Positions 1-40,990 are shown, counted from the stretch's first letter. The stretch: 40,990 nt of DNA from a virus (IMGVR_UViG_3300025009_000218:1-40990); one strand, 5' to 3'. Notes: generated from the sequence alone by a model not told the origin. Numbers and translations are program-made.

Positions 1-32
1 TTGTCAAGTCTGCCCCAAGGTAGACTTGACAA
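1..32. repeat. Long hairpin
   Basis: Positions 1-11 and 22-32 are perfect inverted repeats (TTGTCAAGTCT / AGACTTGACAA). The stem extends by a G-T wobble and two C-G pairs to a CCAA loop. No T-run follows, so it is not a typical intrinsic terminator on the plus strand. It contains TTGACA, but no matching -10 box is seen downstream. Confidence 0.6.
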
Positions 33-469
33 CGGGGTCTAGAGTCCCCTCCATCCGACGAGTCCATGCAAACCACTTGGACAGTTTTGAAAGGGATGTA
101 GCATGAGCTAGGTCAGACAGGCTCAGTTAAACGTCTGAAGGCAATTAGCCGCCTAAAGAGCTGACGTGTGCCGAATCCAAACGGCACTATTCACAAACGA
201 AAATACGGATAGCCAGCCATTTAGGTTCTACTAGGTTCGTTCTTCTTAGCCTAGCCGTCCTGATAGGTATCATCACCCTAGCAAGGTGCTGATAGGTGAA
301 AATAGCTCTACAAGTGCATTGTGACCTTTAAGGTCTGCATGGATTAAAGGTCATTATGTGGATGTAAGATGCTAACATTTAATCTCGTTCAAGAACCGCA
401 GGTTCGACCTGCTAAGATTTGCCTGATAGGCAGGTAAGTCTGATAGACCTACAACTATGAGGTGTACAA
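1..469. other. Structured noncoding region at the left edge
   Basis: No credible coding frame is visible. The stretch is rich in short inverted repeats: 1-32 (listed separately), TCAGAC/GTCTGA near 113-138, GTGCCG/CGGCAC near 168-187, GCAGG/CCTGC with a TTCGA loop near 399-413, TGCC(TGATA)GGCA near 421-433 and GTCT(GAT)AGAC near 439-449. The heptamer CTGATAG occurs at 260, 289, 423 and 440, and again at 1114. The density of hairpins and the nearby tRNA fit a long structured phage RNA or a long leader for the gene at 470, but no known RNA family was recognised. The left part may be cut by the window edge. Confidence 0.4.
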
Positions 470-1069
470 ATGACTAAAACGAATAATACTTCAATTGTCA
501 TGTTTGAATGCTCGGACAATCTTTTCGGCCTTCTTGCAGATGCTTCAAGGCATTATGTGAGTGCTCGTAAGCTCAATATTCAGCTTCTTGCAAGGCTTCG
601 TGCAAAGGGGGTTGCTTTCAAAGACATTCAGAAGTTTATGATGAATAGGGCCTCTGAGATTGGCCTCTGGAGAGCTGGTATCCGTGAGGAAGAGATTTCC
701 ATGAAAGCATGGTATGTATCCCTTCAGAAGTTCCTGAAGTTCGCTAACACGACTTACAGTGACTATGATACCTTGAAGGGCATTAAGCAGCTTAAGCATG
801 TTGCAGCAGATCCGAAGAAAAAGACTATCTTGAGGAAAGGTAAGGAAGTTGTTCTTACAGCACCTGTCTTGGAAAACCTGTGTATTGAACAGGTGACTAT
901 GATTATTCAGTCGAATTACTCGGTCCTTGGTAAGATCGCTGAGGAAAAGGGATGTGTCACTGAGTTCAATGAATTGATGATCGCCCTTGGCCAGACCGAC
1001 GAAATCATTGCAGCCCCGGAAGCGATTATCCCCATGCAGCCCGCTGAGATGGTAGCAGTAATCAATTAA
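470..1069 (+). CDS. Hypothetical phage protein
   Basis: A 199-residue soluble protein of unknown family. The ATG is preceded by GAGG about 8 bases upstream. The N-terminal half is helical and basic (many Arg/Lys near residues 30-60), with a Lys-rich stretch around 113-127 and an Ala/Pro-rich tail near 180-195. No catalytic motif was recognised. It is flanked on both sides by structured noncoding sequence, so it is probably its own transcription unit. The basic central part could bind nucleic acid, but that is only inference. Confidence 0.75.
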   Translation: MTKTNNTSIVMFECSDNLFGLLADASRHYVSARKLNIQLLARLRAKGVAFKDIQKFMMNRASEIGLWRAGIREEEISMKAWYVSLQKFLKFANTTYSDYDTLKGIKQLKHVAADPKKKTILRKGKEVVLTAPVLENLCIEQVTMIIQSNYSVLGKIAEEKGCVTEFNELMIALGQTDEIIAAPEAIIPMQPAEMVAVIN

Positions 1070-1076
1070 CTCTCTC

Positions 1077-1183
1077 AACAAGCACCTGTCAGGTGGATTG
1101 GATCTCCTGGAGACTGATAGGCGCTTGTTACCCTCGACTTACTGATTAATTTGAACCTCTCAAAATGGGTGCTGAGAGGTTCA
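1077..1183 (+). other. Structured intergenic RNA element
   Basis: Just after the gene at 470, AACAAGCACC (1077-1086) can pair with GGCGCTTGTT (1120-1129) with one mismatch. The enclosed sequence can form ACCT(GTC)AGGT and TCTC(CTG)GAGA hairpins, giving a possible three-way junction. A second, perfect 10-bp stem follows (TGAACCTCTC 1152-1161 / GAGAGGTTCA 1174-1183). The fifth CTGATAG copy (1114-1120) lies inside. It may be a terminator-like or regulatory element; no known riboswitch class was recognised. Confidence 0.35.
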
Positions 1184-1215
1184 TATTAGGCTGTAAAATC
1201 AAAGTAGGAGGTTTT

Positions 1216-1368
1216 ATGAGAATTGTTCGAGTAGGTGCTAACAGGTTTTTATATCTATGTCACACGTATTCGGAGAAAGTTTTGAGCTTATTTGTGAAAG
1301 ATGTTCTCTATACAAAGACCCATTATGTTGGAATGTGCTTTGTGGTGGAGAGTACTTTAAAGAGTTAA
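1216..1368 (+). CDS. Small hypothetical protein
   Basis: A 50-residue protein beginning MRIVRVGANRFLYLC. This start was chosen because a strong AGGAGG lies 5 bases upstream; a longer in-frame start at 1165 falls in a hairpin loop and has no such site. It is hydrophobic and basic, with no recognised domain. A competing frame at 1257-1442 lacks a ribosome-binding site. Confidence 0.55.
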   Translation: MRIVRVGANRFLYLCHTYSEKVLSLFVKDVLYTKTHYVGMCFVVESTLKS

Positions 1369-1383
1369 AATCGAGAGGATATT

Positions 1384-1566
1384 ATGAAAAAGAAGATAGT
1401 ATTACCTGCAAAGAGGACGATAGTAATTGTCAAGAGAGATGATGTTATTGGAAGACGTTTAGTTCGTCAAGAGGTTGATATCAAGGCCTCTGGATATGAT
1501 CAAGCTGTGAATGAACGTAGTAGTTTAAAGAGTGAGTTTTACAGAAAAGGACTCATAGTCCTATAG
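1384..1566 (+). CDS. Small basic hypothetical protein
   Basis: A 60-residue, strongly basic protein (MKKKIVLPAKRTIVIVKRDD at the start). GAGAGGA precedes the ATG. It has no recognised domain. It ends 11 bases before the tRNA gene and probably shares its transcript. Confidence 0.55.
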   Translation: MKKKIVLPAKRTIVIVKRDDVIGRRLVRQEVDIKASGYDQAVNERSSLKSEFYRKGLIVL

Positions 1567-1577
1567 GTTCTAAATGT

Positions 1578-1652
1578 ACTCCCATACCTCGATGGTTAGA
1601 GGGCTTGCCTTATAAGCGAGTTATATGAGTTCGATTCTCATTGGGAGTACCA
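1578..1652 (+). tRNA. tRNA-Ile (anticodon UAU)
   Basis: All arms fold. The acceptor ACTCCCA (1578-1584) pairs with TGGGAGT (1642-1648), followed by discriminator A and an encoded CCA. The D stem is CCTC/GAGG. The anticodon stem CTTGC/GCGAG holds loop CTTATAA, giving anticodon TAT. The T stem ATGAG/CTCAT holds loop TTCGATT. It should read AUA, a codon rare in many bacteria but used repeatedly in this phage's genes. A U34 at this position could also read AUG unless modified. Confidence 0.95.
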
Positions 1653-1677
1653 ACCTTTCAAGATTGGAGATTATGTT

Positions 1678-1953
1678 ATGAGTATGCGGAGAATGGTCTT
1701 GTACTCAGCCCTAAAGAAACCTCCGAATGTTGGAGGATACTATAGGTTCGAGGGAACACCCTTAGATCCTTGGTTGAAGAACAAGCACCATATAGTACAA
1801 GTAACAGAATTAAAGGATGGTTGGGTTAACTTCCAGTATATTATGAATAGGGTAGTAGATGGTTGCTACACTATAAAAATGTTCTGGTGGATCTTTAGCC
1901 CAGTATCAGATAAAGAGATGTCCTATTTGAAGGAGAACGGTGTAATTGACTGA
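1678..1953 (+). CDS. Hypothetical protein
   Basis: A 91-residue protein with several Trp and Tyr residues, including a hydrophobic IKMFWWIFSP stretch. GGAG lies upstream of the ATG at 1678; an ATG five bases earlier is out of frame and stops at once. The central part (YYRFEGTPLDPWLKNKH, then a WVNFQYIM strand) looks like a small beta-rich fold. Function unknown. Confidence 0.65.
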   Translation: MSMRRMVLYSALKKPPNVGGYYRFEGTPLDPWLKNKHHIVQVTELKDGWVNFQYIMNRVVDGCYTIKMFWWIFSPVSDKEMSYLKENGVID

Positions 1954-2119
1954 TAATGAATTATCATTACAAGAGGTTGAAGTTCGTATTGAAGAGTTGA
2001 ACAGGCTTGATGAGTTCACTGAGGAAGAGCGTCAAGAGTTTATTGATCTGGCTATTAGGCGGATGGAGATCCTTGATGATATCTTCTATGAAAAACATGG
2101 TAAGAGGCTAATCTTATGA
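1946..2119 (+). CDS. Small acidic helical protein, TTG start
   Basis: A 57-residue frame starting at TTG 1946, with AGGAG 10 bases upstream, overlapping the previous stop. The product is very acidic and fully helical (repeated EE and RIEEL patterns), probably a short coiled coil. Its stop overlaps the next ATG in a TTATGA junction, supporting translational coupling. It is easily missed because it lacks an early ATG. Confidence 0.6.
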   Translation: MTDNELSLQEVEVRIEELNRLDEFTEEERQEFIDLAIRRMEILDDIFYEKHGKRLIL

Positions 2120-2310
2120 GCTGCTTTCTGGTACGAGATAATCATATTATAGACCTTTCAGGCACTAGTATTGAGAGAGCTGGTGTAGTTATCTCAATTG
2201 AGAGTGTTAGAGGAGATTTTGTGCATACAATCGTTTCAACAAGCAAAGAGAAAGCAGATCTTCTCTGGTCAGAAATTAAAAACATTACAAGGAGGAACAA
2301 TATCAAATGA
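2116..2310 (+). CDS. Small hypothetical protein
   Basis: A 64-residue protein (MSCFLVRDNHIIDLSGTS at the start) with a beta-rich N-terminus and a basic C-terminus. Its ATG overlaps the preceding stop and its own stop overlaps the next ATG, so it lies inside a coupled mini-operon. No family recognised. Confidence 0.6.
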   Translation: MSCFLVRDNHIIDLSGTSIERAGVVISIESVRGDFVHTIVSTSKEKADLLWSEIKNITRRNNIK

Positions 2311-2462
2311 AACGACATTGTGATTGTGTTCATGTTTCACAGGACAAGATGCATGGTAAGGGTATTCGTGTATTCAACCTTTGCAATAAAGGTGCTCGCT
2401 GCACCTGTTGCACTAAGGTGGTAGAAACTAAGAAGGCTGTAGTTGAGATAAAGAAGAAATAG
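2307..2462 (+). CDS. Small Cys-rich protein
   Basis: A 51-residue protein with CDC near the N-terminus and LC...RCTCC later, a spacing that could bind zinc. GGAGG lies about 10 bases before the ATG, and the start overlaps the previous stop (ATGA). The C-terminus is Lys-rich. No specific family recognised. Confidence 0.6.
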   Translation: MKRHCDCVHVSQDKMHGKGIRVFNLCNKGARCTCCTKVVETKKAVVEIKKK

Positions 2463-2491
2463 TTCCAAACTCTAGTAAAGGAGATACAACC

Positions 2492-2656
2492 ATGAGTGCT
2501 AAGATTGTTGGATTTGTACAGTTCGTACCTGAATTGATTAAAAGCACCTCAAAGCCTATAGTAAAGAGACAGTATGTCCAGAGGCCGTTGAAGGTTCGGT
2601 TAGCTTCGGTATTGGCTGCAGCTTATAGGGATAGATCTCTGAAAGCTAAGCCTTGA
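2492..2656 (+). CDS. Small basic hypothetical protein
   Basis: A 54-residue basic protein. AAGGAG lies about 9 bases upstream of ATG 2492. Its last codons overlap by 11 bases the end of the convergent HNH gene on the other strand, suggesting the HNH gene arrived close against its 3' end. Function unknown. Confidence 0.6.
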   Translation: MSAKIVGFVQFVPELIKSTSKPIVKRQYVQRPLKVRLASVLAAAYRDRSLKAKP

Positions 2657-3209
2657 GATAGTCAATCATACGCTCTAGGGTGTCTATATTATCTTTAAGA
2701 TGCCCTAGAGCTATGTTGCAATTGTGACAAAGGAGGCCTCTAACCTTTCCTGTAGTGTGGCAATGGTCAATCCTATACCCCACTTTCGAGTCTGGATAGA
2801 TTAAACTATCTCCACAAACCTTGCAGCACCCTTTTTGTTCGTCAAGCATATTAGATAAATCTTCCATACTAATACCGTATCTACTTTTAATCTGTCCAGC
2901 TCTAGATTTTACAACATTAGTAGGGATAGCTCTCCACTCTTTTTCCCAAGCTTTTACCTTTTCAGGGTTAGATAAACGATACTTTTTACTCGCCTCAGCA
3001 ACCTTCTCTTTATTCAATCTCCTATACTCTTTCTTTCTAGCAGCTACTTCTTCCTTATTGTATTCTCTGTATGATTTCTTACTCTCTAAAATTTTCTCCC
3101 TATTAACCTCTCTATAAACCTTTCTACGTGCAGCTATTTCTTCCTTATGAACCTCATTATAAGTTTTATAATAAGCAGCTGCTTTCTCTTTTTTAGTTTG
3201 GTCATCCAT
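2646..3209 (-). CDS. Endonuclease VII-type HNH homing endonuclease
   Basis: A 187-residue protein. Residues 1-100 are a highly charged helical region with repeated Y[RK]xxNKEK-like units, probably DNA-contacting. The C-terminal domain carries CCKVCG, then RIDHCHTTGKVRGLLCHNCN, the zinc/HNH signature of the recombination endonuclease VII family. It probably acts as a free-standing homing endonuclease. It is the only minus-strand gene in the left 27 kb. AAGGAG precedes its ATG, and an ACTATATAG motif lies about 34 bases upstream. Confidence 0.9.
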   Translation of the reverse strand: MDDQTKKEKAAAYYKTYNEVHKEEIAARRKVYREVNREKILESKKSYREYNKEEVAARKKEYRRLNKEKVAEASKKYRLSNPEKVKAWEKEWRAIPTNVVKSRAGQIKSRYGISMEDLSNMLDEQKGCCKVCGDSLIYPDSKVGYRIDHCHTTGKVRGLLCHNCNIALGHLKDNIDTLERMIDYLKA

Positions 3210-3241
3210 TTTTACTCTCCTTTTAATTGTTTATCTTAATG

Positions 3242-3251
3242 ACTATATAGT
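3242..3251 (-). promoter_or_regulatory. Palindromic ACTATATAGT, candidate promoter of the minus-strand HNH gene
   Basis: A perfect 10-bp palindrome upstream of the HNH start at 3209. Its core matches the ACTATATAG half of the bipartite motif seen elsewhere. The upstream half reads TCTAG on the minus strand rather than ATCAG, so this copy is weaker. Confidence 0.4.
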
Positions 3252-3312
3252 AGTAGGGTTGCTAGAACCCTATCAGTATATCTACATATCTAGTATGATT
3301 AAGAAATCTGAG

Positions 3313-3336
3313 ATCAATATTAAGTCTACTATATAG
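3313..3336 (+). promoter_or_regulatory. Candidate phage promoter ATCAA-N10-ACTATATAG
   Basis: This is one of five sites with the pattern WTCAR, exactly ten bases, then ACTATATAG. It lies in the 380-bp gap between the HNH gene and the next plus-strand genes and points toward them. Two strong hairpins follow before the first start codon. Confidence 0.5.
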
Positions 3337-3381
3337 CCGATAGGCCAGGTGGCTAAATGTACTATCTATAAGAATCTATAG

Positions 3382-3420
3382 GTCTGTAAGCACCATCTAA
3401 TCTTATAGGTGCTTACAGAC
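3382..3420. repeat. Perfect 13-bp inverted repeat
   Basis: GTCTGTAAGCACC (3382-3394) and its exact complement (3408-3420) flank a 13-base loop. After one mismatch, CTATA/TATAG adds five more pairs. The sequence beyond is T-rich (GTTTATTTATTTTA), so it could terminate plus-strand transcription or act as an mRNA processing site. Confidence 0.6.
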
Positions 3421-3473
3421 ATATAGCTCTATAGGTTCGTTTATTTATTTTATTCTTAGTTCTTACTATAGTA

Positions 3474-3529
3474 ATAATAGCACCTACAAGTCTTCAAGCA
3501 CATAATTGAACTCTTGTAGGTGCTATTAT
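3474..3529. repeat. Perfect 17-bp inverted repeat
   Basis: Positions 3474-3490 and 3513-3529 are exact inverted repeats around the core TAATAGCACCTACAAG. A small TTCAA/TTGAA stem sits in the 22-base loop. This is the longest perfect stem noticed in the window. It contains GCACC, also found in the preceding hairpin. No T-run follows directly; TATAAT near 3549 could be a host -10 box, with no clear -35. Confidence 0.6.
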
Positions 3530-3588
3530 GCCTGTATGTTTAATGGGTATAATAGTGATTCGTTCATGATTTACTACAAGGAGATGAA

Positions 3589-3756
3589 ATGAAACTCCAT
3601 TTTGGATTAAAGCGGAGGTACGTAATGACTAGTAGAGGCGTAGCATTAGATATGTACGGAAGATATGTATTTAATAACCTATACTATGCAAGGCTGTATG
3701 GTTTTCAGTTTGGAACAATATTCTTAGGGATTATTATACGAAGGGATATACCATGA
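3589..3756 (+). CDS. Small hypothetical protein, possibly membrane-associated
   Basis: A 55-residue protein with AAGGAG seven bases before the ATG. The N-terminus is basic and the C-terminus contains a hydrophobic FGTIFLGIIIRR segment that may touch the membrane. It overlaps the next start as ATGA. Unknown family. Confidence 0.5.
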   Translation: MKLHFGLKRRYVMTSRGVALDMYGRYVFNNLYYARLYGFQFGTIFLGIIIRRDIP

Positions 3757-3839
3757 AAATAATCTACAGCATATTAGTGATAATCTTGTTAGTTCTATCA
3801 ATCAAAGCATATTTAGCATTCTTGAGAATCTTATATTAA
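3753..3839 (+). CDS. 28-residue single-pass membrane peptide
   Basis: A very short frame coupled by a 4-base overlap to the upstream gene. Nearly the whole product is hydrophobic (MKIIYSILVIILLVLSIKAY at the start), consistent with one transmembrane helix. Function unknown. Confidence 0.45.
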   Translation: MKIIYSILVIILLVLSIKAYLAFLRILY

Positions 3840-3852
3840 AAACAATACAACT

Positions 3853-3982
3853 ATGAAAATCATGAACGAAATTATACCGATAGTTTTTTTTTTTTGCAAC
3901 TCCTAAGAAGTGCAGCTATTGTGGTTGCACCTATACGGAGCCTCATTGTCCTATATGTGGTAAAGCGGAGGAAGACCTATAG
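3853..3982 (+). pseudogene. Frame-interrupted zinc-ribbon microprotein with a 12-T tract
   Basis: A frame opens at ATG 3853 (MKIMNEIIPIV) and enters a run of 12 T at 3884-3895, where it soon stops. The next frame after the T-run encodes PKKCSYCG..TEPHCPICGKAEEDL, a four-Cys zinc ribbon. Removing one T (or adding two) joins the halves. An intact homolog with the same CSYC...EPHCPICG core is at 30015-30104. The break could be a homopolymer error, true decay, or slippage-dependent expression. No clear ribosome-binding site precedes 3853. From 3975 to 4002 an ACCTATAG/CTATAGGT inverted repeat overlaps the end. Confidence 0.45.
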
Positions 3983-4055
3983 CATCCTATAGCCCTATAG
4001 GTGATCGTTGATTTTAGAGGCATCCTCGTCCATTTTAAACTATAAAGGAGATATT

Positions 4056-4214
4056 GTGTGTATAAAGGTTGATTACAGGATAGAGTGCCTTAAGTGTAAG
4101 TATCCACCCTCTGAAGCTAGGTGGCCAGATACCGAACCCCCTTTACCTTGTGATGCAGAGGAGGGCGTAATCGATGAGTATGTTTCAGACCAGTTTGATA
4201 AATATGAGAGGTAG
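4056..4214 (+). CDS. Small acidic hypothetical protein, GTG start
   Basis: A 52-residue acidic protein with CLKC near residue 11 and a later single Cys. GTG 4056 was chosen because AAAGGAG lies seven bases upstream; the longer frame from a TTG at 4008 has no such site and begins inside a hairpin region. Unknown function. Confidence 0.5.
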   Translation: MCIKVDYRIECLKCKYPPSEARWPDTEPPLPCDAEEGVIDEYVSDQFDKYER

Positions 4215-4219
4215 AGAAT

Positions 4220-4279
4220 ATGTGTGACCTTAAGACTGGAGATGCAGAAAGATCTGGTAGATGTAGTTGCACACATTAA
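4220..4279 (+). CDS. Possible 19-residue Cys-containing peptide
   Basis: ATG 4220 opens a 19-codon frame ending GRCSCTH. A weak purine stretch (GTAGAGAA) precedes it. The C-terminal RCSC resembles the RCTCC of the small Cys-rich protein at 2307. Too short to be certain. From 4280 to 4366 nothing coding is visible. Confidence 0.2.
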   Translation: MCDLKTGDAERSGRCSCTH

Positions 4280-4366
4280 ACCGATTATCAACCTGAAGGG
4301 ATAGCTATAGCACCCTACATAGACCCTACATCGGGTTCCAAACACCTAAAATGATGGAGAATCTTT

Positions 4367-4558
4367 ATGAAGCACCTTATACCTATAGATATTCCTGAAG
4401 GTGATACTTGTAGACCTTGTTGTTTTATGCAAATATTATATCATGGCTGTGTAAGATGTGTAAACCCTCATATTGATATGATAATAAAAGGAAATCTATT
4501 TCACGAGAAGTCCAATACTTATTTCAAACCAAACAAATGTAAGGAGACGTACAAATGA
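4367..4558 (+). CDS. Small Cys-rich hypothetical protein
   Basis: A 63-residue protein with CRPCC near residue 15 and CVRC near 28, followed by one late Cys; this spacing could form a zinc site. GGAG lies about 9 bases before the ATG. It overlaps the ATP-grasp gene by 4 bases (ATGA), so it is co-translated with the amide-ligase block. Confidence 0.55.
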   Translation: MKHLIPIDIPEGDTCRPCCFMQILYHGCVRCVNPHIDMIIKGNLFHEKSNTYFKPNKCKETYK

Positions 4559-5343
4559 GACCCATAAGAATTAACCCCTACGGCCCTTCAGACTCTGTAA
4601 CCTCTCTTATTGCTGCTCTTCGTGAGAGAGGTGCTAACGTAAAAAGGTTGAAGTATGAGGGGAGCACCTATAGGGGTTCTAACAATCACCTCATCCTCAA
4701 CTGGGGTTGCCACTCACGGAGATCTGTTGATACGCAGTTCCACATGATCAATGATCCCTTTGCAGTTCAGATTGCGAGTGACAAGATTAAGACCTTCCAG
4801 AAACTGAAAGAGTCTGGCATGGAAAATAATATTCCAAAGTTTACTACTGATCAAAGGGAGGCCCAAGAGTGGGCAGCTTCAGGCATTACAGTATATTGTC
4901 GGACTCTGATTCGGGCCTCTCAGGGTCGTGGTATCGTTGTAGCTAATACTGTTGATGAGGTGGTAGATGCACCTCTCTACACTGGAAAATGTCCTCGACG
5001 TAGAGAGGTTCGTATTCATGTGTTCAATAGTGAGATTATCTCCTTTGCCCAGAAAAAGAAGATGAGTGAAGAGCGTCTTGCTGAAGATGGAATCACTTAT
5101 AGCAATGATGTGCGATCCCATGGAAACGGGTGGGTTTTTGCCCGTGAAGGAGTCTCTATTCCAGATGAGGAAAAACAAGTTGCTATAGCTGCTGTAGGTG
5201 CTTTAGGTCTTATGTTTGGTGCTGTTGATGCTGCATTAAGCGCTAACTCTGTGAAGATATTCGAGATTAACACAGCTCCTGGACTTGAAGGTGCTACGCT
5301 GGAGGCTTATGTGGAAGCTGTTATTAGGGCAGCTAATGAATAA
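4555..5343 (+). CDS. ATP-grasp carboxylate-amine ligase
   Basis: A 262-residue protein. An N-terminal alpha/beta part (1-75) precedes the ATP-grasp fold. The Gly-rich loop is RASQGRGI at 120-127, a basic strand REVRIHV at 150-156, and the metal/ATP-binding end FEINTAPGLEG at 236-246, preceded by D225. ATP-grasp enzymes activate a carboxylate as acyl phosphate and join it to an amine. The next large genes encode an amidoligase and a class II glutamine amidotransferase, so the three probably modify a peptide, protein or small metabolite together. AAGGAG lies upstream, overlapping the previous gene. The substrate cannot be read from sequence. Confidence 0.85.
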   Translation: MRPIRINPYGPSDSVTSLIAALRERGANVKRLKYEGSTYRGSNNHLILNWGCHSRRSVDTQFHMINDPFAVQIASDKIKTFQKLKESGMENNIPKFTTDQREAQEWAASGITVYCRTLIRASQGRGIVVANTVDEVVDAPLYTGKCPRRREVRIHVFNSEIISFAQKKKMSEERLAEDGITYSNDVRSHGNGWVFAREGVSIPDEEKQVAIAAVGALGLMFGAVDAALSANSVKIFEINTAPGLEGATLEAYVEAVIRAANE

Positions 5344-5552
5344 TGTGGGAGTTCAGTTTCTACAAGTACGGTGTAGGTACTACTGACATTTTTGAAGGGT
5401 GCTTCTGCCTAATAAATACAGAAAATCTTGAAGTTAAGTTTAGAGGTTGGGATCACAGACCGGGAGACGGACTCTGTGAGAATTATACTATCTACCCTAA
5501 GAACGACCTAGAGAGATTCTATACTATCTTGAAGGTGAGGAGGGTGCTATAG
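5343..5552 (+). CDS. LKVRR-tail small protein 1
   Basis: A 69-residue protein starting MWEFSFYKYG and ending FYTILKVRRVL. It starts one base into the ATP-grasp stop codon. The C-terminal tail hL[KR][VI][RK]RxL is shared by about 20 small proteins in this window. Its codons (AAG GTG AGG AGG) also supply the ribosome-binding site of the next gene. A beta-strand at each end is likely. Function unknown. Confidence 0.7.
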   Translation: MWEFSFYKYGVGTTDIFEGCFCLINTENLEVKFRGWDHRPGDGLCENYTIYPKNDLERFYTILKVRRVL

Positions 5553-5734
5553 TGTGGGAGATAGCTATATACAAAAGTTGTGATACCACCTTAGATCTCT
5601 ACATACAAAGCTTCTGTTTTATCGATAGAGATAGTAGAGAGGTGAGATTACTTAATCTGTCCAGTGGTAGGGTACAATCAGAGGGCTATGAACATTATAG
5701 ATTTACAATCTTTAAAATTAGGAGAAAGATATGA
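5552..5734 (+). CDS. LKVRR-tail small protein 2, GTG start
   Basis: A 60-residue protein, MWEIAIYKSC... ending YRFTIFKIRRKI. Its N-terminus closely matches the preceding gene (MWEFSFYK / MWEIAIYK), so the two are tandem paralogs. GTG 5552 overlaps the upstream TAG by one base and uses the GTGAGGAGG of the upstream tail as ribosome-binding site. Confidence 0.65.
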   Translation: MWEIAIYKSCDTTLDLYIQSFCFIDRDSREVRLLNLSSGRVQSEGYEHYRFTIFKIRRKI

Positions 5735-5916
5735 ACTGTAAGTACTGTGAGTACCTCATCTTCTCTGAGAGAATGATGGAGGGAGTGACTAAAGCGGCTG
5801 AGGACTCTGTACATGGGGTTGTTGGAACTTTGTACCTCATGAACGGTGAGGTGGCTAAGATGTTTAAACCTCTTGAAGTAATCACCGATAAGGGGAGATT
5901 GGCTAGGGTAATATAA
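5731..5916 (+). CDS. Small hypothetical protein with CxxC
   Basis: A 61-residue protein beginning MNCKYCEYLIF. It lacks the LKVRR tail (it ends KGRLARVI), so it is probably unrelated to its neighbours although translationally coupled to both by 4- and 1-base overlaps. The CxxC could bind metal. Function unknown. Confidence 0.55.
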   Translation: MNCKYCEYLIFSERMMEGVTKAAEDSVHGVVGTLYLMNGEVAKMFKPLEVITDKGRLARVI

Positions 5917-6131
5917 TGGACTCCCTACAGTACTTTATAGGGAACTCTTGGTTGGAGGAAGATCTAGAAGATTACTACGATGGATCTTGGGTTCCAGGCA
6001 TGAACCACTTATCTAGAGCGGTGATTACCTCTTATCTAGATGACGATGAGGTGTCTTTTGTAGAGAGATCCGGAAGTTGGTATGTAGATTATGATGAGGC
6101 TATAAAACTAACATTAAAAAGGAGAATATAA
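5916..6131 (+). CDS. LKVRR-tail small protein 3 (divergent)
   Basis: A 71-residue acidic protein ending IKLTLKRRI, a shortened version of the family tail. Residues LQYFIGNSW...MNHLSRAVITSYLDDDE align with the next gene's LYFIGNSW...MNYLSRRVCVSHLLDGDDD, so they form a paralogous pair. It starts one base into the upstream stop. Confidence 0.6.
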   Translation: MDSLQYFIGNSWLEEDLEDYYDGSWVPGMNHLSRAVITSYLDDDEVSFVERSGSWYVDYDEAIKLTLKRRI

Positions 6132-6132
6132 T

Positions 6133-6390
6133 GTGCTCTATTTCATAGGAAACTCTTGGAAAGATTCATCTACTCCTAATTCCCCTGAAGGGTGGAGATG
6201 GGTGGAGAATATGAATTATTTATCTAGAAGGGTGTGTGTATCTCATCTATTAGACGGTGATGACGATGATGATGATCCTGGTTTTAGCACAGTATCTTCA
6301 TTAAGATTCTACAGATACTCAGATCACCACAACGATTGGGGAATCCGATTAGATAATGCTGTACCTCTGAGAGTGAAGAGAGTGCTATGA
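6133..6390 (+). CDS. LKVRR-tail small protein 4, GTG start
   Basis: An 85-residue protein ending NAVPLRVKRVL. Start GTG 6133 follows AGGAG of the upstream tail; the ATG two bases earlier stops after five codons. A run of Asp codons (GATGACGATGATGATGAT, near residue 40) forms a small trinucleotide repeat. It is a paralog of the gene at 5916. It overlaps the amidoligase start as ATGA. Confidence 0.6.
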   Translation: MLYFIGNSWKDSSTPNSPEGWRWVENMNYLSRRVCVSHLLDGDDDDDDPGFSTVSSLRFYRYSDHHNDWGIRLDNAVPLRVKRVL

Positions 6391-8330
6391 GTAATAGAAT
6401 ACCAGATTTTGGTGATATACTACTGATTGTTGGTGAATCTGGTAGAGAATACAACTTCCCACCATACCAATTCGATATTGTCAGGAACATAGTTCCGTGT
6501 AGTTGGAACGACGACGGTTGGAGAGATGGTATTGGAGATGAAGATTATAATCTTGAAGATGATGAAGTTATACAATGTTACGGAACTGATGGGTCAGATG
6601 CGCACGTTTATCCCGGAGAATACACTTACTTAACCAAAAAGGAAACTATTACTATGCCTACTCCCTGCCCTTGTTTGAATTGTCATGCTGAAATCACCGA
6701 TCCTAACTTTCGCGTTGTCCTTTATAATGAGGACTATCCTGAGGTAGAGATTGGTCCGTATTGTGAGAGGTGCTATGCACTTCTGAAGGTGTGTTCTGGT
6801 TGTCAGCATGCAGTCCTTGCATCTGAGACTACTCACACTGGAAACGGAGATCACTATTGTCGTAGCTGCATGACTGACTTTGCAGTCTGTGAGGATTGTG
6901 GAACTCAGAAGCCCTCCAATGCTATCAAAGATGTTAATGGAAGGAAGATATGTTCTACCTGCCTTACCAAGAACTATAAGCTGTGTGGTTGTTGCAGCAC
7001 TTATAAGAAGAAAGATGATATCATCTCAGCCAATTCTCTTGAGGGTATGCGCAGAGCTGGTATCTTCAGAAAGTATGGACAGTCTGTATGTAAAGAATGC
7101 TTCGAGGCTAAGAAGAATGCCTTCAAGCTCTATGAGATCGAACAGTGTGAGCATTGTGGTAAGAACTATAGCTACACAGCAGATCAGGGATCTCCGAAGA
7201 AGTACTGTCCTCGTTGTTGGGATTTTTTCGAGACTTGCGCGGTATGTAACACCAAGCACCCACATATTAGGCTCCGAGAATATCTGGATGACTCTGGAAG
7301 CATGGTTAGGAACACTATGTGTGATTCCTGTGCTACAAAGACTCTCTTCACCTGCGATTGCTGCCAGAAGGAGTGTGTCTCGAAGGTTAAGAAGTATGTG
7401 AAAGGAACTATGAGGGTGCATACAGTGTGCTCTCGGTGTGCTTCAGGTAAGGAGTGCTCCAGTTGTTCCACCCTCTCCTCTGGATCAGGAGATATGTGCG
7501 AGATCTGCAAGAAGGTTTACGTCACCAACTCCTGCAGCAGTTGCGGTAGGATTAAGGATGAGAGGCACAACTGTAGGGTGTGTGGTGGTATGGGTATCTA
7601 TAACTATAGTCATAAACCTCGAGTCTTCTTCAACTATAACAAGGAGAAGGAGATCAAGCGTGGTAATATCTTCTTCGGGTTTGAGAATGAATGTACGTTC
7701 TCATCCGATAGTAGTAAGATGAATAAGAGATTGGCTGAGATGTACACTGTATACGACCCTACAGTAGTTGTAGCGAAGAGTGATGGATCTATTAGTGGTA
7801 GTGGATATGAGGTTGTCACTCAACCGATGTCTCTGATGTACTTTCATAAAATGGATCTTGGTCCTCTTCTTCCTGAAGGTATTAGGAAGAGTGATAGTTG
7901 TGGCCTTCATATCCATATAGGTCGCGACTCTTTCATCTCTGAGGTTCATCTGTATAAGGTTATTAATTTTCTGCACTCCAACCCTACCTTCACCACGTAC
8001 ATAGCTGGTCGTAGCTTCAATGGTTACTGTGCTAAGCTGAAGAGTAAACCCTCTAAGCACCTGAGGGATAGTAAGTCTGGTAATACTGAGCGTCGTGCCA
8101 TGGTCAACCTGACCAACAGGACCACAGTAGAGTTCAGGTTGTTTGCTGGCTGTACTAAGGAGTTCGAGCTGCGTAGTAAGGTAGAGTTCCTTCATGCCTT
8201 GATCACCTTCCAGAAGGAAGTACCTATCCATCTCTCTAAGGATCTCGCAGCCTTCAAGAATTTTATTGAGAGCAATAGCAAGATCTATCCTAATGGGAGC
8301 TCATTCGTCCAGAAGTATAATGGACGATAA
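6387..8330 (+). CDS. Multi-zinc-ribbon amidoligase (COOH-NH2 ligase family)
   Basis: A 647-residue protein in three parts. Residues 1-89 are acidic and unlike the rest. Residues 90-410 hold a long series of CxxC pairs, probably eight or more treble-clef/zinc-ribbon modules for binding a partner. The C-terminal domain from about 428 has FFGFENECTF, SDGSISGSGYEVV, GLHIHIG (about 505) and TTVEFRLFAG (about 577), matching the Amidoligase_2 family of the glutamine-synthetase/GCS fold, which makes amide bonds from a carboxylate and an amine using ATP. Met 90 (MPTPCPCLNC) also has a purine-rich upstream stretch, so the first 89 residues may be a fused former small gene. Coupled to the upstream tail gene. 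Confidence 0.8.
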   Translation: MSNRIPDFGDILLIVGESGREYNFPPYQFDIVRNIVPCSWNDDGWRDGIGDEDYNLEDDEVIQCYGTDGSDAHVYPGEYTYLTKKETITMPTPCPCLNCHAEITDPNFRVVLYNEDYPEVEIGPYCERCYALLKVCSGCQHAVLASETTHTGNGDHYCRSCMTDFAVCEDCGTQKPSNAIKDVNGRKICSTCLTKNYKLCGCCSTYKKKDDIISANSLEGMRRAGIFRKYGQSVCKECFEAKKNAFKLYEIEQCEHCGKNYSYTADQGSPKKYCPRCWDFFETCAVCNTKHPHIRLREYLDDSGSMVRNTMCDSCATKTLFTCDCCQKECVSKVKKYVKGTMRVHTVCSRCASGKECSSCSTLSSGSGDMCEICKKVYVTNSCSSCGRIKDERHNCRVCGGMGIYNYSHKPRVFFNYNKEKEIKRGNIFFGFENECTFSSDSSKMNKRLAEMYTVYDPTVVVAKSDGSISGSGYEVVTQPMSLMYFHKMDLGPLLPEGIRKSDSCGLHIHIGRDSFISEVHLYKVINFLHSNPTFTTYIAGRSFNGYCAKLKSKPSKHLRDSKSGNTERRAMVNLTNRTTVEFRLFAGCTKEFELRSKVEFLHALITFQKEVPIHLSKDLAAFKNFIESNSKIYPNGSSFVQKYNGR

Positions 8331-8402
8331 GCTGTTATAACTGTATGGAAGATATTAAACATCATACACACTTTGCTTTTAGAGACAGGAGTGGAGAAGA
8401 GG

Positions 8403-8493
8403 ATGAGTATATATATGGTTCATCCTCTGCTGCTCAAGGTGTGTACCGGAAGTTGGTTACTATAAAGTGCTAAAGATAAAGAGGAGAATATAA
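8403..8493 (+). pseudogene. Frame-broken LKVRR-tail gene
   Basis: One frame ends with a clear family tail, GYYKVLKIKRRI-stop at 8493, directly before the amidotransferase. That frame has no start codon after its upstream stop. An ATG at 8403 with AGAGG upstream is in another frame (MSIYM), separated by a short TA repeat at 8408-8415 where a one-base change would join them. A third frame, 8345-8473 (42 codons from ATG), also covers this stretch and may be the expressed one. The tail codons still provide AGAGGAG for the downstream gene. Confidence 0.4.
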
Positions 8494-8494
8494 T

Positions 8495-9430
8495 ATGTGT
8501 ATTGCGATTTTCAAGCCAGCTGGTGAGCTCCTTAGTGAAGTTCTGTTGAAGAATTGCTTTAATAATAACCCGGATGGGGCTGGCTTTGCGTATATTAATA
8601 CTGATCATCTGGGTGTCAAAAGGATTAAGATGTACAAGAACATGAGCTTCGAGCCGTTCTATAAGCAGTACCTTAGGGCTACTCGTATAGCTAATGACTC
8701 TCCATTCTTGATCCACTTCAGAATCAAGACTCATGGTGAGAAGGATATAGCGAACTGTCATCCCTTTATGATTGATAATGATACTGTGTTTATTCATAAT
8801 GGAATCATCAGTGGCGTATCCCGACATGCTACTATGTCAGATACTCGAATGTTCAAGAGAGAGATCCTTCGGGAACTTCCTGAAGGGTGGATGTACAATA
8901 GTGCAATTGCTACTCTTATTGAAGACTTCATAGGTGCATCTAAGCTGGCAGTACTGAACATCGAGGGTGACTGCACTATATACAATAAGAAGAAGGGTCA
9001 TTGGTTTGGTAAGTGTTGGATGAGTAATGATTCCTATAAGGAGAGGAAGATTTATACTCAAACGTACTATAGTGCTAAGACATACAACCTCCCAGTAACT
9101 AGGCCGAACACCGAAGCATGGAGTATCAATGCCTACACAAGGGATATGTGTGAGTACTGTAATGAGATTCATCAGATCAAAGATATGAACGCCTATCAGG
9201 ATAGTGTTGCTGATGATATCATGATCATTTGTGATGAGTGTAAGAAGTCTCTTGAGAGAGCTGGAGCTATCCATAACAGGATGAAGACAACTATCTCAGC
9301 TTACCTCACCCAAGCTAATATCAAAGCTAATAGGGAGAAAGCAGCAGCGTCTCGTAAGGCAGCCGAAGATGCACTCAAAACTCAGGCTGATGACGAGGCC
9401 TGGAGAGACTACGGACATATGATGCAGTAG
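8495..9430 (+). CDS. Class II glutamine amidotransferase
   Basis: A 311-residue protein. Cys2 directly after the initiator Met is the expected N-terminal nucleophile. NNPDGAGF (24-31), HFRIKTHG (74-81), CHPF (88-91) and FIHNGII (99-105) are the class II amidotransferase signatures that bind glutamine and release ammonia. The C-terminal region has CEYC/CDEC, a probable zinc site near 218-247, then a basic helix. With the ATP-grasp and amidoligase genes upstream, it probably feeds ammonia into an amide-forming step or transfers a glutamine-derived group. AAGAGGAG lies upstream, inside the broken tail gene. Confidence 0.85.
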   Translation: MCIAIFKPAGELLSEVLLKNCFNNNPDGAGFAYINTDHLGVKRIKMYKNMSFEPFYKQYLRATRIANDSPFLIHFRIKTHGEKDIANCHPFMIDNDTVFIHNGIISGVSRHATMSDTRMFKREILRELPEGWMYNSAIATLIEDFIGASKLAVLNIEGDCTIYNKKKGHWFGKCWMSNDSYKERKIYTQTYYSAKTYNLPVTRPNTEAWSINAYTRDMCEYCNEIHQIKDMNAYQDSVADDIMIICDECKKSLERAGAIHNRMKTTISAYLTQANIKANREKAAASRKAAEDALKTQADDEAWRDYGHMMQ

Positions 9431-9460
9431 TTCTTAAGAACCTATAGTGGTGGAGATGAT

Positions 9461-9610
9461 ATGTACTTTGTTTTATTGTATGATATAGATGATCCTGAAT
9501 TTTGGATACCGTTCTATGGAAGAAACATAGATCATTATAAACATACTACGACTATAAGAGATGGTGATAGATGCTACTATAGGTTCTTAAAAATTAAGAG
9601 GAAGCTATGA
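9461..9610 (+). CDS. LKVRR-tail small protein 5
   Basis: A 49-residue protein, MYFVLLYDIDDPEFW at the start and YYRFLKIKRKL at the end. GGAG precedes the ATG by 6-8 bases. Its N-terminus matches the next gene (YDIDDPEFW / YDVDNPTFW), a clear tandem duplication. It overlaps the next start as ATGA. Confidence 0.65.
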   Translation: MYFVLLYDIDDPEFWIPFYGRNIDHYKHTTTIRDGDRCYYRFLKIKRKL

Positions 9611-9744
9611 GAATCTATTGCTTCTTATATGATGTAGATAACCCTACCTTCTGGCATTGGTCAATGTGCAGATGCATGAGGGCATACCAGGTGAGTACAG
9701 ACATTACAAACTGTACACGCTTAAGAGTGAGGAGGAAGTTGTGA
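9607..9744 (+). CDS. LKVRR-tail small protein 6
   Basis: A 45-residue protein, MRIYCFLYDVDNPTFW... ending TRLRVRRKL. A longer frame from 9657 overlaps it in another register, but this frame carries the family start and tail and is coupled by ATGA, so it is preferred. Its AGGAGG serves the next GTG. Confidence 0.65.
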   Translation: MRIYCFLYDVDNPTFWHWSMCRCMRAYQVSTDITNCTRLRVRRKL

Positions 9745-9920
9745 GATTCTTCTATAGGTACAGAGCAGGTGCTGATCTAATGGATTTCTTGTACTGGAAG
9801 ATTGGTATGATCTATAGGCAGAAGGATCCGAGAAGTGATATTGCATATTCCTTCTGTGATGGAAGACACTCTAGCCTGTACTTGAACCTAAAGGAATTGA
9901 AGATTAGGAGAAAATATTGA
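9741..9920 (+). CDS. LKVRR-tail small protein 7, GTG start
   Basis: A 59-residue protein, MRFFYRYRAG... ending LKELKIRRKY. GTG 9741 overlaps the upstream stop (GTGA) and follows AGGAGG by six bases. The same frame is open further upstream, but no start there has a ribosome-binding site. Confidence 0.65.
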   Translation: MRFFYRYRAGADLMDFLYWKIGMIYRQKDPRSDIAYSFCDGRHSSLYLNLKELKIRRKY

Positions 9921-10063
9921 GTGGCCTATTCATCATCCTTTGGTGTGCATCAGAACCTTCAAGGTGGTGGAGTTACAATTCCAGAAGGGTGATGTTTGAG
10001 GATGAAGATATCTCAGATGATACTGAGATGTATATAATCCTAAAGGTTAAGAAAAGGCTATGA
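9917..10063 (+). CDS. LKVRR-tail small protein 8, TTG start
   Basis: A 48-residue protein read from TTG 9917, which overlaps the upstream stop (TTGA). AGGAG lies eight bases before. The product has a Trp-rich middle (SRWWSYNSRR) and ends MYIILKVKKRL. The unusual start makes it easy to miss. Confidence 0.6.
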   Translation: MSGLFIILWCASEPSRWWSYNSRRVMFEDEDISDDTEMYIILKVKKRL

Positions 10064-10196
10064 GTAACTTCTGTATACTATGGGCTAAGGATATAGCTGA
10101 CGGATACTGGCCACCCTCTTTGAGTAGAAGGTTGAGGTGCTATTCGGCTAAGGGTGTAGGGCATATATTGCACTGAAGATTAAGAGGCATCTATGA
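10060..10196 (+). pseudogene. LKVRR-tail small gene with a one-base frame break
   Basis: ATG 10060 (coupled by ATGA) opens MSNFCILWAKD..., but this frame stops at 10176 after ...GHILH. Starting at 10170 in another frame the expected tail ALKIKRHL-stop follows and ends at 10196, overlapping the next ATG. One missing base near 10168-10170 would explain it. Either the tail has been lost, or this is a sequencing error or frameshift site. Confidence 0.5.
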
Positions 10197-10321
10197 AAAG
10201 GTTTTGTATCTTATCCAACCACTTAAATGATTGGTGGTATCCTGGAAATCATAGGAGGATTATTTGTGGAATAAATGGTAGTCCTAATATTATACTATTG
10301 AAGGTGAAAAGGAGAATGTGA
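10193..10321 (+). CDS. LKVRR-tail small protein 9
   Basis: A 42-residue protein, MKRFCILSNHLNDWWYPGN... ending NIILLKVKRRM. The start resembles the broken copy before it (NFCILWAKD / RFCILSNH). It overlaps GTG 10318 as ATGTGA, and its AAGGAG would serve that start. Confidence 0.65.
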   Translation: MKRFCILSNHLNDWWYPGNHRRIICGINGSPNIILLKVKRRM

Positions 10322-10362
10322 GCAATCGCCCATGTCCTGAATGTAGGGGGTTTTATGTGTAA
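10318..10362 (+). pseudogene. Relic start of the primase gene
   Basis: GTG 10318 has an excellent AAGGAG and is coupled to the upstream gene, yet the frame ends after 14 codons (VSNRPCPECRGFYV). It resembles the live primase start at 11071 (MKNRQCKVCKS): AATCGCC.ATGT is shared at nucleotide level and both open a CxxC zinc motif. It looks like the original primase start, cut off when the HNH gene arrived. Confidence 0.5.
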
Positions 10363-10382
10363 CTGATCCCCATAATTATCAC

Positions 10383-10406
10383 TTCAGTAACGTGATTACT
10401 ATATAG
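10383..10406 (+). promoter_or_regulatory. Candidate phage promoter TTCAG-N10-ACTATATAG
   Basis: It fits the shared bipartite motif with exactly ten bases between the halves. It lies about 42 bases upstream of the HNH start at 10449, in the only noncoding gap of this part of the operon, so it probably drives the HNH gene and the primase behind it. Confidence 0.55.
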
Positions 10407-10448
10407 ACCTTAAAGGGTTTATATTTTAATTCAACTGGAGGGATGATT

Positions 10449-11090
10449 ATGAAAGGTGTTCATTGGAATAAGGCAAGGAAAAGATGGAAAGCATCTATAA
10501 GATCTAGTCTTGGTTGTGTAAACCTAGGATCTTATAAGGATAAGGAAGAGGCTGAGTTTGCTAGAAGAGCTGGAGAGGAGTGTGTTGATCTATGCAAGAC
10601 AGCTACAACTGGGATATGTTGTATATGCGGAGAGGTTATTATACAAGCTAAGAGGGGGCCTAAAAGAACTAAGTTTTGTTCTAAGAGGTGCCATGCGCTT
10701 TGGAAGAGATCAGATCCGGGTTATGCAGAATGGAAAAGAGAGTACGATGCTATCTATAGAGAGGAGAATGCAGATAGAATAATAAGAAATAGAGAAGTTT
10801 ATAAGGATACCGAAGGTTATAACGAAACTCTCTTCAGACGAAGACTTAAGATCTTCAATATAACTGAGCAGTGGTTAGAGGGTATGATAATCTCTCAAGT
10901 TGGGAAATGTGCTATATGTGGTATAGATTTTATTGAGATGTTCTCTATAGATCATGACCATGATACTGGAAAAGCCCGAGGGTTGTTATGTAATTCTTGT
11001 AACTCTGGTATAGGGTTCTTAAAAGACTCTAAAGATACTTGCCTTAAAGCTGCTAAGTATTTAGAATCATATGAAGAATCGCCAATGTAA
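10449..11090 (+). CDS. AP2-domain endonuclease VII-type HNH homing endonuclease
   Basis: A 213-residue protein. Residues 1-40 (KGVHWNKARKRWKASI...LGSYKDKEEAEFAR) are an AP2-like DNA-binding domain. A CCICG...FCSKRC zinc site follows near 54-82, and the C-terminal nuclease has CAICG...SIDHDHDTGKARGLLCNSCN. ATG 10449 is preferred because GGAGGG lies six bases before it; the ATG at 10443 abuts that site. Its end overlaps the primase start by 20 bases. It is probably a mobile gene that invaded the primase start. Confidence 0.9.
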   Translation: MKGVHWNKARKRWKASIRSSLGCVNLGSYKDKEEAEFARRAGEECVDLCKTATTGICCICGEVIIQAKRGPKRTKFCSKRCHALWKRSDPGYAEWKREYDAIYREENADRIIRNREVYKDTEGYNETLFRRRLKIFNITEQWLEGMIISQVGKCAICGIDFIEMFSIDHDHDTGKARGLLCNSCNSGIGFLKDSKDTCLKAAKYLESYEESPM

Positions 11091-12000
11091 GGTGTGCAAG
11101 TCGCTCGGGCATGATTCAAACTCTGATCATCTATGGTTGATGAAGGACGGTGTAACACGAGCTTGCCTAAAACCTTATCATCCGCCATACTACGAAAGAG
11201 ACGGAGAGGTGTGTGATGCTTCTAAAAAAGGAGGAGAGATGGAGTTAGATGAAATAAAGAGACTTCCTTATTACGGTAATCCCGATAGACTTATAAGTGC
11301 TGAGACACACAAGCACTTCAAGATCCGAACAGAGCTCTCAGAGGCTACAGGTATTCCAGTAGCTATCTATTACCCTGAGACACATCTCGGTAAGTTTATA
11401 GGATATAAGAAGAGATTACTTCCTAAGAAGTTCTCAAGTATTGGAGATCAGAAGGGAAAGATACCTGACCTATCAGGACTCCACTGCTGTCCTATGTCAG
11501 GCAGAAAGTTGCTTATCACTGGTGGTGAAGAGGATATGTGTGCTGCCTATGAGATGCTGAAGACTAGGTATCCTGAGGTAGAACCTGCAGTAGTGTCTCT
11601 ACCAAGGGGTGAAGAGTCCTCATTGGCTACGGTGACTGAGAGTCTTGAGTTCTTCAAGGGCTTTGAAGAGATCATCATAGCTACTGATATGGATGCTGCT
11701 GGCAGGGCAGCTGTGGCTAAGTATGCACCTGTCATAGGTGAGAGGGCTAGGGTCTTGGTCATCTCAGAGAAAGATGCCAGTGATATGCTGGTAAAAGGAA
11801 AGCAGAAGGAGTTCATCAATGCTTACTTCAACGCTAGAGAATATCGCCCTAGTAATATTATATCTGTTGGTGATATCTTGGCCGATACTATTAAACCTGT
11901 ACCGTGGGGCTTATCTTACCCCTTCGAGAGGCTTACGAAGCTTACGTATGGCCTTAAGGAGGAAGAGGGAGAGATAATTTCGATAGGGGCTGGACCGGGT
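11071..12000 (+). CDS. Primase-helicase, exon 1 (zinc-binding primase, TOPRIM, start of Walker A)
   Basis: 310 codons of a T7 gp4-like bifunctional primase-helicase. CKVC...C near residues 6-32 is the zinc-binding primase domain. The TOPRIM fold shows ITGGEEDMCAA near 149 and IATDMDAAGRAA near 205, with metal-binding acidic residues. The exon ends in IGAGPG inside the helicase P-loop; the intron interrupts there, and a read-through would stop two codons later. Joined to 12833-13525 the product is about 540 residues, close to T7 gp4. It makes RNA primers and unwinds DNA at the fork. No clear ribosome-binding site precedes 11071, which lies within the HNH gene. Confidence 0.9.
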
Positions 12001-12100
12001 AAATAATTGCCCCTTTGAGTAGAGATGCTCATCGAATAACTATGTGAATTCGGGGGAAGCCTAAGTCTATTAAGATATGGTAATCCCGAGCTAAGCTATT

Positions 12101-12124
12101 ATCAGAGTGTTGCATACTATATAG
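12101..12124 (+). promoter_or_regulatory. Candidate phage promoter ATCAG-N10-ACTATATAG inside the intron
   Basis: A perfect copy of the bipartite motif, 44 bases before the intron-encoded HNH start. The 19 bases from 12116 match the copy at 15432 at 18 positions, including a downstream TTATAGTTG. ACTATA/TATAGT can form a small hairpin. It would let the endonuclease be transcribed separately from the host gene. Confidence 0.6.
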
Positions 12125-12167
12125 ATTATAGTTGAATGTAATATACAAATAATCTATGGAGGATGCG

Positions 12168-12689
12168 ATGGAAGTTTGGAAACATGTTGAAGGTTTTGGT
12201 GGCCAGTATCAAGTGTCAGATTGTGGAAGAGTTATGTCAACCCACGGTAAAGTTCCTAGAATCTTAAAACCTGGAAGGCATAGACAGGGTTATCTTCTTG
12301 TTGTTCTTCAGTATGAGAGGTTTAGGAAGACTTACCAAGTTCACAGATTAGTTATGGAAACTTTTAATCCAGATCATAAAGATGGAGAAGAGGTTAATCA
12401 TATAGACGGTATAAAGAGTAACAATTGTGTCTCTAATCTGGAGTGGGTATCTCCTTCCGAGAATGTATGCCATTCATTTGCATCTGGAAAAAGGCGCATT
12501 CGCCTGGGAGAGAAGATTCATAACTCTATCCTGTCAGATGAAGATGTTGATACTATTTGTTATATGATATCTAATAGGGTTAGTAGAGATGATATCCTTA
12601 GCTCTTTTGATAACTTATCATTCAGGCTATACTACTCTATAAGAAGTCGCCAAAACTGGAAGCATGTTAGTTGTAGATACTCTTGGTAG
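12168..12689 (+). CDS. Intron-encoded NUMOD4/HNH homing endonuclease
   Basis: A 173-residue protein. EVWKHVEGFGGQYQVSDCGRVMS at the N-terminus is a NUMOD4 DNA-binding motif. VHRLVMETF, NHIDGIKSNN and NLEWVSPSENV form the HNH_3-type nuclease. The C-terminal DDILSSF...IRSRQNWKHV looks like a helix-turn-helix repeat for target binding. ATG 12168 is used because GGAGG lies just upstream; an in-frame ATG at 12156 precedes that site. It should cut intron-less copies of the helicase gene and promote intron homing. Confidence 0.92.
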   Translation: MEVWKHVEGFGGQYQVSDCGRVMSTHGKVPRILKPGRHRQGYLLVVLQYERFRKTYQVHRLVMETFNPDHKDGEEVNHIDGIKSNNCVSNLEWVSPSENVCHSFASGKRRIRLGEKIHNSILSDEDVDTICYMISNRVSRDDILSSFDNLSFRLYYSIRSRQNWKHVSCRYSW

Positions 12690-12832
12690 TAGAAAGTGTA
12701 ACGACTATCCCGAGAGGGAGTAGGACTCAAGAGGGTCCGAAGCGCATAGCATCTGAAAAGATGATGATATAGTCTGGCCTCATGGGAAACCTTGAGAGAG
12801 GTACTGGAATCGAGCACCTCGTAACACAAGCG

Positions 12833-13525
12833 ACAGGTAAAAGTACACTAGTAAGGCAGATACAACAACACTTAATGTTTGTACACAACAGGCAGATAGC
12901 TGTATTTGATATAGAGGAGAAGGCAAAGGGCTCGTTAAAGAAGATTATAGGTAGCATAATGAACAAGCCTATTCATAAACCTGATTGTGATTATGATGTA
13001 GAGGAGGCGAGGAGAATAGGTGCAACTCTAGAGGGGAAGGTTCATTTTTATGATGGTCTCACAGAGGATTGGGAAGAGGTCAAGGATAATATACGATACT
13101 TTGCAAGCAAAGGTATTAGGGTATTCTTTATTGACCCACTATCTGCATTGGTGGAACATTTATCTGCATCCGAAGCTAATCAGGCTTTGGGTCAAGTTAT
13201 GAGAGATATGAGAAGGTTTAGAACAGAACAGGGGCTGACGTTCTTTAGTGTTAACCATTTGAACAATCCTCCAAGTGGTAAGGATCATGGCGCTGGTGGT
13301 GAAGTATATGGCTCACAGTTCTCGGGAAGTAGGGCACAATGGAAGTACTCTACTGCGCTATGGGGTCTCTCAAGGGACCAGTTAGCTGACACATTGGAAG
13401 AGAGGAACAAGTGTAAATTATCTATCATAAAGGATAGACTTGGTGGTAACACAGGACACATACCTCTCAGGTACAATAAAGAAACTGGAGTACTAGAGGA
13501 GGAGTTCTGCGACGATGAGTTTTAA
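12833..13525 (+). CDS. Primase-helicase, exon 2 (helicase domain)
   Basis: 231 codons continuing exon 1. TGKSTLVRQIQQHL completes Walker A, VFFIDPLS is Walker B, VNHL is the sensor segment, and GSRAQWKYS plus IIKDRLGGNTG match helicase motifs of the T7 gp4/DnaB family. The acidic C-terminal end (EEEFCDDEF) resembles the T7 gp4 tail that contacts DNA polymerase, which is inferred. The end overlaps the next small gene by 11 bases. An ATG at 12782 opens the same frame inside the intron but is not the natural start. Confidence 0.9.
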   Translation, partial: TGKSTLVRQIQQHLMFVHNRQIAVFDIEEKAKGSLKKIIGSIMNKPIHKPDCDYDVEEARRIGATLEGKVHFYDGLTEDWEEVKDNIRYFASKGIRVFFIDPLSALVEHLSASEANQALGQVMRDMRRFRTEQGLTFFSVNHLNNPPSGKDHGAGGEVYGSQFSGSRAQWKYSTALWGLSRDQLADTLEERNKCKLSIIKDRLGGNTGHIPLRYNKETGVLEEEFCDDEF

Positions 13526-13745
13526 TTTCTATCTATGTAAGCATCTAGATTATGGAACAGCTACACCTGAACAATGGACTGGTATGTTCTATAGGGAAGA
13601 GGAGATAGATCTAGAGGACTATGAAGAAGATGATGAACTTCCAGAATTCTACGGGTTATCCTTTGCTCAATGGTTTGGCGTGATATCTGGAGGATTCATA
13701 CCAGTAGATAGACTCATTCCTCTAAAGGTCAGGAGGAGGCTGTGA
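13515..13745 (+). CDS. LKVRR-tail small protein 10
   Basis: A 76-residue acidic protein, MSFNFYLCKH... ending DRLIPLKVRRRL. It starts within the last codons of the helicase. The middle is very acidic (EEEIDLEDYEEDDE) with FYGLSFAQWFGV following. Its AGGAGG serves the next GTG. Confidence 0.65.
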   Translation: MSFNFYLCKHLDYGTATPEQWTGMFYREEEIDLEDYEEDDELPEFYGLSFAQWFGVISGGFIPVDRLIPLKVRRRL

Positions 13746-13945
13746 GATTCTGGGTTGTGTATAATTCATTTAGGGAAGACCCAGACTGGACCTCTAGAAA
13801 TCGTAGATCATTTGCTAGAGAGGATACTAATGCTGATTATCTCAGAGCCATAGAGATGGAGGGCGCTCCTCATGAGATTCGTTGGAGAGTGAGTAGTCCT
13901 CCCTATGAGGTGATGAAGGAGCTACAAATAAGACGGAGGTATTGA
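13742..13945 (+). CDS. LKVRR-tail small protein 11, GTG start
   Basis: A 67-residue protein, MRFWVVYNSFREDPDW... ending MKELQIRRRY, a variant tail with Gln in place of Lys, like the ELKIRRKY of the gene at 9741. GTG overlaps the upstream stop (GTGA). Confidence 0.65.
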   Translation: MRFWVVYNSFREDPDWTSRNRRSFAREDTNADYLRAIEMEGAPHEIRWRVSSPPYEVMKELQIRRRY

Positions 13946-14091
13946 TGAATCATGTGTGGTTTACTATAGCTGTTAGAGATTCTGATGGTTATGGATGGGG
14001 AGATATGTCTGTGAGAAGTTTCTATATATGGAGACAATTTAAAAAGCCGAGAGACTATTATATCAACCTAAAGGTTAAGAGAAAGTTATAG
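13945..14091 (+). CDS. LKVRR-tail small protein 12
   Basis: A 48-residue protein, MNHVWFTIAVRDSDGYGWGD... ending YYINLKVKRKL. It starts on the last base of the previous stop (TGATG), with CGGAGG about six bases before. Confidence 0.65.
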   Translation: MNHVWFTIAVRDSDGYGWGDMSVRSFYIWRQFKKPRDYYINLKVKRKL

Positions 14092-14228
14092 TGGTCTTCG
14101 TGATTCTACGTGGGAACTGTTATTGGAGTGTTGGTTATAGTAGAAGATTAATTACTATGGGTTGTCCTGTTTGTTACCTAACATTTGAGGAGGGATACAC
14201 AGTCCTAAAGGTGAGGAGAGTTGTCTAG
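14091..14228 (+). CDS. LKVRR-tail small protein 13, GTG start
   Basis: A 45-residue protein, MVFVILRGNCYWSVGY... ending YTVLKVRRVV. GTG begins on the last base of the previous TAG. Its tail codons give GTGAGGAG as ribosome-binding site for the TTG start of the polymerase fragment it overlaps by 8 bases. Confidence 0.6.
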   Translation: MVFVILRGNCYWSVGYSRRLITMGCPVCYLTFEEGYTVLKVRRVV

Positions 14229-14958
14229 ATACGTTGTAGATATTGAGGGAGATGGATTTCTCTATGAGATAACTAAGATCCATTGTATTGTAGCTAAAGA
14301 TCTCAAGACCAAAGAGGTCTTCAAGTTTAGACCACACCAAATAGAGGAGGGCCTTCAGCTTCTCAGTAGTGCTGACCAGTTGGTCGGTCACAACATCTGT
14401 GGATTTGATATACCTGCTATCAAGAAGTTATATCCAACATTCACACACAAGAAGCTTAAGGACACTCTCTGTATGTCCAAGCTATTTAACCCCGAACGAT
14501 TCGGGGGCCATTCTCTTGAGTCATACGGAGAGCAGTTCAAAAGAAGTAAACCAGTGCATGAGGATTGGTCAGTGTTCTCTGAGGATATGTTACATAGGTG
14601 CTCAGAGGATGTTGAGATAAACGAGATGGTGTATGAGTACCTAGTAGAAAGGTATTGCCAGAGTTGGAACTGGATTACATCTCTTAACATAGAGCAAGAC
14701 TTCGCAATGTATCGAGCAGCTCAAGAACTTGAAGGTGTAGATATAGATGTTGAGTTGGCTAAGGATCTATTGGTACGATTAGATGAAGAAATTGCTCAGC
14801 TAGATACACTCTTGTATGATAAGAGTCCTATGAGGATAAAGGGTGTAGGTAATATTGAGAAAGGGACCATGCCTTACAAGAAGGATGGTACATATAATGA
14901 AGCCACAAAGAAGTGGATAAACCAAGAGGAAACTATTGAGATACTTACTGATACTTGA
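14221..14958 (+). CDS. DNA polymerase A family, 3'-5' exonuclease fragment
   Basis: A 245-residue N-terminal part of a T7 gp5-like polymerase. Exo I is YVVDIEGDGF (3-12), Exo II LVGHNICGFDIPA, Exo III CSEDVEINEMVYEYL. It ends shortly after the residues that in T7 lead into the polymerase domain; the rest is encoded at 16050-17135. TTG 14221 is used because AGGAG from the upstream tail gene lies close and the DIEGDG motif follows directly. The last 23 bases overlap the next small gene, so the original 3' part was probably displaced by the small-gene cluster. It probably works as a two-piece enzyme. Confidence 0.88.
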   Translation: MSRYVVDIEGDGFLYEITKIHCIVAKDLKTKEVFKFRPHQIEEGLQLLSSADQLVGHNICGFDIPAIKKLYPTFTHKKLKDTLCMSKLFNPERFGGHSLESYGEQFKRSKPVHEDWSVFSEDMLHRCSEDVEINEMVYEYLVERYCQSWNWITSLNIEQDFAMYRAAQELEGVDIDVELAKDLLVRLDEEIAQLDTLLYDKSPMRIKGVGNIEKGTMPYKKDGTYNEATKKWINQEETIEILTDT

Positions 14959-15124
14959 GTATAATCAAACAACCCATGAACTATCTCCTGGGTGGAACGA
15001 GTGGATGTATAGTTTCTGTAGGGATTTTATTAAGTTCCCAGAAGATCAGAGTAGTGTACACTATAAGAGTTGGATCATAGCCCCTAATCATGGAGTCTTT
15101 TTAAAGGTTAAGAGGGTGCTATGA
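14936..15124 (+). CDS. LKVRR-tail small protein 14, TTG start
   Basis: A 62-residue protein, MRYLLILEYNQ... ending HGVFLKVKRVL. TTG 14936 follows AAGAGG by about 7 bases and lies inside the exonuclease fragment. It is the first of three small genes dividing the polymerase. Confidence 0.6.
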   Translation: MRYLLILEYNQTTHELSPGWNEWMYSFCRDFIKFPEDQSSVHYKSWIIAPNHGVFLKVKRVL

Positions 15125-15258
15125 GAGTCTTCTGTATAGAGGGGTGGAAAAATTGTAGTCAGTTGTGCAGATACAATAGAAACATTGTAGTTCTATCAGA
15201 ACACTACGGACCTCCACCAACAACCTTTATAGTGCTAAAGGTGAGGAGAACACTATGA
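15121..15258 (+). CDS. LKVRR-tail small protein 15
   Basis: A 45-residue protein, MRVFCIEGWKNCSQLCRYN... ending TFIVLKVRRTL. ATG overlaps the upstream stop (ATGA). The tail is nearly identical to that of the next gene. Confidence 0.65.
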   Translation: MRVFCIEGWKNCSQLCRYNRNIVVLSEHYGPPPTTFIVLKVRRTL

Positions 15259-15386
15259 AGTTTTACATAAGACATGGGTGGCATGGTTGTGGGACTACTC
15301 ATAATAGAGCCATCCTTATTAATTGTAGTGTAGCTGCACAGTTCCCCGGACAGAATACTCTACTTAAAGTGAGGAGAACCTTATAG
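15255..15386 (+). CDS. LKVRR-tail small protein 16
   Basis: A 43-residue protein, MKFYIRHGWHGCGTTHN... ending NTLLKVRRTL. ATG overlaps the upstream stop. It is directly followed by the relic start of the second polymerase gene. Confidence 0.65.
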   Translation: MKFYIRHGWHGCGTTHNRAILINCSVAAQFPGQNTLLKVRRTL

Positions 15387-15389
15387 GAC

Positions 15390-15440
15390 ATGAATATTCG
15401 TGGACCATACTGTAAGATCAGGTTCCTATTAACTATATAG
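15390..15440 (+). pseudogene. Relic start of the polymerase-domain gene
   Basis: ATG 15390 encodes MNIRGPYCKI, then RFLLTI and a stop. The first ten residues are identical to those of the live gene at 16050, but six of the nine codons after ATG differ synonymously (Ile3, Arg4, Gly5, Pro6, Tyr7, Ile10). AGGAG of the upstream tail lies 13 bases before. The match fades where the ATCAG promoter motif starts (15417), suggesting the left border of the HNH cassette. Confidence 0.7.
15417..15440 (+). promoter_or_regulatory. Candidate phage promoter ATCAG-N10-ACTATATAG
   Basis: A perfect motif copy with ten-base spacing, 49 bases before the HNH start. AACTATA and TATAGTT around it can form a 7-bp hairpin. 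The region 15441-15488 is otherwise noncoding and ends in AGGAGGG. Confidence 0.6.
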
Positions 15441-15488
15441 GTTATAGTTGTAATAAAACATTACATACTTAACCTTTAGGAGGGACCT

Positions 15489-16049
15489 ATGAAGATTTGT
15501 AAAAAATGTGGATCAGAATATCCAGCAACATCAGAGTACTTTTATAAAGTCCGTACTAGTAAGAGTGGGAAAGATGTTCTGAGATGTATATGCAAATCTT
15601 GTGAATCTATGAGGGTGAAGGCTTATAGGGATGCTAACAAGGGTAAGGTTTTAGAAAAGCAAAAAGAGTATAGGGAGAGTAATAAGGATAAGTCTAAGGA
15701 GTATCATAAACTTTATTATCAATCTAATAAAGAGAAGCTGAGCGAAGCAAATGCAAGATATCAGAAGGATAACCCAGATAGGTCGAGATTTTACCAATTA
15801 AAGTATAAGTATAAAGTATCTGAAGATTCTCTAATGGATATGATGAATATTCAGAAAGGTGCTTGTGCTATTTGTGGATGTGATCTAGTTACTCCAGACT
15901 CTAAAAGAAGTTATTCTGTTGATCACAACCATCTAACTGGTAATATAAGAGGGTTGTTATGTAATAGCTGCAACGTACTAGTAGGTCATGCTAATGATGA
16001 TGTTTCTATTTTATCATCTGCAATTTCATATTTAAAAGGAGAATTATAA
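15489..16049 (+). CDS. Endonuclease VII-type HNH homing endonuclease
   Basis: A 186-residue protein. CKKCGSEYP...CKSC at the N-terminus forms a zinc ribbon. Residues 45-105 are a charged helical stretch with repeated KEYRESNKDK-like units, as in the minus-strand HNH at 2646. The C-terminus has CAICGCDL and SVDHNHLTGNIRGLLCNSCN. AGGAGGG precedes the ATG. Its stop is directly followed by the polymerase ATG, and its own 3' end contains the AAAAGGAG used by that gene. Confidence 0.9.
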   Translation: MKICKKCGSEYPATSEYFYKVRTSKSGKDVLRCICKSCESMRVKAYRDANKGKVLEKQKEYRESNKDKSKEYHKLYYQSNKEKLSEANARYQKDNPDRSRFYQLKYKYKVSEDSLMDMMNIQKGACAICGCDLVTPDSKRSYSVDHNHLTGNIRGLLCNSCNVLVGHANDDVSILSSAISYLKGEL

Positions 16050-17135
16050 ATGAATATAAGAGGTCCGTATTGTAAGATAAAATACATGGACCTGAATTTG
16101 AATAGCCACGAACAAGTGAAATCCTACCTATTATCAGTAGGGTGGATCCCTACTCAGTGGAATATAAATAAGAAGACTAAAGAGATAACATCCCCGAAGC
16201 TCACTGAAGATTCGTTCAGCTCTATCAAAGGTGAGCTAGGTCAGTTAGTTGCTCGAAGGAATGTCCTTGTACATAGAAGGAGAACCATCGAGAACCTAAA
16301 GGATCCTGAGAATAAAGGTATACTCTCTAAGGTAAGAGATGATGGACGTGTAGCTGCTGAAGGGATGCCATGTAATACTCCAACAGGTAGGACAACCCAC
16401 GCTGGTGCGATTTGCAACGTACCGAAAGCTGATCCTAAAGTTATCTATGGCAAGGAGATGAGATCACTCTTTAGGGTGTGGCCACCATACATAATGATAG
16501 GTGCTGATCTTGCTCAGATAGAGGCGAGAGTCACAGCACATTGGGCATCTCTGTTTGATGGTGGAGAATATTGGAGGGTGATAAGTTCTGTTCCAGATCT
16601 CCATCAATACAATGCCGACCTCATCCAAAGTACTAGAAACATTGCGAAATCTTTTCAATATGCAATCTATTTTGGAGCTAGAGCACCTAAGCTTGCTAGT
16701 ATTCTTGGATGCACAATAGAAGAAGCTGAAGTATATATTGAAGCTTTTTGGTCTGGTAATCTCGGAGTGAAGATGCTTGTAGACTATCTAACTAAGTTTT
16801 ATAAAAAGAACAAGTACATTGTAGGTCTTGATGGAAGGAAGATGCAGATTAGGCAGGAGTATAAGTTGCTAAACTCTGCCATCCAAGGGACTGCTGCTCT
16901 CATCTTTAAGATGTGGGGTATTAATGTTAATAAGATGCTTGAAGGTACTGGCTTATACTGTAGACAAATGATCTGCTATCATGATGAATATGCTTACAGG
17001 TGCCTGCCAGAACATGTGGAGGAAGCATCGAGAATCATTAAGCTTGGGGCCAATATGGTACAAGGTCAGTTGAACTTGATCACCCCTATAGATGCTGATG
17101 TGAAAGTAGGAATGACTTGGGCGGAGGTACATTGA
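16050..17135 (+). CDS. DNA polymerase A family, polymerase domain fragment
   Basis: A 361-residue T7 gp5-like polymerase domain. Motif A is MIGADLAQIEARV, motif B RNIAKSFQYAIYFGARAPKL, motif C YHDEYAYRC; GLDGRKMQIRQEYKLLNSAIQGTAA also matches T7. In motif B the position matching T7 Tyr526 is Tyr, while that matching Tyr530 is Phe. The start MNIRGPYCKIKYMDLNLN aligns with the T7 segment before GWVPTKY, so the two fragments together cover a whole, somewhat short, polymerase. AAAAGGAG lies 10 bases before ATG. It replicates the phage genome with the exonuclease fragment and helicase. Confidence 0.9.
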   Translation: MNIRGPYCKIKYMDLNLNSHEQVKSYLLSVGWIPTQWNINKKTKEITSPKLTEDSFSSIKGELGQLVARRNVLVHRRRTIENLKDPENKGILSKVRDDGRVAAEGMPCNTPTGRTTHAGAICNVPKADPKVIYGKEMRSLFRVWPPYIMIGADLAQIEARVTAHWASLFDGGEYWRVISSVPDLHQYNADLIQSTRNIAKSFQYAIYFGARAPKLASILGCTIEEAEVYIEAFWSGNLGVKMLVDYLTKFYKKNKYIVGLDGRKMQIRQEYKLLNSAIQGTAALIFKMWGINVNKMLEGTGLYCRQMICYHDEYAYRCLPEHVEEASRIIKLGANMVQGQLNLITPIDADVKVGMTWAEVH

Positions 17136-17296
17136 TGAACTTATTCTTGTTAGAGACTGAAGCAAATAGATATAGGTCTAGGAATATGTTCCTATATAGG
17201 TCTCGTTATAGTGATACTGCAACTACTCATTATATTAAATCTCCTGAGGGCAGGGAGTACTATACTATCTTAAAGATTCGGAGGAAGATCAGGTGA
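17135..17296 (+). CDS. LKVRR-tail small protein 17
   Basis: A 53-residue protein, MNLFLLETEANRYRSRN... ending YYTILKIRRKIR, one residue longer than the usual tail. It starts on the last base of the polymerase stop (TGATG) with CGGAGG upstream. A 12-codon frame (17296-17334, MRYYIINRALVI) follows and may be a truncated family start. Confidence 0.65.
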   Translation: MNLFLLETEANRYRSRNMFLYRSRYSDTATTHYIKSPEGREYYTILKIRRKIR

Positions 17297-17330
17297 TGAG
17301 ATACTATATAATAAATAGAGCCTTAGTGAT

Positions 17331-17477
17331 ATGAGATTCTATTATATCTTATATGTTGGGGGACGAGGTTATGGCAACCTGCACTTCTGTCATCAACCAT
17401 TAGATAATTACTTGTTCGACTTTGTGACAGGATCTTCTGAATATGTAGTGCTAAAGATAAGGAGAACAATATCTTAA
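17331..17477 (+). CDS. LKVRR-tail small protein 18
   Basis: A 48-residue protein, MRFYYILYVGGRGYGN... ending EYVVLKIRRTIS. It is the last family member seen. No strong ribosome-binding site is visible directly upstream; translation may reinitiate from the 12-codon frame whose stop it overlaps. Confidence 0.6.
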   Translation: MRFYYILYVGGRGYGNLHFCHQPLDNYLFDFVTGSSEYVVLKIRRTIS

Positions 17478-17497
17478 CTGATACTGAGCGTAAGCAA

Positions 17498-18001
17498 TTG
17501 TGTGAAGACTTCTTCGGAATGGTTGAGGTCGTAGTAGATGAGTTCCTATCTAGAGAGCGCAACAGGAGGTGGCAAGGGCACCGAGAAGATCTGATGGGGA
17601 TAGGTATGATAGCCTTGAGGAAGTCTTCATTGAAGTACGATCCTGCTAGGGGCTTTCAGTTTAATACTTATGCATCTAATAGTATCCGCTATGAGATGAT
17701 AGCTCACATCAAGAAGCTGCAGCGCAGAGAAGAGATCGAGGTACCTATAGATAGTCTTGTAGATACTGATGACGAACCAAGAACAGAACATAACTATGAG
17801 GAGAATGATGATTACGATGGTATCATAGAGGGTCTAGCACCTAAAGATAAACTGGATAGAATTATATACTATGGTTTGATTATCCATAGTGATCCTAAGG
17901 CTGAGGTGGCCAAGGCTGCTAAGGTTACTATTAGGAAAGCTGGTTATATGAAGAAGCGTATCATCAAAGAAATTCAATTAAAGATGGGAGTTACAATATG
18001 A
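17498..18001 (+). CDS. RNA polymerase sigma factor-like protein
   Basis: A 167-residue protein. HREDLMGIGMIALRKSSLKYDPARGFQFNTYASNSIRYEMIAHIKK (about 28-73) is a sigma-70 region 2 pattern, with the FNTYAS...R core that binds RNA polymerase and the -10 DNA. An acidic linker and a basic C-terminal helix pair (AAKVTIRKAGYMKKRI) in the place of region 4 follow. It could redirect host polymerase to phage promoters such as the ACTATATAG sites. The start is uncertain: TTG 17498 is used, while AAGGAG at about 17459 would suit a start slightly earlier that lacks a standard codon. Confidence 0.75.
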   Translation: MCEDFFGMVEVVVDEFLSRERNRRWQGHREDLMGIGMIALRKSSLKYDPARGFQFNTYASNSIRYEMIAHIKKLQRREEIEVPIDSLVDTDDEPRTEHNYEENDDYDGIIEGLAPKDKLDRIIYYGLIIHSDPKAEVAKAAKVTIRKAGYMKKRIIKEIQLKMGVTI

Positions 18002-18492
18002 AGACTACTGGAATTGCAATGTGGGCCTATACCAAGCAAGCAGATACTAAGTTTGATCCTTGTTGGAGGGTTACTCTTCTGCTGTCAGATGATGAAGCTA
18101 AGAAGCTAAAGGCTGCAGGGCTGAAGGTGAAGCGGAACGATGATGATGTGTATGAGTACAAGTTCAAACGGAATGTAGATAAGAAGAAAGCAGGTGCTGT
18201 AGTAGGTGAGAACCCACCACCCCGAGTAGTAGATGCTGGTAAGAATACCTTCAATGGTATTATCGGGAATGGTAGTATTGTTAATGTACAGTTCGCTCCG
18301 TTTGCTTGGGAGTATAAAGGTAAGAAGGGTTTGAGTGCTGACCTTCAGGCCATTCAGATCGTAGACCTTGTAGCCTATGCAGGTGGTGGAGATCAGGACT
18401 CTGATGAGTTCGATGTTGTTGATGGAACTGATGAGTTCAATGATGAGACTGAAGGTACTGGCAGCAATGATGAAGACAACGAAGAGTTCTGA
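17998..18492 (+). CDS. Single-stranded DNA-binding protein (T7 gp2.5-like)
   Basis: A 164-residue protein with a basic, beta-rich OB-fold body, including GNGSIVNVQFAPFAWEYKGKKGLSADLQAIQIVDLV (about 90-127), and a very acidic tail ending DNEEF. The aromatic-ended acidic tail is typical of phage SSBs that contact polymerase and helicase. It overlaps the sigma-like gene by 4 bases (ATGA). The acidic tail codons also contain the next gene's start. Confidence 0.85.
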   Translation: MKTTGIAMWAYTKQADTKFDPCWRVTLLLSDDEAKKLKAAGLKVKRNDDDVYEYKFKRNVDKKKAGAVVGENPPPRVVDAGKNTFNGIIGNGSIVNVQFAPFAWEYKGKKGLSADLQAIQIVDLVAYAGGGDQDSDEFDVVDGTDEFNDETEGTGSNDEDNEEF

Positions 18493-18646
18493 TACTGTTA
18501 CAATATCAAAAGACGAATACGACGGGCTCGTCGCTCATGAGAATTTCTTGTCTTGCCTACTTATTTGTGGTGTAGATAGTTGGGAGGGCTATGATGAAGC
18601 TGTGGCTATATTCCAAGATGATGATACAGAGGAGCTAGATGACTGA
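18470..18646 (+). CDS. Small acidic hypothetical protein
   Basis: A 58-residue protein, MKTTKSSDTVTISKDEYDGL..., starting in the SSB tail codons (an ATG at 18467 is also in frame). TVTISKDEYDGLVAHENFLSCLLICGVDSWEGYDEA is a common phage helical pattern of unknown role. It overlaps the following gene by 8 bases. Confidence 0.6.
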   Translation: MKTTKSSDTVTISKDEYDGLVAHENFLSCLLICGVDSWEGYDEAVAIFQDDDTEELDD

Positions 18647-18902
18647 GCAGAAGATTAGAGAAGGCACATCAACGTTTGACTGGTGGGTTAAATACGATGA
18701 CTCAGGGGAGGTGGTTAATATTCCTAAAGAAGATATAGGTGAATATGAATCTTCATATGTCAGGTCATGGAATCTAATAACTGACAGAGGCTGGAAGAAG
18801 GATGGTATATGGTGGGTATCTCCTGATGGTAGGTATAGATACAACAATGTATACGATGCACATCGATGCCAGATGCATTGGGAAGAGATAAGGAAACCAT
18901 GA
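18639..18902 (+). CDS. Hypothetical protein
   Basis: An 87-residue protein with many Trp residues (FDWWVKYD, GIWWVSPDGRYRY), suggesting a small beta-rich fold. GGAG lies about 6 bases before the ATG. Its stop overlaps the next ATG (ATGA). No family recognised. Confidence 0.6.
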   Translation: MTEQKIREGTSTFDWWVKYDDSGEVVNIPKEDIGEYESSYVRSWNLITDRGWKKDGIWWVSPDGRYRYNNVYDAHRCQMHWEEIRKP

Positions 18903-19069
18903 TCTTTCAATTGGCACTTCTATTGTGGTGGGTGTTTGGTGTTGCTCTTACCCTAGATGTTTTAAAAGAGAATGAGCAGAAGTCGGGGCTGATTGATATT
19001 CCTGTAGTTCTTATAATAGGTCTTGCTGCCCCAGCTTTGCTGTTTATATCTATTGTGAATAAGAAATGA
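18899..19069 (+). CDS. Small two-helix membrane protein
   Basis: A 56-residue protein with two hydrophobic segments (FQLALLLWWVFGVALTLDVL and VVLIIGLAAPALLFISIV) separated by a charged loop. ATG 18899 is chosen because it overlaps the upstream stop; the frame is open earlier but inside the previous gene. It overlaps the exonuclease start. Unknown role at the inner membrane. Confidence 0.6.
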   Translation: MIFQLALLLWWVFGVALTLDVLKENEQKSGLIDIPVVLIIGLAAPALLFISIVNKK

Positions 19070-19881
19070 AAGATGCTATAGCTCACATAGATGGGGATAT
19101 CTGCTGCTATGCAGTATCCTCAGCCTGTGATGGGAAGAAGTATCGCTACAAGGGTACAGTCTTTGATAGTAAGACACAACTCAACAAGATCCTAAAGGCT
19201 GATGGTGTAGATGACTCAGCCATAGAGATCTTCTATGAACCTGAGCCGTGGGATAAGGTAGTCAAGTCTACCATGTCCTATATCGAGGGGATCATAGAGA
19301 AGGTTGGTATAGACTACAAGGTGTATCTAACTGGTAAGAGTAACTTCAGATACCAAGTTGCAACCATTCAGCCCTATAAAGGTAACCGAGTATCTATTCA
19401 GAAGCCTGTACATTTGGATGGTATCCGTCAGTTCCTTGTAGATAACTATGACGCTGATGTATCAGTAGGTATGGAGGCTGATGATGCTATAGGGATTGCT
19501 CATACTCCCGGTGTAGATATCATAGCCACATTAGATAAAGATCTTAATTGTATTCCCGGTAGCCATTTTAACTGGGCCGAAGAGAGGTTGTATGAGGTGT
19601 CAGAACAAGAAGCTGATGCAGCTTTCTATAGACAAGTTATAACCGGTGACCCTACTGATAATATCCCAGGCATCTATGGTCTGGGTGCTAAGGCTAAGGT
19701 ATTAGATAATATTAATAACTGTAAGACTGCACAGGAGATGTTTGATCTAGCAGCTAAAGAGTATCAGTGTAGGTTTGGTAGTTATTGGGAGCAGTTCATG
19801 AAAGAGAATTGTGATCTATTGTGGATCATGCAGAAGAGAGAGCCATACTACAAGGAGATATTGCTTGTCGAGAACCTATAG
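19066..19881 (+). CDS. 5'-3' exonuclease (FEN / T7 gp6-like)
   Basis: A 271-residue protein. HIDGDICCYA near the N-terminus, MEADDAIGIA (about 141), ATLDKDLNCI and GDPTDNIPGIYGLGAKAK (about 199-216) supply the metal-binding acidic residues and helix-hairpin-helix of the flap-endonuclease family. It would remove RNA primers and process DNA ends for recombination. It overlaps the membrane-protein gene (ATGA) and the endonuclease I gene downstream. Confidence 0.9.
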   Translation: MKDAIAHIDGDICCYAVSSACDGKKYRYKGTVFDSKTQLNKILKADGVDDSAIEIFYEPEPWDKVVKSTMSYIEGIIEKVGIDYKVYLTGKSNFRYQVATIQPYKGNRVSIQKPVHLDGIRQFLVDNYDADVSVGMEADDAIGIAHTPGVDIIATLDKDLNCIPGSHFNWAEERLYEVSEQEADAAFYRQVITGDPTDNIPGIYGLGAKAKVLDNINNCKTAQEMFDLAAKEYQCRFGSYWEQFMKENCDLLWIMQKREPYYKEILLVENL

Positions 19882-20377
19882 AAAAAAGAGAACCTACTGC
19901 AGTAAGGAAGATCTTGAGATCCGCAAGGCTAAGGGCACTCCTTACAAATCCACATTAGAGGTAAAGGTTGCTAGAGAGTGTCTCTGCAATTACCTCTATG
20001 AACCTAAAGAATCAAAGGTGAGCTATACAGTACCTCATATCTATAACCCAGACTTCGTACACCCACAGCACCCTAATATCCTGATCGAGGTTAAAGGTTA
20101 CTTTCAGAAGGGTAGTGCTGATTGCCAGAAGTATCTCTCTATTATTAGAGACAACCCTGAGAAGGAGCTTGTGTTCCTCTTCAGTGATCCTAATAAGAAG
20201 GCTTATGCTGGATGTAAGATGCGTAAGGATGGTACTTATTTATCGCTGGCTGAATGGTGCTATAAGAATAAGATCATCTACTTTACACCTGATACATTCC
20301 CTGATGTACTGAGAGATGGTGTCTGGACTATTGAGGATTTAAGAAAATACAAACAGGAGATCTATGAAACGCTATAG
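19865..20377 (+). CDS. Endonuclease I, Holliday junction resolvase (T7 gp3-like)
   Basis: A 170-residue protein. STLEVKV, YNPDFV and ILIEVKGYF give the Glu, Asp and Glu-x-Lys catalytic residues of T7 endonuclease I; SDPNKKAYAG...WCYKNKI is also typical. TTG 19865 is preferred to the longer GTG frame at 19811 because AAGGAG lies seven bases upstream and the extension has no homology to the family. It resolves branched DNA and helps degrade host DNA. It overlaps the exonuclease end. Confidence 0.9.
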   Translation: MSRTYRKKRTYCSKEDLEIRKAKGTPYKSTLEVKVARECLCNYLYEPKESKVSYTVPHIYNPDFVHPQHPNILIEVKGYFQKGSADCQKYLSIIRDNPEKELVFLFSDPNKKAYAGCKMRKDGTYLSLAEWCYKNKIIYFTPDTFPDVLRDGVWTIEDLRKYKQEIYETL

Positions 20378-21050
20378 TAACAACTCACTCCTCATTGTCG
20401 GAGACACCCACAGCCCCTATCACCATAAAGATACTTTAGATTTCGTAAGAGATGCAGCGGCTTACTACAAGCCTGATAGGGTTATCCATCTAGGCGACCT
20501 TCTTGACATCTACTCCGTCAGTTCCTTCCCCAAGAGTATTGAGCATAAGGATACTTGGTCTGATGAACTTAAAAAGGGTAGGAAGTTTGTGCAGGACCTA
20601 GCAAAGATCTTTCCATCCCTAGAGATCTTATCATCTAATCATGATGATAGAGCTTATAAAGCTTCTAGGGTTGCAGGAGTTCCTAGAGAGTTCATGATCC
20701 CTTACATGGAGGTGGTAGGGGCACCTGAAGGGTGGAGGTTAAAGAAGGAGTTAAGGTTGACAGTAGATTCTGATAGAAGTAATTGGTTGTTTGCTCATAC
20801 ACTGAATGGAGGTGCTATCTCGGCTGCTAAGATTCTTAACAGGTCTGTAGTCTTAGGTCACTCGCACACCAAGTTTGGTGCTACTGCATTTGATAATGGA
20901 GAGAAGCTGCTGTGGGGTCTCGATGCAGGGTGTCTTATCTCGGATAAGGGTAGTCCCTATAGGTACAATAAGACTCAGCTTGGTAGGCCTATCAGGGGTT
21001 GTGCTGCCATCGTTGAGGGTAGACCTATCATGATTCCTATGGGTAAATAA
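20364..21050 (+). CDS. Calcineurin-like metallophosphoesterase
   Basis: A 228-residue protein with the full metal-binding set: VGDTHS (about 12-17), LGDLLD (about 43-48), SNHDD in place of the usual GNHD/E, FAHT and GHSH. These bind two metal ions and hydrolyse phosphate esters; the substrate (nucleic acid, nucleotide or phosphoprotein) cannot be told. It begins inside the endonuclease I gene with AGGAG upstream. Confidence 0.85.
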   Translation: MKRYSNNSLLIVGDTHSPYHHKDTLDFVRDAAAYYKPDRVIHLGDLLDIYSVSSFPKSIEHKDTWSDELKKGRKFVQDLAKIFPSLEILSSNHDDRAYKASRVAGVPREFMIPYMEVVGAPEGWRLKKELRLTVDSDRSNWLFAHTLNGGAISAAKILNRSVVLGHSHTKFGATAFDNGEKLLWGLDAGCLISDKGSPYRYNKTQLGRPIRGCAAIVEGRPIMIPMGK

Positions 21051-21247
21051 TGAAGATTATTACTTTAAATATTAGTAGGTGTAGAGATTGTCACTATGTA
21101 ACAAACAGCTCAATAGAGCACGATTGTGCGTTTACTTCAGAGCCTTACCCAACCATTTGGTGGTGCACACACCCGGGGAATAAGGGGTTTGATAAAAACT
21201 TTAGGATTCGTGATGAGTATAAAATAGATGATAGGTGTAAGCTTTAA
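21050..21247 (+). CDS. Small Cys/His protein
   Basis: A 65-residue protein with CRDCHY, HDC and WWCTHP, a spacing able to hold one or two zinc ions. It starts on the last base of the phosphoesterase stop and ends on the first base of the next ATG. This layout resembles common small phage zinc proteins; function unknown. Confidence 0.6.
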   Translation: MKIITLNISRCRDCHYVTNSSIEHDCAFTSEPYPTIWWCTHPGNKGFDKNFRIRDEYKIDDRCKL

Positions 21248-21426
21248 TGAATCCTAAATTCTGGCTCATCATTGATATGAGCACTGGTGATACTTTTGTA
21301 CAGGAGTTCCCCAACAAAGAGGAACTGAATGACTTCCTACTCACGTTTCCAGAGACTGAAAAGATTAGGTCACTCGAGGTTGTATCAGGCTTCAGCATCA
21401 CGAAGAGGTATAGAGGTGGCGAGTAG
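21247..21426 (+). CDS. Small hypothetical protein
   Basis: A 59-residue protein, MNPKFWLIIDMSTGDTF..., alpha/beta in character with a basic C-terminus (ITKRYRGGE). It overlaps the upstream stop by one base and contains the start of the next gene. Confidence 0.6.
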   Translation: MNPKFWLIIDMSTGDTFVQEFPNKEELNDFLLTFPETEKIRSLEVVSGFSITKRYRGGE

Positions 21427-21619
21427 GGCGTACAACGGCACCTTATGTCATACTATTCGTGATGTCACTAAGAGGGATGAGATGTATGTACTTACTAACT
21501 CTGGTAACTCCTACGATATCTTTAGTAAGAATGAGTTGCGGAAGAGTTCAACCATGCTGATAGAAGAAGCTACTGATAGGGATGAGTTCCTCCAGTGGTA
21601 CAACTGTCATATTCTGTGA
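21416..21619 (+). CDS. Small hypothetical protein, GTG start
   Basis: A 67-residue protein. GTG 21416 is chosen because AGAGG lies about 7 bases upstream and it overlaps the preceding gene by 11 bases; a longer frame from 21329 would lie deep in that gene. DEMYVLTNSGNSYDIFSKNEL suggests a small beta-rich domain. Function unknown. Confidence 0.55.
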   Translation: MASRAYNGTLCHTIRDVTKRDEMYVLTNSGNSYDIFSKNELRKSSTMLIEEATDRDEFLQWYNCHIL

Positions 21620-21625
21620 GGATAA

Positions 21626-22156
21626 ATGAAGATTAAGATACTTGATGAGGCAGGGTTTGATTGTGCTATGAGGGGACTTGCATTGTCTTATAATGCGAAC
21701 CCTGATAATATGTATGGGGTGGCTCTTAAGTTAGCTAAGCTCGGAGGTGGCGGCCACGATAAGTTTCTCGAAAGTATGGTAGTGTGGATGAGTGTAACAG
21801 CACCTTTAGATTTCCATATACAATTTGACACATACAGGGTAGGGGTCACGAAGCAGAGTGAGTCAACGATGCACACTATAAAGAAGCGACCACTGCTTCA
21901 GGAAGATTTCGAGGAGGGTATACCCAGTTCATATCTCAACTATCTTAATAGTTGTATTGATGGTAATGCACCGACATCTTTCATAAAGAAAATGCTTCCA
22001 TGTGGATTCATTCAGGAGCGAATAGTATGTACTAACTATAAGACCTTGAAGAATATTATTAATCAGAGGAGTAATCACAAACTTCCAGAGTGGAGTACAT
22101 TTTGTGAAGCTATGAAGGGGTTAAAATATTATGAGTTTCTCTACAGTGTCCGGTAA
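21626..22156 (+). CDS. ThyX-fold protein (thymidylate synthase-like, divergent)
   Basis: A 176-residue protein. HDKFLESMVVWMSVTAPLDFHIQFDTYRVGVTKQSESTMHTIKKR and YKTLKNIINQRSNHKLPEWSTFC match a phage family distantly related to flavin-dependent thymidylate synthase ThyX. The canonical RHRx7S motif is replaced by YRVGVTKQSEST, so true thymidylate synthesis is uncertain; it may modify a pyrimidine or be non-catalytic. It lies next to dUTPase, fitting a role in pyrimidine metabolism. Six bases separate it from the preceding gene. Confidence 0.65.
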   Translation: MKIKILDEAGFDCAMRGLALSYNANPDNMYGVALKLAKLGGGGHDKFLESMVVWMSVTAPLDFHIQFDTYRVGVTKQSESTMHTIKKRPLLQEDFEEGIPSSYLNYLNSCIDGNAPTSFIKKMLPCGFIQERIVCTNYKTLKNIINQRSNHKLPEWSTFCEAMKGLKYYEFLYSVR

Positions 22157-22352
22157 GTGTGTAGTGTGTGAGAATGAGTTGACAATGTTATCAGACTATG
22201 GTCATGGAGAATACGAATGTGGTGGTAGGATGGATAGTATCGTAGCTCTTACCACTCATGGTGCTGTAGCTACCTGTCCTAGGTGCTCAGTGCATAATGT
22301 ATTCAAGACTGATTTCTTAGGAAGTCTTTACTTGGAGGAATATCATGTTTAA
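22131..22352 (+). CDS. Zinc-ribbon hypothetical protein
   Basis: A 73-residue protein with CVVCE near residue 10, CGG near 30 and CPRC near 49, a likely zinc ribbon. ATG 22131 lies inside the ThyX-like gene's last 26 bases. Function unknown. Confidence 0.55.
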   Translation: MSFSTVSGKCVVCENELTMLSDYGHGEYECGGRMDSIVALTTHGAVATCPRCSVHNVFKTDFLGSLYLEEYHV

Positions 22353-22455
22353 GAAACTACTTGATAGTAAGGTGTATTACTTTATCGCACTTGCTGTAGC
22401 TGCTGCATTAGCTTGGTGCTTAGGTTGGGTATTAGCAGGAGTATTGAATGGTTAA
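22345..22455 (+). CDS. 36-residue membrane peptide
   Basis: A short basic N-terminus (MFKKLLDSK) followed by one hydrophobic helix (YYFIALAVAAALAWCLGWVL). GGAGG lies about 5 bases before the ATG. It overlaps genes at both ends, supporting translation. Confidence 0.6.
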   Translation: MFKKLLDSKVYYFIALAVAAALAWCLGWVLAGVLNG

Positions 22456-22867
22456 GGTAATGAAGTTGCAGAAAGACTCTATCGTTCCTACTAAAGGTTC
22501 TATGTGGGCTGGTGCTTACGATCTTTATAGCACCGAGGATATCCTAATCCTTCCAGGAATGAGCGAGGTTATAGGTACAGGCGTTGCATTTGAGATAGAC
22601 AAGGGGTGGTTAGGGCTTCTTACCCACCGCTCCTCTATGGCCTTTAGGCTTGAGTGTGTAGCATCTCTCGGAGTTGTGGATAGCGACTATACGGGGGAGG
22701 TTAAGGTGAAGATGTTCAATCATGGGACCGATGGAGCTCATCTTAAGAAGGGTGATAGGTTCGCACAGATCACATTTGTTCCTCACTATGCTGGAGATTT
22801 AGAGGTGGTGACTACCCTATCAGAAACTATAAGGGGTGCTGGAGGTATGGGCAGTACTGGTAGGTGA
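22448..22867 (+). CDS. dut: dUTP pyrophosphatase
   Basis: A 139-residue trimeric-type dUTPase. The five family motifs are visible: AGAYDLYS, THRSSMA, GVVDSDYTGEVKV, GDRFAQI and the C-terminal RGAGGMGSTGR arm. It converts dUTP to dUMP and pyrophosphate, preventing uracil incorporation and supplying dUMP for thymidylate synthesis. Its position after the ThyX-like gene supports this. Ribosome-binding AGGAG lies within the previous membrane peptide. Confidence 0.95.
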   Translation: MVKVMKLQKDSIVPTKGSMWAGAYDLYSTEDILILPGMSEVIGTGVAFEIDKGWLGLLTHRSSMAFRLECVASLGVVDSDYTGEVKVKMFNHGTDGAHLKKGDRFAQITFVPHYAGDLEVVTTLSETIRGAGGMGSTGR

Positions 22868-23067
22868 GAGTATATTGTACCGCATTTGATTGCCTCATAA
22901 GAACCTGCTCACGTCATAAATGCCACCTCTCTAGGAGAGCCCACATCTTTGATTGGGATGACTTCTCTAGGGAGTGTGGTATGTATAAGAGTAGGAACTG
23001 TTGGAGAACTATCTATACACCACCTGAAAGGGAAGACGATTATGAAGATGAAGATGAAGCCTTATAA
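22864..23067 (+). CDS. Small Cys/His-rich protein, GTG start
   Basis: A 67-residue protein with C-x4-C, CSRHKCH and later CGMY/CW residues, ending in a strongly acidic DDYEDEDEAL. GTG 22864 overlaps the dUTPase stop (GTGA). Zinc binding is likely; function unknown. The ligase start lies inside its 3' end. Confidence 0.55.
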   Translation: MRVYCTAFDCLIRTCSRHKCHLSRRAHIFDWDDFSRECGMYKSRNCWRTIYTPPEREDDYEDEDEAL

Positions 23068-23731
23068 TGGTGGTAGTCTAAAAGGTACTTGGTTGATAAC
23101 AAAGAAGCTGGATGGAGTCAACGTGACTATAGATTCCTCTACCAGATCAGCTATGAGTAGGAATGATAAGCCTCTATATAACTTTGAAGATATCTTCGAT
23201 AGGTTTCCTACACTTAAAGGAACCTTCGAGGTCTTCGATATTAATTGGGAGACCTCAATCTCTTTGGTTAAGAAGAGAGGAGCTTACACTGTGAATGGTT
23301 CACATCTATATTCTATAGGTCATGCAGATGTTATAGATAATCGCATGATCCTATCACTAGTAGATGAACCTAGTGAAACTCTCATCATGCAGTGCCTTAA
23401 GGATGCATTGCTCCGAGGTGAAGAGGGTCTTGTACTTTACCAAGGATCTACTATGTATAAAGTAAAGCCTGTATACACTATTGATGTAAGGATTACTGGC
23501 AGGATAGAGGGTGATGGTAAGTATACAGGAAAACTAGGATCCTTTATCACCAATTATGGTGATGTGGGTTCGGGGTTATCTGATTTTCAGAGAGATGCAT
23601 ATTGGGATAGCGATCTTATGGGGTGTATTATTGAGGTAGAGATGATGGGATGGACCCCCGGTATGAAGATGAGGCATCCACGCTTTAAAAGATTAAGACT
23701 TGATAAGAATACGGAGAACCTTGAGATATGA
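23042..23731 (+). CDS. ATP-dependent DNA ligase
   Basis: A 229-residue minimal ligase. KKLDGVNV (about 21-28) is motif I with the adenylated Lys22; TFEVFDINW, GEEGLVLYQ and YKVKP correspond to motifs III, IV and V. An OB-like C-terminal part follows (GRIEGDGKYTGKLGSF...GCIIEVEMMGW). ATG 23042 is used with AAGGGAAG upstream; the same frame extends to 22949 inside the previous gene without support. It seals nicks during replication and repair. Confidence 0.9.
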   Translation: MKMKMKPYNGGSLKGTWLITKKLDGVNVTIDSSTRSAMSRNDKPLYNFEDIFDRFPTLKGTFEVFDINWETSISLVKKRGAYTVNGSHLYSIGHADVIDNRMILSLVDEPSETLIMQCLKDALLRGEEGLVLYQGSTMYKVKPVYTIDVRITGRIEGDGKYTGKLGSFITNYGDVGSGLSDFQRDAYWDSDLMGCIIEVEMMGWTPGMKMRHPRFKRLRLDKNTENLEI

Positions 23732-23880
23732 AGAAGAAGACTGTAGTTCGTAAGCTTACTGCTGTAGCTACATCTATCACTGCTGAGATTAGTAACCTTG
23801 AAGATCTCTATGAAGAGGTTAATGATATGATTGAATTGATTGATAGTGAAGATGATGAAGATATGGAGGACCATTATTAA
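23728..23880 (+). CDS. Small acidic coiled-coil protein
   Basis: A 50-residue protein: basic start (MKKKTVVRK), a helical heptad-like middle (ITAEISNLEDLYEEVNDMIELI) and an acidic end. Coupled by overlap to the ligase and to the next gene. Function unknown. Confidence 0.55.
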   Translation: MKKKTVVRKLTAVATSITAEISNLEDLYEEVNDMIELIDSEDDEDMEDHY

Positions 23881-24128
23881 TGCCAACCTATACATACAGT
23901 TGTCTAGATTGTAAACATAAGTGGGAAGAACTCCTTCCAGTAGCACAAAGAGATAACCCAATAGAGATGCCATGCCCTGAGTGTGAAGGATTTAATATTA
24001 CCCGGGGTGTAGGGTGTGCTGGATTCGTCCTTAAAGGGTTCTGTTGGAGTAAGGATAACTACTCTAGGACTATAGGTGATGACCCTAGAGGTGTTGAAGA
24101 TACTAACTGGGATTTGAATAATGCCTAG
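23880..24128 (+). CDS. FmdB-like zinc-ribbon protein
   Basis: An 82-residue protein starting MPTYTYSCLDCKHKWEELLPVAQRD with CPEC near residue 32, matching the FmdB/Zn-ribbon_8 pattern. Such proteins are small zinc ribbons of unknown role, sometimes regulatory. It starts on the last base of the previous stop. Confidence 0.75.
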   Translation: MPTYTYSCLDCKHKWEELLPVAQRDNPIEMPCPECEGFNITRGVGCAGFVLKGFCWSKDNYSRTIGDDPRGVEDTNWDLNNA

Positions 24129-24573
24129 TGTTAATTCATATGGGGAGTATTTAGTAGCTGCAAGGAGAGCTGTAGAGTCTTCCACAGCATCTAGGTCTAC
24201 ATCACCTTCTAGGTATGAGATGTGGTATCAGGAATATACTAGGAATCGTGAGGATACGTATAGGAGGCAGGTAGATAGAGCAACCTCAGGTCCTGAAGCG
24301 TATGTTGTATCTAGTCCTAGTGATGCACAGATTAGTCCCGGCATAGTGTGTGAGTACTCAGAGCGTAGACCAGAACCTGCTCCTAGTATATCTTCAGAGG
24401 ATCTAGATATCCTTAATCAGCTCTGTGAATCAGAACCAACCCCCGTAGGGTGGAGTGTAAGACCACAACTGAGGAGATCTGCTAGCGAAGTCTATCACTC
24501 TAAAGGTGTTAGTCCGTTTAAACTATTAGCCATTAAGGAGTCCGAGATCAATGGAGGTAAATCCTGTGTTTGA
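24121..24573 (+). CDS. Hypothetical protein, Ser/Arg-rich
   Basis: A 150-residue protein of low complexity, rich in Ser, Arg, Glu and Pro, probably partly disordered. A helical YEMWYQEYTRNREDTYRRQVDRA lies near residues 38-60. No domain recognised. It overlaps both neighbours. Confidence 0.6.
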   Translation: MPSVNSYGEYLVAARRAVESSTASRSTSPSRYEMWYQEYTRNREDTYRRQVDRATSGPEAYVVSSPSDAQISPGIVCEYSERRPEPAPSISSEDLDILNQLCESEPTPVGWSVRPQLRRSASEVYHSKGVSPFKLLAIKESEINGGKSCV

Positions 24574-25024
24574 TTATAAAGAGTGGATGAATCAGATGAA
24601 AGGTACTGCTGTCAGGCCGATGAGTTCCAATCCTATTGTCTATCATTGGGATGTAGATTTCCTTAAAGAGCTGAGTGTTGAAGAAGATCCTACAGGTGCC
24701 AAAGATAAGAAGTATGATCAGGGCAAGGCGATGGTAGGCCTTATGAAGTCTGACTTCTCTAAGGCTTTAGAGTTGGTAGCTGGAGTGACTACTTATGGGG
24801 TGGAGAAATACAAACAACCCGGGTCTTGGAGATTTGTGGATAACGCTCTTGATAGATACGAGGATGCCCTTGGTAGGCATGATCTGGCACTTCATAGTGG
24901 TGAGGAGAAAGACCCTGAGTCAGGACTATTGCATGCAGCTCATAGGGCTTGGAATGCCCTAGCTACTTTAGAGTTGATTATCACTAAGCTCAATAAGCAG
25001 AAGAGTCTTTCGGGAAAAGACTAG
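24551..25024 (+). CDS. DUF5664-type (dATP/dGTP diphosphohydrolase-like) protein
   Basis: A 157-residue protein. KKYDQGKAMVGLMKSDFSKALELVAGVTTYGVEKYKQPGSWRFVDNALDRYEDALGRHDLALHSGEEKDPESGLLHAAHRAWNALATLELI matches, from memory, the DUF5664 family, named as dATP/dGTP diphosphohydrolase N-terminal domain in some databases. Its conserved Glu/Asp/His residues could bind metal. Near dUTPase and the reductase it probably shapes the dNTP pool. The reaction is not proven. Confidence 0.65.
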   Translation: MEVNPVFDYKEWMNQMKGTAVRPMSSNPIVYHWDVDFLKELSVEEDPTGAKDKKYDQGKAMVGLMKSDFSKALELVAGVTTYGVEKYKQPGSWRFVDNALDRYEDALGRHDLALHSGEEKDPESGLLHAAHRAWNALATLELIITKLNKQKSLSGKD

Positions 25025-25101
25025 TGGAAGTATCATGGCCAGGAGCAGAGATATACATAGCAGTGTTCGTGCTAATATGGTGGTTCTTTATTGAGAGGTA
25101 A
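25024..25101 (+). CDS. 25-residue membrane peptide, GTG start
   Basis: GTG 25024 begins on the last base of the upstream TAG. The product has one hydrophobic helix (IYIAVFVLIWWFFIER). Short, so uncertain, but the overlap and hydrophobicity resemble other tiny membrane genes here. Confidence 0.4.
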   Translation: MEVSWPGAEIYIAVFVLIWWFFIER

Positions 25102-25107
25102 GATGGT

Positions 25108-25689
25108 TTGAATGGAAAATATGATATACAGACTAGTTGTGGTAGTATAGTTCACGACTGGACTATACTTAGTACGGAGAAGATTGTTGAACCTACAGGA
25201 TATCAAATGTGGGAGGTAGAATGTAAGTGCGGATTTAAAAGATTTATACAGCCCTCTACGTTGTTTGGAAAGAACTCTCCTAGGTCTTGTAGGAAGTGTA
25301 ATGGAGAATCTAAAAGGGGAAGTAGCAGCCCTCATTGGAAAGGTGTTAATGTGGTTCCTCACTCAGTGCTTGCCAAAATACGCAATACATTGAATAGAGG
25401 TAGGGTATTAGAGTGTTCTATTTCTATAGAAGATTTAGAGGAGCAGTGGGTGAAGCAAGATGGTAAATGCGCCCTAAGTGGTGTTGAGTTGTGCTTCTCG
25501 GAGGTGCAATACTCTGATGTGACAAAACCCAGAGGAAGTGCTTCGGTAGATAGGATAGATTCTAATGTCGGGTATGTTAAATCTAATATACAATTTGTAG
25601 ATAAGCGTATAAATATAATGAAACAAGATATGAGTCAAGAAGATTTTATAGATATGTGTAGGAAAATCTCGGAGCATATAAATGAATGA
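25108..25689 (+). CDS. HNH homing endonuclease next to the reductase
   Basis: A 193-residue protein from TTG 25108 with GAGAGG upstream. ECKCGF...SCRKCNG near residues 42-70 is a zinc ribbon. The nuclease part shows KCALSGVEL, SASVDRIDSNVGYVKSNIQFVDKRINIMK, the pattern of a phage HNH family distinct from the endonuclease VII type at 2646, 10449 and 15489. It overlaps the reductase start by 8 bases. No ACTATATAG motif was seen before it. Confidence 0.85.
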   Translation: MNGKYDIQTSCGSIVHDWTILSTEKIVEPTGYQMWEVECKCGFKRFIQPSTLFGKNSPRSCRKCNGESKRGSSSPHWKGVNVVPHSVLAKIRNTLNRGRVLECSISIEDLEEQWVKQDGKCALSGVELCFSEVQYSDVTKPRGSASVDRIDSNVGYVKSNIQFVDKRINIMKQDMSQEDFIDMCRKISEHINE

Positions 25690-27568
25690 CTATATGCGCT
25701 ACATTCATATTAGTAAGTATGCCCGCTTTAGGGATAAGCTGAAGCGTAGAGAGACTTGGGATGAAACAGTAGATAGGTATGTAGGGTTCTTCATAGATAC
25801 AGGTATGATTGATGATACAGATGGTATGCTTATAGGTGATGCCATCTACAATATGGAAGTCATGCCAAGTATGAGAGCCATGATGACTGCTGGTCGTGCC
25901 TTGAAGAGGGACAACCTTGCAGGGTATAACTGTGCCGGCATCGCTATAGATCATCCTCGTGCCTTCGATGAGATCTTCTACATCCTAATGAATGGTAGTG
26001 GTGTAGGGTTCTCAGTAGAGAGACAGTTCATTACTAAGATGCCTGTAGTCTCTGAGGATATGCATGCTACAGATACAACCATTGTAGTTCAAGACAGTAA
26101 GGAAGGCTGGAGCAAGGCGCTAAAGGAACTAATAGCCCTGCTGTACAATGGAGATGTACCTAAGTGGGATCTTAGTTTAGTGAGACCTGCAGGTGCTAGA
26201 CTTAAAACCTTTGGAGGCAGAAGTAGTGGACCGGAGCCGCTTGATCTATTGTTTAGGAAAGTTGTTGCGCTGTTCAATAGGGCTGTTGGTAGGAAGCTTA
26301 ATAGTCTCGAGTGTCATGATCTCATCTGTCAGATTGCTGACACGGTTATCGTGGGAGGAGTTAGGAGATCTGCATGCATCTCTATTTCTAATCTTACTGA
26401 TGATAGGATGCGACGTTGTAAGACGGGAGAGTTCTACCTGACAGATCCTCAGAGGTTCTTAGCTAACAACTCAGTAATGTACACTGAGAGACCTGACCTT
26501 GATTCCTTCTTGGGTGAGTTCAGGAGTATGTATAAGAGTAAGGCTGGTGAGAGGGGGATGATTAATCAGGAAGCTCTAAGGCAGAAGGCTATAGAGTGTG
26601 GTAGAGATCCTGAGATGCACTACATCTTGAATCCTTGCGGCGAAGCAATTCTCCGTAGCTCTGGTGGGTTATGTAATCTCACTGAGGTAGTGGTAAGACC
26701 CGATGATACTCTTGAAACCTTGAAGGAGAAGGTGAGGGTTGCAACTATCATAGGAACCTTACAGTCCACACTCACAGATTTTAGATACATACGTAAGGTT
26801 TGGAAGAAGAATGCAGAGGATGAAAGACTATTAGGTGTGAGCCTTACAGGTGTAATGGATCACCCTGTAATGAGTGGAAGAGGTCATTTCATGGCCGGCC
26901 ATTCCTGGCAAACACTTAAAGATGTGTTAGTTATATTAAAGGAGGAAGCAAGATCTACTAATGGATTGTGGGCTGAAAGACTTGGCATTAGTCCTTCTGT
27001 GCAACTTACTCTTGTTAAGCCTAGTGGTACTGTATCTCAACTGGTCGACTCCAGTTCGGGGATGCACCCAAGGTACAGCAAGTTCTTTATCCGCAAAGTT
27101 ACGCAAGATAATAAAGACCCTCTCACTAAGATGCTCAAAGACCAAGGAGTTCCTCATCAAATAAAAGGTGATAAGACTTACTTCTCCTTCCCCATCAGAG
27201 CACCTGAAGGTTCTATTACTCAGGGTGATATGGGACCTATAGAACAGCTAGAACTCTGGAAGACCTATAGGGATCATTGGTGCGATGGTAACCCTAGTCA
27301 GACTATCTACTATACTGATAAGGATTTCCCAGAGGTACAAGCTTGGGTCTGGAAGAACTGGGATTGTATTGGAGGATTATCATTCTTCCCAGTAGACAGC
27401 TCAGTCTATGAGATCAATCCATATAATCCATGTACACAAGAGGAGTATGAGCTAGTAGCATCTACATTTCCTACGATTGATTGGGAAAGATTGAAGGACT
27501 ATGAGGTGGAGGATAATACTACATCCTCACAAGAGTATGCATGTGCTGGAGGACAGTGTGAACTGTAA
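25682..27568 (+). CDS. nrdJ: Class II (adenosylcobalamin-dependent) ribonucleoside-triphosphate reductase
   Basis: A 628-residue protein. GYNCAG (about 77-82) and GGLCNLTEV hold the redox cysteine pair, NPCGE carries the thiyl-radical Cys and Glu, and the C-terminal YACAGGQCEL has the re-reducing Cys pair of the monomeric Lactobacillus-type enzyme. KPSGTVSQLVDSSSGMHPRYSKFFIRKV is a nucleotide/cobalamin-region signature. It makes dNTPs without oxygen, using host vitamin B12. ATG 25682 follows GGAG by seven bases and overlaps the HNH gene. Confidence 0.93.
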   Translation: MNDYMRYIHISKYARFRDKLKRRETWDETVDRYVGFFIDTGMIDDTDGMLIGDAIYNMEVMPSMRAMMTAGRALKRDNLAGYNCAGIAIDHPRAFDEIFYILMNGSGVGFSVERQFITKMPVVSEDMHATDTTIVVQDSKEGWSKALKELIALLYNGDVPKWDLSLVRPAGARLKTFGGRSSGPEPLDLLFRKVVALFNRAVGRKLNSLECHDLICQIADTVIVGGVRRSACISISNLTDDRMRRCKTGEFYLTDPQRFLANNSVMYTERPDLDSFLGEFRSMYKSKAGERGMINQEALRQKAIECGRDPEMHYILNPCGEAILRSSGGLCNLTEVVVRPDDTLETLKEKVRVATIIGTLQSTLTDFRYIRKVWKKNAEDERLLGVSLTGVMDHPVMSGRGHFMAGHSWQTLKDVLVILKEEARSTNGLWAERLGISPSVQLTLVKPSGTVSQLVDSSSGMHPRYSKFFIRKVTQDNKDPLTKMLKDQGVPHQIKGDKTYFSFPIRAPEGSITQGDMGPIEQLELWKTYRDHWCDGNPSQTIYYTDKDFPEVQAWVWKNWDCIGGLSFFPVDSSVYEINPYNPCTQEEYELVASTFPTIDWERLKDYEVEDNTTSSQEYACAGGQCEL

Positions 27569-27590
27569 GAATTAATACACTACAAACAAC

Positions 27591-27627
27591 AAAGGCCCTA
27601 TAGGAATCAAACCTATAGGGCCTTTTT
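27591..27627. terminator. Strong intrinsic terminator between convergent blocks
   Basis: AAAGGCCCTATAGG (27591-27604) pairs perfectly with CCTATAGGGCCTTT (27612-27625) around a seven-base loop, followed by five T (27623-27627). It lies after the reductase and before the convergent minus-strand genes. The AAA before the stem gives a weaker T-run on the other strand, so it may work both ways. Confidence 0.92.
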
Positions 27628-27646
27628 GCGTTTAGATTAATAAATA

Positions 27647-28471
27647 TTAATATCCCCAGAACTCAATCAAGAACTTACCAGCTGAGTAGGTACCTGCAGT
27701 AGCTGCGCCTGAAGTCAGATACAGATAAGCATTAGCAGCAGGGACAGCAGCCATAGTCTTCTCCAGACCAAGAGTCCAGTTACCACCAGCAGTTACAAGA
27801 GCAGTCTCTGTAAGATCAGTGACAAGACCATCATATGCACCAGTACCTTCAGTAGCAGTATAGAGGTCGATATCAACAGCACCCCCTACAGGAACCTCAA
27901 GGCAAGTGACCTTACCCATAAGGACCGTACCATTCAGAGCTGCTGTGATCTGTCCGATATGAGATACGCCAGAGAGACCGATGATATCCAGATCTGTAGC
28001 TACAGACTTAGCATCCGTAAGATCGATCATGATCTCAGTCTTCTTCACAGCACCTGTGAGACGTACACCAACCTTATGAATAGTGTTGACACCCTTGAAG
28101 CCAGCACCAGGAGTCATCTGCTGGAGTGTAGGATCACAGTTCTGGTTTATATACTCAAGGGTAGTAGACAGCAGAGTATCATCAGCATCTTTAAGTTGGA
28201 AGTACTTAATGACACTATTAACTGGAGCTGTCCAATCAGAGTTAGCATCAAGAACTACAGCCTTACTAGCAGCTCCCGTTCCGAGGGAAGCAATATCCAA
28301 ATAGTTAAGTTCAGCTGCAGTAGCAGTAACACCATCAAGGATGTTTAGCTCAGCAGCACTTGCGGTTACTCCCACAATACCAAGATTACTATACAGCTCA
28401 GTGAAGTTCGAATTAAGATCATCCCTCTCATCGCTGTTGATAGATACACCACGTATTTCTTTCCTTGCCAT
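27647..28471 (-). CDS. Fibre-like virion protein
   Basis: A 274-residue protein. The N-terminus RDDLNSNFTELYSNLG resembles the NSNFTEIYGWV of the exported protein at 34169-35143. TASAAELNILDGVTATAAELNYLD is the repeat typical of phage tail and head fibres. The C-terminal half is Thr/Ala/Gly-rich beta structure. AGGAG lies eight bases before the ATG. Probably the last gene of the late operon. Confidence 0.75.
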   Translation of the reverse strand: MARKEIRGVSINSDERDDLNSNFTELYSNLGIVGVTASAAELNILDGVTATAAELNYLDIASLGTGAASKAVVLDANSDWTAPVNSVIKYFQLKDADDTLLSTTLEYINQNCDPTLQQMTPGAGFKGVNTIHKVGVRLTGAVKKTEIMIDLTDAKSVATDLDIIGLSGVSHIGQITAALNGTVLMGKVTCLEVPVGGAVDIDLYTATEGTGAYDGLVTDLTETALVTAGGNWTLGLEKTMAAVPAANAYLYLTSGAATAGTYSAGKFLIEFWGY

Positions 28472-28488
28472 TCGTTAGCTCCTATAGA

Positions 28489-29088
28489 TTATTTAGTTCC
28501 TACTGTTCTAGATCCAAAAGAATCTAGCTGATAGTGAATATCAAACTCCTTCACCAGCACATCACCTGTTACGACATTATCCTCTCTGTAAAGTTTTATA
28601 TCTAGCATAGAAGATAGCTTTACACCAGTAGGTGCTACTACCTCTGGGAATTCTGCTACCTGAAGTATACTACCACTAGTGTACGTATATCTAAGTGTTG
28701 TAGTTGCTATAGTAGTAAAGCTCCCAACAGTTCCACTATTGTTTATCCACCTATAACTAATCTTAAACACCGGTACTGTAGCTGCACTCTGGATAAAGTG
28801 TATATGAGGACGAAGAGATGTGCCAAGCTTGTAGTTATGTGGAAGTTGGACTACCATATACACAACTTCACCTGTGTTATTCTGTGGGAAGAGTAATCCT
28901 ATGTCAGTAAAGTCAAAATCTGGTTTTAGGTTAGCTCCTAGTTTAGTCTGAGTAGCTGGAAATCTAAGATCTTCCCACATAGATGCATCTCCTAGCATCT
29001 GTATGCTCCCATCCTCCTCTATTCTAAAGTAACTATTCCCTGATACGTTCCCTACATTTAATTGAGATGCAATATTATATGATCCCAT
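28489..29088 (-). CDS. Virion-associated hypothetical protein
   Basis: A 199-residue beta-rich protein. LPHNYKLGTSLRPHIHFIQ and FKISYRWINNSG resemble proteins often found beside phage fibres. ATG at 29088 overlaps the lysozyme stop (TGATG) with AAGGGCGGG upstream. Probably a minor structural or fibre-linked protein. Confidence 0.65.
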   Translation of the reverse strand: MGSYNIASQLNVGNVSGNSYFRIEEDGSIQMLGDASMWEDLRFPATQTKLGANLKPDFDFTDIGLLFPQNNTGEVVYMVVQLPHNYKLGTSLRPHIHFIQSAATVPVFKISYRWINNSGTVGSFTTIATTTLRYTYTSGSILQVAEFPEVVAPTGVKLSSMLDIKLYREDNVVTGDVLVKEFDIHYQLDSFGSRTVGTK

Positions 29089-29480
29089 CACCCGCCCTTG
29101 AATAAGTTAGAGAGTTCTTTAGCCCTAGTAGGGACCTGTCTAGCCCATAAGCTGTTTAGCATTTGATTAGATGCTTCCTCGTACCTCTTCTCTCCAACAA
29201 GCCTTAAGGTTGTATGAAACTTTAAGAGCCCATCAACACCTAGATTATAGGCCATATTGATTAAGACTTCTTTCCTTATTGGTGATAGATCATTCCAGAA
29301 GTGTAAGGATTTACTTAACCTTTCCTCAATCTTCTTCACCCTCATATCTAGTAAGTATGCAGCTTCCTCTTCGGTGATACCAGCCTCTAGGTTCAGACCA
29401 TACCCTATAGTCCACACTCCGACAGAGTCTTTATACATCTTACTTCTGAACCCTTCATGTCTCTTCAACATCTCATACAT
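29088..29480 (-). CDS. Endolysin, T4-type lysozyme (GH24)
   Basis: A 130-residue muramidase. The catalytic Glu9 (RHEGF), Asp18 (YKDSVG) and Thr24 (WTIGYG) follow the T4 lysozyme E-8-D-5-T spacing; WNDLSPIRKEVLINMAYNLG and the late SLWARQVPTRAKEL also fit. It has no signal peptide, so it needs a holin to reach the cell wall. It hydrolyses peptidoglycan at lysis. Confidence 0.92.
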   Translation of the reverse strand: MYEMLKRHEGFRSKMYKDSVGVWTIGYGLNLEAGITEEEAAYLLDMRVKKIEERLSKSLHFWNDLSPIRKEVLINMAYNLGVDGLLKFHTTLRLVGEKRYEEASNQMLNSLWARQVPTRAKELSNLFKGG

Positions 29481-29498
29481 AGTATCACCTTCAGGGAT

Positions 29499-29768
29499 TC
29501 ATTTCAATCGCAGCACAGCAGCCTCTAAGGCAGCATTAACGAACCTTTTAGATAAGGTAATACCTGCAGCCGTAAGAGTAGCAACGATCATTTTAAAGGC
29601 AGCCTCGCGCTTTGTAGCCCCATCCTTATCAGCCAGTGTGACAGCTACAGTACTCACAGCATCTGCAGCTGCTTTAGATAGTACAGCACCTGCATCAGTC
29701 ATGAGGATCTTAATCAAAGGAAGAAGGAACTCCCAGACAGACGAGAACAAAAACTTAAGCTTATCCAT
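29499..29768 (-). CDS. Possible holin or lysis-accessory protein
   Basis: An 89-residue, Ala-rich protein with a hydrophobic N-terminus (LKFLFSSVWEFLLPLIKILM), then amphipathic helices and a Lys-containing end. AGGAG lies about nine bases upstream. Position directly upstream of the lysozyme suggests a role in lysis, but no specific family is certain. Confidence 0.5.
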   Translation of the reverse strand: MDKLKFLFSSVWEFLLPLIKILMTDAGAVLSKAAADAVSTVAVTLADKDGATKREAAFKMIVATLTAAGITLSKRFVNAALEAAVLRLK

Positions 29769-30028
29769 TATTCAACTCCTGCATCTTTATGGGTGGCTAC
29801 AGAGATGACACCATTAATAGTCCATGCCACACCAGCTAGTCCACCACTGAATACTATAATTTGCTCATCAGTAATAGGAATCTCTACACCTAATAGACGA
29901 GCTGCACCTACACCAAATGCTACGATAGCTACAAAGACAGAGCTTAGAGCCTGGACATTACTCCAAGTCTTAGAGTCCTTCAGCTCCTTACCCTTCTTAA
30001 TAGCTTTGAACAAGTCAACCACAACCAT
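29768..30028 (-). CDS. Two-helix membrane protein, holin candidate
   Basis: An 86-residue protein with a basic N-terminus and two hydrophobic segments (VQALSSVFVAIVAFGVGAARLLG and IIVFSGGLAGVAWTINGVISVA). This is a class II-holin-like topology next to the lysozyme. ATG at 30028 has GGAGG six bases upstream; the adjacent ATG at 30031 is also possible. Confidence 0.6.
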   Translation of the reverse strand: MVVVDLFKAIKKGKELKDSKTWSNVQALSSVFVAIVAFGVGAARLLGVEIPITDEQIIVFSGGLAGVAWTINGVISVATHKDAGVE

Positions 30029-30104
30029 CATCTACCTCCGACATACCACATATAGGACAGTGAGGTTCTCTATACTTCCTATTACAATAGCTACAAGTTT
30101 TCAT
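30015..30104 (-). CDS. Zinc-ribbon microprotein
   Basis: A 29-residue protein, MKTCSYCNRKYREPHCPICG..., with four Cys able to hold one zinc. It overlaps the lipoprotein end and the holin-candidate start. It is clearly related to the interrupted frame at 3853-3982 (shared CSYC and EPHCPICG). Confidence 0.55.
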   Translation of the reverse strand: MKTCSYCNRKYREPHCPICGMSEVDDGCG

Positions 30105-30216
30105 GAGGACACTCTATGTACTCTCCAGTTATAGATTGTAAGTAATCCTCACAGGTCATAGTCCTAGAGCAAGATGCTAGTAGAAGTATAAGGACTATGA
30201 GGACTAGTTGTTTCAT
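30091..30216 (-). CDS. Small lipoprotein, o-spanin candidate
   Basis: A 41-residue protein with a hydrophobic signal and the lipobox LLASC at about residue 16, leaving a short 26-residue mature part. The size and position in the lysis region resemble Rz1-type outer-membrane spanins, though an i-spanin partner was not found. ATG overlaps the stop of the lipoprotein gene upstream. Confidence 0.55.
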   Translation of the reverse strand: MKQLVLIVLILLLASCSRTMTCEDYLQSITGEYIECPHENL

Positions 30217-30716
30217 TACAGAGCAGGAGGAGCAGGGTTAATAGGTTCGAATGATGTAACTCCACCATCACTGATTCCGCTAGTACCTGGAGGTGCCTGA
30301 AGGGAGAACTCCCTGTCATTGTTATCTTCAGTGATGGTAGTGCTCTTGGTAGTATTGAATCCGCTGATGACAGCATCTCTACCAAACTTCACATTCCTAA
30401 AGGTGACTCCACCACTACCAGCTGAGTTACCAGAACCATCCCACTGCACCCAGAGCTGCGCGAAAGGGAGTGCAGCCTTAGCATAGTCGAGGACCGTGTC
30501 TGGCTTAGCTAGAGGCACCTGTCCAGCATTACCGAAGTAAGCTGCTGAGAGACCTACCTGACATGCAGGATCACCCTTACAGGCAGCCATACCCTCAGCA
30601 TAAGCCTTCCTGTTCATCGTATTCATATCCTTTACAGCATCATTATACTCTTTAGTTCCGCACCCTACCAGCAACACTACAGCTGCTATAAGGATAAAGA
30701 TAGTTTTCTTATTCAT
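30216..30716 (-). CDS. Lipoprotein of unknown function
   Basis: A 166-residue protein. IFILIAAVVLLVGC gives a signal peptide and lipobox with Cys19. The mature part has a helical, acidic segment, a CKGDPAC pair, and a Ser/Thr/Pro-rich C-terminus. Probably anchored in the inner or outer membrane. Its role (lysis, exclusion of other phages) is unknown. Confidence 0.7.
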   Translation of the reverse strand: MNKKTIFILIAAVVLLVGCGTKEYNDAVKDMNTMNRKAYAEGMAACKGDPACQVGLSAAYFGNAGQVPLAKPDTVLDYAKAALPFAQLWVQWDGSGNSAGSGGVTFRNVKFGRDAVISGFNTTKSTTITEDNNDREFSLQAPPGTSGISDGGVTSFEPINPAPPAL

Positions 30717-30725
30717 ATATTCCTC

Positions 30726-31214
30726 TTAGAAGTAGAAGGTTACTGTGTTGCTGTTATTGCCATAAGGTGCATGTAGGTACACTCCACCATGAGCTGTACC
30801 TGTGTCACTGTCACCTGTTCCATTAGGCCCGATACCGGGCTTGAATACAAACCCATCACCCTCTCTATAGTTGTGAGATGTGTCATTCACCATAACTGTA
30901 TGGCCATTACTAAAGACTACCTTAATCCTCTTACCGAACTGAGGGCCTTTCTTATTAATCCTCCATGCTTTCCTACCACCATTCCTTTCACCGTAACTAG
31001 TAAACGTCTCAGACCTATTAGAACTAGGAGGAGTTACTGTTGGGGTTGTAGGAACATCAGTGGGTGGAGCATTCTTAAGCCTATCAAGCTCCTTGTTATA
31101 GATGCTATTAGGATCGTTCTCTTCAATCATTGTTGGCTCATCTCCACCACCGTCACAACCTGTGGTGAATACTCCCAACATCAATACCACCAGTAGTACA
31201 TTAAGCCATTTCAA
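30726..31214 (-). CDS. Lipoprotein of unknown function, TTG start
   Basis: A 162-residue protein with lipobox GVFTTGC (Cys20) after a hydrophobic signal. A Pro/Thr-rich linker (TDVPTTPTVTPPSS) leads to a beta-rich domain (FGKRIKVVFSNGHTVMVND, ending YGNNSNTVTFYF). TTG 31214 has GAGGTG six bases upstream; the nearby ATG is in the frame of the previous gene's end. Confidence 0.65.
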   Translation of the reverse strand: MKWLNVLLVVLMLGVFTTGCDGGGDEPTMIEENDPNSIYNKELDRLKNAPPTDVPTTPTVTPPSSNRSETFTSYGERNGGRKAWRINKKGPQFGKRIKVVFSNGHTVMVNDTSHNYREGDGFVFKPGIGPNGTGDSDTGTAHGGVYLHAPYGNNSNTVTFYF

Positions 31215-31686
31215 GACTACACCTCATTATGTTTGGAACTTCGTTTCCATCTTCATCTATCGTAGGGCTCCAGAGTTCTGGGAAGTCTCTAAGAACGTCA
31301 GCTAACTTGAACCCTAAGAACTCAGGCACAAGTATAGCTGCCCTCTTGTCGATTATCTCAGGGCCTGTAAGCCCTTCAGCAATATCTAACTCTACCAAGT
31401 ATCTAGGTACTGGTTTTAATCCTTCAAGGTATAGGACACTCCCGAACAACAGGGATTGAAACAGAGTCATAGTTGCTAGATCATCTGCAGTAGACAAATC
31501 CACATCGAAGGATTCTGAATGAACTGGATTATCTGGTACACCTGACAGATCCTTTAGTAAGATGAAGAAGGACACACCACTTCCCATATACCAATAGTTC
31601 TCCCACCTAGCACCGAATAGTTTATTAGGTGCTGTAGGGTCTACAAGGTAGTAGACTCCAAATGATGGTCCTCTATTTACTATCAT
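31201..31686 (-). CDS. Hypothetical protein of the late block
   Basis: A 161-residue protein without signal peptide. It starts MIVNRGPSFGVYYLVDPTAPN and has helical, acidic central parts. No family recognised. It overlaps the following lipoprotein gene by 14 bases. Confidence 0.6.
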   Translation of the reverse strand: MIVNRGPSFGVYYLVDPTAPNKLFGARWENYWYMGSGVSFFILLKDLSGVPDNPVHSESFDVDLSTADDLATMTLFQSLLFGSVLYLEGLKPVPRYLVELDIAEGLTGPEIIDKRAAILVPEFLGFKLADVLRDFPELWSPTIDEDGNEVPNIMRCSLEMA

Positions 31687-31707
31687 ATATTGTACCTCAC
31701 AGTCTTG

Positions 31708-33480
31708 TTATTGCAACCCCATCGTTCCAGCACCAGAGAGTGGCATGCTACCTGCGCCATTCAGTCCCATTCCTACACCAGGAACCCAGCCTTGTTCCTC
31801 CAATCCAAACCCAATCCGGATGTAGTCATTGACCGCATCAGCTGTGTATTCGGTTTGCCAGTTCTGGCGCGATTGAGCGAGCGTTGCAGCCATAAACTCT
31901 GGAGTTGAGGCTGTACCTCCAAGTGTGACGTTGTAGGTCTTGACCGTCCGGGTTGCATCCGTGTACGCAACTTCCGTTGTCGAGTGCCCAGTCTCCCCGC
32001 TAGCCGTTACCCATCCCGCGACAGTTCCTCCGGGTTCGAACCAGTCCCCGGCAGCGGCTGAGGTAAAGTATCTGTTGCCGGAAAAGCTGAAGCCCGCCAT
32101 TGAGGTGCTGTAAACCCCGATGAGGTCGGTTGATCCTGCTGGCATCTGGATATCGTTATCATAGATGCTGTTCCCGGTAACTGAGGTGAGGCCGTAAATA
32201 TAAATCCCTCGCCCTGACCCAGACCCCTTGATGTTATACATCACGTTGTCGTGGATGCTGACGTTCTCCGAATAGTTTAACCCCTCTCCATCACCTAAAA
32301 GAGTTATGCCGTAAGTGGATGCCGTTACGCCAACGGGGTCGATGAATATGTTGTGATGCACCTCAGTGTTCAACATATTGATGAGCTTGAGTTTTGTCCC
32401 CTCCCCGGTATTTGCCGAGCCTTCTGCGAATACATTGTTTCTTATTACTGTTCCCGACTGGATTGATCCCGAGCTTCCGCCAAACCCTCCGACATTTACA
32501 GGAGCTTGAACGAAGAGGTTGTTGTCGAACAGTCCTCCAGACCTTCCGTCAACCCCCCCACGGTCGGAGTAATAGAGGATGTTTCCTCTCATGACTACAT
32601 TGGTGAGGTCGTGGTGCGTGTCACCATTCGGGCCGTCTGGTGATAGGTAAAAATGCCTACCCTCAACAGCAGGGGCAAGGGCGTCGGGGTCGTGCGGCTT
32701 ATAAAATATGCTCTCTTCAAACAGGACGTTATCGGCAATTGCCGCGTACCACATTCCATCATGGGCGGACATCTCAGAAAAGGTTGATCTCCTGATGGCA
32801 AGGTTGTTGACGAAAATGCCCATGTTTACGGTGTCACCCTGGATGACGTTCTTCCAATGCTTCTCGACAAAAAGATCCTCAAAAAGGATATCATTCGAGT
32901 CGAGCAGGACACTTATGCCAGGGGTACTGGACTCCCACGTTGGACAGTAAAACCACACTGAGGAAAATATCAGATTGTCTCCTCCGTAGATCTTCAGCGC
33001 CTCGTTGCCCGCTTCGTCAGATGTTATCTTTGCCCTCTCACCTGTCCCGTAACTGGATACTATCATCCTGGCAGATGTCGAGGCCCCGGATTTTGTCCAG
33101 TTGCCAACCCCGCCAGTAGAAAACCGTGTCACCCAGTTGTTCCCCCTCTTGAGCAAAAGGATATCTGCATACCCGTCTCTCAGTTGAGCGTATCCAGCGG
33201 CTACCGTGGCGTAAGGATGGATGGTTCCGGTTGACTGAAAAGACCCGTAGACATCGAACAAGACGTTGGCGATTGTGTCTGGTGTCCCGGTCCCATCATT
33301 GCCGTCTGTTGAGGAAACAAAGATGACGCGAGAGGTTGCGTAAGCGCCTTCCCCGGTAATTGTGGCAAAGTCAATCCACCCTGAAGCTGTGATCGGCAGG
33401 CCGGTGATATCATGAACTGCCCCGAAAGACAGACCCGGACAGCTGAGAAGCGACAGTAAGAGTAGCAATCTAATAATCAT
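31708..33480 (-). CDS. Secreted right-handed beta-helix protein
   Basis: A 590-residue protein. ATG at 33480 is chosen because it overlaps the upstream stop (ATGA) and begins a signal peptide (MIIRLLLLLSLLSCPGLSFG); a 32-residue longer frame is unsupported. Repeated short Asn/Gly/Ile strands (NNVFAEGS, NIFIDPVG, SIHDNVMYN, SIYDNDIQM) are typical of parallel beta-helix polysaccharide-active or adhesive proteins. It could bind or degrade surface polysaccharide. GC content is visibly higher than in the left arm. Confidence 0.75.
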   Translation of the reverse strand: MIIRLLLLLSLLSCPGLSFGAVHDITGLPITASGWIDFATITGEGAYATSRVIFVSSTDGNDGTGTPDTIANVLFDVYGSFQSTGTIHPYATVAAGYAQLRDGYADILLLKRGNNWVTRFSTGGVGNWTKSGASTSARMIVSSYGTGERAKITSDEAGNEALKIYGGDNLIFSSVWFYCPTWESSTPGISVLLDSNDILFEDLFVEKHWKNVIQGDTVNMGIFVNNLAIRRSTFSEMSAHDGMWYAAIADNVLFEESIFYKPHDPDALAPAVEGRHFYLSPDGPNGDTHHDLTNVVMRGNILYYSDRGGVDGRSGGLFDNNLFVQAPVNVGGFGGSSGSIQSGTVIRNNVFAEGSANTGEGTKLKLINMLNTEVHHNIFIDPVGVTASTYGITLLGDGEGLNYSENVSIHDNVMYNIKGSGSGRGIYIYGLTSVTGNSIYDNDIQMPAGSTDLIGVYSTSMAGFSFSGNRYFTSAAAGDWFEPGGTVAGWVTASGETGHSTTEVAYTDATRTVKTYNVTLGGTASTPEFMAATLAQSRQNWQTEYTADAVNDYIRIGFGLEEQGWVPGVGMGLNGAGSMPLSGAGTMGLQ

Positions 33481-34169
33481 GGCGTCAGCCCTAGGGCTAC
33501 CAGAAAGTGAGCGTTTTGGTCGGTTACGTTTAGTGCTTTTTCGTAATCGCCAGCCGAAGAAACATTCTGCCTCCAAGCACCAGCACGACTACTGGCGGGA
33601 GTGACTATCACTACCTCTGCCATACCAGCGGGAGGAGTGTTGATAGTGGCTGGATCATCAGACCCCCACAAGAAGAGCAACATTCCTGGGCTTGTCGCAG
33701 TGACTGTAAGCGGAACTAGCGTTCCAGCGGCAGCGAAGTCATCTATCGACCACGTTCCAGATGTTTTGCTCAATCTCACCACAACCCCTGACCACTCGGT
33801 AGATAAACCTAAGGTAGCGGACGGAACCGCATCACCGGTCTGAAATACTCGGTAATATACCCCCGCGTCGGCGGACGCATAATTATCAACATAGGCAATC
33901 TGTGTCCACCCTGCAAGTGGCGTGATGCCGTTTCCTGCGTCCTCGTTGACCACCATAACCAGAAGGTCACCGTCTGTGGTTCCTATAGGAGTGGTGAAGG
34001 TTACAGCAGCTCCCGTCCCGCTGTTGCTGGAATAGGTTTCGTAGGTGATAGATGGATCAGGTGTTCCACTAGCCGTCCCCTGTGAACTCGCCCCAATAAA
34101 CCCAGGAGGAAATGCCCACGAAGCCGAGGCCCACAAGCATAGTATTAAAATCAGTATGGTTTTCTTCAT
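33477..34169 (-). CDS. Secreted beta-sandwich-like protein
   Basis: A 230-residue protein with a Sec signal peptide (MKKTILILILCLWASASWA). The mature part is beta-rich and Gly/Thr/Ser-rich (SNSGTGAAVTFTTPIGTTDGDLLVMVV), similar in style to phage fibre-associated sandwich domains. GGAG lies about nine bases upstream. Coupled to both neighbours. Confidence 0.65.
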   Translation of the reverse strand: MKKTILILILCLWASASWAFPPGFIGASSQGTASGTPDPSITYETYSSNSGTGAAVTFTTPIGTTDGDLLVMVVNEDAGNGITPLAGWTQIAYVDNYASADAGVYYRVFQTGDAVPSATLGLSTEWSGVVVRLSKTSGTWSIDDFAAAGTLVPLTVTATSPGMLLFLWGSDDPATINTPPAGMAEVVIVTPASSRAGAWRQNVSSAGDYEKALNVTDQNAHFLVALGLTP

Positions 34170-35143
34170 TAGTCAGCTACTCCTCCATCAGCACAGGCAG
34201 CGGTCTCAGAATACACCGACCACGTATCGTCGGCGGTACACATCAACGTAACCTTTGTTCCCGCAGTCGCTGCCATATCAAGCTCGTAATCTGCAGTCAG
34301 GGTTGTACCAGCGAAGAGGTTGAAATGATCCCCGGATGCCGGTACAACCTCGATTTTCTCCGCGTCTCGCGCCCAGAGCATGACGAAGTCACCGACGTTG
34401 GCAGCCTCGCAGTCCCACATGGTAGCCTCGCCAGCGACAGTAAGCTGGACGACAGCCGAGTTGTTGCTGTCAGCGGTCAGAGCCGTATCTGTGGCGTAGG
34501 AGTTGAAGACCATTCGGCCCTGCAGGGTGCCGGTTGCTTCTATGCTGCCTATGCCCTCAAGTGTGCTGGTCCATGCATAGGTTCCTGATCCGGTAGCCTG
34601 CATCAGTTGATTGTCGGCTGTGGGGAGAGAGGCGAGTCCTGAAACCGCTAGGTCATCTACCCTCTGAGCTACAAGTTGTAAGGTATTATCAGTAGCAGCA
34701 AGATTTCCATCAAACCCTGTAGCAATTACTGAAACATCAGAAGCTCCCATATACCCTATAGTCCACACAGTAGCCCAGCTAGTTCCAACTCCAGGTTCAG
34801 TAGTAGCACCAGAGGTATGACTACTAGTGCAGATATACATCTTACCACCATGAATAACAGAGGTTACATTAGCTACGTAAGGTAGCGCTGTAATCCACTT
34901 CTTAGTTACTTGTGCATTGCTGGCTGCTAGATTCCCTCCAGTTGCATGAATACTAACAAACGACGGATTGCTAGTAGTCTTGACATTCTGATCCACCCAA
35001 CCATAGATCTCAGTAAAGTTTGAATTAAGCTTAACCTTCTCATCTCCCCACAACACCCCAGACCCTCCTAAGATAGTCTGTTGTGCTGCTATTGAGAGTG
35101 TTGGGAGTAAAAGTATCAATAGAACTGTCAGTAGTTTCTTCAT
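34169..35143 (-). CDS. Fibre-like protein with signal peptide
   Basis: A 324-residue protein. The signal (MKKLLTVLLILLLPTLSIAA) is followed by LNSNFTEIYGWVDQNVKTTSNPSF, as at fibre N-termini, then YICTSSHTSGATTEPGVGTSWATVW, resembling a chitin-type carbohydrate-binding module. The C-terminal half is Ala/Asp/Thr-rich beta structure. A fibre-like protein carrying an export signal is unusual for a tailed phage. Confidence 0.65.
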   Translation of the reverse strand: MKKLLTVLLILLLPTLSIAAQQTILGGSGVLWGDEKVKLNSNFTEIYGWVDQNVKTTSNPSFVSIHATGGNLAASNAQVTKKWITALPYVANVTSVIHGGKMYICTSSHTSGATTEPGVGTSWATVWTIGYMGASDVSVIATGFDGNLAATDNTLQLVAQRVDDLAVSGLASLPTADNQLMQATGSGTYAWTSTLEGIGSIEATGTLQGRMVFNSYATDTALTADSNNSAVVQLTVAGEATMWDCEAANVGDFVMLWARDAEKIEVVPASGDHFNLFAGTTLTADYELDMAATAGTKVTLMCTADDTWSVYSETAACADGGVAD

Positions 35144-36522
35144 CCGAGTAACTCCAAGTTGTCTAGCATTTCAAGGTTGTCTTCAAAAACTGTATTATCT
35201 ATAGCTTCTTCCAAAACACTCAGTATCTCCGCATCACTCGCAGACTTGTTCCACAGTTGGGTCTGCAAGAAGCCTATAGGCACTGTGAGATTGTACCCGA
35301 ATCGCAGGTGTGTCAAAGGGTTCATGCTGCCATCGTAAGCTGTCCAACTGCCCCAGACTATATTTGCATCTATGGGTGTCGTTGCTGAGGTGTAGCGGCG
35401 ATAGCCTACTCTGTATTGAGTTTTTGCTACATTAGTCTGGACTACTCGGAGGTGGATCTCTCCACGACTCCAAGCGATCGATCCACCAACACCAGTCGCT
35501 GTAGTTCCGTCATAAGTTCGTGATGTATAATCAGCAAAATTTCGACAATAGAGAAGGTCTGGATTGGCATTTCTAACGGATAGTACCACTTCATCGTTTG
35601 TGGCACTCATTTCCGCACTCCTCACACCCATCCAGCACAATGCCGCAGCAGTAAACGCACCCCCGCACAGGGCAGCGGTCATAGCTGCATTCAGCGGTAT
35701 CGCCAGTCCGTTGCCGCCGCTGGTGGCTGCTGTGGAGGTTACTGAGGTGGTTGCGCCTGCGCCTGATGCTGCGTAGGGCATTTGGTAGGGGGAGGCTACG
35801 AGTTGGGGTTTGGAGATGGTTACTGTTCCCGTTCTGGTGTTGTTTACTCCTGCGCCAATCCGCACAGATGGGTTACCTGCTGTATCTGTGGTGACGAGGA
35901 TTGCAGATAGCGTGTACTGTCCTGCTGCCGGGATATGGGAAATAATCACCTCTACACCATCCTTGTATAGCTTCAGCGTGCTGTTAGCCGGTAGCCCTGT
36001 CATGTAGATTATATCAGACATGACCAACACGCCGTCGCAATTTGCAACTATATCAAATCTATATGTCGAGTTTATCGCAGCAGTGAATATCTGACTGTGG
36101 ATGATTCTGCCATCCACTATTGTGTAAGTAATAGCCTTTCCTACAGTCAAATCGGCCACTGTGATAGATGCCGTTCCGCTGCTAGTCCCAAGTATCCAGT
36201 TGGTAGGCAATATCCCCGGCGTCCCACTCACAGCCCCCTCAAACTTGGAGTTCTGTAACATCTGGGCATAGGCAGGAGTAACCATCACCCCTTTCCCAGG
36301 ATGATTGACAGGCCACGCGGCCATGTTGCCGTCAGCGTCGGGCTGGTTACCGACTACTGAGTAGACTATTTGAGGACCTACTATAGATTTAGGAGGTGTA
36401 GAAGCATTCCATAAGCTTAGTAGGTTAGAGGAGTAAGTACTCATAGCAACCTTATTGCTGCTAAATGGACTATACAAGTTTGGAAAGATCTTAGGAAATA
36501 TCTTATTAGTAATCTTACTCAT
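35140..36522 (-). CDS. Large beta-rich virion or fibre protein
   Basis: A 460-residue protein. ATG at 36522 follows GAGGGCGGG; an in-frame TTG five codons earlier is less likely. The N-terminus (FPNLYSPFSSNKVAMSTYSSNLLSLWN) and later jelly-roll-like strands suggest a surface-exposed structural protein with a carbohydrate-binding-like domain. No signal peptide. Codon use becomes GC-richer toward its 3' half. Confidence 0.6.
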   Translation of the reverse strand: MSKITNKIFPKIFPNLYSPFSSNKVAMSTYSSNLLSLWNASTPPKSIVGPQIVYSVVGNQPDADGNMAAWPVNHPGKGVMVTPAYAQMLQNSKFEGAVSGTPGILPTNWILGTSSGTASITVADLTVGKAITYTIVDGRIIHSQIFTAAINSTYRFDIVANCDGVLVMSDIIYMTGLPANSTLKLYKDGVEVIISHIPAAGQYTLSAILVTTDTAGNPSVRIGAGVNNTRTGTVTISKPQLVASPYQMPYAASGAGATTSVTSTAATSGGNGLAIPLNAAMTAALCGGAFTAAALCWMGVRSAEMSATNDEVVLSVRNANPDLLYCRNFADYTSRTYDGTTATGVGGSIAWSRGEIHLRVVQTNVAKTQYRVGYRRYTSATTPIDANIVWGSWTAYDGSMNPLTHLRFGYNLTVPIGFLQTQLWNKSASDAEILSVLEEAIDNTVFEDNLEMLDNLELLG

Positions 36523-36811
36523 CCCGCCCTCTAGCAATCTTTACGTACACACCAGCGTTATTAGCTACACCAACAAACTTAAAGTACACACCATGAGAGC
36601 ATAAGTAGATAGTCTTAAAGGTATTCTCACTAAAGGAACCTTCAGGAAAGTCAGTCCATGCAGGTATTGGTAGGGCTGCTGTAGGGTGAAGGAGATACTG
36701 TAACTTAACAGCACCTGAAGTAAGCCCTGAGATGATCACATCACAATATCCTGTTACATGAAACTTATCAGAAGACTCATTAGCTCCTAAAACTACATCA
36801 ATATAATCCAT
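36515..36811 (-). CDS. Small virion-like protein
   Basis: A 98-residue beta-rich protein (DYIDVVLGANESSDKFHVTGYCDV, YFKFVGVANNAGVYVKIARG), typical of small structural phage proteins with a single beta-sandwich. AAGGA precedes the ATG. It overlaps the following gene by 8 bases. Confidence 0.55.
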   Translation of the reverse strand: MDYIDVVLGANESSDKFHVTGYCDVIISGLTSGAVKLQYLLHPTAALPIPAWTDFPEGSFSENTFKTIYLCSHGVYFKFVGVANNAGVYVKIARGRDE

Positions 36812-36820
36812 TTTATTTCC

Positions 36821-37147
36821 TTATCTAAGGTAGAGTGAGACAACAAGAGATACGAGAATAGGAATAATGAAAGTTGCAAGAACTAAACTACCTAAAGCTT
36901 TATTCATAAAGTCTCTATGGTTAGAGATCTCTAGATCTTGTGCTGCCTCTTTCTCTTCTTGTTTTTCCATTATATTATCTATACGACTATTCATCCTTTG
37001 TAGTTCATTTAGGTTTTCTGTTAGTTTAATGATTGAGTTTTCCAAGACTTGTTGACTCCTCATCAGCTCGAGGTTCATGGTCTTTATTTCTTTTACTGTC
37101 TCAACCATGAACAAGTGTGCTTCACAATTCTTTACACAATCAGACAT
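36821..37147 (-). CDS. Coiled-coil protein with C-terminal membrane helix
   Basis: A 108-residue protein. Residues 10-80 are a long coiled coil (VKEIKTMNLELMRSQQVLENSIIKLTENLNEL); the end is one membrane helix (LGSLVLATFIIPILVSLVVSLYL). This layout resembles XhlA-type holin accessories. AAAGGA lies eight bases upstream. Probably the first gene after the candidate promoter at 37346-37369. Confidence 0.65.
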   Translation of the reverse strand: MSDCVKNCEAHLFMVETVKEIKTMNLELMRSQQVLENSIIKLTENLNELQRMNSRIDNIMEKQEEKEAAQDLEISNHRDFMNKALGSLVLATFIIPILVSLVVSLYLR

Positions 37148-37355
37148 TAGTTAATCCTTTCGTAAGTTACAATAATTATCTCCGTATAGAGACTACTAGC
37201 CCTACAGGGGCTAAAGCTCTATAGGTGCTAATAGGTTCTTATATATGTATTATATAAGATGAAATAAATGAACTATAAGTTCTATAGTACTATAGGCACT
37301 AAGAGGTGCTGTAAGGTTCTTACTTATCTCCTAGTACCTATAGGTCTATATAGTA
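37148..37355. other. AT-rich intergenic region with palindromes
   Basis: No gene seen. It holds TAGCCC(TACAG)GGGCTA near 37199-37215, CTTATATA/TATATAAG near 37239-37259, GAAC/GTTC near 37269-37281, ATAGTACTAT near 37284-37293 and the 10-bp palindrome ACCTATAGGT near 37337. CTATAG recurs several times. It probably contains the 5' untranslated leader of the late operon and perhaps processing sites. Confidence 0.5.
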
Positions 37356-37369
37356 TTATTTCTTCTGAT
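37346..37369 (-). promoter_or_regulatory. Candidate late promoter ATCAG-N10-ACTATATAG
   Basis: On the minus strand ATCAG (37369-37365), ten bases, then ACTATATAG (37354-37346). Same spacing as the plus-strand copies. It overlaps the last codons of the polyvalent-protein gene and points toward the virion and lysis genes, about 200 bases before the first ATG. Confidence 0.55.
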
Positions 37370-40300
37370 CTCTACTCTTATTCTTCATATTCTTTAAGGT
37401 AGAGTAGGTGATAAGAGCCTCCCCAGACTGCTTAGCCCACTTATTGTACTTAAGCATTCTACTTCTTACATCACCAATAGAAGCACCTCCCTTCAGATCC
37501 TTAGAGATGCCACTCTTCATATTGGTGAAGTTTACTTTGTTTGCATCTTCAGTAGTCCATGCATATGCTATACCACCCCAAGGTACACTCTTCAGGAACT
37601 TAATAGTTGTTTCAGTATCAGGGTCCATATCTATGAGGTTCTTGAGATCTTTATAAGCATCGTCATACAACCTAGTAGGTGGTAAGAGCGTATCAGTAAT
37701 CATAGTCTTAACCATACTCTTCTTGCTTCCCTGCTCCAACATATAAGTATTCATGAAGAATGCTTTAAGGAGATTGTTGTGAACATTATCATTGAACTCT
37801 ACGTCTCTGTTCATGATAAAATCTTTCAACTCATCTGCTCCAGCACCTGCAAGGGTCATAAGAATCAGGAGAGATATAGCATCCTTAATGGCTGCTGCTT
37901 TCTCACCCTTAGTCTTAGCTGTCTTCATTCCATAGAACAGCTTACGAGCATACACGTTGATCATCTTAATATTATAACTCTTCAAGGCATAGAAGAGTCT
38001 ATAGTTACCTGCTGTCAGATACCCAATAGGCATCTCAGAGAGAGATACAGGTGCAAACTCAGATAGGGCATTGAATGCAAAGAACCTAGTCCTGTCAGAG
38101 TTCTTACCTTCCTTCAATTCCTCATAGGTTTGTTTAGTATCTCCAGCTAAAGTCTTTCCCCACTCTTTCTCAAACTGCTCTAGGGTTTGACCCTTAGCTT
38201 TCTTCATAGCTGCATTCATGAAGGTGTTCTTAGCCTTCAGGTCCATATACTTCAAACCTGAATAGTGTAGAACCTTATCCAACACTGCAGCACTTCCTGT
38301 ACTCTGGAACTCTCTAAGGCTGTGAGACAGATCAAGATCCTGTGTGGTAATTACCTGATCCCCAAACATACTACTCAGAGTATTCTTCAGACCATTTGTA
38401 TGAACTGATATTACAAACTCTGTAAGCTGTGTAACAGCTGATGTAGGGTTACCAAGAGCTGTCATAAGAGATACGTTCCTTAAAACCTGCCAAGCACCGC
38501 TCATGCCCCTTTGAGTAAGACGCGCACGTATGAGTGCGATGATCTCCATCTGTTGATTGGCGGTGTATTTATGGCCCTCCTTGGATAAGAGATCTGCTAT
38601 ACCATCATTCCATGCAGCTTCCTTTCCCTCTGTAGTGTTGTATACATCTAGTTCATTCTCCAAGGCTACTATCTGAGCTACCAAAGATTTCCTCTTTCCA
38701 GCAGAAAGTTTATCTGCTTCAAGCTCTTTCATCTTAGCATCTCGCTCAGCTACTAGGTTCTTACGCCTAGTATCACCAAACATGTTACGTGCCTCAATGG
38801 CCTCATTGTTTTCATAGATGTGACTAAGAAGACTATCTATAGGGTTCTCATAGAAATGTGCCCACTCTGAGGATACCCTTTCGATACTTCTTTTCTTACT
38901 AGATCCTGGCTTCATCAGTGCAAGTGCGGGGTATCTACCAGTGTGCAGTAACTTCTCTATGGCTTTAGCCCTATCAGCTTCATTAAGGCCAGCCTCAGAG
39001 AGTTCTGCTTCTATGATACCATAATTGGGATCACTCTCAAGGGCTTGAAGGAGTCCCATACGATCCTTAATAGTTCTAGGAAAGTAGTTCTCAATCTCCT
39101 TGTAGTCTCCAAGAGATACCATCTTCTTACGCTTCTGGATATCTTTGAGTACTTCTACTACCTTCTCATACTCAGATACCATATTATTTCTCTTCAGGAT
39201 CTCATACCTTGTCTCTACATCCTGAGGAAAGTTATTGAGAAGAACCAGACCCAACATTCTCTGATCATCCTTAGAGAGTGCTTTAAACTTCTTAACGAAT
39301 GGGTCAGCTAGTCTCTGATACTTAACATTGTAATTAATAATCGCCATCTCAAACTTACGTACATAGTTGAGAAGACGGGGATCTATTCTCCTAAGAGCTT
39401 CTGTCATACCCATAGCCATTCCTTTAATAGCTTTGGACATGTCATCTGTGAAGAAGTTCTTAAGGGCTCCGAGCTTTGTATCCTTTACATCATTCTCCCT
39501 CAGCACCTTAGCTCGTTCTGCAAGGGTCTTCTCAGGAGGTTTAGATCTGGAAGACATAGACACTGAGTGATCTGAAGGTGCTAAGATTCTAGCATCTGCA
39601 GGTACATCAAGAGTCTCTAGGGGTGAGATATCTCTTCTCTTAGCTGAGTCCCACTTCATTCTCTTCTGAATAGCTCTAGCCTCAGCTTCACCAGCTATAA
39701 GTTTATAAGCAAAGTATTTTAGGTTGTTACCAATAATAGCTGGATTCTTATTCTCAACAGTGTCCAGGAACTCCAACTCTTTTAGAGTGAACTCCAACTC
39801 TTTAGCATTTCTCACTCCCCTATCTGTTCCTATAGATAAATTTCTTCCTATCTTCTCTTCAAGAAATCTTCGTATAGGTTCTATGTTATTAAAAATATCT
39901 ACAGTACCTATATCACCGCCAAGGGCAAACCCCTCTTTCTGCTGAATAAGGTGCTGTATCTCATGCATGATAGTACTGAGAGCTTCTTCACTACTCAGTT
40001 TATCACTCACAGCAATAGACTTACTATAAGGTCTGTACTCTCCGAGAAGATTATCCCTACCAAAGTCTTCCTTATAGACCATAATATTCCTAACTTCAGG
40101 ATAGGCCTCAAAGAGTTTATCATGAATAAGAATATCAAACAGCTTGAACTCACCATCAGTCCCAGCCTCATAGGTCTCTAGGGATTCCCAAGGATTCAAC
40201 CACTCAGCTTCATGATCGGAGATCTCATATCTCCACTTATCATCTATAGGATCCTTATACCATCCAGTATCCTTTCTGATAGTTTCCATGTTGTCACCTC

Positions 40301-40990
40301 TCGAGTCCCTGAACTGAGCATCAAGAAGTGTACCCATCTGGATTCCATGAGACCTCTCTCCAACCATTAATCCATCAACCTTGTTAGACACAACAGGTCC
40401 ATTAGGCAGATTGACCCTAGAGAGTTCAGCCATCAACTGTAAGGCTTCCTTCATAGCATTGTGTTGTATCTTAGCCTTACCAAAGATCTTAAGGAAGATG
40501 TCAACAACATGATCGAACAAAGATTTCATAAGACCAACCTTAGGAACCTCTATCTCCATCAAGAGATTCTGGAAGGTCTTATCATTCATTACCTGTGCGA
40601 GGAACTCCTTCTCGTTAAGCAGGGCATATAGAATTCCTCCATGCTCTCCGAGATCCTCATTTCCAAACTCCTTCCTAAAGGCTGCTGAAGTGGGCTCTAT
40701 TGAACGAAGTCTCTTAAGCATACCCTTATCTATGTTTATATCAGAACGCTCAAGGGCGGCCTTTTCTACAAGGTCTATGAGGGTTCTTACTCGTGCCTTC
40801 AACTCAGGAGAGATGTCCATCTCCCTACTGGTGATAGCATGCATGACTTCATGCAGGTTCACGTTAGTAGTATTGAGGGCTTTAACTATTACAGTACCCT
40901 TGCCAGCATGAGAGAACTGCTCATACTCTGCTGTAGGATCTACAATTACATTGATATTCTTTTTACCAGAGTCAAGTAAAAGCTTGTTAA
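37356..40990 (-). CDS. Large polyvalent virion protein with two zincin-like motifs (5' end outside the window)
   Basis: At least 1,210 codons; the frame is still open at the right edge, so the apparent GTG start at 40862 is not the true start. NLHEVMHAI is a first HExxH motif; EEALSTIMHEIQHLIQQKEGFA is a second, resembling the LPD23-type domain of large polyvalent proteins. NVSLMTALGNPTSAVTQLTEFV (about residue 810 from 40862) resembles another such domain. Long helical Lys/Glu-rich stretches fill the middle. Such proteins are often packaged and injected with the DNA. It may act on host proteins as a protease. Stop TAA lies inside the promoter motif. Confidence 0.7.
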   Translation of the reverse strand, partial: NKLLLDSGKKNINVIVDPTAEYEQFSHAGKGTVIVKALNTTNVNLHEVMHAITSREMDISPELKARVRTLIDLVEKAALERSDINIDKGMLKRLRSIEPTSAAFRKEFGNEDLGEHGGILYALLNEKEFLAQVMNDKTFQNLLMEIEVPKVGLMKSLFDHVVDIFLKIFGKAKIQHNAMKEALQLMAELSRVNLPNGPVVSNKVDGLMVGERSHGIQMGTLLDAQFRDSRGDNMETIRKDTGWYKDPIDDKWRYEISDHEAEWLNPWESLETYEAGTDGEFKLFDILIHDKLFEAYPEVRNIMVYKEDFGRDNLLGEYRPYSKSIAVSDKLSSEEALSTIMHEIQHLIQQKEGFALGGDIGTVDIFNNIEPIRRFLEEKIGRNLSIGTDRGVRNAKELEFTLKELEFLDTVENKNPAIIGNNLKYFAYKLIAGEAEARAIQKRMKWDSAKRRDISPLETLDVPADARILAPSDHSVSMSSRSKPPEKTLAERAKVLRENDVKDTKLGALKNFFTDDMSKAIKGMAMGMTEALRRIDPRLLNYVRKFEMAIINYNVKYQRLADPFVKKFKALSKDDQRMLGLVLLNNFPQDVETRYEILKRNNMVSEYEKVVEVLKDIQKRKKMVSLGDYKEIENYFPRTIKDRMGLLQALESDPNYGIIEAELSEAGLNEADRAKAIEKLLHTGRYPALALMKPGSSKKRSIERVSSEWAHFYENPIDSLLSHIYENNEAIEARNMFGDTRRKNLVAERDAKMKELEADKLSAGKRKSLVAQIVALENELDVYNTTEGKEAAWNDGIADLLSKEGHKYTANQQMEIIALIRARLTQRGMSGAWQVLRNVSLMTALGNPTSAVTQLTEFVISVHTNGLKNTLSSMFGDQVITTQDLDLSHSLREFQSTGSAAVLDKVLHYSGLKYMDLKAKNTFMNAAMKKAKGQTLEQFEKEWGKTLAGDTKQTYEELKEGKNSDRTRFFAFNALSEFAPVSLSEMPIGYLTAGNYRLFYALKSYNIKMINVYARKLFYGMKTAKTKGEKAAAIKDAISLLILMTLAGAGADELKDFIMNRDVEFNDNVHNNLLKAFFMNTYMLEQGSKKSMVKTMITDTLLPPTRLYDDAYKDLKNLIDMDPDTETTIKFLKSVPWGGIAYAWTTEDANKVNFTNMKSGISKDLKGGASIGDVRSRMLKYNKWAKQSGEALITYSTLKNMKNKSRDQKK

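Follow-up and report, generated by a model that had tools for sequence, protein, structure and literature searches.

Arrays of tiny genes lie between the large genes of a phage fragment, and they probably represent fast-turning-over arrays in which a common C-terminal tail serves as the last strand of a small protein, as ribosome-binding site for the gene that follows and as a recombination joint. The fragment, a virus record of 40,990 bases, is referred to as the window. It was compared with related loci (L plus a number), foremost L002 and L004, two IMG/VR contigs with the same region.

Tiny genes between the large genes

Twenty copies of the tail motif hxL[K.][VI][KR]R.L were located by a mechanical frame search at 5.3-17.5 kb of the window, 18 on intact ORFs of 42-85 codons and two on frameshifted frames (Table 1); the same search of the minus strand gave one weak match only. 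The frames with the stops 8491 and 10194 are broken upstream by a frameshift and have retained tail and Shine-Dalgarno sequence (SD); the former is intact in L002 and L004 (55 aa). Most neighbouring genes overlap by 1 or 4 bases (ATGA, GTGA, TAGTG), up to six tiny genes stand in tandem, and the geometry of translational coupling is present, namely a stop/start overlap with an SD inside the upstream gene. An earlier note on this DNA had described about 20 tiny genes with overlaps of 1-4 bases and a common tail that is also the following gene's ribosome-binding site, and these observations agree with it, the SD being located within the tail codons. Its claim of a tail at every boundary between large genes held for the six boundaries between large non-HNH genes, each with at least one tail, but not for the boundaries arising from HNH insertions, and a small gene within the array (5731-5916) lacks the tail. 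The sequences point to a coherent family of tiny, apparently translated genes between large replication genes.

The large genes are, in order of their starts, a RimK-like ATP-grasp gene (4555), an amidoligase-like gene (6387) and a class II glutamine amidotransferase (GATase)-like gene (8495), the latter two with Pfam matches just under the curated cut-offs, then the primase/helicase (11071 and 12782, with an HNH gene between), the exonuclease half of the DNA polymerase (14221), the other polymerase half (16050) and a sigma-70 region 2 gene (17498). Two minor features were observed at the end of the array. A 12-codon ORF (MRYYIINRALVI, 17294-17334) has a start like that of a tiny gene and looks like the remnant of a deleted one. 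At its putative start the sigma-like gene shows no ATG (17470-17500, ATCTTAACTGATACTGAGCG), and L005 has an ATG there (ATGACAGATCAAGAACG at 15406).

Table 1. Tiny genes and DNA polymerase halves of the window; tail stop gives the position of the stop belonging to each tail.
Feature	Length (aa)	Tail	Position	Strand	Tail stop	Remark
Tiny gene	69	ILKVRRVL	5343-5552	+	5550	
Tiny gene	60	IFKIRRKI	5552-5734	+	5732	
Small gene	61		5731-5916	+		within array, without tail; syntenic in L005
Tiny gene	71	KLTLKRRI	5916-6131	+	6129	
Tiny gene	85	PLRVKRVL	6133-6390	+	6388	end carries SD of 647-aa amidoligase-like gene (6387)
Tiny gene, frameshifted		VLKIKRRI	8345-8493	+	8491	tail and SD of GATase-like gene (8495) retained
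Tiny gene	49	FLKIKRKL	9461-9610	+	9608	
Tiny gene	45	RLRVRRKL	9607-9744	+	9742	
Tiny gene	59	ELKIRRKY	9741-9920	+	9918	
Tiny gene	48	ILKVKKRL	9917-10063	+	10061	
Tiny gene, frameshifted		ALKIKRHL	10060-10196	+	10194	tail in another frame; ribosome-binding half matches the same joint in L002
Tiny gene	42	LLKVKRRM	10193-10321	+	10319	SD of primase start (10318)
Tiny gene	76	PLKVRRRL	13515-13745	+	13743	joint is a hybrid: upstream half matches its orthologue, downstream half matches L002 4163-4345
Tiny gene	67	ELQIRRRY	13742-13945	+	13943	
Tiny gene	48	NLKVKRKL	13945-14091	+	14089	
Tiny gene	45	VLKVRRVV	14091-14228	+	14226	SD of polymerase exonuclease half (14221)
DNA polymerase, exonuclease half	245		14221-14958	+		end overlaps first tiny gene in the split
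Tiny gene in split polymerase	62	FLKVKRVL	14936-15124	+	15122	
Tiny gene in split polymerase	45	VLKVRRTL	15121-15258	+	15256	
Tiny gene in split polymerase	43	LLKVRRTL	15255-15386	+	15384	SD just before polymerase-half start near 15390
DNA polymerase, palm half	361		16050-17135	+		restarted after HNH insertion
Tiny gene	53	ILKIRRKIR	17135-17296	+	17294	
Tiny gene	48	VLKIRRTIS	17331-17477	+	17475	last before sigma-70 region 2 gene

The tiny ORFs look like real genes, judged by the selection on their bodies and by the resemblance of the bodies once the tail is removed. Over 23 orthologue pairs pN/pS was 0.26 for the bodies, 0.29 for the LKV codons and 0.21 for the RR codons; for the last two tail codons it was near 1. 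Stripped of Met and tail, 26 of 57 bodies scored above 95 % of their own shuffles against a leave-one-out profile, with about three expected. These rates of synonymous and non-synonymous change in the tail, and an alignment with a profile of all members, had been proposed as checks in the earlier note. Forty members could be aligned; they have in common an N-terminal strand, as the note had described, an invariant Arg in mid-protein (typically [SN]-R-[SR]-[IML]) and the tail. Searched against whole contigs, the family profile was specific to array regions (on the contigs holding L005 and L011 and in the window itself). The note had not recognised the family, and neither did Pfam, PHROGs or the PDB sequences provide a consistent match, the best being isolated matches of 1-2 of the 40 members with E values of 0.001-1. 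There was no match among 50,697 phage records, neither the array DNA nor the one tiny protein queried matched deposited phages, a search for literature on tiny-gene arrays with a shared tail found none, and no relative of the helicase was found in genome contigs. A DNA-pattern scan of viral contigs returned L002, L004 and three matches in large genes (L030-L032); as further arrays the three were rejected, being chance matches inside large genes.

A reading as pure leader cistrons, natural bicistronic couplers whose peptide is irrelevant and for which passing ribosomes and an SD suffice, is very unlikely: although the large genes after the arrays use tail SDs, and tail and SD have survived in the two frameshifted genes, up to six of these cistrons follow each other, and the low pN/pS of the bodies, the conserved motifs and one Arg invariant in 40 sequences argue for the proteins themselves. 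These small proteins are perhaps host-takeover proteins, a putative role. The first AlphaFold model (49 aa) had a pLDDT of 66.8 and a pTM of 0.34, too uncertain for a fold search. A second structure model, of the 76-aa member (pLDDT 73.5, pTM 0.56), predicted four strands, the last of them a beta strand formed by the tail. Its best matches (Foldseek/VIA) were SH3-like barrels at an E value of 0.94 and a Z of 4.1, that is, of no significance. Strand order and length in these barrels are as in the 76-aa member, and its C-terminus G-G-F-I-P...L-x-V resembles the end of an SH3 barrel; the likeness to a small SH3-like barrel fold is suggestive only.

The tail and the ribosome-binding site

In the genomes compared, an overlapping SD does not by itself give rise to the tail. 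None of 14 large early genes and none of three late genes ended in it despite the same overlap and SD, one of the late genes having just 86 aa; it occurred in 49 of 70 small genes, and most of the other 21 were outside arrays. With fixed SD codons and the window's own amino-acid usage, chance would produce the pattern L-[KR]-[VI]-..-[LIVMY] at a rate of about 3e-4 per gene. Compared with residue-shuffled tails, the within-genome similarity of tails had a z of 9.7 in the window, 21.8 in L002 and 15.3 in L004. The codons of Leu and Val/Ile precede the SD core and are variable in their third positions; the third-position entropies are conditional, as the motif itself had selected the tails, and the shuffle test is free of the motif. 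In L011, Leu, Ile or Ser often takes the place of the Lys that separates Leu from Val/Ile, and these two are unchanged. Because of this position upstream of the core and the exchanges of Lys, the first tail residues look like a conserved strand. It is unlikely that the tail is a by-product, in which an SD at fixed spacing forces R/K codons and everything else comes from chance or recent common descent. Such an origin would suit the RR codons, which are the SD core AGGAGG, the terminal codons with their pN/pS near 1, and the other lineages, where register and residues shift together; the 17 large or late genes without the tail, the free third positions of Leu and Val/Ile and the substitutions in L011 speak against it.

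Relatives had tiny genes with other uniform tails at the same boundaries: hxLKRKE in L037, LKEK/LKVKE in L007, which is on the same contig as L036, and hxLEEY in L038. The SD register is GAG GAG in L038 versus AGG AGG in the window. The motif L.[VI][KR]R was present in the window, L002, L004, L005 and L011, LKRK in L037 and LEEY in L038, and the counts of these motifs, picked after inspection, were hardly mixed across lineages. A shuffle test of tail uniformity gave z values of about 4-22 in array genomes and below 2 in 33 other loci. L051 (z 3.9) was rejected as a further array, its small genes being unrelated paralogues. Since the SD is read in different registers, a hydrophobic-x-Leu and the SD are all that the lineages have in common, and the basic charge of the tail is lineage-specific among the loci compared. 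The earlier note had considered the tail as kept at the protein level. By the refuting condition that the note itself had set, this stands for the hydrophobic-x-Leu, which relatives have kept, but not for the basic KVRR part, which more distant ones have not kept; the constraint on LKV (0.29) and RR (0.21) applies to near relatives, whereas basic residues are no universal feature. Also quite improbable is a tail selected as a functional peptide common to all the small proteins, a signal for docking, targeting, stability or nucleic-acid binding in the manner of a C-terminal address tag. The uniformity per genome over otherwise divergent proteins and the hydrophobic-basic tail of the window and its nearest relatives would fit a tag, but at the same loci relatives have another charge (LKRKE, LKEK, LEEY), and the basic half goes with the downstream gene, not with the protein that it terminates.

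A possibly similar arrangement in another family was seen in L013 (11600-12156), where a tandem pair of paralogues, each about 92 aa long (MNFKVGDVVRV... and MTLQIGDEVEV...), both end near QLKRGIL/QVKRGVL just before the next start.

Gain, loss and swapping of genes at the tail

The alignment of the window, L002 and L004 shows the tail as the seam of gain, loss and swapping of tiny genes. The three differ in the presence of about eight tiny genes, always as whole units. At these junctions the sequence is that of the upstream gene as far as the L-K-V codons and that of the downstream gene beyond them. In a small sample of seven pairs per class, not all independent, identity was 0.90-0.95 through L and K and then 0.38-0.71 (R, R, x, L) where the same upstream gene was followed by a different downstream gene, and climbed at this point from about 0.4 to 0.67-0.86 where the same downstream gene was preceded by a different upstream gene. 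This comparison was anchored on the Leu codon; with the next start as anchor, the differing overlap types blurred the picture. The gene at 13515-13745 ends with LIPLKV/RRRL, the first half as in LIPLKV/KRVL of L004, the second as in IKPMKV/RRRL of the gene before the same neighbour in L002 and L004. The last tail codons travel with the downstream gene, which accounts for their pN/pS of about 1. The breakpoints in the tail and this behaviour of its last codons, like the three tiny genes within the split polymerase, go beyond the earlier note. RNA folding revealed nothing special at the joints: SD accessibility was 0.48 versus 0.41 at random positions (standard deviation 0.19), and the folding energy of -26.3 kcal/mol did not differ from the -26.1 kcal/mol at random positions.

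In the proposed mechanism, tandem arrays of proteins of 42-85 residues would stand in front of replication and cell-modification genes. The small protein's final strand, hydrophobic-x-Leu-x-[VI], would be encoded by the last codons of each tiny gene, and these codons would also carry the SD and, by an ATGA, GTGA or TAGTG overlap, the next start; because both lie in the tail, tiny and large genes may be translated in a chain. With their register fixed, the tails would further act as short direct repeats, at which recombination could remove, add or swap a whole gene, and because the joint has one frame everywhere, the upstream body would stay in frame and the downstream gene would keep its own SD. 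Each tail would have to fit every neighbour, so a homogenisation of tails would follow. From this arrangement we infer translational coupling, short-homology recombination at the tails and a concerted evolution of the joints. Tail uniformity could also stem from a recent expansion of one founder gene per lineage, without recombination at the joint. A more far-reaching form of the mechanism, tentative and with somewhat less than even chances in our view, is a standard coding joint, evolved in a clade of phages, with a register fixed per lineage (RR, EE, KEK, KRKE), by which dozens of tiny genes would be freely interchangeable and whose copies would be kept alike by recombination. If true, any body could be joined to whichever gene follows without loss of frame, stop, SD or start.

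The closest known idea is that of the promoter early stem-loop (PeSL) cassettes of T4-type phages (Arbiol et al. 2010, Comeau et al. 2014, described in PMC4503421), which likewise carry short regulatory repeats between small, variable genes; at these repeats genes are shuffled among related phages. As there, gene content differs between relatives at the repeats, with breakpoints in the tail. However, PeSLs are promoter/terminator stem-loops, whereas the repeat of the window consists of last codons and the next SD in a register fixed per lineage: its joints are coding, overlap the next start and have the folding energy of random positions. Translational coupling is usual for ATGA stop/start overlaps with the SD inside the upstream gene (PMC6728339), and the tiny genes have the same overlap geometry and intragenic SD; the coupled genes of that study are ordinary pairs, unlike the tandem family with its uniform C-terminal sequence. 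Phage genomes are full of tiny function-unassigned genes that come and go, and the mode of turnover is directly readable here, as one joint is protein, ribosome-binding site and recombination repeat together. The arrays offer a testable rule for the modularity of overlapping gene arrays and a case of the SD reading register shaping protein sequence. They are also nature's parallel to engineered bicistronic designs, and their proteins form a new family rich in natural variants.

Split polymerase and inserted endonuclease genes

The polymerase is split at the same protein site in the window, L002, L004, L005, L007 and L011, with three tiny genes between the halves in the window, four in L002 and L004 and others in L005, L007 and L011; in L008 and L012 the gene is whole. 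The split itself is not new because LUZ24-like phages (PMC3890496) and the OM43 phages MEP401/402 (PMC10580990) are known to have family A DNA polymerases that are split, with small ORFs separating the pieces. As in the window, small function-unassigned genes separate exonuclease and polymerase parts in these phages, and their gene content is related (amidoligase, glutamine amidotransferase, primase/helicase). The polymerase of Pseudomonas phage NV1 (Vicosavirus) is broken at another site than that of the window. An intron reading of the tiny genes in the polymerase was rejected, as intron RNA is lacking and the second half is equipped with an SD and a start of its own. At the tiny genes Rfam detected no intron; its sole group I intron match, a weak one (12571-12796, 28.8 bits at a cut-off of 50), adjoins the HNH gene of the helicase.

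HNH/endonuclease VII-like genes interrupt the primase start (10443-11090), the helicase P-loop (12156-12689) and the polymerase (15489-16049). The helicase is cut at the P-loop (12006-12796), a site uninterrupted in L002 (GGAPGGGKSTLVRQ). The polymerase start near 15390 (ATGAATATTCGTGGACCATACTGTAAG) is repeated at 16050 with synonymous changes, thus the HNH insertion appears to have brought its own recoded restart. A further endonuclease VII-like gene lies on the minus strand among the early genes (2646-3209), downstream of a tRNA-Ile(TAT) gene (1578-1652).
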